A stretch of 64,000 nt of DNA, taken from the NCBI GenBank assembly GCA_021234155.1, contig JAJEKV010000041.1, positions 7,632,917-7,696,916 on the forward strand, given 5' to 3'. Source of the stretch: Isoetes taiwanensis. Lineage: Eukaryota; Streptophyta; Lycopodiopsida; Isoetales; Isoetaceae. Shown here piece after piece: positions 1 to 64,000 of the stretch (position 1 is the stretch's first letter; each line of letters opens with the position of its first letter). The notes under the pieces are model-generated. The model was not told the origin of the DNA. It saw nothing but the letters and a program-made list of their open reading frames with translations, and ran no database searches. The translations under genes and the position numbers were made by a program.

Positions 1-639
1 AGTTAAATCAGTGGTCTTGGCAAAGACTTTGTATATGGAATCAAACCCTTCAGCAGCTTGAATCTTGCGCAACTTCCTTTGGATATCTGGTCTTCTTTCC
101 AGACCATTAATGAAAGCAGTGACTAAAAACAGAGTTGGGATGGTAACTTGTGCTCTTTGACACCTGCTCATAAATGTACTAAACCTCTCCTTGTACTGGT
201 TCACACTCTCTCCTGCATGTATAGAAAAACCTTGCAATTCATTAATCAAATCTTTTGGAGCAGCTAGCTTACCAAATCTATCCAGAAACTTCTTGACAAG
301 TTCATCCCATGAAGTGGTGCCCATTAACTTTTCATAAGTTAACCAAGCACCAGCCTCACTTTCTTCTTTGAAACATTTTTCAAACTCTGAGAGCTTGCAG
401 CCCTTCTTGAAGCCATAGTCTCTGTAATAATCCTCAAATATTCTCAAGAAATTGTTAGCACTCATACTGGAATCAAAAGTAGGCAAAGGAACAGGAACAT
501 TCAATTCAAATTGATATGGCATGTTCTGAAGTAGGCTACTTGAGAAACTTGAATGCAATGGCCTTTCTCTGCAAAGATCTGATGCATCAATATCTTCTAC
601 TGGTTCTTGTTCTGCTGGAAATTTTTGTTTTGGAGCCAT
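1..639 (-). CDS. gag N-terminal part of A1 (partial)
   Basis: Open for 213 codons from an ATG at 639 to the window edge. It matches the gags of A2 and A3: N-terminus MAPKQKFP, then a Retrotrans_gag-like helical core with AWLTYEKLMGTTSW and GESVNQYKERFSTFM. This is the structural capsid domain that packages element RNA in cytoplasmic particles. The start is supported by the identical ATG context in A2 and A3 and by the short leader (41 nt here, 43 nt elsewhere). The zinc knuckles would lie to the left, outside the window. No stop or frameshift is visible in this part. Confidence 0.85.
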   Translation of the reverse strand, partial: MAPKQKFPAEQEPVEDIDASDLCRERPLHSSFSSSLLQNMPYQFELNVPVPLPTFDSSMSANNFLRIFEDYYRDYGFKKGCKLSEFEKCFKEESEAGAWLTYEKLMGTTSWDELVKKFLDRFGKLAAPKDLINELQGFSIHAGESVNQYKERFSTFMSRCQRAQVTIPTLFLVTAFINGLERRPDIQRKLRKIQAAEGFDSIYKVFAKTTDLT

Positions 640-659
640 GAGTTCAGAGATCCAGGAAG

Positions 660-677
660 ATCTCGGTAGAACCTCCA
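660..677 (-). promoter_or_regulatory. primer-binding site of A1 (tRNA-Gln type)
   Basis: On the minus strand this reads TGGAGGTTCTACCGAGAT, three nt after the LTR end. Its complement ends in TAGAACCTCCA, fitting the acceptor stem plus CCA of a plant tRNA-Gln (5' end GGTTCTA). The same site lies next to the LTR in A2, A3 and B2; B3 has a variant. The tRNA match is from memory of tRNA-Gln sequences. Confidence 0.75.
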
Positions 678-680
678 AGA

Positions 681-2591
681 TGTTGACCCTCAACCTGGCT
701 TAGAGAGTCAAACACAAGAATCCAACTTGAGTTTTTACTCAAATTGGGGTTAGAACCTCCAGATCACTTAAGGTGATCAATCTACACAAGAATTTTTCAA
801 AGAAAAATCTCAGTTACAGAGTTCTCATACCTTTCCCAATTCTGGAATTTGGACCCTTTACTCAAATCGATACAGATCCCATATGCAGATTGATTTTCAA
901 AGTCAGATGATTGTGACTTGTTCAGAAAAGTTGTAGGCAAGTAAGGGTAAAGATCTTGACCAAGTCTGAGTTCTATTTTGTAAGATATTCGATCTCAAAG
1001 TTGGGTCAAATTTTGGTCAATACCAGTCAAAACTGAAAACAGAGCTCAGAGTTTTATAACTTGATTTGTAGGTTGAAATTTGAGGAAATTCCAAAACTAA
1101 GATGTTATATAGGCCTCAAAGGTAAGGTGCATGCTGTCAAATCATGACTTGAATCACTAAAACTATTTTTTTGGCACTTTTTTGTGGGTATCAGTCTATA
1201 TCTGTATCAGACAGAATGCAAAAAATGGTAACTTAAGTTTGGAATGGAATTTTTTCGAAATTTTTGTGCACACAGGTGCAAATAAGATGGGAGATGAAGT
1301 GCAGATGGTCGTATGTAGGAAAATATAAGGGAATCTTTTACTGTAAAAATGTTTGTGATGCAAAAATACTAAAGGATCATGACAGTAGACTTTTGGAACA
1401 CTTGGCAATCAACTTTCATTGATATGAAGGTAATACAGGGTGAATGAGAATCTTAGGAATATAGATCAATCAATAATGTAGCTTAGGAGGTCAATAATAA
1501 TATCAAATCAATAATATCAGTCCAATCTTCTCAGATTAAACTGTGGAACACTCAGAGACTTCAAGAACGTCATCAGATCATGCTCAGCATGTATCACTGT
1601 CGAGGTTTGATGCGTCTGGGCCTTCAAAAAACTTCTGTCAATGATCCCCAGGTATATATGTTCAGATCTAATGATTCCGTCATCTTAGTGCTTAGATTTA
1701 GGCTTAATATGATGCTTGAGAGCAGGAGTCCAGGTTTAGGCAGTTTTTAAAGCTTAAGAATTCGATTCCGGCGTGATTTAAGCTTATTTCCAGATTTAGG
1801 TCAGAGCAGCTGTATTTTCTGAGAATTCGCGCGATACGGTGACCATATTTCGTGAGGTATAAACCCGAAATATGCCGTATTTTATAATTTTGGGAAGCCT
1901 GGCCATGGTTTTAAAAGGTCACTCATGAGATAATTTAAGAATTGGGTCACCTAGGCTATAGCAACCCTAATTTTTGGGAATATGCCAAGTTTGGACATCA
2001 TAGTGAGGAATATTCCATAGGGTAGTCATACAACATGGCTTCTTATGGCACAATAGTAGATGAGCATAGGAGTACAAAAGGTGGCAAGAAGAATTAGGCT
2101 AAGAAAATTTACAAAAATATGGCATAGGAAGTAGAAAGGGAAAAAGAGGGGGTAAAAGATATGGAGGGCAATGGTGAGAATGACTTATGGAAGAATAAGG
2201 ATGCATTGAAAAGAAGAAATTAGGCAAGGTATGGTAGGGTAAAAGTGAGCAAAAGGGAAATAAGTTTAGGGAAAAATGGCTAGGAGATTTCAAAGAGATG
2301 GAACTAGAGTGTAAACATGGGTAAAAATGGCCTAGGGGTGGAATCAAGTACCATGGGGTCTTCCAAACTCTAACTTCCAATCTTCAAAAAACATCTTCCA
2401 ATCTTCTTTAACCCAGCACCTCCTAGACTAGCTTTGACCTCAAATGAAGTATTCCTTATGAGAGTTGACCTTGAAGATAAATGTCCTTTGACCTTCATAC
2501 CAATGTTGACTACCAAGTTTTCCCTTGACTTAGCCTTCCTAACTTTAACAAATAAACCAATCAATTAGTATGTTGCCCTTTGGGGGCAACA
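681..2591 (-). repeat. LTR of A1 (5' LTR, about 1.9 kb)
   Basis: Begins TG and ends CA on the element strand. The outer end (2571-2591) is a hairpin with arms TGTTGCCC and GGGCAACA. The inner end carries a degraded GTTGACC/GGTCAAC-type inverted repeat. A second primer-site-like copy, TAGAACCTCCA, lies at 751-761 (plus strand). Inside, 1834-1880 folds into a nested hairpin (arms ATACGG/CCGTAT and CATATTTCG/CGAAATATG) around a TATAAA-like sequence, a possible core promoter. Longer than the A2 LTR (1731 bp) and A3 LTR (1385 bp), so family A LTRs vary by indels. Confidence 0.85.
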
Positions 2592-4163
2592 GATAGATAG
2601 GCAAGGACATCTCTTGCAAAACAGTCACACTCAAGTCTTCATGAAGCAAAATCCCATGTCTCTTCTCTTTGCCAAAAAACAGCCAAAAGCTAAATTATGT
2701 AGGTGGGTTTGCAAGGTTCAGATCTACGATATTAGTGTGAGAGTAGTCAATCTTATTAACAATCCAAGCTCCTACCTTCCCAATGCTTTATTTGAATATG
2801 AAGATGAAGAGGGTTTGGATGAGAATGATTGTGCTTTGTCTACTAACCTTGTTGCTTTATATGAGAAGAAAGTGGATTGGTAATATAGCATTAGTAATTA
2901 TTTGGAATAGAATAGAATAGAATAGATTTTTTAACGCCCAAGGATATGATCAGCAGCCAAGGAAGGAGGTTCGAAGAAGAATGCAAGAAATTCAAGCTAA
3001 TAGGAGAAGTTCTATGCAAAGTTGACAAGGAAGGAGTGCTGCTAAGGTATGTGGATCTGGAAGAGGCCAAGATGATCATTGAAGCATGCCATGAAGGTGT
3101 TTGTGGAGGCCATTTTGTTGCTGACACAACAGCCAAGAAGATATTGATATCAAGGTATTTTTGCCCTACTCTCTTTAAAGATTGCTATAACGTCATAAAA
3201 TGTTGTCGTAACTGCCAAATTTTTGGCAAAAGAGTGTTGCAACCAGCTCCCCTCACTGCCAGAACCTCTCCAAGCCCATTTCAAGTATGGGAACTTGATT
3301 TTATAGGTCCCATAGACCCTCCCCCATCAGCTCAACATTAATTCATCCTTGTAGCCACTGATTATTTCACAAAATAAGCTGAAGCAGTTCCACTTAGTGC
3401 ATTTACTACTGCAAGGTTTCTTCATGAAAACATTTGTACTAGATTTGGAATCCCTTTCAATATCATATCTGATAGAGGAACCCAATTTATAAACCAAGCC
3501 ATAGCCTCATTGCTAGCTACTCTCAAAGTCAAACATACTAAAAGCTCAGCCTACTATCCGCAAGGTAATGGTCAAGCTGAGCCAACAAACAAGGTTCTGA
3601 AGTCAATTCTTAAAAACACTATTAGTATTTCTAAAAAGGATTGGCATATGAAATTGCATGATGCCTTGTAGGCATATAGGACCACCATTAAGGCATCCAC
3701 AGAGCATGCACCCTTTAACCTTGTATATGGTATCGAGTCTATTGTCCCCATCGAGCTTGAATTACCCTCCCTTGGATTGGCTCATCAAATCAATTTGGAA
3801 ATGGAGGATGCACTAAAAGAAAGGTGTGTGAGATTGATGCAGCTGGAAGAACACAGGTTTGAGGTTGAAAATGCAATTCTTATCAAGAAAGCCGAGGACA
3901 TAGCAACATTTAAGGCTGCTCACAAGCTTCAAGGCACTCTCAAAATTGGAGAATTGTTGCTCGAGTGGAACAAAGCAAGGGAAGATGTAGCAGCCAAGTT
4001 TGAAAATCTATGGGAAGGTCTTTTTGAGGTGATTGGAGCAGCATGAAAAGACTTCTATTGGCTGAAAACTGTTGTTGATGGAAGATAGCTGCCAAATCCT
4101 ATTAACATCTTACATTTGAAGAGGTATTGGCAACAGGATGTTGCCCTAAGCTTGTTTGATTAA
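2592..4163 (+). pseudogene. C1 pol remnant: degenerate RNase H and integrase
   Basis: Segments 2614-2883 (end of the gypsy RNase H and connection), 2946-3341 (integrase zinc region, with HEGVCGGH and CRNCQ) and 3777-4046 (integrase C-terminal part) are the longest open pieces. Between them the integrase core is recognisable: LDFIGPIDPP, ISDRGTQF, GNGQAEPTNK. It has in-frame stops, for example TAA at the codon after AQH and TAG in DAL-stop-AYR. An AATAG-type pentanucleotide run (about 2908-2925) replaces coding sequence. A 9-nt deletion relative to C2 lies near 3400. It cannot encode an active integrase. Confidence 0.85.
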
Positions 4164-4281
4164 AATCAGATAATGTTTTATAGATAGGCTAGCTTAGGTT
4201 GCTTTTGAGTTGCTGATCATATTTGTAAAACCTAAAAAACAGAAAAAGAAAAGATAAAAAATAAGCTTAAGAGTAGTTCAG
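2592..4281 (+). mobile_element. C1: degenerate family C gypsy element (RNase H to integrase end)
   Basis: Plus-strand remnant bounded left by A1 and right by LINE-like sequence. It aligns almost base for base with C2 (about 55242-56930), including shared nonsense codons and a shared microsatellite in pol. The 3' end diverges from C2 near 4281, after a duplicated CTTAAGAGTAGTT. No LTR remains. Confidence 0.85.
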
Positions 4282-4289
4282 CTTAAGAG

Positions 4290-4823
4290 TAGTTTCAACA
4301 CAAGTATATGGTCTAAAGTGGATCTTCCTGGTCGAAAACCAGCCTGTGATTCTGCCCTTTTTTTATTAAGTTCTGCCCAAGAACTTATCCTCTTTTTTAG
4401 AATTGTGGAAAATAATTTAGAGAGTAAACTACTTACCATAATTGTTTGGTAGTTGTTCACCTCATTTATTGGCCCGCCTTTATACACCGGGACTACTCTA
4501 TTCTGACACCAGTCAGAGGGGAATCCCTTCTTCATCATCATATTGAATATATTTGCCACCAGAGGATGTATTAGGGGCCCTGCTCACTTTAAATGTTCAG
4601 CCTTTAAGCCATGAATGTCTTGAGCCTTACCATTTGCAAGAGATGCAATGCCATCCGCAATCTCCTCTACGGAAATTGATAAGTCTGATTTCCAGCCTTC
4701 TCCCTCCTTGGCTATGCCTTCATCGTGGTACAAGCCGACCACATATCTCCATAACTCATGCGCACATAATGGAATCTCCTCTTGCTTATGGCTCCTAAGA
4801 CCACGCCAGAATAGAGAGACAAT
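4290..4823 (-). pseudogene. LINE reverse transcriptase fragment
   Basis: Two minus-strand frames (4584-4826 and 4278-4559) encode the start of a non-LTR RT: VEEIADGIASLANGKAQD, then DWCQNRVVPVYKGG, VNNYQTIMVSSLLSKLF and QAGFRPGRSTLDHILVLK. These match the two LINEs at 23.7-30.6 kb. Only RT blocks 0 to 2 remain; the catalytic YADD region is absent. One frameshift separates the frames. Ends are abrupt at C1 on one side and at unassigned DNA on the other. Confidence 0.8.
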
Positions 4824-5607
4824 CATACTTTGTGTTTATATTTCTCTTGCACCTTCAACTGCTTGTATTCCTCCTTTCTCTTCTACTCTAGCTTGGACTA
4901 CTCTGCCCATTTGCAATGGTACATGGATGGCAAGCAGTGGGATTCCCAAGTCCCATTTGAATCTCTTCATCCTTTGTTATTGCAAGAGGTGGATCTCATT
5001 TTGAACATGGAAGCACATCCAGATTATGCTAAGTTTCTTGAGTTTTATACTCAAGAAATTGTCCCAAGTTGCATTTAAGGGACGTTGTATTCCTCGTGGG
5101 AGAATGATTCTAAGGTAAGTTTTGCATTGAATGAAATGTTAATATCTTTCCATGTTTGGTGAAGCACGTAGGTGTTGGAGCTACATCAATGATAGCCAGG
5201 CTCGTGACTTCCTCGACATGCTCGTATTGTAATCATGATCTTCATCATTGAGTTTGCTACCTCGACATGGTATTGGATGTATGAATAACCTTGGCAAGGA
5301 AATTATGTGTAGAAAATATGGGTAAGCTTTTGCTTATGGACAAGCTACTACGACATGGCTAGATTGTGATTGAGATCACAGGCATCATCGAGACTTGGTC
5401 TTCTAGATACATGTATAGTAGATATTGTAATGAACATCACATGTTATGGTTCGTGACATTGCACAACTATTGTCTTTGTATATATTTTTGGATCCTCTGG
5501 GGTCGGGCTTCTATGTTCGGTGGCCTAGATTGCTCCGGCATACTTATATTCATCTGTGTTTCTCTGTGGTATTTTTGTGATCTGTGACACCGGGCATAGT
5601 TCTCCTG
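4824..5607. other. unassigned stretch between LINE fragment and B1
   Basis: No family recognised. The frame at 4830-5078 (plus) encodes 82 residues whose second half reads like a real protein (WYMDGKQWDSQVPFE, LNMEAHPDYAKFLEF), ending TAA at 5078. A consensus-like splice donor AAGGTAAGT follows near 5113. This could be an exon fragment captured by a transposon or left from a dead host gene. From 5130 to 5607 I see only AT-rich sequence. Confidence 0.3.
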
Positions 5608-7370
5608 GCACAAGACGCCTAGCCTTTGACAATTGCTTGCTTTTGTGAAAGAATTTCAATGCAACTCACACAGATTGCTACAAAGGTCGGATTTTCAATT
5701 TCATCAAACACTCAAAAGATACAAAGTAATATCCCAAGCTCGTGGTCTTGGGTACAGGATCAAAATAGGTACACATTCAGCAAATTCAAAAAATTTGGTC
5801 AATAATCTGGATCATAGGTAAACATTGGAGGTCAGAATCAAGCTCAGGATTATCAAGCCGGTCCTTCTTCAAAGCAGAAAATCACTTCTTTGCCTCAAAG
5901 CCCTCGAAAATCTTCTGTGCCAAAAAACCCCTTTTGTAAATGCTCTGTTCCGTTGAGATCGTGATCATTCCCCTTCAATCCTCTGTCTTTTAGCTCACAA
6001 TTATCATTCTTGGCATTAAACAAGGTGATTTGGCCAGTTTGGGTCGTGATTCATTGGTTTGTTGGACCAAATTAACCGGATCTTGGCGTTTTCCCAATTT
6101 AGGGTTCATACGAGTCCAGACGAAATATCCCACAGGCTTAAACAGTTTTGGCGGCCAAGGTATATAAGGACAAGAAAATTCAATATTTCTGATTATTGCG
6201 TGCAGTGTCCACGTGGGATCCGGTACCTCCACCGCCCCACACGCCCGGATGCTCCACGCGGCATGGGGAGATTGGCTGGAAAGAGAAATTAGGCTTGGGG
6301 GGTAGATAGGAAAATTTTTGCAACCCCCTAAACCCTATGGCACGATTCCCTAGGAAGCACATATAATGCCCAAAACAAAGCTTTTTTTCAAAATTCTTTT
6401 TTCCTAGGGGAATCTTTTTTTGTACCCTACAAGATTCTGGAATCTTTTTTCACAATGGAGCTTTTTGAACTTGGCAAAAAAAGCTAAGGAGTGGATGATG
6501 TGGCATTTGGAGAAGATGACAAAGCTAGGTGGTGTGATGTGGCCAATGGAAATGATGACGTGTTAGCCAACTTGAGTTTGAAAATTCCTTCTAGTCAAAA
6601 AATTTGAGTAATGTGTAGATGATGTGTATGACAAGTGTGGAGTGATGAGGTGTCAATGGTGATGTGGCAACAATGATGTTTTGATGTGGATTTTGATTTG
6701 CAAATGAGAATTTGACACGAGAAGGCTCAAATGATGATGGATGTGATGACTTGGCACATAGGGTGAGGTGTCAAGTGACTTGGTCTATCTAGTGCCCATT
6801 TGGGAAAGAATTCCTCTTTATGAAGCAATTCTAAGCACTTTCTAGGGCACACTTGAATTTTGAACACCCTCCTTGGGATCTTTGCAACTTTCTTTTAACT
6901 TTGGTCAAGTTGCATGGGGTATTGACTTTTGAGCGAGTTTTTTGACCAAGTCAAGTCATTTTTGAGCTAGGAGATGATGGAGCAAGTGGGTATTTCATGA
7001 AGGTTTATTTTGACTAGAAAGAATTTTCAAAGTCAAGTTTGACTTTGGGAGGTATATGAGCATGGAGTCAAGGTTCAATGGTGTTTAGGATGATGGAATA
7101 AATAGGGAAGGGATTTAAATGCCAAAGATGCCAAGATCACAAATAGCCACATACCATGGAAAAATTCTTCAAGGGGTCTTCCTTCTCCCATCCTCTTCAC
7201 TTCTTCCTTTGTATTTCTTGAGTGACTTGAGTCAATTGTCCTTCCTTTGCTCTTCAAACTTTGGTGTATGCTAGTGAAGCATTTCCTTGCTGTCTTGCAA
7301 AACAAATCAAACTGAGAAGATTAGTGCCAATATGTGCTTGGCTCTTCCATGCTGCCATGGCATGGCAGCA
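5608..7370 (-). repeat. partial 3' LTR of B1
   Basis: Matches B2 LTR positions from about 13262 to 15009. The outer end at 7350-7370 is the family B hairpin (arms TGCTGCCATG and CATGGCAGCA around one base). A GC-rich block at 6206-6290 with a G-box and a nearby TATA is the likely promoter region. The element-3' end of the LTR (about 0.75 kb in B2) is missing. Confidence 0.85.
6161..6216 (-). promoter_or_regulatory. candidate core promoter of family B LTR (TATA + G-box)
   Basis: On the minus strand a G-box CCACGTGG (6209-6216) lies about 42 bp upstream of TATATA (6161-6166, in CCTTATATACC). The arrangement is repeated in the B2 LTRs and the B3 3' LTR. G-boxes bind plant bZIP/bHLH factors. Spacing and orientation fit transcription toward gag when the LTR is intact. 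The start site, about 25-35 bp further on, is inferred. Confidence 0.55.
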
Positions 7371-8102
7371 TTATGCCAAACCAAAAGAGAAGGCTGGTCT
7401 ACCAGCCCTTTTGACTAGCTGTTTGTACTTTTGACATAACTCCAGCCAGTTGCCAATGTGAGAATATGGTTGGCAACTCAATGACCTGCATATGGATTTG
7501 AAAGTGATAGATTTGGCATTATGAATGTGTATATGAATGATGTTCCTTTCAGATGAACCTGCATGGAAAATAAAACTCTTTAGCTATGAGAAGCTGCAGG
7601 ATGGTGGTATGTCAGCAGCTTAGGAGATTTATGAGGATGTAGAGGGTTCCAGATGTAATAAGGTCAACTCTTGAACAGATGACAGATGGAGGCAGATAAA
7701 ATGATGCACCTGCATGTGAAGATAAAGCTTGTTAGTTTGAATGAGCTGCTGGTGTGGAGGCAATGGCAGCAACTCCAGATGATGAGGAATGATATAATGT
7801 AATGAATGAAATGTGTGAATGACATGCTCAGATGCACCTGCATGGAACTAAGATCAGTTTCAATTCACTCCCTCAGTTGATCACAACCTGTACAGCCTTT
7901 ATTGTACTTGCAACACTAGAAACTCATTAGTACACAAATAATAACTTCAAAGCAGAACTGGACTAAACAAAATAGGCTTAATTTACTTTTGCTCTCATCT
8001 AACTGAAGCTTTTTTCTCATATTTTGCTTTTTTTCTGTTTTTTCTTATTTTTCTTTTAGCAATGCACTTAACTAATCCTAACTACATTTTGCCATGAAGA
8101 CC
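7371..8102 (-). other. 3' untranslated region of B1 with conserved hairpin
   Basis: Between the integrase stop and the 3' LTR. No ORF. A hairpin with arms GTTGCCAA and TTGGCAAC and a 13-nt loop lies at 7449-7477, 78 nt from the LTR. It is kept in B2 (15088-15116), B3 (38682-38710) and C2 (57599-57627). The bases next to the LTR are not a typical purine tract; the nearest purine run on the sense strand is AAAAGGG, about 45 nt upstream. Confidence 0.6.
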
Positions 8103-8330
8103 TTAGTTAAACAAAGCAAGGGCAACATGTTGTTGCCAATACCTTTTTAGGTGCACAATATTGATAGGGTTCATCAATTCTCTGCCATCAGCAATATCCT
8201 TCAGCCAATATGAATCCTTGCCAGCTGTCCCTATCACTTCAAATGGTCCCTCCCAAAGATTCTCAAATTTTGATGCAATATCTTCCCTTGCTTTGTTCCA
8301 CTTTAACACTAACTCTCCCCTGTTTTTCAA
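8103..8330 (-). pseudogene. B1 integrase C-terminal tail
   Basis: Carries the end of pol (LVLKWNKAREDIASKFENLW, then NPINIVHLKRYWQQ and the family stop after ALFN). It is displaced from the upstream integrase frame by small insertions near 8325-8345, where B2 reads through in one frame. The last residues match B2 and B3. No chromodomain is seen. Confidence 0.85.
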
Positions 8331-10252
8331 GATTCCCCCGCAATTTGTGTGTTTGCTTTGAAGGCTGCAATATCCTTAGCCTTTTTCCTCATTATTGCAT
8401 TCTCAGCCTCATATCTATGCTCCTCAAGCTGCATTAATCTCACAAATCTGTCTTTTAGAGCATCATCCATTTCCAAATTGATCTGATAAGCCAGTCTGAG
8501 TGATGGAAGCTCTAATTCTATAGGCAGTACTGACTCTATCCCATACACCAAACTGAAAGGAGTGTGTTTTGTAGCCATTTTGATGGTAGTTCTATATGCC
8601 CAAAGTGCATCATGGAGTTTTAAATGCCAATCCTTTTTTGAAACACTGATGGTCTTTTTCAGGATAGATTTGAGAGTCTTATTGGTTGATTCTGCCTGGC
8701 CATTTCCCTGAGGGTAATAGGATGAACTCTTGGTATGCTTGACTTTCAGGGTGGCTAGAAGTAATGCAATTGCATGGTTAATGAACTGGCTGCCTCTATC
8801 AGAAACTATCTTGAAAGGGATGCCAATCGCACAGATATTTTCATGCAGAAATCTTGCAGTGGCTTGGGCATTGGCTTCTCTCAAAGGAATTGCCTCTGCC
8901 CATTTGGTAAAGTAATCAGTGGCAACTAATATAAACTGGTGTTGAGCTGAGGAAGGTGGGTCTATGGGGCCTATAAAATCCAGCCCCCACATTTGGAAAG
9001 GCCCAGGGGAAGTTATGGCAGTCAGGGCAGCTGGCTGCAAGGTTTTTCTACCAAAAATCTGACATTTATGGCAGCATTTTATAGTCTCATAACAATCCTT
9101 AAAGAGAGTAGGCCAGAAATATCCTGACCTTAGAATCTTTTTTGCAGTTGTATCTGCTGCAAAGTGTCCTCCACAAACTCCCTCATGACATGCTTCAATT
9201 ATCATTCTAGCCTCTTCTTCATCCACACATCTCAGCAAGACTCCTTCCTTGTCAACTTTGCATAGGATCCCTTCAATTAGCCTGAACTTCTTGCACTTGT
9301 CCCTGAATCTTCTTTCTTGACTGACACTCAAATTCTTAGGCAACTCATTGCTCTCCAGATAGTTTCTGATGTCAAATTGCCAGTCAGTGTTTTCTGCATC
9401 AAAAGAAATCAAGTTTGTTAGATTGTCATCAGCACATAAACCATCTTGATCTTCATGCTCAAACAACACATGTGGAAGATAAGAACTGGGATTCTCGATC
9501 AACTTTACCACCTTTACAGTAATATCATAAGCTTGGATCTTACAAGCCCACCTGCACAACTTGGCCTTTGGTTGCTTTTTTGCAAAAAGGAGTGAGAAAG
9601 GATTTTGTCTCATGAATACTTGCACCTGATTGTTTTGAAGAAGATGTCCTTGTCTCTCTATCAAAAACATCAGAGCTGCTGCACTTTTCTCCAACCTGGG
9701 ATATCTCAATTCAGTATCAGACCACATCTTGCTTGCAAAAGCAATTACATGGTCCCCTTGCAGCAGTGCCAAACCAATTGCTTTTTTTGTCACACTGATA
9801 TAAGCTTTGAAGGGTCTCTCTAGATCAGGAGGTTTTAGCAGGATAGATTTGCAAATGGCATCAATGATCTTGTCAAAAGAATTTTGCCATTGCTCATCCC
9901 AATCCACTAGGATGTGTTTACTTTCACTTTTGGAGAACTTTCCAACCTTTGTGAGGTTAGAGATTGGGCTCATAGTGTGGGAAAAATGAGCGACATACAT
10001 TCTCAAAAAGCTGGTCATCCCCATGAAGCTTTTAACCTGTTTGAGGGTTTTTGGAGGTGCCAGTTTCCTTAGGGCTTCAATCTTACTATCAGATATTTGA
10101 ATTCCTGCTGTAGATACTACATGCCCAAGCAATTCTCCCTTTGAGGATAAAAAAACACATTTTTTGGGGTTCAAACTCACTCCTCCCTTTCTACACAAGT
10201 CAACCAACATGGTTAGCATATCAAAATGTTTTTCCAAGAAGTTCCCAAACAA
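8327..10252 (-). pseudogene. B1 pol: RT thumb, degenerate RNase H, integrase
   Basis: 641-codon open frame. Residues 1-70 are the RT thumb (RKGGVSLNPKKCVF), then the connection (SFMGMTSFLRMYVAHF). Residues 148-225 are the gypsy RNase H, in which the usual TDAS is ISVT and the later TDH position is RQN, so two catalytic aspartates are missing; the EKSAAALMF glutamate remains. Integrase zinc ligands are H356, H363, C394 and C397; the core has D425, D485 and E521 (GNGQAESTNK). One residue is missing before GIPF relative to B2 and B3. The reading frame is separated from upstream RT by a frameshift around 10230, so no functional product is expected. Confidence 0.9.
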
Positions 10253-10866
10253 AGGTCATCCAAAAATACATGAAAAATATTAGCAGGCATTTCTCTAAAA
10301 ATTGTATCCATGGCTCTTTGGAATGTTGCAGATGCATTCATCAATCCAAATGGCATTCTTTTCATGGCAAATGTTCCCCAAGGTGTGATAAATGAAGTTT
10401 TTGGCTGATCACTTTCCTTGAAGCTTATCTGATTAAAACCTGAAAAGCCATCTAAGAATGAGTAAATCTCCTTCCCTGCTACAGCATGCAACACTTCTTC
10501 CAGAAATGGCAAAGGATAGCAATCTTTAATAGTAGCTTTGTTTAAATCTCTATAATCTATGCAAATCCTAATAGTCTTGTTTTTCTTCTCAACAGGAACA
10601 ATGCAAGATAGCCACTCAGGGTTCACAATTTCTGTAATCACACCTGCATCTTTCATTTTATATAATTCCTCCTTGATTAGACCTAATAGAGAAGCATTGA
10701 TCCTTCTTAACTTTTGTATAACAGGTTTCATACCTTCCTTGATCTTGATTTCAAACTCACAAATGCTTTTGTCAACACCCACCAACTCATCATAATCCCA
10801 AGCAAAGATATCCTTCCAATCATCAAAGAATTTAGTAACCAAAGCATTGTCCTCTTCTTTAAACAA
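10213..10866 (-). pseudogene. B1 reverse transcriptase fingers and palm
   Basis: 217-codon frame with CEFEIKIKEGMKPVIQKLRR, RICIDYRDLNKATIKDCYPL, the motif A block FLDGFSGFNQIS, MPFGLMNASATFQRAM and the catalytic box FLDDLCLG (F where most gypsy RTs have Y). It makes cDNA from element RNA in intact relatives. It is out of frame with the aRNH/protease segment and with the thumb segment, so it is inactive here. Confidence 0.9.
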
Positions 10867-10923
10867 ATCACCAACATATAGTACCCTATCTAGACCCTTC
10901 TTATTGACCTTGACTTCCTTTAC

Positions 10924-12384
10924 CTATTTGTCATCACTTGCATTGATTACCAGGATGGGGTATAGCTGTTGCAGATCTTTCTTCTCAAGCTCATCTTCTT
11001 GAATTGCTCCCTCAACCAAATGTTCCAGTAGCACACTCCTGCACAACGAAGTCGCTTCACCATTTTGCTCCCTTGGCACATGGCAAAGTTCCTGTGTTTC
11101 AAAGTTCTTCGGCCCAACATGGCTTGATTTTCGAAAGCTGCAACATGTCTTCACTCTTGGCCCGATATTCTCTCGATATTTGCCCGGAGACAAGCCGAGA
11201 GTCTCCAAAGATGATTACATCATCGATGTTTAGATTTCTTGCTTCTTGAAGACCTGCAATCAATGCCTTATACTCTGCCATATTAGAAGTGACATTTGGA
11301 TAAATTCTTCCTACTTTAGCAAGCAACCTGTTGGAAGCATCCTTAAGAATAGCAGCAGAAGATGCCACATTAAGCCTTTTGGAAACACCACCATCAAACC
11401 ATAAATAAGCAAAATTGCTTGATTTGGTTGAAGCTAATTCTTTTGGAATTTTTATGCTAGACTCTAACTCCACTGCATTCAGTTCAAATTCTCCACATGG
11501 ATGTGATAACAGCATTTCTTCTTCAATGAAATTCATGCTTTCAAACTCTCCTAACTTATTGTACAATGTTACCTTTTTCTTGCCATTTGAGATAGTACAT
11601 TCTCCTCTTGACCACACAGGCCTAGCATCTACTGTAGAAAGCCATTTTCTGCCCAAAAGTAAGTCATATATATCTGATTTGTCCCCTACTCCTTCAAAAG
11701 CAACCACAACAAAGTTAGCTGCAACCATTATTCCTTCAACATCAATAGGCACGTTGCTAACTATTCCCACTGGATTGATTTTAGAGTTAGAGAAAGATTT
11801 CAAGATCATTGGAGCTTTCTTGTCTATTTCTAGACCACATAGCCTCATGACATGGTGTGGCATTACATTCAAGGGTGATCCTCCATCTAGCAGAACCTTG
11901 GTTAAGATTTTTCCTTCCATTTTGGCAACACAAGTGAAAGCTCCAGGATCATGATCATTCTGAGTGAGCATGTGCTCCTCAATATGGTTTGTTAGGGCAA
12001 ATTCATCTTCTTTAGTAAGATTGAGTACCTTTTTTCTGTAAGAAGGGGCTATCTTGAGCAAGGTCAGCAAATGTACACAGATTTTTGAATTATTCAACAA
12101 ATATTCAAAGTCTTCACACTCTTTTTCTTTCTTGACAAATTTCTGAGCAGGAGGAGGAGGCACAGCCACTGCTTGCTCAGCATCCCTATGTTTCAAGTTG
12201 TCAGCTTCCTCATGTGTTGATTCTTTCTCTTTGGCATTATTCATCCTTCTGGTGTGGACAGCCATTATCTCCTCTTGTTCTTCAATTTCCTGCACAAACC
12301 TTATAGATGCACTTGGCTCATTAATTTTAGATTTTTCTTGTCTGGCAAAATATTCTTTGACACTGCACCTATCCTCATAATGTC
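10924..12384 (-). pseudogene. B1 gag end, protease and upstream RNase H
   Basis: The main frame, 11099-12295, holds the aspartic protease (VLLDGGSPLNVMP; D-G-G in place of D-T/S-G; LLLGRKWL flap-end motif) and the start of a type-I RNase H (FDGG, AEYKALIAGL, GDSRLV). It breaks after GDS. The frame 10924-11208 continues with the HVPREQN block. In the order of translation the RNase H comes before RT, as in B2, B3, A2 and A3. The frame is open above the first Met (12295) toward the CCHC region but is cut at 12384. Confidence 0.85.
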
Positions 12385-12518
12385 CTAGACTAAGTTTCTT
12401 GACCTTAAGGAGCTAAAAAGTTTATCGATCCACTGGAAAGCTTATTCTATCACCATCATAAAAGACCATTCTATTATCATGAGGTAAAGGCTATGCCTTA
12501 TTTTTTAATTGGACTTTG
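12385..12518. other. orphan 134-bp fragment between B1 and B2
   Basis: Does not match family A, B or C, and continues after B2 at 23562 (GTGTGGGC then a GA run). One plus-strand frame stays open (KKFIDPLESLFYHHH, EVKAMPYFLIG), but I do not recognise it. It ends with the CTTTG target duplication of B2 (12514-12518). Confidence 0.4.
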
Positions 12519-15009
12519 TGTTGAAGGTGTTCCTGGCAAAACCTTCAACCTCAGTGGTTTAGAACCTCTAGGTTGCTTGAGGCAACCACTCTGAGTGCAA
12601 AGATTCCAGAAAAAGTGTGGAAAAGTTCACAATGAGTATGTTTCCCTGAAGGCAAAAAAGTCTGTTTCACCAAATACCCTGCAGAAGATGCTCTGTCAAG
12701 CTATGGATATGGATATCTCAGCTCAAGATGCCTAACACTTGATACTAATAGACTGCAAAAACTCAGCGAGGTCTGAATAGGCTAGATAGGCCTAAATCAG
12801 ATCTCTGACCTAGTCAATTTTTGGTCAATATCCCTGGCAGAGAGCTAAAATTTGAAACTCGATATTGGCAAGGAATTTTTTGAAGCTACCAACTCTATTT
12901 TGCTCAGTTTTGTCTGCACAACAGGGGCCAAGCTTTCTTTTTGACAAAAAGGAGCCTATTTTTTCTTTTAGACAATTCTTTGCCTCAGACTATGAGAAAT
13001 GAATAATCTTGACAGAAAATATTTTCTAATGAAGGATTGCAAGCGTGTCTAGCATTGCCTCGTTCCACATAATTAGTTTGGCAAGATTGATGCTCAAACA
13101 ATTGCTCTCCTATGCCCTATGCCTGTTGTGCAATATCATTGGATGTGAAAATGTTGGCTTGAATTGGTATTGTAATTTTGCTTTGACAGGAATTAGGCTT
13201 TTGTATTCTCTAAAAGAGTTGCTACAAAGGCAGATCACACGGGTCTAACAGTCTGTTCGGGCACAAGACACCTAGCCTTTGACAATTGCTTGCTTTTGTG
13301 AAAGAATTTCAATGCAACTCACACAGATTGCTACAAAGGTCGGATTTTCAATTTCATCAAACACTCAAAAGATACAAAGTAATATCCCAAGCTCGTGGTC
13401 TTGGGTACAGGATCAAAATAGGTACACATTCAGCAAATCCAGAAAATTTGGTCAATAATCTGGATCATAGGTAAACATTGGAGGTCAGAATCAAGCTCAG
13501 GATCATCAAGTCGGTCCTTCTTCAAAGCAGAAAATCACTTCTTTGCCTCAAAGCCCTCGAAAATCTTCTGTGCCAAAAAACCCCTTTTGTAAATGCTCTG
13601 TTCCGTTGAGATCGTGATCATTCCCCTTCAATCCTCTGTCTTTTAGCTCACAATTATCATTCTTGGCATTAAACAAGGTGATTTGGCCAGTTTGGGTCAT
13701 GATTCATTGGTTTGTTGGGCCAAATTAACCGGATCTTGGCGTTTTCCCAATTTAGGGTTTATAATGGTCCGCATTTAAATATCCCAATGTGCTTAAACAG
13801 TTTTGGCGGCCAAGGTATATAAGGACAAGAAAATTCAATATTTCTGATTATTGCGTGCAGTGTCCACGTGGGATCCGGTACCTCCACCGCCCCACACGCC
13901 CGGATGCTCCACGCGGCATGGGGAGATTGGCTGGAAAGAGAAATTAGGCTTGGGGGTAGATAGGAAAGTTTTGCAACCCCCTAAACCCTATGGCACGATT
14001 CATAATGCCCAAAACAAAGCTTTTTTTCAAAATTCTTTTTTCCTAGGGGAATCTTTTTTTGTACCCTACAAGATTCTGGAATCTTTTTTCACAATGGAGC
14101 TTTTTGAACTTGGCAAAAAAAGCTAAGGAGTGGATGATGTGGCATTTGGAGAAGATGACAAAGCTAGGTGGTGTGATGTGGCCAATGGAAATGATGACGT
14201 GTTAGCCAACTTGAGTTTGAAAATTCCTTCTAGTCAAAAAATTTGAGTAATGTGTAGATGATGTGTATGACAAGTGTGGAGTGATGAGGTGTCAATGGTG
14301 ATGTGGCAACAATGATGTTTTGATGTGGATTTTGATTTGCAAATGAGAATTTGACACGAGAAGGCTCAAATGATGATGGATGTGATGACTTGGCACATAG
14401 GGTGAGGTGTCAAGTGACTTGGTCTATCTAGTGCCCATTTGGGAAAGAATTCCTCTTTATGAAGCAATTCTAAGCACTTTCTAGGGCACACTTGAATTTT
14501 GAACACCCTCCTTGGGATCTTTGCAACTTTCTTTTAACTTTGGTCAAGTTGCATGGGGTATTGACTTTTGAGCGAGTTTTTTGACCAAGTCAAGTCATTT
14601 TTGAGCTAGGAGATGATGGAGCAAGTGGGTATTTCATGAAGGTTTATTTTGACTAGAAAGAATTTTCAAAGTCAAGTTTGACTTTGGGAGGTATATGAGC
14701 ATGGAGTCAAGGTTCAATGGTGTTTAGGATGATGGAATAAATAGGGAAGGGATTTAAATGCCAAAGATGCCAAGATCACAAATAGCCACATACCATGGAA
14801 AAATTCTTCAAGGGGTCTTCCTTCTCCCATCTTCTTCACTTCTTCCTTTGCTTGTTTGACCTTTTGTATCTCTTGAGTGACTTGAGTCAATTGTCCTTCC
14901 TTTGCTCTTCAAACTTTGGTGTATGCTAGTGAAGCATTTCCTTGCTGTCTTGCAAAACAAATCAAACTGAGAAGATTAGTGCCAATATGTGCTTGGCTCC
15001 ATGGCAGCA
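12519..15009 (-). repeat. 3' LTR of B2
   Basis: 2491 bp, near identical to the 5' LTR except for a diverged patch at about 13755-13800 and a small deletion just before the outer end, where half of the terminal hairpin is lost. Candidate TATATA at 13816-13821 and G-box CCACGTGG at 13864-13871. The U5 primer-like copy is mutated here (TAGAACCTCTA near 12560). Confidence 0.92.
13816..13871 (-). promoter_or_regulatory. TATA and G-box in B2 3' LTR
   Basis: Same spacing as in B1: G-box 13864-13871, TATATA 13816-13821 on the minus strand. In a 3' LTR it could only drive readout into flanking DNA. Confidence 0.5.
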
Positions 15010-15741
15010 TTATGCCAAACCAAAAGAGAAGGCTGGTCTACCAGCCCTTTTGACTAGCTGTTTGTACTGTTGACATAACTCCAGCCAGTTGCCAATGTGA
15101 GAATATGGTTGGCAACTCAATGACCTGCATATGGATTTGAAAGTGATAGATTTGGCATTATGAATGTGTATATGAATGATGTTCCTTTCAGATGAACCTG
15201 CATGGAAAATAAAACTCTTTAGCTATGAGAAGCTGCAGGATGGTGGTATGTCAGCAGCTTAGGAGATTTATGAGGATGTAGAGGGTTCCAGATGTAATAA
15301 GATCAACTCTTGAACAGATGACAGATGGAGGCAGATAAAATGATGCACCTGCATGTGAAGATAAAGCTTGTTAGTTTGAATGAGCTGCTGGTGTGGAGGC
15401 AATGGCAGCAACTCCAGATGATGAGGAATGATATAATGTAATGAATGAAATGTGTGAATGACATGCTCAGATGCACCTGCATGGAACTAAGATCAGTTTC
15501 AATTCACTCCCTCAGTTGATCACAACCTGTACAGCCTTTATTGTACTTGCAACACTAGAAACTCATTAGTACACAAATAATAACTTCAAAGCAGAACTGG
15601 ACTAAACAAAATAGGCTTAATTTACTTTTGCTCTCATCTAACTGAAGCTTTTTTCTCATATTTTGCTTTTTTTCTGTTTTTTCTTATTTTTCTTTTAGCA
15701 ATGCACTTAACTAATCCTAACTACATTTTGCCATGAAGACC
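15010..15741 (-). other. 3' untranslated region of B2
   Basis: No ORF. Contains the conserved GTTGCCAA/TTGGCAAC hairpin (15088-15116), 78 nt from the LTR. Nearly the same as the B1 counterpart. Confidence 0.6.
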
Positions 15742-16629
15742 TTAGTTAAACAAAGCAAGGGCAACATGTTGTTGCCAATACCTTTTTAGGTGCACAATAT
15801 TGATAGGGTTCATCAATTCTCTGCCATCAGCAATATCCTTCAGCCAATATGAATCCTTGCCAGCTGTCCCTATCACTTCAAATGGTCCCTCCCAAAGATT
15901 CTCAAATTTTGATGCAATATCTTCCCTTGCTTTGTTCCACTTTAACACTAACTCTCCTGTTTTCAAGATTCCCTGCAATTTGTGTGCTGCTTTGAAGGCT
16001 GCAATATCCTTAGCCTTTTTCCTCATTATTGCATTCTCAGCCTCATATCTATGCTCCTCAAGCTGCATTAATCTCACAAATCTGTCTTTTAGAGCATCAT
16101 CCATTTCCAAATTGATCTGATAAGCCAGTCTGAGTGATGGAAGCTCTAATTCTATAGGCAGTACTGACTCTATCCCATACACCAAACTGAAAGGAGTGTG
16201 TTTTGTAGCCATTTTGATGGTAGTTCTATATGCCCAAAGTGCATCATGGATTTTTAAATGCCAATCCTTTTTTGAAACACTGATGGTCTTTTTCAGGATA
16301 GATTTGAGAGTCTTATTGGTTGATTCTGCCTGGCCATTTCCCTGAGGGTAATAGGATGAACTCTTGGTATGCTTGACTTTCAGGGTGGCTAGAAGTAATG
16401 CAATTGCATGGTTAATGAACTGGCTGCCTCTATCAGAAACTATCTTGAAAGGGATGCCAAATCCAGCACAGATATTTTCATGCAGAAATCTTGCAGTGGC
16501 TTGGGCATTGGCTTCTCTCAAAGGAATTGCCTCTGCCCATTTGGTAAAGTAATCAGTGGCAACTAATATAAACTGGTGTTGAGCTGAGGAAGGTGGGTCT
16601 ATGGGGCCTATAAAATCCAGCCCCCACAT
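15742..16629 (-). pseudogene. B2 integrase core and C-terminus
   Basis: 295-codon frame with D5 (LDFIGP), D66 (SDRGSQF) and E102 (GQAEST), so the D,D-35-E triad is intact, and the C-terminal NPINIVHLKRYW. Integrase inserts cDNA into the genome. The frame begins just after a one-base deletion near 16645, which separates it from the zinc-binding domain. Both parts look otherwise undamaged. Confidence 0.9.
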
Positions 16630-16964
16630 TTGGAAAGGCCCAGGGAAGTTATGGCAGTCAGGGCAGCTGGCTTCAAGGTTTTTCTACCAAAAATCTGACA
16701 TTTATGGCAGCATTTTATAGTCTCATAACAATCCTTAAAGAGAGTAGGCCAGAAATATCCTGACCTTAGAATCTTTTTTGCAGTTGTATCTGCTGCAAAG
16801 TGTCCTCCACAAACTCCCTCATGACATGCTTCAATTATCATTCTAGCCTCTTCTTCATCCACACATCTCAGCAAGACTCCTTCCTTGTCAACTTTGCATA
16901 GGATCCCTTCAATTAGCTTTGAACTTCTTGCACTTGTCCCTGAATCTTCTTTCTTGATCGACAC
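16608..16964 (-). pseudogene. B2 integrase zinc-binding domain
   Basis: Has the HHCC-type domain: HEGVCGGH, then CCHKCQIFGRK. Frameshifted at both ends: from RNase H near 16920 and from the integrase core near 16645. Otherwise equals B1. Confidence 0.88.
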
Positions 16965-17409
16965 TCAAATTCTTAGGCAACTCATTGCTCTCCGTGATAG
17001 TTTTCGATGTCAAATTGCAGTCAGTGTTTTCTGCATCAAAAGAAATCAAGTTTGTTAGATTGTCATCAGCACATAAACCATCTTGATCTGCATGCTCAAA
17101 CAACACATGTGGAAGATAAGAACTGGGATTCTCGATCAACTTTACCACCTTTACAGTAATATCATAAGTTTGGATCTTACAAGCCCACCTGCACAACTTG
17201 GCCTTTGGTTGCTTTTTTGCAAAAAGGAGTGAGAAAGGATTTTGTCTCATGAATACTTGCACCTGATTGTTTTGAAGAAGATGTCCTTGTCTCTCTATCA
17301 AAAACATCAGAGCTGCTGCACTTTTCTCCAACCTGGGATATCTCAATTCAGTATCAGACCACATCTTGTTTGCAAAAGCAATTACATGGTCCCCTTGCAG
17401 CAGTGCCAA
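16909..17409 (-). pseudogene. B2 degenerate gypsy RNase H
   Basis: Covers the gypsy-type RNase H after RT (FANKMWSDTELRYPRLEKSA, FMRQNPFSLLFAKKQ). Catalytic aspartates are absent as in B1. A deletion near 17425 separates it from RT, and another shift near 16995 alters the tail. Confidence 0.85.
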
Positions 17410-17427
17410 ACCAATTGCGTTTTTGTC

Positions 17428-18150
17428 CTAATCGATATAAGCTTTGAAGGGTCTCTCTAGATCAGGAGGTTTTAGCAGGATAGATTTGCAAATGGCATCA
17501 ATGATCTTGTCAAAAGAATTTTGGCATTGCTCATCCCAATCTACTAGGATGTGTTTACTTTCACTTTTGGAGAACTTTCCAACCTTTGTGAGGTTAGAGA
17601 TTGGGCTCATAGTGTGGGAAAAATGAGGGACATACATTCTCAAAAAGCTGGTCATCCCCATGAAGCTTTTAACCTGTTTGAGGGTTTTTGGAGGTGCCAG
17701 TTTCCTTAGGGCTTCAATCTTACTATCAGATATTTGAATTCCTGCTGTAGATACTACATGCCCAAGCAATTCTCCCTTTGAGGATAAAAAAACACATTTT
17801 TTGGGGTTCAAACTCACTCCTCCCTTTCTACACAAGTCAAACAACATGGTTAGCATATCAAAATGTTTTTCCAGAGAAGTTCCCAAACAAAGGTCATCCA
17901 AAAATACACGAAAAATATTAGCAGGAATTTCTCTAAAAATTGTATCCATGGCTCTTTGGAATGTTGCAGATGCATTCATCAATCCAAATGGCATTCTTTT
18001 CATGGCAAATGTTCCCCAAGGTGTGATAAATGAAGTTTTTGGCTGATCACTTTCCTTGATGCTTATCTGATTAAAACCTGAAAAGCCATCTAAGAATGAG
18101 TAAATCTCCTTCCCTGCTACAGCATGCAACACTTCTTCCAGAAATGGCAA
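17428..18150 (-). pseudogene. B2 reverse transcriptase palm and thumb
   Basis: 240-codon frame from MPFLEEVLHAV through FLDGFSGFNQIS, MPFGLMNASATFQRAM, FLDDLCLG, the thumb and the connection domain. It lacks the upstream IDYRDL part: bases 18190-18235 are a rearranged repeat of the TTTAAATCTCTATAATCTATG segment, replacing the B3 equivalent. Confidence 0.9.
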
Positions 18151-18221
18151 AGGATAGCAATCTTTAATAGTAGATTTGTTTAAATCTCTATAATCTATGC
18201 AAATCCTAATAGTTTAAATCT

Positions 18222-19778
18222 CTATAATCTATGCCACTCAGGGTTCACAATTTCTGTAATCACACCTGCATCTTTCATTTTATATAATTCCTCCTTGATT
18301 AGACCTAATAGAGAAGCATTGATCCTTCTTAACTTTTGTATAACAGGTTTCATACCTTCCTTGATCTTGATTTCAAACTCACAAATACCCACCAACTCAT
18401 CATAATCCCAAGCAAAGATATCCTTCCAATCATCAAAGAATTTAGTAACCAAAGCATTGTCCTCTTCTTTAAACAAATCACCAACATATAGTACCCTATC
18501 TAGACCCTTCTTATTGACCTTGACTTCCTTTACCTGTTTGTCTTCACTTGCATTGATTACCAGGATGGGGTATAGCTGTTGCAGATCTTTCTTCTCAAGC
18601 TCATCTTCTTGAATTGCTCCCTCAGCCAAATGTTCCAGTAGCACACTCCTGCACAACGAGCCTGCTTCACCATTTTGCTCCCTTGGCACATGGCAAAGTT
18701 CCCAGGTTTCAAAGTTCTTCAGTTCCAGCATGGCTTGATTTCTGAGCTGCAACATGTCTTCACTCTTGGCCTGATATTCTCCTGATATTTGAGAGTCTCC
18801 AAAGATGATTACATCACTGATGTTTAGATTTCTTGCTTCTTGAAGACCTGCAATCAATGCCTTATACTCTGCCATATTAGAAGTGACATTTGGATAAATT
18901 CTTCCTACTTTAGCAAGCAACCTGTTGGAAGCATCCTTAAGAATAGCAGCAGAAGATGCCACATTAAGCCTTTTGGAAACACCACCATCAAACCATAAAT
19001 AAGCAAAATTGCTTGATTTGGTTGAAGCTAATTCTTTTGGGATTTTTATGCTAGACTCTAACTCCACTGCATTCAGTTCAAATTCTCCACATGGATGTGA
19101 TAACAGCATTTCTTCTTCAATGAAATTCATGCTTTCAAACTCTCCTAACTTATTGTACAATGTTACCTTTTTCTTGCCATTTGAGATAGTACATTCTCCT
19201 CTTGACCACACAGGCCTAGCATCTACTGTAGAAAGCCATTTTCTGCCCAAAAGTAAGTCATATATATCTGATTTGTCCCCTATTCCTTCAAAAGCAACCA
19301 CAACAAAGTTAGCTGCAACCATTATTCCTTCAACATCAATAGGCACGTTGCTAACTATTCCCACTGGATTGATTTTAGAGTTAGAGAAAGATTTCAAGAT
19401 CATTGGAGCTTTCTTGTCTATTTCTAGACCACATAGCCTCATGACATGGTGTGGCATTACATTCAAGGGTGATCCTCCATCTAGCAGAACCTTGGTTAAG
19501 ATTTTTCCTTCCATTTTGGCAACACAAGTGAAAGCTCCAGGATCATGATCATCCTGAGTGAGCATGTGCTCCTCAATATGGTTTGTTAGGGCAAATTCAT
19601 CTTCTTTAGTAAGATTGAGTACCTTTTTTCTGTAAGAAGGGGCTATCTTGAGCAAGGTCAGCAAATCTACACAGATTTTCGAATTCTTCAACAAATGTTC
19701 AAAGTCTTCACACTCTTTTTCTTTCTTGACAAATTTCTCGAAAGCAGGAGGAGGAGGCATGACCCACCGCTTGCTCAA
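18222..19778 (-). pseudogene. B2 protease, RNase H and RT start
   Basis: 518-codon frame. Protease D100-G-G with LLLGRKWL; type-I RNase H with FDGG (about D264), AEYKALIAGL (about E304), GDSQ (about D328), HVPREQN and EAGSL (the last catalytic D is G in this copy). Then the linker and RT fingers (CEFEIKIKEG, KMKDAGVITEIVNPEW). Relative to B3 it lacks four or five residues after GDSQ and the VDKS of the RT start. This frame directly shows the RNase H between protease and RT on one polypeptide. Confidence 0.92.
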
Positions 19779-20128
19779 AGATCCCTATGTTTCAAGATGT
19801 CAGCTTCCTCATGTGTTGATTCTTTCTCTTTGGCATTATTCATCCTTCTGGTGTGGACAGCCATTATCTCCTCTTGTTCTTCAATTTCCTGCACAAACCT
19901 TATAGATGCACTTGGCTCATTAATTTTAGATTTTTCTTGTCTGGCAAAATATTCTTTGACACTGCACCTATCCTCATAATGTCCTGACCTTACAAAATTC
20001 ACACACAGGGCATTCTTTACCAAAGTGACCTCTCTTTCCACACTTAGTGCACGGCCTATACCAGCAATAATCAGAAGAATGAGTGTCTCTAAAGCAATGC
20101 ACACATGGAGGATAAGTTTTCTTCTCAA
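19775..20128 (-). pseudogene. B2 gag zinc-knuckle segment
   Basis: 117-codon frame overlapping the end of the gag frame. It carries CVNFVRSGHYEDRC (a knuckle altered from CAFCKAVGHYEDRC) and the spacer ARQEKSK to EEIMAVHTRRMNN leading to protease. The frame changes at the knuckles show one or two indels near 19985-20030. Confidence 0.8.
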
Positions 20129-20993
20129 ATTTTGAGCTTTTCAGCTCTTGCAGTTGTTTAGTTACCTCAACCAGTGCCTCAGATACTTTGGTAATCTCTG
20201 CTCTTACATCTGCTGCAGGAGCCTCATCATCTTCCATCTTAACCTTTTTCTTTTCTTTTTGGATAGCATAGACAGGTACAGGTGTTGTTCCCATATACTC
20301 TTGCTCATAATCTGGAAAAAAAGGATCACTTGGTGAGTGTATGTCATCTGGTAAGTATGATATCATATCTGCAATTTCAGTAGCCTTGGTGAAAGCCTTG
20401 TGTATTGTATCAAATCCCTCCTGTTTTTGGATCTTCAAAAGCTTTCTGTGTATTCTTGGTCTGCTACTTAATCCCCTGATAAAAGAAGCCACTAGATGCA
20501 AGGTATGGTTAGGAACATGATTGATCTGGCATTTGACAAGATAGTGATTGAATCTTTCAACATACTGGTGCACACTCTCACCATGTTTGATGCGAAAAGT
20601 TTGCCACTCAAATATTAAATCTTGGGGGTCCAAGACTCTTCCAAACCTTGCTAAAAACTTTTTTACCAGTTCTTCCCAAGAGTTGGTGCCTAAACTTACA
20701 ACATACTCTAACCAAGCCCTGACCTCATCATTCTTGAAACATTTTTTAAATTCAGAGAACTTACAGCCCTTTTTGTGACCATACTCTTGATAGTATTCTT
20801 CAAAAGTCTTGAGGAAATTGTTGGCATTCATGCTCGAATCAAAGACAGGGACTTGAGTAGGCACATTTAGCTCAAAGTATTGATAAGGCATTCCTGCAGT
20901 TGCTTGTATAGTGACCGTAGGTGTTGCAGTAGCTTCATGATTATCCTGTGCTTCAGTAGGCTCAGATGTCTCATTAGTTCTTCTGGGTGCCAT
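19974..20993 (-). pseudogene. B2 gag
   Basis: 339-codon frame from the ATG at 20993, 43 nt after the LTR. N-terminus MAPRRTNETSEPTEAQ; capsid-like core (VRAWLEYVVSLGTNSWEEL, KHGESVHQYVERFNHYL); a coiled-coil-like stretch (EITKVSEALVEVTKQLQEL). It ends in zinc knuckles CVHCFRDTHSSDYC and CTKCGKRGHFGKEC, then CEFCKVRTL, where the frame is lost. In B3 the comparable region continues into protease, so gag and pol are probably one ORF. Confidence 0.88.
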
Positions 20994-21015
20994 GAGTCCA
21001 GATTCCAGGAAGATT

Positions 21016-21033
21016 ATCTCGGTAGAACCTCCA
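21016..21033 (-). promoter_or_regulatory. primer-binding site of B2 (tRNA-Gln type)
   Basis: TGGAGGTTCTACCGAGAT on the minus strand, 3 nt from the LTR end and inside a 43-nt leader. Same as in A2 and A3. Confidence 0.75.
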
Positions 21034-21036
21034 AAA

Positions 21037-23556
21037 TGTTGAAGGTGTTCCTGGCAAAACCTTCAACCTCAGTGGTTTAGAACCTCCAGGTTGCTTGAGG
21101 CAACCACTCTGAGTGCAAAGATTCCAGAAAAAGTGTGGAAAAGTTCACAATGAGTATGTTTCCCTGAAGGCAAAAAAGTCTGTTTCACCAAATACCCTGC
21201 AGAAGATGCTCTGTCAAGCTATGGATATGGATATCTCAGCTCAAGATGCCTAACACTTGATACTAATAGACTGCAAAAACTCAGCGAGGTCTGAATAGGC
21301 TAGATAGGCCTAAATCAGATCTCTGACCTAGTCAATTTTTGGTCAATATCCCTGGCAGAGAGCTAAAATTTGAAACTCGATATTGGCAAGGAATTTTTTG
21401 GAGCTACCAACTCTATTTTGCTCAGTTTTGTCTGCACAACAGGGGCCAAGCTTTCTTTTTGAAAAAAGGAGCCTATTTTTTCTTTGAGACAATTCTTTGC
21501 CTCAGACTATGAGAAATGAATAATCTTGACAGAAAATATTTTCTAATGAAGGATTGCAAGCGTGTCTAGCATTGCCTCGTTCCACATAATTAGTTTGGCA
21601 AGATTGATGCTCAAACAATTGCTCTCCTATGCCCTATGCCTGTTGTGCAATATCATTGGATGTGAAAATGTTGGCTTGAATTGGTATTGTAATTTTGCTT
21701 TGACAGGAATTAGGCTTTTGTATTCTCTAAAAGAGTTGCTACAAAGGCAGATCACACGGGTCTAACAATCTGTTCGGGCACAAGACGCCTAGCCTTTGAC
21801 AATTGCTTGCTTTTGTGAAAGAATTTCAATGCAACTCACACAGATTGCTACAAAGGTCGGATTTTCAATTTCATCAAACACTCAAAAGATACAAAGTAAT
21901 ATCCCAAGCTCGTGGTCTTGGGTACAGGATCAAAATAGGTACACATTCAGCAAATCCAGAAAATTTGGTCAATAATCTGGATCATAGGTAAACATTGGAG
22001 GTCAGAATCAAGCTCAGGATCATCAAGCCGGTCCTTCTTCAAAGCAGAAAATCACTTCTTTGCCTCAAAGCCCTCGAAAATCTTCTGTGCCAAAAAACCC
22101 CTTTTGTAAATGCTCTGTTCCGTTGAGATCGTGATCATTCCCCTTCAATCCTCTGTCTTTTAGCTCACAATTATCATTCTTGGCATTAAACAAGGTGATT
22201 TGGCCAGTTTGGGTCATGATTCATTGGTTTGTTGGGCCAAATTAACCGGATCTTGGCGTTTTCCCAATTTAGGGTTCATACGGGTCCAGACGAAATATCC
22301 CACAGGCTTAAACAGTTTTGGCGGCCAAGGTATATAAGGACAAGAAAATTCAATATTTCTGATTATTGCGCAAAAGTGTCCACGTGGGATCCGGTACCTC
22401 CACGCCCCCCACGCCTTGGGATGCTCCCGCGACATGGGGAGATTGGCTGGAAAGAGAAATTAGGCTTTTGGGGGTAGATAGGAAAATTTTGCAACCCCTA
22501 AACCCTATGGCACGATTCCTAGGAAGCACATATAATGCCCAAAACAAAGCTTTTTTCAAAATTCTTTTTCCTAGGGGAATCTTTTTTTTTTTGTACCCTA
22601 CAAGATTCTCGGAATCTTTTTTCACAATGGAGCTTTTTGAACTTGGCAAAAAGCTAAGGAGTGGATGATGTGGCATTTGGAGAAGATGACAAAGCTAGGT
22701 GGTGTGATGTGGCCAATGGAAATGATGGCGTGTTAGCCAACTTGAGTTTGAAAATTCCTTCTAGTCAAAAAATTTGAGTAATGTGTAGATGATGTGTATG
22801 ACAAGTGTGGAGTGATGAGGTGTCAATGGTGATGTGGCAACAATGATGTTTTGATGTGGATTTTGATTTGCAAATGAGAATTTGACACGAGAAGGCTCAA
22901 ATGATGATGGATGTGATGACTTGGCACATAGGGTGAGGTGTCAAGTGACTTGGTCTATCTAGTGCCCATTTGGGAAAGAATTCCTCTTTATGAAGCAATT
23001 CTAAGCACTTTCTAGGGCACACTTGAATTTTGAACACCCTCCTTGGGATCTTTGCAACTTTCTTTTTAACTTTGGTCAAGTTGCATGGGGTATTGACTTT
23101 TGAGCGAGTTTTTGACCAAGTCAAGTCATTTTTGAGCTAGGAGATGATGGAGCAAGTGGGTATTTCATGAAGGTTTATTTTGACTAGAAAGAATTTTCAA
23201 AGTCAAGTTTGACTTTGGGAGGTATATGAGCATGGAGTCAAGGTTCAATGGTGTTTAGGATGATGGAATAAATAGGGAAGGGATTTAAATGCCAAAGATG
23301 CCAAGATCACAAATAGCCACATACCATGGAAAAATTCTTCAAGGGGTCTTCCTTCTCCCATCTTCTTCACTTCTTCCTTTGCTTGTTTGACCTTTTGTAT
23401 CTCTTGAGTGACTTGAGTCAATTGTCCTTCCTTTGCTCTTCAAACTTTGGTGTATGCTAGTGAAGCATTTCCTTGCTGTCTTGCAAAACAAATCAAACTG
23501 AGAAGATTAGTGCCAATATGTGCTTGGCTCTTCCATGCTGCCATGGCATGGCAGCA
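21037..23556 (-). repeat. 5' LTR of B2
   Basis: 2520 bp. Inner end: inverted repeat GTTGAAGGT (21038-21046) and ACCTTCAAC (21059-21067). A primer-like TAGAACCTCCA at 21078-21088 is followed by GGTTGC/GCAACC. Outer end: hairpin 23536-23556. TATATA at 22331-22336 and G-box at 22380-22387. Confidence 0.93.
22331..22387 (-). promoter_or_regulatory. candidate promoter of B2 (TATA + G-box)
   Basis: TATATA 22331-22336 with G-box CCACGTGG 22380-22387 upstream on the minus strand. As this is the 5' LTR, it would drive B2 transcription; RNA would start near 22300. Confidence 0.55.
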
Positions 23557-23568
23557 CTTTGTGTGTGG

Positions 23569-24234
<666 letters not shown>

Positions 24235-24938
24235 TGATACAAACGGTTTACCTGCCTGTAAATCTTTCTGCAAAACTAAGAAGCACAGTTAATTCAATCA
24301 ACCTGGAACTCCAGATCAAGTTCTTCTGGCACTACTTATCCACCCAACCGGGCTCTGATTTGCAAGCACGGCAAGTCTGGCTCAATCTCTTCCCAATTCT
24401 GAGAATCTGCTAACCAGCTGGATAGCCTCTCTGGGATTCTCTGAGATACTCTAGAGCGCAGGAAACACTCAATTCATCCACAATTCACCAAGAGATCTAC
24501 TCTGTGCAGGATTCTAAAAACAGGCTTCTATGTCATGCTAAGCACTTACGACTCCATAATTCTGCAGATCGATTCATTTATACTACTCTAAAAAGGCATT
24601 GCGTGGCTAAATTTGGATTTCCCTTACCTTTTTAGCTAAATCCGACATCCTTTTTCTGTAATCCGGCCAGCTTTGAGGGTCCAGGAGCTATTTCCGGAAG
24701 ATCCGGCCCGTTTTAGCCTTACGTTAACAAAAAGGTTCTGCTTTCCGTTTGTATCGTTTGTTAACATGATTTCGTTGCTTTTATTTAAACGGTTATTTAG
24801 ATGTCGATAGTTCCTTTATTATAACCTTTAACATTTCTAACAATCAATCAAGTTACAAAATATCTAAAAGCCCTTGCCTCTGTGCTGGTCTTTGCAAATC
24901 ATTCCTCTGAGCCACGCCCCCAAGCTAGTGCCGTATCA
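24235..24938 (-). repeat. 3' LTR of E
   Basis: 704 bp, TG to CA ends (TGATAC/GTATCA terminal inverted hexamer). Differs from the other LTR by a small cluster near 24455 and one A/G near 24682. Confidence 0.93.
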
Positions 24939-24956
24939 ATTCCCTCCCTTCCCAAG
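24939..24956 (-). promoter_or_regulatory. polypurine tract of E
   Basis: Minus strand reads GGGAAGGGAGGGAAT directly before the 3' LTR; standard site for plus-strand cDNA priming. Confidence 0.75.
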
Positions 24957-25287
24957 GCTGATCGTCCTCGATCATCTGCCTTATGGAGTAACAATCTTTC
25001 CCAAAGCTAGTCAACTGACTATCTGCTTTGTCTGGAATAACTACCTTTCTTTCTAAGCTAGTCACCTGACTATCTGCTTTGAAAGGTTTCAAATTTCTTT
25101 TGGGCTGGTAAACTTACCATCTGCCCGATAATTCTAACGGCCTGGCTTCTGTGCTGCAGTCACAGTTGCCCCCTTCTAAATTCTAGAGCAACATTCATTT
25201 GAAAAAGAAACTTTCATTATCTCAAACCCAATGAATACAATGCTCAAACCATTCAACACACACACATGTCTACACAGACATTTTACC
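24957..25287 (-). other. short 3' region of E
   Basis: About 330 bp between gag stop and purine tract, no ORF. Holds an imperfect direct repeat around AAGCTAGTCA/CCTGACTATCTGCTTTG (near 24999-25020 and 25055-25081). This is where pol would be in an autonomous element. Confidence 0.6.
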
Positions 25288-26526
25288 CTACTTGTTTTTA
25301 CCCACGTAGCCAATTTGAAACCGACTTCTTTCATAGTCTTCGTACTTTTCTTTGTCAAACTTAGCGTGGGAACTTTCAGGGACCTTTTCAGGAATCTTTT
25401 CAGGAACCTCTTCTGCAATACGAACATGGGCAATCTGCGCAGATGTTCGGGCTTTTGCTCGAGTATCCTCCTTTGGTTGCTCAGGATTCCCTTTGGATAC
25501 AACTTTTGGACATTGATTCTTATAGTGTGGACCTCCACATATAAAACATCCTCCCGGGGGTGCGTTTGCTTGAGACTTGGTCATCCCGCGTTCTCCGTTG
25601 CTTCTCTTCGTACGGGGTTCTTCATTACTAGGCAAAGCACTTGCTCGATTCCGCTTATTCTCTCTTTCAGATGCCTTGCCATTATCAGTCTTAAAATTTT
25701 TCTCTTGAGGATACCCCTCCCAGATATCATACCGTATTATACTAGGATTGAGTTTCATCTCTGCGGCTTCAGCCTTTCGCACTGCTTCATCAATAGTTGA
25801 TGGTTCTGCAAAACATAGCTCTGCATATAATGGATCTCGCAGTCCAGCTATAAATTTTCGCGTTACTTCACTTTCAGATAATCCTCCTGGCTGTAATTCT
25901 CCCATCTGTACCGCTAAATAGGAGAACTTAGAATAAAAGTGATGTACTGATTCATGTTCCCCTTGCTTAAAAAGATCCCACTGTCTTTTAAGATCTGGGT
26001 AATAATTTGCATGCAAGTTATGCGACTCAAATGCTTTTCTAAAAGCTACCCAAGTTTTTATCTGCGGTAACAATTTCTTACGTCCTTGCCACCATATTCT
26101 AGCTACGTCAGTTAAATATTTGTCCATAGCTTGCAGTTTTTGCTCCTCCATAGCTTTTACTCTTTCAAAGAAACTTTCCCAACTGGCCAGGAATCCTAGA
26201 ACTGCTGGCGGACTCCGTTTATCTCCTGCATATGACGGCATTCCTTCTACCTTCTCTAACCATTTAATTCGACCTGTTCTGGTATTGGCAACTATAGTAG
26301 GAGAATCAGGTGGTGGTGGAGTAACTGGTGGAGTGCTTGCAGGCAGAGGAGGCTGTTGGAATATGTCTGGCAAGTGCCCATACAGAATTGCTACATATTC
26401 AAGTTTCCTCTGGTTCTCTTCAAAACTAGGAGATGTAGGCATGCCAATCTGGGCTGCAATCTGCGCAGCAGCATTCATAGCCTGGTTATACTGGTCTACG
26501 GGAAGATTAAACTTGTTCTGGGCCAT
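25288..26526 (-). CDS. gag polyprotein of E
   Basis: 412 codons, intact. The N-terminal region is rich in Ala, Pro and Gln (residues 1-80). The Retrotrans_gag core is about residues 95-250: FLASWESFFERV, ARIWWQGRKK, WVAFRKAFESH, GEHESVHHFYSKF, KFIAGLRDPLY. A basic linker (280-320) and one CX2CX3HX4C knuckle (C327, C330, H334, C339) follow. The tail carries PEKIPEKVPE repeats. It forms the RNA-packaging particle. The start is the first ATG after the primer site, leaving a leader of only 38 nt. Unlike A and B gag it has a single knuckle. Confidence 0.92.
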   Translation of the reverse strand: MAQNKFNLPVDQYNQAMNAAAQIAAQIGMPTSPSFEENQRKLEYVAILYGHLPDIFQQPPLPASTPPVTPPPPDSPTIVANTRTGRIKWLEKVEGMPSYAGDKRSPPAVLGFLASWESFFERVKAMEEQKLQAMDKYLTDVARIWWQGRKKLLPQIKTWVAFRKAFESHNLHANYYPDLKRQWDLFKQGEHESVHHFYSKFSYLAVQMGELQPGGLSESEVTRKFIAGLRDPLYAELCFAEPSTIDEAVRKAEAAEMKLNPSIIRYDIWEGYPQEKNFKTDNGKASERENKRNRASALPSNEEPRTKRSNGERGMTKSQANAPPGGCFICGGPHYKNQCPKVVSKGNPEQPKEDTRAKARTSAQIAHVRIAEEVPEKIPEKVPESSHAKFDKEKYEDYERSRFQIGYVGKNK

Positions 26527-26550
26527 TTCACAGGATCTTAGGATGCAAGA

Positions 26551-26562
26551 GCTCTGATACCA
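26551..26562 (-). promoter_or_regulatory. primer-binding site of E (tRNA-iMet)
   Basis: Minus strand TGGTATCAGAGC, two bases after the LTR. This is the classical plant initiator-Met primer site and differs from the tRNA-Gln site of families A and B. Confidence 0.92.
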
Positions 26563-26564
26563 AT

Positions 26565-27267
26565 TGATACAAACGGTTTACCTGCCTGTAAATCTTTCTG
26601 CAAAACTAAGAAGCACAGTTAATTCAATCAACCTGGAACTCCAGATCAAGTTCTTCTGGCACTACTTATCCACCCAACCGGGCTCTGATTTGCAAGCACG
26701 GCAAGTCTGGCTCAATCTCTTCCCAATTCTGAGAATCTGCTAACCAGCTGGATAGCCTCTCTGGGATTCTCTGAGATACTCTAGAAGCTAGAAACACTCA
26801 ATTCATCCACAATTCACCAAGAGATCTACTCTGTGCAGGATTCTAAAAACAGGCTTCTATGTCATGCTAAGCACTTACGACTCCATAATTCTGCAGATCG
26901 ATTCATTTATACTACTCTAAAAAGGCATTGCGTGGCTAAATTTGGATTTCCCTTACCTTTTTAGCTAAATCCGACATCCTTTTTCTGTAATCCGGCCAGC
27001 TTTGAGGGTCCAAGAGCTATTTCCGGAAGATCCGGCCCGTTTTAGCCTTACGTTAACAAAAAGGTTCTGCTTTCCGTTTGTATCGTTTGTTAACATGATT
27101 TCGTTGCTTTTATTTAAACGGTTATTTAGATGTCGATAGTTCCTTTATTATAACCTTTAACATTTCTAACAATCAATCAAGTTACAAAATATCTAAAAGC
27201 CCTTGCCTCTGTGCTGGTCTTTGCAAATCATTCCTCTGAGCCACGCCCCCAAGCTAGTGCCGTATCA
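26565..27267 (-). repeat. 5' LTR of E
   Basis: 703 bp, near-identical partner of 24235-24938. Right TSD AATCA follows at 27268-27272. Confidence 0.93.
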
Positions 27268-27272
27268 AATCA

Positions 27273-28192
27273 GCCAACCCTTCCAAGTGTTTTTGCATAC
27301 GATCCTTAGAGCGTGCAAAAATGACTACATCATCTGCATACATTAGCAACTGGATCACACATCCATGTATTGCCATTTCCCCTGGGCAATTCTTAAGCAA
27401 CCAATCCTCTAAACCATCAATAAAAATTCCAAACAATGTGGGGGATAGCGGACATCCCTGTTTGACCCCAAGATTACTTTCAACATGGTCCTGGATATCC
27501 AATGAAAATGGTATAGATAATTGCACAAGCACTTTTTCATACAGAACTCGGACTGCATTTCTAAGCTCCTGAGGCACCTTCAACTTATCCAACCTTTCCC
27601 ACAATTGGTCACGTGGCACCTTATCAAATGCTTTTTTAAAGTCTATAAATGCCATGTAAACTGGTTTTTTAGTACCTTTAAAGATGTTAAATATAGTTTT
27701 TAACACTAATAGATGGTCTAAAGTAGCCCTTCCTGCTCTAAAAACCCCTTTGTGACTCAAGACGCTTTTGATTGCTTTCTGCCCAAATACTTATCTTTTT
27801 TCCAAGATAGTGGCAAAAGCTTAGAAAATAGACTACTCACCATAATGGTTCGATAATTGTTTTATCATGCCTCGCCCTACCTATATATATGGGAACCACC
27901 CTGTTCCGATACCAATCAAGTGGAAACCCTTGTCTCATAGCCAATGTAAATATTTTTGCAACCAAAGGATGGATACAAGTACTTGCCCATTTTAGATGCT
28001 CTGCGCTTAATCCAAAGACATCATGTGCTTTATCATGCAACCAAAGGATGGATACAAGTACTTGCCCATTTTAGATGCTCTGCGCTTAATCCAAAGACAT
28101 CATGTGCTTTATCATTGCCGATCTCTGCCACCTCCTCTTCTGTAATGACCAGTCCTGACCTTATACTCCCTCCCTCAGCGGGAATGTCTGCA
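27273..28192 (-). pseudogene. LINE 1 reverse transcriptase core
   Basis: Frame 27254-27760 has FRAGRATLDHLLVLKTIF, VYMAFIDFKKAFDKVPRD, GVKQGCPLSPTLFGIFIDGL and the catalytic LLMYADDVVIFA. Upstream frames 27837-28269 hold the NDKAHDVFGLSAEHLKWA and DWYRNRVVPIY blocks. Frameshifts, stops near 27780-27880 and a 79-bp tandem duplication break it. Cut at 28192, where a GA/GAAA tract begins. Confidence 0.88.
27958..28115. repeat. 79-bp tandem duplication inside LINE 1
   Basis: Units 27958-28036 and 28037-28115 appear identical, each starting GCAACCAAAGGATGG. LINE 2 has only one copy (30103 onward). It lies in the RT block 0 region. Confidence 0.95.
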
Positions 28193-28225
28193 GAGAGAGA
28201 AAGAAAGAAGAAAGAAGAAAGAAAG
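28193..28225. repeat. GA/GAAA-rich tract at LINE junction
   Basis: Purine run between the cut 5' end of LINE 1 and the 3' end of LINE 2. On the LINE strand it is a TTTC/TC tail. Confidence 0.85.
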
Positions 28226-28271
28226 TGTATCACGTCTATGGGAGGCCTTGAAGGCCTATTAGACGACAATT

Positions 28272-28838
28272 TTAAACGTCATAAAATAATAGATAAGTCT
28301 CTGAGTCCTGATCTAGCTCACCACTCTCACTCAAAATGTCATTATCATCAACATTATGATTATGCATACAAACTTCTCTATACTGTAAAAGCTCAATCAA
28401 ATATTTCTCTAATATATCCCCATTTAGGGTGAAAAAGGTTGGCAGATCTTCGTAGTATATTCCAAACTTATCACGTAATACATTGTATGCCGTACATCGA
28501 AGCAATGCATCGTCCTCATCCTCTACTTTATCTTCCCCACATATTTTACAGTATCTTTGATCTCTAGGAATAGTATATCCCCATCTACCCACTTCCACAC
28601 CTAAATGATGTGAACTAAGCCGAATCCTGCAAATAGCATGTCTTTTTTGGATAGAAATATTTTCCCTCAGGTGCCCTGCCATTTCCAATGTGGGGTTAAT
28701 ATTCTGCTTATACAAAATCATTTTGGTCTTGGGCTGCGACCACATCTTCTTATCTACCTTCCTGGATATCCATTGTCTTAAATCAGATTTTACTAAGACC
28801 ACTTCATCCCATTGTATATCCCATTTATATTGAGCCAC
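28272..28838 (-). pseudogene. LINE 2 C-terminal domain (zinc-finger-like)
   Basis: 188 residues with the post-RT region of plant LINEs: WSQPKTKMILYKQNINPT, RIRLSSHHLGVEVGRWG, a Cys-rich block CKICGEDKVEDEDDALLRC, and an acidic C-terminus. The spacing resembles the zf-RVT type but with a changed third ligand. Stop at 28272 is the true end of the LINE protein. Confidence 0.75.
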
Positions 28839-29450
28839 TTCGCGACATTTTGAAACAAACCATTCTCCTGCTGGCTAACAAAGCCCTGCGTGTAATTCTA
28901 GTGTCATCCATGAGTAACACCTTCTTAAAATACATAATGCATCTAAGGATCGCTTCCCCTTCCAAAGGCATGAGATCACATTCTGCTAACATCATAGAGT
29001 AAGGTGTTTGGGCTTTAACTCCTAATTCCAGTTTCAAATGTTTTTTTTAAGACCTGCTCAATATCATCCCATAAGCATTGTGGCAAACTTGGTCCTCAAA
29101 TTTCACATCCATATAAGACTACGCTCTGCACAAGTGACTGAAAGAGTCTCACCTTAAGATTCCATGACCAAAAGTGTGTTCTCCTACACATGCTCTGCAA
29201 TGCATATAAAGCCCTTTGTCCACCATCAATTCGTTGTGTAATGCATGCATTCCATCTATGATTCCTGCTAAATACAAGGCCTAAATATTTGTATGAATCA
29301 CACATACTTACCATACTCCCCTTATATCTGAAGATGGGTTCTTGTTTAAGCGCTCCTACAGTCATATTGCTCGTTTTTTCGAGGTTCACCTGCATACCTG
29401 TTTGATCACAAAAATCAGCCAACCCTTCCAAGTGTTTTTGCATATGATCC

Positions 29451-30774
<1,324 letters not shown>

Positions 30775-31212
30775 TTGGCCACATGCTGACTTAGAGATTA
30801 CGAGAGACAATACGAGAGAATACGAGAGATGAGAGATGGGGGAGAGATGGGTGAGAGTGGGAAAACCCAACTCTGACCTTGAGAGATGATTTGCCCCTAA
30901 CAGCCGTTAGGGGCGTTTTCATTGCCCACTAACCATACAATTAGGCTTAATTTTCGCTGCCTGAAAAAACTGCCCGAAATGTTTCCCACACCAAAAACCA
31001 AGGGCGCCATTTCCCCTGCTTCTTGATCTTCAAGGCCGCCTAATTCTTGCAAAAGTATCCAATTTCTTGACGCAATTAGCCGATTACGATCCAGGTATTC
31101 GTCAGATTTCGCACCCATTTGCATTCTGTTTTTTGAGCATTCATACATTAAGTTTTGAACCTCAATTTTGTTTTCAAGTCTTCCTTATTCCCCTACAATT
31201 ATTTGGATTCAG

Positions 31213-32399
31213 ATGTCTAAGGCCTCTCGATCTGCTTTGCCAGCAAGCAGCAAGCCTTTCGTGCCTTCTCGGGTTGAAAAAATGGCACCAAGAAGGACCC
31301 GAAAAATGACAGGCCAGATCTCCATGGATGTATATTTGGAGACAAATTCCGAGCCAATTCCATCTCCAAGACAGCCAAAGGAAAGAAGATCCAAACGAGT
31401 ATTGAGCAAAATTCAGGCATCCTCTGATATTGTGAGTGAATCTTTTGAATCCGAATCTGCTTTGGCTCTTGTTGTGCACGACAAGGAAAATTCAAAAGTG
31501 ATAGACACAAAGAATAGAAAGTCTCCTGCGCAATGGACAGATCAAGGTGTCTCCACCTTCCTCAATCTCTTAAACGAGATGAAATTAGTAACCAATGGCA
31601 CCCTCAACCTCTCTAACACACAATGGAGGGAAATTATGATCAAATTGCAGCCTATAGTTGGGGGTTTAGTGGAGCTGAGACAACTAAAGAACAAATGGGA
31701 TAAGCTCCAAGCTAAATTCAAAGATGAGAAGGAGGCTTGTAGCCAGACGGGTTCTGAACCATCAACTTGGCAGTGGTATGACAGAATGGAAGGGTGTATG
31801 GTGTGACCTCAGATAATCCAATTCCAGGGGCTGGTGATGATGGCGAATTTGGGAATGAAGCTTTTGAGGCTGCAGACTTGCATACAAATTTCTCAGAATC
31901 ATTCATGAATGACACTTTCTTTGAAACTGTTGGAACAGATGCAGCATTTGAAGACCACTTTGAAGATCCACCCAATTCAAATAATAATGTAAACACGGGA
32001 AATCCGAGCAGTCCAGTCATGCCAGACATTCCAATCAATAGGACACCAACAGGAAACCAGACAGATTCTTCAAGTCCTAGATTAGCTGCATGTAACCAGC
32101 CTGGAGTTTGTGGAAAATATACAAGTAGAAAGAAGTCCAGGTTGCAGATAGACGAGGACATTGCAATGGGAATATCACATATGGCAAGGACATTTGGGGA
32201 CACTGAGGTGAAGAAATTGGATTTTCTGAAAGAAGAAAGTGCAAGAAAAATTGAGTTGGTTAGGGAATTGGAAATAATAAGATCTGCCAACAGTTTGAAA
32301 ATTGCTGAGTCCATGGCTGCAATGACTCAAAGCATTTGTGAAATGACAAAGGAGACATTGCTCGAAATTGCTAAACTGGCTGCCAAGAACAAGGACTAA
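31213..32399 (+). pseudogene. Harbinger Myb/SANT-like DNA-binding protein of D1 (one frameshift)
   Basis: Two plus-strand frames make one protein: 31168-31806 (Met at 31213 is the better start, MSKASRSALP) and 31794-32399. The first has a basic N-terminus (MAPRRTRKM) and a Myb/SANT-like trihelix domain (AQWTDQGVSTFLNLL, TQWREIMIKLQPIV, LKNKWDKLQAKFK). The second has an acidic middle (GAGDDGEFGNEAF) and a helical C-terminus (LLEIAKLAAKNKD). D2 is open across the same junction, so a one-base change near 31785 broke D1. In this superfamily the Myb-like protein helps the transposase bind the ends and enter the nucleus. A short intron at the break is possible but I see no need for one. Confidence 0.8.
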
Positions 32400-32595
32400 A
32401 GGTTCGTTTTCAGTTTTCTGCTTTTTAGAAATTCTATTTTGAAACTGTCTCAAACCCACTAGTATTCCTAAATATTGAATGAATTGTACTGCCCTATTTC
32501 TTTAGTATTAATTATTGTCTTCTAGTCACAATCACCCAAATTCGTAAAGGCTATTTAAGCTTTCTGAATTCCTTGCATGCAAGCCGCTCCAAAAC

Positions 32596-33376
32596 ATGGA
32601 GAGAATCGTGAACTGTAAACGCCCTCGTTCTCCAAGCTTGAGCTCATCTTCGTCTTCCTCTGCGACCTCTTCCTCTTTCTTGACTCCAGATTCTACTTCT
32701 TCTTCTTCCAGTGAGGTTCCATATTATTCTGATCATGACTCATGGCCTACTTCTAGTGAGGAAATTCTTCCTGACAGTAGTGCGGAAGAGCAACAGTTCA
32801 GTGATCATCCAGTTAGCTCGGAAAACATTTTTTAGGAGAACCAGGTTTCAGATGAAGACTATTCTGACGAGCAAGAAGAAAGCCAGTACTCCTCCCCCCT
32901 CGGTCCAGGTTGCAAACCCTGAAGTAGAAATCATCTCTCACAAGGTTATCCATTGCAGCTTCTCCAAGAAGACCATTGCAGCTTTTTTGGAAATGGAGGT
33001 GAGTATAGAAGATGAGGTTTTGGAATGGGCAGCAAATTCTGCTAATAACCGGACAGGCCATATGGAATGTGTCTACATTAGGCTCCAAGAAAAATGGTGC
33101 CTCCATGAAATACGTAGTGTAAGCTTTCAGTATGAGCTGTGTCCCCGGCTTTGAGAGAAAAAAATTATGATTTGCCTCACTTTATTTTTTTGTTGTTCAT
33201 TTTCTTTTTGTAACAGGCTTTTGGTATCTATAAAATGGCATGCATGCCATTTTTTTGCTCATGTGATTGCTCGGGATCTGACAGATGAAAAAAAATGTGT
33301 CCATCTATTCATGCAGATTTCCTATGATCATTGGAAGGCATGCAGTTTTTTTATTTTGGATAGTGAAGTCATTTGA
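32596..33376 (+). other. unrecognised Ser-rich ORF region inside D1
   Basis: Frame 32596-32835 encodes 79 residues, MERIVNCKRPRSPSLS followed by Ser runs and acidic residues. The overlapping frame 32711-33154 continues with KKTIAAFLEMEVSIEDEVLE and HMECVYIRLQEKWCLHEI, and 33167-33376 (HVIARDLTDEKKCVHLFMQ) may be a further exon. It could be a third, spliced Harbinger gene or a captured fragment. I do not recognise a domain. Confidence 0.35.
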
Positions 33377-33734
33377 CTCACTCAGATTGTAATAGGCAGC
33401 TTTGATGCTGAACTATTTTGAACAGGGCATTATATGCCTATGTAATCTTGTCTTATGAATACAAACTTGGTTTATCATACTTGTTCCTGTACTCTTGATT
33501 TCTTTTAGTCTTGTTTGTTCTTTAATGTGAAGTCATTTGACTCACAATGTCTGTAACAGGCTGCTCAGTATTTTTAGTGAAATGTTTTGTAGCTCTAAAC
33601 TATATGTTGGAAACTTAGCTCTAAACTTATTTATTTTTTCATCATTATGTAAAAAATGCATGACAAAGAATTAAAGAGGTCAAATCGAATAGAATAGAAT
33701 TATGGATTTAATTTTTATTGTCTATAAAAACCAT

Positions 33735-35090
33735 TCAGAGGATCACATGTCCATCTAGATTCTCAAATAACACGTGCCTCATTTGATCACCTTGTTTTTT
33801 CAAGGACCTGTTCATGGCTTCTGTTTCATAGTAATATATTGGTGGAGGATCATCTTCAATTGGCAGCATGTCCCAGCCCTTGTCTTCCATTATACAAAAG
33901 TTCCAAAGAACACAACATGCATGTATGATCTTGGAGGCTTTGGCAACATGTACGGGCAAGTGTTTCAGAATTCTGAATTTTTCCTTGACAATGCCAAATC
34001 CATTTTCTACACACACTCTGCCCCTACAAATCCTTTTGTTAAACTTACCATACGCACCCTGATTTTGAGGAAAGACTTTAAGGAGAAAGGGCCTGCTAGA
34101 ATATGTTGAATCACCTAATAGTAGTGGTGGAATAGTTACCTGAACCTCTTGGTCAGTAGGCTGCCCCTTCTTCAGTTTTTTGCCACTCAAAGTCACCACT
34201 GGTTCTTGCAAAATTTGTTTGGAAGCAATTTTATTATATATGGAGCTCTTCTTGAACTGCTTGGAATCATGGACTGAACCTGTTCTTGTTACACAAACAT
34301 TTATAAACATTCTGATATGTGTCACAATTCCTTGCATGAGACATGAGTGCCTCTTATGTCTGTTGTAATAGTCATCCCCATTATCCTTTTTTTTTTGTTT
34401 CCTCCTTAAAAAAATATGGGAACCGTCAACTGCACCATATATATTGGGCAACCCAGTTGCATCATGGAATTCCTTAATACGCTGAGTTAATCTTGCTCCT
34501 GTAGGCATAGCAACAAACCGCTTGTACAGCATTGCCTTCGAGGCCAATACAAGAGTGACTTTCTTGGTATATTTTTGGACTGTTGCTTTCCCAACATAAA
34601 ATCTCTGTCCCACATGTAAGGGCATATCCCCGTGTGCTAGAAAATACAGAACCATAACAACTGCTTTCCTTGGATCAACAGGGGGCCTTACTTTAATCCC
34701 GGGCCTGACGAGATAAGGCACAATTAAACCTACCAGTCTCTCAAATGTGGCCCTTTTCATCCTGTAAAATTGGTGCCACATATCATCTTCAAAGGATGGC
34801 AGATAATTCCAAGCATGGTTATCGATATTATCCCACTGTGTTCTTTGCCTTGGAGCAATCCAAAATCTTCTTGGTGGTCTTCTAACCCTACTGGAACCCG
34901 CTACCATTAAAGCTGCAGATGCGCAAAAAAACAAACCATTGTTATCTTCTAAAACTTCATCATCGAACAGGGTCATTGGGTCTTCGAGCTCGTTGAGCGC
35001 AAGAAGTCGCAAAAGCAATATCTGGAATGCAAATCCAAGTGTCAAGGCCCGAAAAAGCATGGCAATCATGCCAAGAATGACCGGATCCAT
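33735..35090 (-). CDS. PIF/Harbinger transposase (DDE_Tnp_4)
   Basis: 451 codons, intact. The catalytic triad fits PIF/Harbinger: D222 (YGAVDGSHI), D327 (LLLGDSTY) and E362 (RVCVENGFGIVKEKF). Other family blocks: FYRMKRATFERLV (residues 108-120), a helix-turn-helix-like HVGQRFYVGKATVQKY (159-174), VTRTGSVHDSKQF (267-279), and LWNFCIMEDKG at the C-terminal side. It cuts and joins element ends in the nucleus, normally with the Myb-like partner encoded on the other strand. The first 70 residues are hydrophobic and less conserved, so the true start could be a later Met (for example M62). Convergent to the Myb gene. Confidence 0.93.
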   Translation of the reverse strand: MDPVILGMIAMLFRALTLGFAFQILLLRLLALNELEDPMTLFDDEVLEDNNGLFFCASAALMVAGSSRVRRPPRRFWIAPRQRTQWDNIDNHAWNYLPSFEDDMWHQFYRMKRATFERLVGLIVPYLVRPGIKVRPPVDPRKAVVMVLYFLAHGDMPLHVGQRFYVGKATVQKYTKKVTLVLASKAMLYKRFVAMPTGARLTQRIKEFHDATGLPNIYGAVDGSHIFLRRKQKKKDNGDDYYNRHKRHSCLMQGIVTHIRMFINVCVTRTGSVHDSKQFKKSSIYNKIASKQILQEPVVTLSGKKLKKGQPTDQEVQVTIPPLLLGDSTYSSRPFLLKVFPQNQGAYGKFNKRICRGRVCVENGFGIVKEKFRILKHLPVHVAKASKIIHACCVLWNFCIMEDKGWDMLPIEDDPPPIYYYETEAMNRSLKKQGDQMRHVLFENLDGHVIL

Positions 35091-35426
35091 GGTTTAGCGG
35101 CCGGAATTGAAAGCGTAGAGAGGCAAAACTAGAAATGAAATATCCCACATAGACTGTCGAACCAAGAAAAAAATAGACTTGAATATCCCACAAATTGGCG
35201 CCCGAATGGAACGTTACGCTTGAATTATCCCACAAAGAGTTCGTCGGCGGAATGAATGCAGGATCGAAAAAATGACAAGCAAACAAGCAAAAAATTGTGC
35301 CCATAACCCAGGCTGTTAAGCTTTGAGAGACAATCGTCTCTCCTCTCCTCCCAAAAAAAATACGTACATTTAGGGAGGAGCCAGATGTGACGAGAGATGG
35401 ATTTTTTTTACAAGCATGTGGCCGAC

Positions 35427-35501
35427 GGAGAGAGAGAGAGAGAGAGAGGAGGGAGGGAGGGAGGGAGGGAGGGAGGGAGGGAGGGAGGGAGAGAGAGAGA
35501 G
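35427..35501. repeat. (GA)n(GGGA)n microsatellite between D1 and D2
   Basis: GA repeat, then about nine GGGA units, then GA. It separates the right end of D1 from the left end of D2. Confidence 0.93.
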
Positions 35502-35503
35502 GC

Positions 35504-36162
35504 GTTGGCCATGTGACTGATGAGAAATGGTGGGAGATCATGCGAGAGATGAAATGGGAAGAGAGATCGTGGACTCTCGCATTAAAAGAAATTCACCTCT
35601 AACCGTTGTTAGGGGCATTTCCATTACCTCAATGGCCATTAAGGATAACCGCCCGTAAAATTTTTGGAGACAAGTTTTGGAGGCCAAAAATTACGAGATT
35701 AATTCCAGCCCCTGTTCAAGGTGAGTGGGCTCCAAAAGTTGATGATTCAAATTCTTCCCTCTAAGCATTGTAATCACGTCCATTGACAATCCAGTAAGTA
35801 CTTGTAGAATTATTTGGTAATAGTCACTTTCTTATCGACTTGGTGAGTCCATTGTTGCTTCATAAATCAGGCTGAACAGGCTCAAGATCATGACAAAGGC
35901 AACCAGATCCTCCTTGCCAGTTGCTTCGAAGCCTTTCGTTCCACCAAGGACCGAAAAAAAATGGCTCCAAGAAGAGGCAAGAGGATGACTGGATCATTTT
36001 TCCAATCTGTTGCAATTGAAATAAATTATGAGCCTTTTAGGGTTTCGAATTGCAGCCTCATAGGAAGGAAAAGGGATCAGCTAGAAGATAAATTACCTGA
36101 GGTACAATCCGAGCCCCTCTGAATGATTTGGCCATGATTGTGCACAAAAGCGGTTCTGTTTC
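35504..36162 (+). mobile_element. D2 part 1: left end of a second Harbinger element
   Basis: Starts GTTGGCCATGTGAC, like the D1 end GTTGGCCACATGCT. It keeps the TAACCGTTGTTAGGGGC region and the start of a Myb-like ORF (from about 35892: MTKATRSSL, then KKMAPRRGKRMTGSF). Interrupted by B3 after TSD GTTTC (36158-36162). Continues at 47105. Confidence 0.82.
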
Positions 36163-38602
36163 TGTTGAAGGTGTTCCTGGCAAAACCTTCAACCTCAGTG
36201 GTTTAGAACCTCCAGGTTGCTTGAGGCAACCACTCTGAGTGCAAAGATTCCAGAAATAATGCTCAGAATTTCACTGGGAGTATGGTTCCCTGAAGGCCAA
36301 AAAGTCTGCTTCACAAAATAGTCTGCAGTATGTAATCTATTCAAGTTTTGGATATGAATTTTACTTCTCAAGATTCTTACTAAGGGACTGCAAAAACTTA
36401 GAAAGGTTTGACAAGGCTAAGCAGGCTAAAATTTGATCACTGACCCAGTCAATTTTTGGTCAATATCCCTGGCAGAGAGCTAGAATTTGAAACTCGATGT
36501 TGACAAGGAATTTTCTGGACTTGCAAATTCTACTCTGCTTAGATTCACCTGCACAACAAGGGCCAAATCTTCCTTTCGCCAAAAGAGGTCCTAATTTTTT
36601 TCTTTTTATGGTTTCTTGTCTAGAACTGTAAGGTAAGAACAATTATGAAAGAGGATGCTTTCTAATGAAGGGTTGCACGAGTGTCTAACATCACCTTGCT
36701 CAACATATCTTGTTTGGCAAGACTAATGCTCTAATCCTTGCTTCTTTGTGCTCAGTGCCTATCATGCACCATAATTGAATTCAAACATGCCAACTCAATA
36801 TAGTATTGGAGTTTAATCTTGACAAGAACTCAACTTTGGCCTTCTCTGAAATCACACTATATAGGCAGACTACTTATATTTGACGATCCGGGCAAATCAA
36901 CACACCTAGCCTCGGATGACAATTTTCTTTTAGGAATAGATTCTAATGCAACACAAACAGATAACTACAAGGGTCGGATTTTCAAGTGAATCAAACACTC
37001 AGGAGATACAATGCAAAATCCCAAGCTCATGGTCTTGGGCACATAATCAAATAGGTAAACATTCAAGTGATCCAGAGAATTAAGTCAATAATCCGGATCA
37101 AAGGTGAACATAGGAGGTCGGAATCAAGCTCAGGATCATCAAGCCGGTCCTTCTTCAAAGCCAGGAGTCTCTTCTTTGCCTCAAAGCCCTCAAATTTTCT
37201 TCTGTCAAAAAAACCCCTTTTGTAAATGCTCTGTTCTGTTGAGTTCTTGATCATTTCCCCTTGATTCTCTGTCTTTTAGCTTACAATAGGTATTCTTGGC
37301 ATTAAGCATGGTGATCTGGCCAGTTTAAGTCATGAGTTAGTGGTTTGTTTGGCCGAATTAAACAGATCTTGGCGTTTCCGGATTTTAGGGTTCATAAGGG
37401 TTCTAGCGAAATATCCCACAGGCTCGATTAGGTTTTGGCGACAAAGGTATATAAGGAAAAGAAAATCCACTATTTATAATTATTGCGTGCAATATCCACG
37501 TGGGATCCGGTACCTCCAACGCCCCACACGCCCGGATGTTCCACGCGGCATGGGAGATTGGCTGGAAAAAGAAATAGGGGGGGGTAGATAGGAAAATTTT
37601 TGCACACCAAAGCCCTATGGCACGATTCCCTATGAAGCAGCTATAATGTCCAAAATAGAACTTTTTTTCAAATTTCTTTTTTCCTAAGGGAATCTTTTTT
37701 TGCACTCTATAAGATTCTGAAATCTTTTCTCACAATGGAGCACTTTTGAATTTGGCAAAAATGAAGCTAAGGAGATGATGTGGCATTTGGAAATGATGAC
37801 AAGGCTAGGTGGGTATGACATGGCCGATGGGGATGATGACGTGTTAGCCAACTTGAGTTTGAAAATTCTTTCTAGTCAAAAATTTTGAATAATGTGGAGA
37901 TGATGTGTATGATAAGTGTGGAGTGATGAGGTGTCAATGGTGATGTGGCAACAATGATGCTAGTTTGATGCTTTGATATGGGTATTGATTTGAATATGGG
38001 AGTTTGACATGACATGGATGAGTATGATGACTTGGCACATGAAGTGAGGTGTAAAGTGACTTGGCCCATCAAGTGCTCATTTAGGAGCCAATTTCTTTTA
38101 TGGAGCAACTTTTAGCACCTCCTAGGGCACACTTGAATTTCCTTTAGGAATTTTGCAACTCTCTTTTAACTTTGGTCAAGTTGCATGGGATGTTGACTTC
38201 TGAGCGAGATTATGACCAAGTCAAGTCACTTTTGACCTTGTGGATGATCCAGCAAGTGTTCCATGGAGGTATATGAGCAAGGGATCAAAGTTCAATGGTA
38301 TTTTAGGATGGTGGAGTGAATGGAGAAGGGGATCAAAATGCCAAAGATGCCAAGATCACAAATAGCTACATACCATGGAATATTCTTCAAGGGGTCTTCT
38401 TTCTCCACTTTTCTTTATTTCCCTTGCTTGTTTGACCTCTTGTATCACTTGAGTGACTTGAGTCAATTGTCCTTCCCTTGCTCTTCAAATTCTTGGTGTA
38501 TGCTAGTGAAGCATTTCCCTATTGCCTTGCAAACCAGATCAAGATGAGAGGATTAGTGCAAAGATGTGCTTAGCTCTTCCATGCTGCCATGGCATGGCAG
38601 CA
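36163..38602 (-). repeat. 3' LTR of B3
   Basis: 2440 bp with terminal hairpin at 38582-38602 and U5 primer-like TAGAACCTCCA at 36204-36214. It retains TATATA (37448-37453) and G-box (37496-37503). Lacks a segment near 38240 (CAAGTGGGTGTT to GAGAGG) present in the 5' LTR. Confidence 0.93.
37448..37503 (-). promoter_or_regulatory. TATA and G-box in B3 3' LTR
   Basis: TATATA 37448-37453 and CCACGTGG 37496-37503 on the minus strand, same layout as B1 and B2. Confidence 0.5.
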
Positions 38603-39264
38603 TTATGCCAAACTAAAAGAAAAGGCTGGTCTACCAGCCCCTTTGACTTGTTGTTTGTACTTTATGACATAGCTCCAGCCAGTTGCCAATGTGAGAATAT
38701 GGTTGGCAACTCAATGACCTGCATATGGATTTGAAAGTGATAGATCTGGCATTATGAATGTATATGTGAATGATGTTCCTTTCAGATGAACCTGCTTGGA
38801 AAATAAATCTATTTATTTATGAGAAGCTACAGGATGGTGGTGTGACAGTAGCTTGGGAATTTTATGAAGATGTAGAGGGTTTTCAGATGTAATAAGGTCA
38901 ACTCCTGATCAGATGATAGATGGAGGCAGATATAAGGATGCACCTGCATATGAAAATAAAGCTTGTTAGTTTAGATGAGTTGCTGGTGTGGAGGTGATGG
39001 CAGCAACTCCAGATGATGAAGTATAATGTAATGTAGTGAAAGAGATGTGTGAGTGACATGTTCAGATGCACCTGCATGGAACTATGATCAGTATTAAATT
39101 ACTCCCTCAGTTGATCACGATCTGCATAGCCCTTTTGTCCTTGCAACACTAGAAACTCATTAGCACATGAACCATAACTTCAAAGCAGAACTTGATTTAC
39201 TAAAACATGCTTAATTAATTTTTGTTTTCTTCCTATTGAAGCTTTTTTCTATATTTTGCCTTTT

Positions 39265-39299
<35 letters not shown>

Positions 39300-39341
39300 C
39301 AATGCACTAACTAATCCTAACTATATCTTTCCTGAAAGATT
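38603..39341 (-). other. 3' untranslated region of B3
   Basis: No ORF. Conserved hairpin at 38682-38710, 79 nt from the LTR. A run of about 32 T (39266-39297) is A-rich on the element strand, an expansion absent from B1 and B2. Confidence 0.6.
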
Positions 39342-40217
39342 TTAGTTGAATAAAGCAAGGGCAACATGTTGTTGCCAATACCTTTTTAGGTGCACAATGT
39401 TGATAGGGTTCATCAATTCTCTGCCATCAGCAATATCTTTCAGCCAATATGAATCTCTGCCAGCTGTCCCTATCACTTCAAATGGTCCTTCCCAGAGATT
39501 CTCATATTTGGATGCTATCTCTTCCCTTGCCTTGTTCCACTTCAACACCAACTCTCCTGTTTTTAAGACTCCCTGCAATTTGTGTGCTGCTTTAAAAGCT
39601 GCAATATCTTTAGCCTTTTTCCTCATAACTGCATTCTCTGCCTCATATCTATGCTCCTCAAGCTGCATTAATCTTACAAATCTTTCTTTTAGAGCCTCAT
39701 CCATTTCCAAATTGATTTGATAAGCCAGTCTGAGTGATGGAAGTTCGAACTCTATAGGCAGTACTGATTCTATCCCATATACCAAACTGAAAGGAGTGTG
39801 TTTTGTAGCTATTTTGATGGTAGTTCTGTATGCCCAAAGTGCATCATGGAGCTTCAGATGCCAATCCTTTTTTGAAACACTGATGGTTTTCTTGAGGATA
39901 GATTTCAGAGTCTTATTGGTTGATTCTGCCTGGCCATTTCCCTGAGGGTAATAGGACGAACTTTTGGTATGTTTGACTTTCAAGGTGGCTAGTAGTAATG
40001 CAATTGTATGGTTGATGAACTGGCTACCTCTATCAGAAACTATTTTAAAGGGAATGCCAAATCTGGCACAAATGTTTTCATGCAGAAATCTTGCAGTAGC
40101 TTCTCTCAAAGGAATTGCCTCTGCCCATTTGGTAAAGTAATCAGTGGCCACTAATATAAACTGGTGTTGAGCTGAAGAAGGTGGATCTATGGGGCCTATA
40201 AAATCCAGCCCCCACAT
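39342..40217 (-). pseudogene. B3 integrase core and C-terminus
   Basis: 291 codons with D5, D62 and E98, the full catalytic triad, and the C-terminal HLKRYWQQ. Lacks four residues (NAQA) present in B2. Separated from the zinc domain by a shift in a T/A run near 40270. Confidence 0.9.
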
Positions 40218-40237
40218 TTGGAAAGGTCCAGGAGAAG

Positions 40238-40465
40238 TTATTGCAGTGAGGGCAGCTGGTTGCAGAGTTTTTTTTTACCAAAGATCTGACATTTATGGCA
40301 GCATTTAATAGTCTCATAACAATCCTTAAAAAGAGTGGGCCAAAAGTATCCTGACCTTAGAATCTTTTTTGCAGTTGTATCTGCTGCAAAGTGTCCTCCA
40401 CACACTCCCTCATGACATGCTTCAATTATCATTCTGGCCTCTTCTTCATCCACACATCTCAACAA
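40238..40465 (-). pseudogene. B3 integrase zinc-binding domain
   Basis: 75 codons with HEGVCGGH and CCHKCQIFGKK. Displaced from both neighbours by small indels (near 40270 and 40490). Confidence 0.87.
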
Positions 40466-41250
40466 GATCCCTTCCTTGTCAATTCTGCATAGGTACCTTC
40501 AATTAGCCTGAACTTTTTGCACTTGTCTTTGAACCTTCTCTCCTGACTGCTACTCAAATTCTTGGGCAACTCATTGCTCTCAAGATAATTCCTGATGTCA
40601 AATTGCCAGTCTGTATTTTCTGCATCAAAAGAAACCAAGTTTGTTAGATTATCATCATTGCATAAACCATCTTGTTCTTCATGCTCAAACAACACATGTG
40701 GAAGATAAGAGCTGGGATTCTCGATCAACTTTACCACCTTTACAGTAATATCATAAGCTTGGACCTTACAAGCCCACCTGCACAATTTAGCCTTTGGTTG
40801 CTTTTTTGCAAAAAGAAGTGACAAAGGATTTTGTCTCATAAATACTTGAACCTGATTGTTTTGAAGTAGATGTCCTTGTCTCTCTATCAAGAACATCAAG
40901 GCTGCTGCACTCTTTTCCAACCTAGGGTACCTTAATTCAGTATCAGACCACATCTTGCTTGCAAAAGCAATCACATGGTCCTCTTGCAGCAGTGCCAAAC
41001 CAATTGCCCTTTTTGTAACACTGATATAAGCTTTGAAAGGTTTCTCTAGATCAGGAGGTTTAAGTAGGATAGATTTACAAATGGCATCAATGATTTTGTT
41101 AAAAGAATCTTGGCATTGCTCATCCCAATCTATCAGGATATGTTTGCTCTCACTTTTGGAGAATTTTCCAACCTTTGTGAGGTTAGAAATTGGGCTCATA
41201 GTGTGGGAAAAATGAGGGACATACATTCTCAAGAAGCTGGTCATCCCCAT
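40459..41250 (-). pseudogene. B3 connection and degenerate RNase H
   Basis: 263 codons from the connection region (MGMTSFLRMYVPHFSHTMSP) through the gypsy RNase H with AYISVTKRAIGLALLQ, EKSAAALMF and FMRQNPLSLLF. The aspartates of the normal TDAS and TDH are missing, as in B1 and B2. The RNase H between protease and RT presumably replaced it. Confidence 0.88.
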
Positions 41251-41579
41251 AAAGCTTTTAACCTGCTTGAGGGTTTTTGGGGTGCTAGTTTCTTTAAAGC
41301 TTCAACCTTACTTTCAGATATTTGAATTCCTGCTGTAGACACTACATGTCCAAGCAATTCTCCTTTTGAGGACAAGAAAACACATTTTTTAGGGTTCAAA
41401 CTCACTCCTCCTTTTCTACACAAGGCAAACAACATGGTTAGCATATCAAAATGTTTTTCAAGAGAAGTTCCCAAACAAAGGTCATCCAAAAATACACGAA
41501 AAATATTGGCAGGCATTGGAATGTTGCAGATGCATTCATTAATCCAAATGGCATTCTCTTCATGGCAAATGTTCCCCAA
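41241..41579 (-). pseudogene. B3 RT catalytic box and thumb
   Basis: Frame with FLDDLCLGTSLEKHFDML, CRKGGVSLNPKKCVFLSS and GIQISESKVEALKKLAP. Its N-terminal residues are out of frame because 28 bp that encode FQRAMDTIF in B2 are deleted at about 41517. Confidence 0.88.
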
Positions 41580-43894
41580 GGTGTGATAAAAGAAGTTTTT
41601 GGCTGATCACTCTCCTTGATGCTTATTTGATTAAAACCTGAAAAGCCATCTAAGAATGAGTAAATCTCCTTCCCTGCTACAGCATGCAACATTTCTTCCA
41701 GAAATGGCAATGGATAGCAATCTTTGATAGTGGCTTTGTTTAGATCTCTATAATCTATGCAAATTCTAATGGTCTTGTTTTTCTTCTCAACAGGAACAAT
41801 GCAAGATAGCCACTCAGGATTTTCAATTTCTGCAATCACACCTGCATCTTTCATCTTGTATAACTCTTCCTTGATTAAGCCTAATAAAGAAGCATTAATC
41901 CTTCTTAACTTTTGAATAACAGGTTTCATACCTTCCTTGATCTTGATTTCAAACTCACAAATGCTTTTGTCAACACCAACCAACTCATCATAATCCCAAG
42001 CAAAGATATCTTTCCAATCATCAAAGAATTTAGTAACAAAAGCATTGTCCTCCTCTTTAAACAAATCACCAACATACAATACCCTATCTAGACCCTTCTT
42101 GTTGACCCTAATTTCCTTTACCTGTTTATCCTCACTTGCATTGATTACCAGGATGGGGTATAGCTGTTGCAGATCTTTCTTCTCGAGCTCATCTTCTTGT
42201 ATTGCTCCCTCAGCTAAGTGTTCCAGTAGCACACTCCTGCATAGAGAATCTGCTTCACAATTTTGCTCCCTTGGCACATGGCAAAGCTCCCAGGTTTCAA
42301 AATCCTTTAGCTCCAGCATAGCTTGGTCTCTGAGCTGCATCATGTCTTCACTTTTAGCCTGATATTCTCCTGATATTTGTCTGCAGGCAAGCTGAGAGTC
42401 TCCAAAGATGACTACATCACTGATGTTCAGATTTCTTGCTTCTTGAAGACCTGCAATCAATGCCTTGTACTCTGCCATATTAGAAGTGATATTTGGATAA
42501 ATTCTTCCTACTTTAGCCAGCAATCTATGGGAAGCATCCTTGAGAATGGCAGCAGAAGATGCCACATTAAGCCTTTTTGAGACACCACCATCAAACCATA
42601 AATAAGCAAAATTACCTGATTTAGCTGAAGCCAATCCCTTTGGGATTTTCATGCTGGACTCCAACTCTATTGCATTCAATTCAAATTCTCCACATGGATT
42701 TGATAGCAACATTTCTTCTTCAATGAAATTCATGCTTTCAAACTCTCCTAATTTATTGTACAATGTTACTTTTGTTTTGCCATTTGAAATAGTACATTCT
42801 CCTTTTGACCATACAGGCCTAGCATCGACTGTAGAAAGCCACTTCCTGCCCAAAAGCAAGTCATATATATCTGATTTGTCTTCTATTCCTTCAAAAGCAA
42901 CCACAACAAAATTAGCTGCAACCATTATTCCTTCAACATTAATAGGCACGTTGCTAACTATTCCAACAGGATTGATTTTTGTGTTTGAGAAAGACTTCAA
43001 GATCATTGGAGCCTTCTTGTCTATTTCTAAACCACATAGCCTCATAACATGGTGTGGCATTACATTCAGGGGTGATCCTCCATCTAGCAGAACCTTGGTT
43101 AAGATTTTTCTCCCCATTTTGGCAACACAAGTGAAAGCCCCAGGATCATAATCATCCTGGGTGAGCATGTGCTCCTCAATATGGTTTCTTAGAGCAAACT
43201 CATCTTCTTTAGTTAGATTGAGAACTTTTTTCCTATAAGAAGGAGCTATCTTGAGCAAGGTCAGCAAGTCTACACAGATTTTTGAATTCTTTAACAAATA
43301 TTCAAAGTCCTCACACTCTTTTTCTTTCTTGATAAATTTTTGAGTAGGAGGAGGGGGCACAGCCACTGCTTGCTCAGCATCCTTATGTTTCAAGATGTCA
43401 GCTTCCTCATGTATTGATTCTCTTTCTTTGGCATTATTCATTCTTCTGGTGTGGACAGCCATTATCTCCTCTTGTTCCTCAATCTCCTGCACAAACCTTA
43501 TAGATGCATTTGGCTCACTAGCTTTAGATTTTTCTTGTCTGGCAAAATACTCTTTAACACTGCATCTATCCTCATAATGTCCCACAGCTTTACAAAATGC
43601 ACACACAGGGCATTCTTTTCCAAAATGTCCTCTCTTTCCACACTTTGTGCATGGCCTATACCAGCAGTAGTCAGAAGAATGAGTGTCTCTAAAGCAATGC
43701 ACACATGGAGGGTAAGTTTTCTTTTCAAATTTTGAGCTTTTCAGCTCTTGAAGTTGTTTGGTTACCTCAACCAGTGCCTCAGACACTTTGGTGATCTCTG
43801 CTCTTACATCTGCTGCAGGAGCCTCAGCATCTTCCATCTTTACCTTCTTCTTCTCATTTTGGACAGCATAAACAGGTATAGGTGCTGCTCCCAT
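41438..43894 (-). pseudogene. B3 gag end, protease, RNase H and RT
   Basis: 818-codon open frame, the clearest view of the clade's domain order. Three CCHC knuckles: C64-C67-H72-C77, C82-C85-H90-C95, C98-C101-H106-C111. Protease D271-G-G with LLLGRKWL (346-353). Type-I RNase H with D435, E475, D499, H539, D549, all catalytic positions present. RT from about 610: IDYRDL (713-718), motif A FLDGFSGF (747-754), LMNASATFQ (785-793), then frame loss at the 28-bp deletion. One frame spans gag to RT, so a single gag-pol polyprotein is likely. Confidence 0.93.
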
Positions 43895-43925
43895 ATACTC
43901 TTGCTCATAATCTGGAAAGAAAGGG

Positions 43926-44567
43926 TCACTTGGTGATCATATCTGCAATTTCAGTAGCCTTGGTGAAAGCTTTGTGTATTGTGTCAAATCCTTCTTGTTT
44001 TTGGATCTTCATTAGCTTTCTGTGTATCCTTGGTCTGCTGCTTAATCCTGTGATAAAAGAAGCCACTAGATGCAAGGTATGGTTAGGAACATGATTAATT
44101 TGGCATTTGACAAGATAGAGATTGAATCTTTCCACATATTGGTGCACACTCTCACCATGCTTAATGCGAAAAGTTTGCAACTCAAAAATTAAATCTTGGG
44201 GATCCAAGACTTTTCCAAAAAGTGCCAAAAACTTTTTAACCAGTTCTTCCCAAGAATTGGTGCCTAAACTTATAACATACTCTAACCAAGCCCTGACTTC
44301 ATCATTTTTGAAACATTTTTTAAACTCAGAGAACTTACAGCCTTTTTTGTAACCATATTCTTGGTAGTACTCTTCAAAAGTCTTGAGGAAATTGTTGGCA
44401 TTCATGCTTGGATCAAAAGTAGGGACTGGAATAGGCATGTTTAACTCAAAGTATTGACAGGGCATACCTGAATTTGCTTGTATAGTGACAGTAGGTGTTG
44501 CAGCAGCTTCATGATTGTCTTGTGCTTCAGTAGGCTCAGATGCCTCATTAGTTCTTCTGGGTGCCAT
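43926..44567 (-). pseudogene. B3 gag N-terminal part
   Basis: 213 codons from ATG 44567 (43-nt leader): MAPRRTNEASEPTEAQD, capsid core (VRAWLEYVISLGTNSWEEL, KHGESVHQYVERF, FITGLSSRPRIHRKLMKIQ). A deletion of about 25 bp near 43936 relative to B2 shifts the frame into the 818-codon segment. Confidence 0.9.
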
Positions 44568-44589
44568 GAGTTCAGATTCCAGGAAAATG

Positions 44590-44607
44590 ATCTTGGTAGG
44601 ACCTCCA
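44590..44607 (-). promoter_or_regulatory. primer-binding site of B3 (tRNA-Gln type variant)
   Basis: Minus strand TGGAGGTCCTACCAAGAT. The complement ends TAGGACCTCCA, which fits the tRNA-Gln 3' end even more directly than the TAGAACCTCCA form. Confidence 0.75.
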
Positions 44608-44610
44608 AAA

Positions 44611-47099
44611 TGTTGAAGGTGTTCCTGGCAAAACCTTCAACCTCAGTGGTTTAGAACCTCCAGGTTGCTTGAGGCAACCACTCTGAGTGCAGAGATTCCA
44701 GAAATAATGCTCAGAATTTCACTGGGAGTATGGTTCCCTGAAGGCCAAAAAGTCTGCTTCACAAAATAGTCTGCAGTATGTAATCTATTCAAGTTTTGGA
44801 TATGAATTTTACTTCTCAAGATGCTGACACTTCTTACTAAGGGACTGCAAAAACTTAGAAAGGTTTGACAAGGCTAAGCAGGCTAAAATTTGATCACTGA
44901 CCCAGTCAATTTTTGGTCAATATCCCTGGCAGAGAGCTAGAATTTGAAACTCGATGTTGACAAGGAATTTTCTGGACTTGCAAATTCTACTCTGCTTAGA
45001 TTCACCTGCACAACAAGGGCCAAATCTTCCTTTCGCCAAAAGAGGTCCTAATTTTTTTCTTTTTATGGTTTCTTGTCTAGAACTATAAGGTAAGAACAAT
45101 TATGAAAGAGGATGCTTTCTAATGAAGGGTTGCACGAGTGTCTAACATCACCTTGCTCAACATATCTTGTTTGGCAAGACTAATGCTCTAATCCTTGCTT
45201 CTTTGTGCTCAGTGCCTATCATGCACCATAATTGAATTCAAACATGCCAACTCAATATAGTATTGGAGTTTAGTCTTGACAAGAACTCAACTTTGGCCTT
45301 CTCTGAAATCACACTATATAGGCAGACTACTTATATTTGACGATCAGGGCAAATCAACACACCTAGCCTCGGATGACAATTTTCTTTTAGGAATAGATTC
45401 TAATGCAACACAAACAGATAACTACAAGGGTCGGATTTTCAATTGAATCAAACACTCAGGAGATACAATGCAAAATCCCAAGCTCATGGTCTTGGGCACA
45501 TAATCAAATAGGTAAACATTCAAGTGATCCAGAGAATTAAGTCAATAATCCGGATCAAAGGTGAACATAGGAGGTCGGAATCAAGCTCAGGATCATCAAG
45601 CCGGTCCTTCTTCAAAGCCAGGAGTCTCTTCTTTGCCTCAAAGCCCTCGAATTTTCTTCTGTAAAAAAAACCCCTTTTGTAAATGCTAGTTCTTGATCAT
45701 TTCCCCTTGATTCTCTGTCTTTTAGCTTACAATAGGTATTCTTGGCATTAAGCATGGTGATCTGGCCAGTTTAAGTCATGATTTAGTGGTTTGCTTGGCC
45801 GAATTAAATAGATCTTGGCGTTTCCGGATTTTAGGGTTCATAAGGGTTCTAGCAAAATATCCCACAGGCTCGATTAGGTTTTGGCGACAAAGGTAAGGAA
45901 AAGAAAATTCACTATTTATAATTATTGCGTGCAATATCCACGTGGGATCCGGTACCTCCACCGCCCCACACGCCCGGATGTTCCACGCGGCATGGGAGAT
46001 TGGCTGGAAAAGAAATAGAAGGGGGGTAGATATGAAAATTTTTGCACCCCAAAGCCCTATGGCACGATTCCCTATGAAGCAGCTATAATGTCCAAAATAG
46101 AACTTTTTTTCAAATTTCTTTTTTCCTAAGGGAATCTTTTTTTGCACTCTATAAGATTCTGGAATCTTTTCTCACAATGGAGCACTTTTGAATTTGGCAA
46201 AAATGAAGCTAAGGAGTGGATGATGTGGCATTTGAAATGATGACAAGGCTAGGTGGGTATGACATGGCCGATGGGGATGATGACGTGTTAGCCAACTTGA
46301 GTTTGAAAATTCTTTCTAGTCAAAAATTTTGAATAATGTGGAGATGATGTGTATGATAAGTGTGGAGTGACGAGGTGTCAATGGTGATGTGGCAACAATG
46401 ATGCTAGTTTGATGCTTTGATATGGGTTTTGATTTGAATATGGGAGTTTGACATGACATGGATGAGTATGATGACTTGGCACATGAAGTGAGGTGTAAAG
46501 TGACTTGGCCCATCAAGTGCTCATTTAGGAGCCAATTTCTTTTATGGAGCAACTTTTAGCACCTCCTAGGGCACACTTGAATTTCCTTTAGGAATTTTGC
46601 AACTCTCTTTTAACTTTGGTCAAGTTGCATGGGATGTTGACTTCTGAGCGAGATTATGACCAAGTCAAGTCACTTTTGACCTTGTGGATGATGAAGCAAG
46701 TGGGTGTTCCATGGAGGTGTGTTTTGACTAGAAAGAACTTTCAAAGTCAAGTTTGACTTTGAGAGGTATATGAGCAAGGGATCAAAGTTCAATGGTATTT
46801 TAGGATGGTGGAGTGAATGGAGAAGGGGATCAAAATGCCAAAGATGCCAAGATCACAAATAGCTACATACCATGGAATATTCTTCAAGGGGTCTTCTTTC
46901 TCCACTTTTCTTCATTTCCCTTGCTTGTTTGACCTCTTGTATCTCTTGAGTGACTTGAGTCAATTGTCCTTCCCTTGCTCTTCAAATTCTTGGTGTATGC
47001 TAGTGAAGCATTTCCCTATTGCCTTGCAAACCAGATCAAGATGAGAGGATTAGTGCAAAGATGTGCTTAGCTCTTCCATGCTGCCATGGCATGGCAGCA
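44611..47099 (-). repeat. 5' LTR of B3 (TATA lost)
   Basis: 2489 bp, close to the 3' LTR. Hairpin 47079-47099; U5 primer-like copy 44652-44662. At 45888-45902 the sequence AAAGGTAAGGAAAAG lacks the TATA of AAAGGTATATAAGG, while the G-box (45938-45945) remains. Confidence 0.93.
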
Positions 47100-47104
47100 G
47101 TTTC

Positions 47105-47185
47105 TCTTAACGGGACCAAACAGAGGAACTGTACATTGGTCGGACAATGCAATTTCTATCATGCTTGCACAGATGAAAGATTATA
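47105..47185 (+). pseudogene. D2 part 2: piece of Myb/SANT-like gene
   Basis: 81 bp between B3 and A2 encoding the start of the Myb/SANT-like domain (HWSDNAISIMLAQMKDYK), equivalent to QWTDQGVSTFLNLLNEMK in D1. Next bases are the A2 TSD AGGTG (47186-47190). Confidence 0.85.
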
Positions 47186-47190
47186 AGGTG

Positions 47191-47568
47191 TGTTGACCTT
47201 AAACCTGGCTTAAAGGTCAACCACAAGGAACCAATTCGAGTTTTCACTCAAATTGGGGTTAGAACCTCCAGATCACTTAAGGTGATCAGTCTATGCAAGA
47301 TAATTTCAAAGACAAGTTCAAAAATTTGAAGTTCTATACCTTTCCCATTTCCAGAAATTGACACCTTTGCCAAAACAGCTGTGGTGTTGATATGTAGATC
47401 GATTTTTTGGGTCAGACACTATAGACTTGGTCAAAAAAGTTGTAGGTAACCAACAGTAAAGCCTCTGACCAAGTCAGGAACTTAATCTGTGAGTTATTCG
47501 AGCTCAAAGTGCAGTCAAAATTTGGTCAATAGAAGTCAAATCTGAAAACAGTGATCAGAGATTGGGAT
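47191..47568 (-). repeat. 3' LTR remnant of A2
   Basis: Matches 50033-50410 (U5 end) of the 5' LTR with only a few differences (for example TCAGACACTATAG versus TCAGGCACTATAG). Ends at AGATTGGGAT, where the pol frame begins. Confidence 0.92.
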
Positions 47569-48798
47569 ATGAGTAATTTCCCAAGAAGTAAAGTAAGCAA
47601 GCATTTCCATTACCTGATTTCTCAAGGACTCCATGTCAGCATTCTTGGCCTGATACTCACCACTAACCTGTCTGCACACTAACTGGGAATCTCCATAGAT
47701 GTGTATGATTGAAATATCCATAGCCTTGGCTTCTTGAAGACCTGCAATCAAAGCCTTGTACTCTGCTACATTAGAAGTGATTTGGGGAAAAATCCTTCCT
47801 ACCTTAGCCAAGAGTTTATTGGAGGTATTCTTCAGTATAGCTGCAGATGAAGCTACATTTAGTTTCTTTGAAATCCCCCCATCAAACCACAAACATCCTT
47901 CTTTCCCATTCTCAGAAGGTAGTGCACACTCTCTAATCAAAGGAATCAGATCTGTTTTCTTTGTGCTAGGGGTTGCTAAACTGTAAGATCCTAGGGGCTC
48001 TTCTATAAGCATTTCTTTAACAAAGTGTACCTCTTCCCTGAAGCCATAAGAACCATCCTGGTTGTAAATTGTAGCTACTTGAGTGCCATTTGAAATGGTG
48101 CATCTCCCTTCAGACCAGATTGGCCTAGCATCAACTGTAGCCATCCACCTTCTCCCTAGCAAGAGATCATATATATCTGCATCTTCCCCTAGATCTTCAA
48201 AAGCAACAACAACAAAATTGGCAGCTACAACAATGCCTTCAGTATTAACAGGAACCTTGGTCACAATTCCAACTGGTGCTATTTTAGCATTAGAAAAGGA
48301 TTTTAACAAAACAGATGACCTTTTATCTATCTCGAGCCCACATTTTTTCATAACATGATAGGGCATGATATTTAGAGGTGAACCTCCATCAAGCAACACA
48401 TTGGAAAAAGAATAACCTCCTAAAGTAGCTGAACACATAAATGCACCTGGGTCTTCCTCATTTTGAGCTAAAATAAGATTAGTAGCATTTGCAACACCTA
48501 CACAAGCCACTGCCTCACTAAAAGTAGTTTGTTGTAATAACTTTTTCCTATAACCAGGGGCAATTTTTAATAAGGTAAATAAGTCCACACTTACTTTGGA
48601 ATTTTTCAGTAAAGCATCCAACTCATCAAGATCTTGATCTTTCTTACCATACTTTTGTTGAGGAGGTGGAGCTATTTCTTGGGGAGGAGCTTCCATGACA
48701 GGGGATAGTGGCAATGTTGATTTCCTGGAATGCTCTGGAACAAATTTGTTAGGCTCAGCAGGTCTATAGGTATCTCCCATACTCCTGGTTTGTACCAT
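47536..48798 (-). pseudogene. A2 protease and RNase H, fused to LTR
   Basis: 420-codon frame. Protease D137-G-G (VLLDGGSPLNIMP) and LLLGRRWM; type-I RNase H with D306 (FDGG), E346 (AEYKALIAGL), D370 (GDSQLV) and H410 (ITHIP). After that the frame runs into LTR sequence and the last catalytic Asp block is lost. Confirms the protease then RNase H order in family A. Confidence 0.92.
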
Positions 48799-49078
48799 CC
48801 ATCACTTCCTCAGTTTTTGGCATTTCTGTAGCCTGCACAAACCTTATAGAGCTAGTAGATTCAGCAAACCTTACATGTGGAGCTGCCTCAGGTTTCTTTT
48901 CCCTCTCTTGCTTGGCAAAATATTCTTTAACAGAGCACCTAAGGTCAGTACGGCCAATCTCCTTGCAAAAAGCACAAACTGGACATTCCCTACCAAAATG
49001 ACCTTTCTTTTTACATTTAGGACATATTTGCCAATAACAAATATCAGCTGGATGTGAAGTTCTGTTACAATGATACAT
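48764..49078 (-). pseudogene. A2 gag zinc knuckles
   Basis: 104 codons with CHCNRTSHPADIC, CPKCKKKGHFGREC and CAFCKEIGRTDLRC. The third has R in place of the ligand His. The frame is shifted by one deletion near 49075 from the main gag frame. Confidence 0.85.
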
Positions 49079-49989
49079 TCAGGATAAGTTCTACCTGTTC
49101 TGCTTGCTTTGAGCTCCACAAGTTGCTTAGTTACTTCTGCTAAAGCCTCAGTTACCTTTGTCAAGTCAGCTTTGACCTCTGAAATTTGAGAATCAGCCTC
49201 CTCATCTTTGGTTTTTTTCTTTTCTTTATGCACAGCATAGATAGGAACATAATGATGAGGTTCATAAGGGCCATCAGTGGCATCAGTGTAAAAGGGGTCA
49301 TGTTGAAAGCTATGATGTTTCTCTGGCAGGATAGAGAGCATTTTGGTCAATTCAGTAGTCTTAGCAAAAACCTTGTAGATGGAATCAAAACCTTCTGCAG
49401 CTTGTATCTTGATAAGCTTTCTATGAATTTCTGGTCTAGAAGATAGGCCTTTGATAAAAGAGGACACCAAAAAGAGCATGGGGACAGTAACTTGGCATTT
49501 CTGACATCTACTCATGAAGGTGCTGAATCTTTCCTTATACTGACTAACACTCTCACCTGCATAAATAGAAAAATTTTGCAATTCATTAACAAGATCCTTA
49601 GGAGCAGCAAGCTTTCCAAACCTGTCTAAAAACTTGGTAACAAGATCATCCCAAGAAGTGGTTCCCATAAGCTTCTCATAAGTCAGCCAAGCACCAGCTT
49701 CACTCTCCTCTTTAAAACACTTTTCAAATTGTGAGAACTTGCACCCTTTCTTAAAGCCATAATCCCTATAGTAATCTTCAAAAATTCTAAGAAAAGTATT
49801 AGCACTCATACTGGAATCAAAAGTAGGCAATGGAGTGGGCACATTCAATTCAAGCTGGTAAGGTAAACCTTGAAGTAATCCAGTTGAAAAACTTGGGGGA
49901 AGAGATCTATCTCTGCAGGGTTCTGAAGTGTCATGTTCTTCCATTGATATTGGTTCTTGCTCTGTTGGAAATTTCTGCTTTGGAGCCAT
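48871..49989 (-). pseudogene. A2 gag
   Basis: 372-codon frame from ATG 49989 (43-nt leader). Capsid core as in A3 (AGAWLTYEKLMGTTSWDDL, GESVSQYKERFSTFM, SSFIKGLSSRPEIHRKL) and a coiled-coil-like stretch (EVKADLTKVTEALAEVTKQ). A one-base deletion at about 49075 moves the last part out of frame of the knuckles. Confidence 0.9.
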
Positions 49990-50011
49990 GAGTTCTCAAA
50001 ATCCAGGTAGA

Positions 50012-50029
50012 ATCTCGGTAGAACCTCCA
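50012..50029 (-). promoter_or_regulatory. primer-binding site of A2 (tRNA-Gln type)
   Basis: TGGAGGTTCTACCGAGAT on the minus strand, 3 nt from the LTR; same as A1, A3 and B2. Confidence 0.75.
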
Positions 50030-50032
50030 AAA

Positions 50033-51763
50033 TGTTGACCTTAAACCTGGCTTAAAGGTCAACCACAAGGAACCAATTCGAGTTTTCACTCAAATTGGGG
50101 TTAGAACCTCCAGATCACTTAAGGTGATCAGTCTACGCAAGATAATTTCAAAGACAAGTTCAAAAATTTGAAGTTCTATACCTTTCCCATTTCCAGAAAT
50201 TGACACCTTTGCCAAAACAGCTGTGGTGTTGATATGTAGATCGATTTTTTGGGTCAGGCACTATAGACTTGGTCAAAAAAGTTGTAGGTAACCAACAGTA
50301 AAGCCTCTGACCAAGTCAGGAACTTAATCTGTGAGTTATTCGAGCTCAAAGTGCAGTCAAAATTTGGTCAATAGAAGTCAAATCTGAAAACAGTGATCAG
50401 AGATTGGGATTTGGAGTTGCCAAACGAATTTTTGAGAATTTCCAAAGCAAATATATTGTAATGATGATGAGGAATATAGACAAATGGTCAGATTTCCATT
50501 TGGATGGACAAAAGTATTTTTTGTGGCTGGATTTGGCAAAATACAGTCAAGAACAGTCAAAACAGAATGCAAAATTTTCTAACTCGAGTTGTAAGTGGAG
50601 TTTTTTGGATTTTTCAAAACGTATGGGCTCCAGATGTCTCAAGGATTGATGGCAAATGGGCCAAAGGCAATCAAAAGTACAGGGGGATTTTCTGTAGTAT
50701 TTTGAAAAGACAGAAATTGTAAAAAATCATATCAGAGATAATTTCATCAACTTGGCATCAAACTTCAAAAAAAAAAATTTCATTGATATGGAGGTAAATC
50801 AATCATAATAATGTTTGCTTGATCTTAGCCTTGATTGATGGGTTTATTCAGTTTTTAAAGAGCGGGAAGGTGGAAATAGGTAGGTTCCGAGAGATGTGGA
50901 GCCAAATCCGGCATGATTCGAGGTGGAAGCAGAAATTTAGGGTTCTTGGCTGTATTTTTTTAAAGAATAGCGCGATACGATTTCGTATTTTTGCCCGTAT
51001 ATCCATGGAATATGCTGTATTCTATAATATTTGCAAAGCTAGGCCATGGTTTTAAAAGACCACTCATAGAAATTTGGAGAGGTAAATCATTTTAGCAATG
51101 GCAACCCTAATTTTTCGGGAATATGCCAAGTTCTTGGGCATAATGATCAGGAATATTCCACAAGGTGTACAAGTGGCATGGCATAATGATAAAGAATTGC
51201 AAAAAGGATTTTGGCTAGGGAAATTTGCAAAAAGATGTGGCATAAGAAGTGAAAAGATATGGAGGCAATGGTGGGGGATAATTCATGGGGAAATATAGGT
51301 GTATTGGAAAAAGGGAGAATTGGGCCAAACATAATAAGGTATGCAAGGGTACACAAAAGAGAATATGGATATAGGAAAAATGGCTAAGAAATTTCAAAGG
51401 ATAGGAATAGAATATGAGTAAGAATTGGATAAGAATGGCTAAGGGATGAAATCGAGCATCATGGGGTCTTCCAAACTTTTGAACTTCCAATCTTCAAAAA
51501 TTGCCTTCCAAACTTCTTAACCCAGAATCTTCTAGAGCATATTCTTGACTAAGCATTCTTGACCTCAAATAAAGTACCTCATGTGAGTTTTGAACCTTGA
51601 GCACTTGTGGACTTGATGTTGACTTGAAGAATGAACACCCTTTGACCTCCACATCAATGTTGAATACCAAGAATCTTCCAAACTTTGACCTAGTCTTCTA
51701 AGATGAATTGACCTAGTTTGAATGCATAGACCACAATTAGCATGTTGCCCTTTGGGGGCAACA
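50033..51763 (-). repeat. 5' LTR of A2
   Basis: 1731 bp. Inner end inverted repeat GTTGACCTT (50034-50042) and AAGGTCAAC (50055-50063). Primer-like GGTTAGAACCTCCA at 50099-50112 is followed by GATCAC/GTGATC. Outer hairpin 51743-51763. Confidence 0.92.
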
Positions 51764-51768
51764 AGGTG

Positions 51769-52600
51769 CATAATAATGGAAGTATTAATCTTTCTTCAAG
51801 CTAATGGAGAGAGATTATGATCAAATTACAAACCACAGTTCATGGTCTGGAAGAATTGAGGCAACTGAGAAATAAATGGGATAAACTGTAAATAAAATTT
51901 AGAAATGAAAAAGAAGCATCTGATAGAACAGGTTCTGAGCCATTTACTTGGCCATGGTTTTATGTGATGGAGGAGCTTAAACATGAAGTAACTAATGAAA
52001 GGGACATTTCTGGTGCAGGAGATGATGGGGAATTTGGAGCAGAGGCATTTGAGGATGCTGGAATGTACCCAAACACATTTATGTCTGATGCTTTCCATGA
52101 GACAATTGGAACGAATGCATCTTTTGTGGAAGAAGAGTTTACAAACCTTGCAGAGGACAATCCTATTAGCCTTGTTGTTAATGAAAGAAACAAGCAAAGA
52201 TAACTCAAGTGGTATGGAAAAAAAATTCAAGCAAAGACACTCCAAGTACATGCAACCCTTCTGATATCAGTCCTAGGTCTGCTGCATGCAATCAGCCTGG
52301 TGTTAGTGGTAAGCTGACAACCCAAAAAAGATTTTGATTTCACATAGATGAAGACATAGCAACTGGGATTTCTAACATGGCTAATAGTTTTGGAGAGAAT
52401 GAGAAAAGGAAGCTTCATGAAAGAAGAACCCATTAAGAAACAGGAACGGATCAAAAAATTGGAGTCTGTGAGATCAGCCAACACTTTAAAAATTGCTCGA
52501 TCCATGGCCACTACGACAGAAAGCATCTGCCAGATGATAAAGGGCACTCTTCTGGAGATTGCAAAGCTTGTTGCATAGAAATAGACTAACTAATCTCAAT
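51769..52600 (+). pseudogene. D2 part 3: rest of Myb/SANT-like gene
   Basis: Continues the D2 gene after A2: a stop in LSSS-stop-WREIMIKLQ, then LRNKWDKL-stop, GSEPFTWPWFYVMEEL, the acidic GAGDDGEFGAEAFEDAG, and after further shifts the C-terminus RSANTLKIARSMATTTESIC and LLEIAKLVA (stop 52576). Open frames include 51964-52203 and 52390-52578. About as long as D1. No transposase follows. Confidence 0.82.
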
Positions 52601-54454
52601 TTCTAAGGTACTCTTCTGAATTCCTTTTTTGTGTTGTTGCTATTTGGTTCTTCTGCAAGTTAGTTAGGATTTGACTTTCTTATTCTACTACTGGAAACTT
52701 GTCATTGGAAGTGGTCAATGATTGACCCCTTCAATTTTGGGGTTGAGCCAATAAGACACTTAATCTTAGATAGGATCTATACCAATGGGAAGGAATTTTA
52801 ATGAAAAGGGCAGTAATATTCCTTTGTCCAAAATCTAAAGCCAAAAAGATATCGTAGGTAGTCTCTTGAAATTCCATAATTGTGCCTCGATTCTTGTGCT
52901 TCCAAATTCATTACAAGTTTTGCATAATGTCAAGGCTTAAGTTGCTGGCCCGACGACATTTTTCTGTAATTTCTTCAAGCTCCTTCCATTGAAGATTTGG
53001 TTATGGTAGTTGCAGCAAGTTCCTGCTCCAGCAGCCTAACTGTAGAGTCGGACAAAGTAGAATCCAGTATAAGAGTTTCCATGCTAGTGTAAGCCAAAGG
53101 TGATTCTCGACTACTGGACTATGGAGGATGTGATTGTTGAACCTGAACTCGTTGCATGTGTAGAGCAAGCTCCCTTCAAGCAGAGAACACACGTAGAGCT
53201 TGTGCACGTGAATCATTATAAGAGGTGGTGCCCTTAGGAGGTTAAAATCTCAAGAGTTGAATGTGAGAACTGCCCTGCCTGACGTCTTCTTCGGCTCCTT
53301 GCTTCTAAAAACCTGCTTTCTTCTGGCTTACTTTCTTTTCTTTTTTTTTATTGTTCTTACTCTCCCCCCCCTTTTTTTTTACATGTATGATATGAGACTG
53401 CTAAATGGCTTGTATAGAATCAGACCAATAAAAAATGGTCTTTTGTAATGCCATACTTGTTAATACATAATAATGTTGCCGAAACATGTACTTTCACTTA
53501 AATCTTCTTTTCTTCCTAATGGCTCTGTAAATATATTTCTAATAGGTTTGAAAGCCGACTCAAGTTTGCTGGAAAGAACAATTGAAGTTGGCTTCTCAGT
53601 TTTTAGGGATGTCTGTGACAGATTTATGTTAATGAATGTAATGGTGTAAAACATTTTTTCCTATCAGCATGCATCGGATGTTGATAACATTGATGCAATG
53701 CTCATCTTTGAGCTTATTACTTGTTAATACATTTCATATCTGCAATATATTTCTTTAGCATACATTTTATATCTGTGAATACATTTCTTCAATGCCTATG
53801 CATTATGTTCAATATCTGCTAATGTAATCTATTCTGTTAATCTATTATGATGTACTTTGTTAAGTTTGTATTCTTTTTTATAAAACATAGCACAACCTAT
53901 TCACAAACTACAACATAACCTGTCACAAAGCACAACATTAAATTGTTCACAAAGCAGATCAAAAATCTGTTCACAAAACACAGTCATAACCTGTTCACAA
54001 AATACAGCAACAACCTGTGAAATGATTTGTAATCTATTATATGAATCCAATATCTTACATTCAATATGCAATCAGTTAATGTTATATGAACTCAAATGTA
54101 TGTAAAGTATACTCGATTTCATTGTCATACTTTACTCAAGAAATTGAGCATTCTGTTATAGCAGGTTTGACTTCCATTGATCAAAATTTGACTTTGATTC
54201 AAATGTTTATATCTCCAATACCATTTACCTAAATTCAATGAAGTTTTCGAATACAAATCCAGACAATAATCTACGTTTAGATTGCACAAGAAATTCTACA
54301 AGATAATAGTTTTGGAGCCGAGATTAAATTGAATTATAGCAGTTCTTTCCACAATTAGAAAAGCTTCAGACATTGACATTTTATAATGTGAAAAAAGAAA
54401 GAATTTAAATTGCTAAATGAATCAAAGAATCAACGTACAGTTCTGCAGATCAAT
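52601..54454. other. AT-rich stretch without recognised gene
   Basis: No convincing ORF, no transposase and no LTR seen. 53335-53385 is T/C-rich. 53930-54020 repeats short units around CTGTTCACAAA. It may include the decayed remainder of D2. The junction to C2 lies near 54455, in a direct repeat of AGATCAATATTAAA. Confidence 0.5.
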
Positions 54455-56817
54455 ATTAAACCAGATCAATATTAAAAAGGCAGATCAGCCCAAGACTTCT
54501 TTCATCACACCTTTGGGAACTTTTGCAATGAGAAGGATGCCCTTGGACTTACGGATGCATCAGCTAGATTTCAAAGAGCAATGGACACTATTTTCAAGGA
54601 TATGCCTCCCACATCATTTCGAGTTTTCTTAGATGACTTGTGTTTGAGCACTTCTAGCAAGGATCATTTTGCTTATCTCACTAAATTATTTGCTATGTGC
54701 AGAAAAGGAGGTGTGAGCCTAAATCCTAAGAAGTGTGTCTTTTTGTGCTCAAAAGGGGATTTGTTAGGACTCGAAGTCTCCACCAAGGGCATACAAGTTG
54801 CTGCAAACAAGATTGAAGCCTTGAAGAAACTTGCCCCTCCAAAAACGCTCAAACAAGTTAAGAGCTTCCTAGCTATGACCAGTTTTCTAAGGATGTATGT
54901 TCCTCACTTCTCACATACTATTAGTCCTATTTCCAACCTCACAAAGATGGGGAAGTTTACAAAAAATGAGAGCAAATACATGTTAGTGGATTGGAATGAA
55001 ACTTATCAAGAATCCTTTGATAAAATTATAGATGCCATATGTCAATCTACCTTACTAAAACCTCCAGACTTTGAGAAGCCTTTCCAAGCTTACATTAGTG
55101 TTACAAAAAAAGCCATAGGTTTGGCATTGCTTCAAGATGACAGAATTATCTCGTTTACATGCAAAATGTGGTCTGATAGCGAGCTTAGATACCTCAGGCT
55201 TGAGAAGAGTGCAACAACCTTGATGTTCATGATAGATAGGCAAGGACATCTCTTGCAAAACAGTCACACTCAAGTCTTCATGAAGCAAAATCCCATGTCT
55301 CTTCTCTTTGCCAAAAAACAGCCAAAAGCTAAATTATGTAGGTGGGTTTGCAAGGTTCAGATCTATGATATTAGTGTGAGAGTAGTCAATCTTATTAACA
55401 ATCCAAGCTCATACCTTCCCAATGCTTTATTTGAATATGAAGATGAAGAGGGTTTGGATGAGAATGATTGTGCTTTGTCTAATAACCTTGTTGCTTTATA
55501 TGAGAAGAAAGTGGATTGGTAATATAGCATTAGGAATTATTTAAAATAGAATAGAATAGAATAGAATAGATTTTTTTAACGCCCAAGGATATGATCAGCA
55601 GCCAAGGAAGGAGGTTCGAAGAAGAATGCAAGAAATTCAAGCTAATAGGAGAAGTTCTATGCAAAGTTGACAAGGAAGGAGTGCTGCTAAGGTGTGTGGA
55701 TCTGGAAGAGGCCAAGATGATCATTGAAGCATGCCATGAAGGTGTTTGTGGAGGCCATTTTGCTGCTGACACAACAGCCAAGAAGATATTGATATCAAGG
55801 TATTTTTTCCCTACTCTCTTTAAAGATTGCTATAACGTCATAAAATGTTGTCGTAAATGCCAAATTTTTGGCAAAAGAGTGTTGCAACCAGCTCCCCTCA
55901 CTGCCAGAACCTCTCCAAGCCCATTTCAAGTATGGGAACTTGATTTTATAGGTCCCATAGACCCTCCCCCATCAGCTCAACATTAATTCATCCTTGTAGC
56001 CACTGATTATTTCACAAAATAAGCTGAAGCAGTTCCACTTAGAGATGCTAGTGCATTTACTACTGCAAGGTTTCTTCATGAAAACATTTGTACTAGATTT
56101 GGAATCCCTTTCAATATCATATCTGATAGAGGAACCCAATTTATAAACCAAGCCATAGCCTCATTGCTAGCTACTCTCAAAGTCAAACATACTAAAAGCT
56201 CAGCATACTATCCGCAAGGTAATGGTCAAGCTGAGCCAACAAACAAGGTTCTGAAGTCAATTCTTAAAAACACTATTAGTATTTCTAAAAAGGATTGGCA
56301 TATGAAATTGCACGATGCCTTGTAGGCATATAGGACCACCATTAAGGCATCCACAAAGCATGCACCCTTTAACCTTGTATATGGTATCGAGTCTATTGTC
56401 CCCATCGAGCTTGAATTACCCTCCCTTAGATTGGCTCATCAAATCAATTTGGAAATGGAGGATGCACTAAAAGAAAGGTCTGTGAGATTGATGCAGCTGG
56501 AAGAACACAGGTTTGAGGTTGAAAATGCAATTCCTATCAAGAAAGCCAAGGACATAGCAACGTTTAAGGCTGCTCACAAGCTTCAAGGCACTCTCAAAAT
56601 TGGAGAATTGTTGCTCGAGTGGAACAAAGCAAGGGAAGATGTAGCAGCCAATTTTGAAAATCTATGGGAAGGTCTTTTTGAGGTGATTGGAGCAGCATGA
56701 AAAGACTTCTATTGGCTGAAAACTGTTGTTGATGGAAGATAGCTGCCAAATCCTATTAACATCTTACATTTGAAGAGGTATTGGCAACATGATGTTGCCC
56801 TAAGCTTGTTTGATTAA
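54455..56817 (+). pseudogene. C2 pol: RT, degenerate RNase H, integrase
   Basis: Frames 54417-54632 (QINIKKADQPKTSFITP) and 54581-55522 (313 codons: FLDDLCLS, thumb GVSLNPKKCVFLCS, connection, RNase H with AYISVTKKAIGLALLQ and EKSATTLMF, no catalytic Asp) carry RT and RNase H. 55591-55986 is the integrase zinc domain; 56431-56700 the integrase C-terminal part. The core between has stops, though SDRGTQF and GNGQAEPTNK are visible. AATAG repeats (about 55547-55571) disrupt the linker. True end LSLFD, stop 56815-56817. Confidence 0.9.
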
Positions 56818-57702
56818 AATCAGATAATGTTTTATAGATAGGCTAGCTTAGGTTGCTTTTGAGTTGCTGATCATATTTGTAAAACCTAAAAAACAGAAAA
56901 AGAAAAGATAAAAAATAAGCTTAAGAGTAGTTCAAGAATTAGTTTTACCTTCTGATATACCTTCTATGGTATATTTCCTATCTATGTAATCTTTAAATAT
57001 GAATAGAAGTCACACCTTGCCTCCAACAAAAAAAAAAAAAAAAAAAAAAAAGAATTAGTTTTAGGTGTTTGCACAATTAAACATGTTTAATGCAAAGTTT
57101 AGTTTCTTTTATGCTCTGGTGATCTACTATTGTGGCTAATGCAAGAACAATGAGATACATGCAGGTTCCAGCTCATACAAGGCCAACATTTTGAGTTATC
57201 ATTACTAAAGTGATTGATTTCCATGCAGGAGCATCTGAAAAGCTCGCTCTTACATCTCATTCTCATTTGTATACCTTGTTTTATTCCTCACATCTCTACA
57301 TATGATGTTGCTGCCATCCCTGCCATAATAGCAGCTCTTTACACTAATAACACTTTGTCAGATGCAGGATCACCCTCTCATACATCCATTACATGATAAC
57401 CTGATGAACCTCTTCTATCTTACAATTCTCTACCACATTCATCAAGCTACCATCACATCTCTATATGACAGCTCTGTTTTGTTCTAACCACACATTCACT
57501 TGTCATGCAGGATCATCAGTTTCATGCTTTCACAATCATTTGTACTTCATTTGGCTTGCCTTCCACATTACCTTGCTCTCATCTCTTGCAAAACCTATGT
57601 TGCCAACCACATCTCCACATTGGCAACCATCACGAACTTTAGGGAACTCATATGCACAACTAGAGGCTGGGGGACCAGTCGATCCTTCTTTGTTTGGCAT
57701 GA
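56818..57702 (+). other. 3' untranslated region of C2
   Basis: No ORF. Contains a small poly(A) retroposed insert (56948-57050) and the conserved GTTGCCAA/TTGGCAAC hairpin (57599-57627), 75 nt before the LTR. AGAGGCTGGGGGA, about 34-46 nt before the LTR, is the best purine tract. Confidence 0.6.
56934..57063 (+). mobile_element. 80-bp poly(A)-tailed retroposed insert
   Basis: AAGAATTAGTTTTA occurs at 56934-56947 and again at 57050-57063, flanking an 80-bp body and about 22 A. This is the signature of LINE-driven target-primed retroposition. The body ends like an mRNA 3' end (AATATGAATAGAAG) and has an ATATACC/GGTATAT hairpin. Source RNA unknown; no tRNA-like promoter, so not a classical SINE. 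Confidence 0.8.
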
Positions 57703-58439
57703 TGTTGCCACATTTTGGCAGCATAGAAGAGCTATGCACACAAATCTACACTTCTTTGTCTAACTTTTATCTATATGTATGCAAGTGCTAGAAGTATGAA
57801 GACTCTCATCTTTGAAGATCACAAGTTGATACCTTTGTTGAAGAACCAAGGGAAGGACATTCATTGGATATCATGCAAGCATGGCAAGGAGAAAAGATTC
57901 AAGCAAATATAGTTGATTTTGAAGTTTGGAAGACCCCTCAAGATTCCTTGGTATGTGGCTAGTTTCAAGTCATTTTGGCATGAGTTGGCCTCTTACATGA
58001 GCTTACCACCTCAATTCCATCCATGAACATCATACATGCTTCATAATTCATATCCTCTTGCCTTACCATCATTTTCCCTAGCCAAAGTTGGCAAATAGTC
58101 TTTTTTCTAGTCAAAACACACCATCCATGCATCACGCACCCACCATACATCCACCACCTTCAAACGAAGCAAAAAATTCCACCCAATTTGGCCATTTCTA
58201 TGGTCTAAGATCATCTTCTCTCTCTAAAAGTTAAGCTAGAAAGAGAAAGTGCACATTTCCCTCAAATAAGCATGGAGAAGTAAAATGTCCAACATATTGC
58301 ATTAAAGATCCATGGTTATGTGCACTAGTGCCAAATTGTCCACATCATAATAAAAAATGCCAAGTACCATCCACATCATCACCCAAGCATATCCATGTCA
58401 TCACACGTCACCCACTACAAAAAATCTTTTTTCAAAACT
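57703..58439 (+). repeat. partial 3' LTR of C2
   Basis: Starts with the hairpin TGTTGCCA/TGGCAGCA (57703-57723), then TAGAAGAGCTATGCACA, parallel to the family B TGGAAGAGCCAAGCACA. The rest is AT-rich and ends at the A3 LTR. The far end is outside the window or lost. Confidence 0.7.
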
Positions 58440-59824
58440 TGTTGCCCCCAAAGGGCAACATGCTAATTGCGGTCTATGCATTCAAACTAGGTCAATTTAT
58501 CTTAAAAGACTAGGTCGAAGTTTGGAAGATTCTTGGTATTCAACATTGATGTGGAGGTCAAAGGGTGTTCATTCTTCAAGTCAACAAGTGCTCAAGGTTC
58601 AAAATTCACATGAGGTACTTTATTTGAGGTCAAAATGCTTAGTCAAGGATATGCTCTAGAAGATTCTGGGTTATGAAGATTGGAAGACATTGCCTGAAGT
58701 TTGGAAGTTGAAGATTGGAAGATTCCCTTATATGGTTCCATCCTTGTCACCATGCTTTTTGCTTAGCCTTTTTTCCCTTCTTATATCCCTAACCCATCTT
58801 TTTACCATTATTTGCTAATTTTCCCATGACATCTCCCTTATTCATTCTTCATGTCCACTTTTACACCATTTGCCTGCTTTTTCTTTGCCAAAAACACTTA
58901 CTCCACACTTTGTTTAGTCATGGATTTTGTTTTTCTACATCCATATCTTATTATTTTCCATCCCCATCATCCATATGAACCTTTGTTACCCCAGTGGAAG
59001 CATAAAAAATCAAAGTGGCGGGCAGATACTACCCCGACGTCGCTACGGCCGCTAGAAAACGCCTGATACCCCCTGCCCGCCACTTAGGGTTTTGACCGGT
59101 CAAAATGGGTCAAAGTCAACGGTAGCCGAAATTTAAGGACCCATGAACCCTAAATGTCAGGAATTGCTGAAATCACGCCGGAATCAATTCTATTGCCTTC
59201 CTAACCATGCTATTATTGGATTCCCGCTGCTCCTAAACTTAATGAACCACAAATCAAGCCCTGAAATGCTGGAACCGTTAAAACCTAAATCTATAAACCT
59301 GGGAAACAATGACAGAAGAATTTCGAAGGCCCAGAAGCACTCAAACCTTACAGTGATCATTGCTGAGCAGGACTAGAAGGATTTGTGAAGACTCTGAGTA
59401 CTCCCCGATCAAGTCCAAAGAGATTTGGTTGAAATTATCTATTGAAATTATTTACTGACCTAAAGTTGATACCCTCCTACATTTGAAGTACTGAAGTATT
59501 ATTACCCAACATTGTTATGATTGATTTACCTCCATGTCAATGAAAATTTGATCCCAAGTTGAAGAAATTATCTCTGATATGATTCTTTTACAATTTTTGT
59601 CATTTCAAAGTACTACAGAAAATCCCCATATACTTTTGATTGCCTTTGGTCCATTTGCCATCAACCCTTGAGACATCTGGAGCCCATATGTTTTGAAAAA
59701 TCCAAAAATCCAACACTGCATAGACTGATCACCTTAAGTGATCTGGAGGTTCTAACCCCAATTTGAGTGAAAAACTCAGATTGGTTCCTTGTGGTTGACC
59801 TTTAAGCCAGGTTTAGGGTCAACA
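58440..59824 (+). repeat. 5' LTR of A3
   Basis: 1385 bp. Hairpin at 58440-58460 (TGTTGCCC/GGGCAACA). GC-rich inverted repeat: arms AAGTGGCGGGCAG (59013-59025) and CTGCCCGCCACTT (59073-59085). U5 primer-like TGGAGGTTCTAACC at 59744-59757. Shorter than in A1 and A2, with a different middle. Confidence 0.9.
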
Positions 59825-59827
59825 TTT

Positions 59828-59845
59828 TGGAGGTTCTACCGAGAT
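59828..59845 (+). promoter_or_regulatory. primer-binding site of A3 (tRNA-Gln type)
   Basis: TGGAGGTTCTACCGAGAT, 3 nt after the LTR; the gag ATG follows at 59868, giving a 43-nt leader. Confidence 0.78.
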
Positions 59846-59867
59846 TCTACCTGGATTTCGAGAACTC

Positions 59868-61019
59868 ATGGCTCCAAAACAGAAATTTCCAGCAGAGCAA
59901 GAACCAATGGAAGAACAGGAGACTTCAGAACTCTGTAGGGATAGATCTCTTCCCCCAAATTTCTCAGCTGGGCTACTTCAGGGTTTGCCTTATCAGTTTG
60001 AGTTGAATGTGCCTACTCCATTACCTACTTTTGATTCTAGCATGAGTGCTAATACTTTTCTGAGGATTTTTGAAGATTACTACAGGGATTATGGCTTTAA
60101 GAAAGGATGCAAGTTCTCACAATTTGAAAAGTGCTTTAAAGAGGAAAGTGAAGCTGGTGCTTGGCTGACATATGAGAAGCTGATGGGAACCACTTCTTGG
60201 GATGACCTTGTCACCAAGTTTTTAGATAGGTTTGGAAAGCTTGCTGCTCCTAAGGAACTTGTTAATGAATTGCAAAACTTCTCTATTTATGCAGGTGAAA
60301 GTGTTAGTCAATACAAAGAAAGATTCAGCACCTTCATGAATAGATGTCAGAAAGGCCAAGTTACTATCCCCACGCTCTTTTTGGTGTCTTCTTTCATCAA
60401 AGGCTTATCTTCTAGACCAGAAATTCATAGAAAACTTATCAAGATTCAAGCTGCAGAAGGTTTTGACTCCATCTACAAAGTATTTGCCAAGACTACTGAA
60501 TTGACTAAAATGCTTTCTATCTTACCTGAAAAACACCATAGTTTTCATCATGATCCCTTCTACCCTGATGCCACTGATGGTCCTTATGAATCTCACCATT
60601 CTGTTCCTATTTATGCTGTGCATAAAGAAAAGAAAAAGACCAAAGATGAAGAGGCTGATTCTCAAATTTCAGAGGTCAAAGCTGACTTGACGAAGGTAAC
60701 TGAGGCTTTAGCAGAAGTAACTAAGCAACTTGTGGAGCTCAAGGCAAGCAGAACAGGTAGAACTTATCCTGAATGTATTCATTGTAATAGAACTTCACAT
60801 CCAGCTGATATTTGTTATTGGCAAATATGTCCTAAATGTAAAAAGAAAGGTCATTTTGGTAGGGAATGTCCAGTTTGTGCTTTTTGCAAGGAGATTGGTC
60901 ATACTGACCTTAGGTGCTCTGTCAAAGAATATTTTGCCAAACAAGAGAGGGAAAAGAAACCTGAGGCAACTCCACATGTAAGGTTTGCTGAACCTACTAG
61001 TTCTATAAGGTTTGTGTAG
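59868..61019 (+). CDS. gag of A3 (383 codons)
   Basis: Best preserved gag of the clade. Residues 1-60 are variable (MAPKQKFPAEQEPM). Capsid core about 60-215 (FLRIFEDYYRDYGFKKGC, AWLTYEKLMGTTSWDDL, GESVSQYKERFSTFM, IKGLSSRPEIHRKL). Coiled-coil-like 265-292. Three zinc knuckles: C303-C306-H311-C316, C321-C324-H329-C334, C337-C340-H345-C350. Ends at TAG where A2 has CAG, so this stop is probably a C-to-T mutation and gag once continued into protease. Confidence 0.92.
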   Translation: MAPKQKFPAEQEPMEEQETSELCRDRSLPPNFSAGLLQGLPYQFELNVPTPLPTFDSSMSANTFLRIFEDYYRDYGFKKGCKFSQFEKCFKEESEAGAWLTYEKLMGTTSWDDLVTKFLDRFGKLAAPKELVNELQNFSIYAGESVSQYKERFSTFMNRCQKGQVTIPTLFLVSSFIKGLSSRPEIHRKLIKIQAAEGFDSIYKVFAKTTELTKMLSILPEKHHSFHHDPFYPDATDGPYESHHSVPIYAVHKEKKKTKDEEADSQISEVKADLTKVTEALAEVTKQLVELKASRTGRTYPECIHCNRTSHPADICYWQICPKCKKKGHFGRECPVCAFCKEIGHTDLRCSVKEYFAKQEREKKPEATPHVRFAEPTSSIRFV

Positions 61020-62101
61020 GCTACAGAAATGCCAAAGACTGAGGAGGTGATGGTGGTACAAACCAGGAGTATGGGAGATGCCTATAGACCTGCTGAGCCT
61101 AACAAATTTGTTCCGAGCATTCCAGAAATCAACATTGCCACTACCCCCTGTCATGGAAGCTTCCCCCCAAGAAATAGCTCCACCTCCTCAACAAAAGTAT
61201 GGTAAGAAAGATCAAGATCTTGATGAGTTGGATGTTTTACTGAAAAATTCCAAAGTGAGTGTGGACTTATTTACCTTACTAAAAATTGCCCCCTGGTTAT
61301 AGGAAAAAGCTATTACAACAAACTACTTTTAGTGAGGCGTTGGCTTGTGTAGGTGTTGCAAATGCTACTAATCTTATTTTAGCTCAAAATGAGGAAGACC
61401 GTGTGCATTTATGTGTTCACCACTCTAGGAGGTTATTCTTTTTCCAATGTGTTCTTTGGATGGAGGTTCACCTCTAAATATCATGCCTTATCATGTTATG
61501 AAAAAATGTGGGCTCGAGATAGATAAAAGGTCATCTGTTTTGTTAAAATCCTTTTCTAATGCTAAAATAGCACCAGGTTGGAATTGTGACTAAAGTTCCC
61601 ATGTTATCATTGAAGGCATTGTTGTAGCTGCCAATTTTTTGTTGTTGTTGCTTTTGAAGATCTAGGAGAAGATGCAGAGATATATATGATCTCTTGCTAG
61701 GGAGAAGGTGGATGGCTACAGTTGATGCTAGGCCAACTGGTCTCGAAGGAAGATGCACCATTTCAAATGGCACTCGTGTAGCTACAATTTACAACTGGGA
61801 TGGTTCTTATGGCTTCAGGGAAGATGTACACTTTGTTAAAGAAATGCTTATAGAAGAGCCCCTAGGATCTTATAGTTTAGCAACCCCTAGCACAAAGAAA
61901 ACTGATCTGATTCCTTTGATTAGAGAGTGTGCACTACCTTCTGAGAATGGGAGAGAAGGTTGTTTATGGTTTGATGGAGGGATTTCAAAGAAACTAAATG
62001 TAGCTTCATCTGCAGCTATACTGAAGGATACCTCCAATAAACTCTTGGCTAAGGTAGGAAGGATTTTTCCCCAAGTAACTTCTAAGAGTACAAGGCTTTG
62101 A
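61020..62101 (+). pseudogene. A3 protease and first half of RNase H
   Basis: Frames 61078-61302, 61286-61477 and 61694-62101 carry the spacer (LDELDVLLKNSKVSVDLF), a broken protease (61430-61700; the DGG and LLLGRRW parts are in different frames) and the RNase H start (CLWFDGGISKKLNVASSAAI, LLAKVGRIFPQV). A small deletion at 62085 removes the residues before EYKAL and shifts the frame. Confidence 0.85.
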
Positions 62102-62832
62102 TTGCAGGTCTTCAAGAAGCTAAGGCTATGGATATTTCAATTATACACATCTATGGAGATTCTCAGTTAGTTTGCAGACAGGTTAGTGGTGAGTATCAGG
62201 CCAAGAATGCTGACATGGAATCCTTGAGAAATCAGGTAATGGGAATGCTTTCTTACTTTACTTCTTGGGAAATTACTCATATTCCAAGGGAGCAGAATTG
62301 GAAAGCTGATGCTTTGTGCAGAGACACTTTAATGACTTATTTATCTGAAGGAGCTATCCCAGAGGAAGATCTTGATGAGGACGAGGCCAAGGAACTCTGT
62401 CCTATATTAGTTATAAATGCATCACAAGAAGAAGCAACCCATGAGGTTATAATCAATAAGAATGGCCAGCAAAGAACTCTATTCGTGGGAGATCTCTTTG
62501 ACACACAAAACAAGGAAGAAATTACCAAATTCTTTGAAGAAAGAAATGATGTGTTTGCTTGGGATTATTCTGAGCTCATTGGTATCAAGGAAGAGGTATG
62601 TCAATTTGAAATTAAAATCAAAGAAGGGTGTAAACCTGTTTTCCAGAAGTTAAGGAGGATCAATGCTTCACTTTTAGATCTAATCAAGGAAGAGTTGCAT
62701 AAAATGTTGGATGCAGGTGTTATTGTGGAAATTATTAATCCCGAATGGGTGTCATGCATTGTTCCAAAGGAGAAAAAGAATGGTGCTTTGAGAATTTGTA
62801 TAGATTATCGAGACCGAATAAAGCCACCATAA
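62098..62832 (+). pseudogene. A3 second half of RNase H and RT start
   Basis: 244 codons: IAGLQEAKAMDIS, IYGDSQLVCRQVSGEYQAK, HIPREQNWKADALCR (catalytic D, H, D present), linker, then RT fingers (CQFEIKIKEGCKPVFQKLRR, MLDAGVIVEIINPEW, RICIDYRD). It directly shows RNase H upstream of RT in a family A copy. Ends at a shift near 62812. Confidence 0.92.
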
Positions 62833-62836
62833 AAGA

Positions 62837-63385
62837 TTGTTATCCTTTACCTTTTTAGAGGAAATTTTATATCTTTGTTGGTGGAAAGACATGTACTCAT
62901 TTTTGGATGGTTTTTCAGGGTTTAATCAGATCAGCATCAAAGAGGAGGATCAGCCAAAGACTTCATTTATCACTCCCTGGGGCACGTATGCTATGAAGAG
63001 AATGCCATTTGGCCTAATGAATGCCCCAGCCACCTTCCAAAGAGCAATGGATGTTATTTTCAAAACCATGTCTGCTGAAGAGTTTAGGGTGTACTTAGAT
63101 GATCTTTGTTTGGGTTCTCATTCTACTAACCATGTGGAATTACTTGCAAAAATTTGCTCTTTATGCAGGACTTCAGGAGTTAATCTAAACCCAAAAAAAT
63201 GCATCTTTTTTGCATCTAAAGGGCAGCTCTTAGGACATGAAGTATCCAGCCAGGGCATTCAAGTTGCTCAGGTTAAGATTGAAGCTCTCAAGAAGCTAGC
63301 ACCTCCCAAGACTCAAGGTGTTAAGAGTTTTATTGGTATGACGAGTTTTCTTAGAATGTATATCCCAAATTTTGCTCATACTTAA
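62837..63385 (+). pseudogene. A3 RT palm and thumb
   Basis: 182 codons: FLDGFSGFNQISIKEEDQ, MPFGLMNAPATFQRAM, catalytic box YLDDLCLG, thumb SGVNLNPKKCIFFAS, connection SFIGMTSFLRMYIPNF. The N-terminal residues (LSFTFLEEILYLCW) are frame-shifted from PFLEE. YLDD here versus FLDD in B and C. Confidence 0.9.
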
Positions 63386-64000
63386 GTCCCATTTCTAAGC
63401 TGACCAGGGTAGGTAAGTTTTCTAAATCTGAAAGTAAGCACATAGCTATTACATGGACTTCATAATGTCAAGAGGCTTTTGACTTTCTCATTTCATCTAT
63501 ATGTGAAGCTACTCTTTTGAAAAAACCAGATCTGAGCATGCCATTTGAAGTTTATATTACTGTTACTAAAAAAGCCATAGGTTTAGCCATTCTGCAGGAC
63601 AAGCATACTATAGTTTTTGCAAGCAAGCAATGGTCTGCTCTTGAAGAAAGATACATCAGAATAGAAAAAAGTGCTGCTGCCCTCATGTTTCTTATTAATA
63701 GACAAGGACATTTGCTTCTGAAGAGCCAAGTTCAAGTTCATATGAAGCAAAACCCAATGGGTTTGCTATTTGGTAAAGCAACTAATAAACCAAAAATCCA
63801 GAGGTGGGCTTGTAAGTTACAAAGTTATGATATTTCTGTAAAAGAGTTACATTTGACACGAAATCCTAGCCTCTACTTGCCTTATATATTTTTTGACCAT
63901 GAAGATGAATTGAATACTACTGACACTTCACTTGCAGTAGCACACTTAGAAGTAACTCAAGAAGGTCAAGCCAAAGGAGGATGGCAGCAACCTATTAGAG
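63386..64000 (+). pseudogene. A3 connection and degenerate RNase H, cut by window end
   Basis: Continues after a one-base shift: PISKLTRVGKFSKSESK, a TAA at 63463-63465, KPDLSMPFEVYITVTKKAIG (no catalytic Asp), SKQWSALEERYIRIEKSAA, HMKQNPMGLLF. Integrase lies beyond the window. Confidence 0.85.

What the first reader, a model, noticed from the sequence alone, without database searches (positions are those of the whole stretch)
41438..43894. Complete type-I RNase H located between protease and RT
In the 818-codon frame of B3 the order is three zinc knuckles, protease (D271), RNase H (D435, E475, D499, H539, D549), then RT (from about 610). B1 (10924-12295), B2 (18222-19778), A2 (47536-48798) and A3 (62098-62832) show the same order on both strands, so it is not a rearrangement of one copy. 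In known plant Tat elements the extra archaeal-like RNase H lies after RT and the original RNase H, just before integrase. A position ahead of RT suggests a separate capture or a domain move, and may define an undescribed lineage.
Basis: partly seen in the sequence, partly recalled or inferred. Interest (0 to 1): 0.9.

Follow-up and report, generated by a model that had tools for sequence, protein, structure and literature searches.

The report
Known Tat retrotransposon with upstream RNase H
Jumping genes in this plant genome, probably a quillwort, carry a second RNase H enzyme, with an intact active site, ahead of the reverse transcriptase; the layout is real and common here, but it has already been described for this retrotransposon group in club-mosses and gymnosperms.

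Summary
In the B3 frame a complete type-I RNase H (residues 434-554; D435, E475, D499, D549) lies between protease and reverse transcriptase (RT), and a Ty3-type native RNase H lies after RT. In 75 of 75 genome places examined (best matches of four searches, not a random sample) an RNase H lies directly ahead of RT. The upstream domain is archaeal-like (Arg542; best PDB matches are archaeal and bacterial RNase HI). Its four acids are intact in 37 of 37 loci, while the native RNase H has lost nearly all of them, yet both have a low median dN/dS (0.08 and 0.10). So the upstream domain is most likely the working RNase H and the native one a structural tether.

The claim of an undescribed lineage fails. 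The same order is in print as the mark of TatI (club-mosses) and TatII (gymnosperms) (PMC6317226), and as Tat structure #2 (PMC10508981). The host matches Isoetes taiwanensis, a lycophyte, by assembly size. With more prokaryotic RNase HI in the tree, the upstream domain groups with other Tat RNases H (99/86), which does not support a separate capture. Open: whether the upstream position is ancestral.

The parts
42209..42622 (-). B3 upstream archaeal-like RNase H (aRNH), complete: D435, E475, D499, R542, D549 of the 818-codon frame
   Evidence: Pfam RVT_3 E=2e-21; tblastn map; residues; AF2 model mean pLDDT 95.5
42755..43159 (-). B3 protease
   Evidence: DGG motif at D271; no Pfam protease hit
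43535..43714 (-). B3 Gag nucleocapsid zinc knuckles, three CCHC patterns
   Evidence: read; Pfam scores one of them, under its cut-off
41513..42094 (-). B3 reverse transcriptase, first part (frame broken after it)
   Evidence: Pfam RVT_1
40684..41133 (-). B3 native Ty3-type RNase H after RT, catalytic acids lost
   Evidence: PF17917 E=4e-18; alignment; PDB 4ol8 match E=4e-5
39897..40492 (-). B3 integrase zinc-binding domain and core
43926..44567 (-). B3 Gag (capsid) frame
   Evidence: PF03732 E=1.2e-9
36163..47099 (-). whole B3 element: LTRs 36163-38602 and 44611-47099 (97.4% identical over 2125 bp and 99.4% over 337 bp), 5-bp target duplication GTTTC
18621..19019 (-). B2 upstream aRNH (short deletion, last Asp lost)
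11011..11425 (-). B1 upstream aRNH (frameshifted, last Asp lost)
47548..47913 (-). A2 upstream aRNH, cut short where it meets an LTR-like repeat; no RT follows
61943..62349 (+). A3 upstream aRNH, frameshifted and with a stop; RT follows at 62464
9458..9907 (-). B1 native RNase H, catalytic acids lost; RNase H-like fold predicted at moderate confidence

Best explanation
These are Ty3/gypsy LTR retrotransposons of the Tat lineage with domain order Gag, zinc knuckles, protease, archaeal-like RNase H (aRNH), RT, native RNase H, integrase: the arrangement published as TatI/TatII and as Tat structure #2. The host is most likely Isoetes taiwanensis. Mechanism: during reverse transcription the aRNH, encoded ahead of RT, cuts the RNA strand of the RNA/DNA hybrid, while the native RNase H after RT has lost its catalytic acids and serves as a folded tether, as proposed for dual-RNase H retroviruses and Tat. 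Shown: the order, the intact aRNH site, the loss of the native site, and low dN/dS in both domains. Inferred: enzymatic activity, the tether role, and whether aRNH acts joined to RT or as a separate cleaved protein.
For: Order: Pfam; window map; aRNH directly before RT in 79 of 79 genome loci, which are 75 places (30 of 30, 19 of 19, 30 of 30; places checked). Archaeal type: 6 PDB matches, led by 4e19, 3aly and 2ehg (that these are Halobacterium and Sulfolobus enzymes is recalled), with 3hst, recalled as bacterial, among them; Arg542. Active site: D/E/D/D in 37 of 37 loci; native RNase H first Asp kept in 0 of 33 read, Glu in 1 of 30, third acid in 0 of 29 (an alternative alignment gives Asp in 3 of 29), last Asp in 0 of 9. 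Constraint: median dN/dS PR 0.07, aRNH 0.08, RT 0.09, native RNase H 0.10. RT: the smallest supported set with window and other rows (96/94) holds the 3 window rows, 10 rows with aRNH before RT and 7 rows in which no aRNH was seen. Literature. Host: 1,658,258,908 bp in 1110 sequences against 1658.30 Mb in 204 scaffolds plus 909 contigs.
Against: No named TatI, Tat F or Tat G sequence could be fetched, so membership of a named subclade was not tested by sequence. The supplement of PMC10508981 could not be read, so whether I. taiwanensis was one of its three clubmoss species is unknown. Loci were the best matches of four searches, three of them with an RNase H query, so intact aRNH copies are favoured. 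dN/dS pairs are not independent and their spread is wide for RT and native RNase H (interquartile 0.06-0.20 and 0.05-0.27). The native-domain model is of moderate confidence (five models, mean pLDDT 50.4-77.4). The host name rests on assembly size and counts (1110 against 1113 sequences), not on a marker gene.
Confidence: 0.87

Rival explanations
1. The lycophyte Tat line captured its upstream RNase H separately, from a cellular RNase HI, independently of other Tat elements.
For: In a first tree with 8 rows labelled cellular, 7 of them found by similarity to the window domain, the window aRNH grouped with 6 of the 8 (96/97). The aRNH phylogeny is called unresolved in PMC10508981.
Against: With 22 rows of cellular RNase HI (21 picked by hand from the 80 loci, plus 4e19) the Tat aRNHs fall on one side of a branch (98/85, bootstrap not settled); with native RNase H as outgroup they form one clade (99/86). 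Caveats: the scan was seeded with rows mostly found by similarity to the window domain; two short proteins of unnamed origin (P0214, P0216), first labelled cellular, fall inside the Tat clade; no plant cellular archaeal-like RNase H was in any tree.
Confidence: 0.08
2. The upstream position is ancestral for this branch of Tat, and the retrovirus-like position after the native RNase H, seen in flowering plants, is a later move.
For: The aRNHs of this genome (upstream) are sister to all the other Tat aRNHs sampled, within which upstream and downstream types split. All 75 places examined have the upstream order, also those found with a downstream-type aRNH as query. One clade of all upstream-type aRNHs is not rejected (AU p=0.077).
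Against: PMC10508981 argues that the downstream structure #1 came first because hornworts, ferns and most land plant groups have it; no aRNH named as hornwort, moss or fern was in my trees. In my aRNH trees the other upstream rows group with the downstream ones, not with this genome's.
Confidence: 0.3
3. The order is an accident of a rearranged or nested copy, not a property of a family.
For: The window is a nest of damaged copies; B1, B2, A2 and A3 are broken.
Against: 75 of 75 places share the order; 37 of the loci fall into nine groups down to about 34% identity in aRNH; 11 proteins from outside this genome also have it, one of them a doubtful fusion and four with only part of the aRNH.
Confidence: 0.01
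4. Both RNases H work, splitting the labour, instead of one being a dead tether.
For: The native domain has a median dN/dS (0.10) close to that of aRNH (0.08) and is predicted to keep an RNase H-like fold (mean pLDDT 77.4).
Against: The native domain lacks the catalytic acids in nearly every locus read.
Confidence: 0.05

Closest known systems
TatI (Neumann et al. 2019, PMC6317226; passages seen)
   Same: Ty3/gypsy, aRH between PROT and RT, native RH after RT, club-moss host
Tat structure #2, clusters F and G (Biryukov and Ustyantsev 2023, PMC10508981; whole main text read)
   Same: aRH upstream of RT inside pol, native RH degraded, clubmoss host
   Different: Cluster F or G not assigned: reference sequences and supplement not available; the main text does not mention Isoetes
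TatII / structure #2 of gymnosperms (Tat E and J)
   Same: Same order; the window's RT groups with rows of this order and with PITA rows, recalled as Pinus taeda (96/94); native RH degraded in those rows checked
   Different: The comparison rows with this order are mostly of unnamed origin, taken as gymnosperm-like by kinship; their aRNHs group with the downstream type, not with this genome's
Ogre / Retand / structure #1 Tat of flowering plants
   Same: Archaeal-like aRNH plus degraded native RH
   Different: aRNH lies after the native RH and before integrase (12 proteins with that order, 9 of them from named flowering plants)
Retroviral dual RNase H and Odin elements (PMC9040795; passages seen)
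   Same: Second RNase H gained, native one degraded to a tether
   Different: There the gained RNase H is of Fungi/Metazoa type and downstream of the native one (PMC10508981); here it is archaeal-like and ahead of RT

Membership tests
Tat lineage of Ty3/gypsy | Additional archaeal-like RNase H in the polyprotein | tested here: met
   RVT_3 E=2e-21; PDB RNase HI matches; Arg542
Tat lineage of Ty3/gypsy | Degraded catalytic core of the native RNase H | tested here: met
Tat lineage of Ty3/gypsy | RT phylogeny within Tat | tested here: met
   Window RT groups with rows that have aRNH before RT plus 7 rows without a seen aRNH (96/94), then with RT-RH-aRNH-INT rows (94/92); reference rows were classed by their own domain order, not by published name
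TatI / TatII / structure #2 | aRNH between protease and RT | tested here: met
TatI / Tat F / Tat G specifically | RT and INT within the named lycophyte clade | not testable with these tools
   No named reference sequences or supplement available
TatI | Club-moss (lycophyte) host | tested here: inconclusive
   Assembly size and counts match I. taiwanensis; no marker gene tested
TatI | Dominant PBS type and TSD length | tested here: inconclusive
   5-bp TSDs for B3 and B2, none found for A2; a TGG-starting putative PBS after the 5' LTR; the PBS type of TatI was not read and the tRNA not identified
Retroviral dual RNase H | His-type (Fungi/Metazoa-like) RNase H downstream of the native one | tested here: not met
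   Arg type, ahead of RT (types from PMC5348765)
Ogre/Retand (structure #1) | aRNH between native RH and integrase | tested here: not met

The most novel reading that the evidence does not exclude
In the Tat branch that includes lycophyte and seed-plant elements, the RNase H ahead of RT is the ancestral arrangement, kept in every copy examined in this lycophyte; the retrovirus-like position of flowering plants is a later relocation, so the native RNase H died before the retrovirus-like layout arose, not because of it.
Probability: 0.3. Interest if true: 0.5.

Novelty: already known. Interest (0 to 1): 0.22.

Why it matters
It removes a false lead (no undescribed arrangement) while adding numbers to a known puzzle. 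In this genome the aRNH-before-RT order shows no exception in the 75 places examined, and the native RNase H, without its catalytic acids, still has a low dN/dS. That makes this host a good place to ask how an RNase H encoded ahead of RT can serve reverse transcription, and which position of the extra RNase H came first.

Tried and rejected
Separate capture: suggested by a first small tree, not upheld after wider sampling of cellular RNase HI. In one search two native-RNase-H rows (B3, A3) were cut out of frame by me; the tree was rebuilt with correct frames, from which I left out 9 rows (7 cellular, P0157, P0014) to save time. Search for downstream-type copies in the same genome with a downstream-type aRNH as query: none among the 30 loci fetched of 150 scored matches. 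Idea that A2 is a special element with Gag, protease and RNase H only: set aside, since the repeat on its left (47191-47574) seems to be only part of an LTR and abuts the cut RNase H, which fits an ordinary deletion; whether that junction recurs in the genome was not tested (one search did not complete). Isoetes with Tat in print: (terms Isoetes, Tat, retrotransposon, gypsy) gave 2 papers, neither on these elements by title; (lycophyte, LTR retrotransposon, TatI, Athila; at least 3) gave 23 papers, of which 10 were listed and judged by the listing alone. The text pattern for Arg found it in 33 of 37 Isoetes loci and failed to match in 4; in the 80 cellular loci it often caught the wrong place, so I cite only B3's Arg and the invariant column of alignment A2. 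Fold comparison with the PDB was not accepted.

Full report
What is there. The minus-strand frame 41438-43894 holds 818 codons. In order it has three CCHC patterns, a protease with a DGG motif at D271, an RNase H domain (Pfam RVT_3 residues 434-554, E=2e-21; Pfam RNase_H under its cut-off at E=0.0011) and the first part of an RT (RVT_1 residues 702-794, E=1.2e-12). Downstream on the same strand, in broken frames, come the rest of RT, the native Ty3-type RNase H (PF17917, E=4e-18) and integrase. The element has LTRs of about 2.4 kb and a 5-bp target duplication, 36163-47099. That archaeal-like RNases H bear Arg and Fungi/Metazoa ones His there is from PMC5348765 (passages); that this Arg lies seven before the last Asp is recalled from Sulfolobus RNase HI.

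Other copies in the window. Five copies of the upstream domain were found. RT follows in four of five; A2 has none. B1 and A3 are frameshifted within the domain (A3 also has a stop), B2 has a small deletion, B1 and B2 lack the last Asp, and A2 is cut before it. Only B3 is complete.

The genome. The window lies in a genome of 1,658,258,908 bp in 1110 sequences. The I. taiwanensis paper reports 1658.30 Mb in 204 scaffolds and 909 unplaced contigs (PMC8566536, passages). This is a match by size and counts, not by a marker gene. RVT_3 has at least 150 matches over cut-off, the scored part of 2502 candidates. I examined the 79 loci that four searches fetched: 8 of 69 matches, 30 of 150, 11 new of 12 shown among 150 and 30 of 150. 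Four pairs are the same place (L090/L130, L093/L132, L095/L133, L003/L153), leaving 75 places, one of which is B3 itself and two of which share an identical core (L126, L129). RNase H lies directly before RT in 79 of 79 loci: 30 of 30, 19 of 19, 30 of 30. A protease was found ahead of it in 78 of 79 (not L103; in L102 it lies about 1.3 kb further off). A native RNase H was found behind RT in 74 of 79 (28 of 30, 19 of 19, 27 of 30); the stretches are short, so a miss says little. The upstream domains of 37 loci fall into nine groups at 75% identity, the furthest about 34% identical. No locus had the flowering-plant order, even when a downstream-type aRNH was the query. This is not a random sample and cannot exclude rare exceptions.

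Which RNase H works. The upstream domain matches RNase HI in the PDB (6 distinct sequences, led by 4e19, 3aly, 2ehg) and is predicted with high confidence as an RNase H fold (mean pLDDT 95.5); a structural comparison with the PDB could not be run. In 37 loci (L002-L008 and L089-L118) the four acids are present in 37 of 37. The native domain matches Ty3 RNase H in the PDB weakly (E=4e-5), but its first Asp is kept in 0 of 33 loci read, the Glu in 1 of 30, the third acid in 0 of 29 (3 of 29 under an alternative alignment) and the last Asp in 0 of 9. Of 20 reference proteins in the alignment, the first Asp is lost in 9 of 9 that carry an aRNH in the same protein and kept in 7 of 7 that the RT tree places outside the aRNH-bearing clade; the other four (P0026, P0044, P0100, P0121), without a seen aRNH but grouped with aRNH-bearing rows, have also lost it. 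Median dN/dS is 0.07 for protease (283 pairs), 0.08 for aRNH (173), 0.09 for RT (226; interquartile 0.06-0.20) and 0.10 for the native RNase H (135; 0.05-0.27); only pairs with dS 0.3-1.2 were counted and they are not independent. A domain without its catalytic acids that is still constrained, with an RNase H-like fold predicted at moderate confidence (best model mean pLDDT 77.4, others 50.4-70.9), fits a structural tether. Enzymatic activity was not tested.

Kinship. The smallest supported RT set that joins the window rows with others (96/94) has 10 rows with aRNH before RT and 7 rows in which none was seen; the next node (94/92) adds 9 rows with aRNH after the native RNase H. Among proteins outside this genome, 11 have aRNH before RT (P0067 is a doubtful fusion; P0010, P0011, P0013 and P0098 hold only part of the domain) and 12 have it after the native RNase H. 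Most of the first kind are of unnamed origin. In the widest RNase H tree (62 rows, native RNases H as outgroup) all Tat aRNHs form one clade (99/86), which also holds two short proteins of unnamed origin, P0214 and P0216; this genome's rows (100/98) are sister to all the others (100/97), among which upstream (97/76) and downstream types split. A clade of all upstream-type aRNHs is not rejected (p-AU 0.077). An earlier, smaller tree put the window aRNH with cellular RNase HI (96/97); most of its cellular rows had been found by similarity to the window domain, and two native rows were out of frame.

Literature. Neumann et al. 2019 (PMC6317226, passages): aRH between PROT and RT is characteristic of TatI (club-mosses) and TatII (gymnosperms); TatIII has it after INT; Ogre and Retand between RH and INT. 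Biryukov and Ustyantsev 2023 (PMC10508981, whole main text): structure #2, aRH upstream of RT, in three clubmoss species (Tat F and G) and all gymnosperm genomes studied; native RH degraded in all aRH-bearing structures; single capture preferred, aRH tree unresolved. Its main text does not name Isoetes; its supplement was not readable here. The 2015 paper that first described the Tat aRH subclades is not held.

Verdict. The claim of an undescribed lineage is refuted by the literature as far as the domain order goes; membership of a named subclade was not tested by sequence. Separate capture is not supported. What remains open, and would be worth a proper study with hornwort, fern and plant nuclear RNase H sequences, is which position of the extra RNase H is the older one.

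Noticed in passing
L001-L008, L089-L129; window 17428-18150: The RT catalytic motif reads FLDD instead of YLDD in many of these families: 31 FLDD and 14 YLDD among 49 loci, none found in 4.
   Followed up: partly
24235-27268: A short LTR-type element: direct repeats 24235-24939 and 26565-27268 are 99.3% identical and enclose a Gag frame, 25288-26526 (PF03732); no match to this family's protease, RT, RNase H or integrase lies between them. It resembles Gag-only non-autonomous elements (recalled as TR-GAG).
   Followed up: partly
31168-35090: A Myb/SANT-like frame (31168-31806, plus strand) near a DDE_Tnp_4 transposase frame (33735-35090, minus strand), as in PIF/Harbinger DNA transposons (that pairing is recalled).
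   Followed up: no
5607-23556: B1 and B2 lie head to tail at 97% identity; B2 (12519-23556) has its own 5-bp duplication CTTTG, which suggests an insertion next to or within B1 and not a simple tandem copy.
   Followed up: partly
47191-50417: A2 has no RT, native RNase H or integrase match; its RNase H frame runs straight into an LTR-like repeat.
   Followed up: partly
L126 and L129: Two places on different contigs share an identical 300-bp core, which suggests very recent copies or an assembly duplicate.
   Followed up: no
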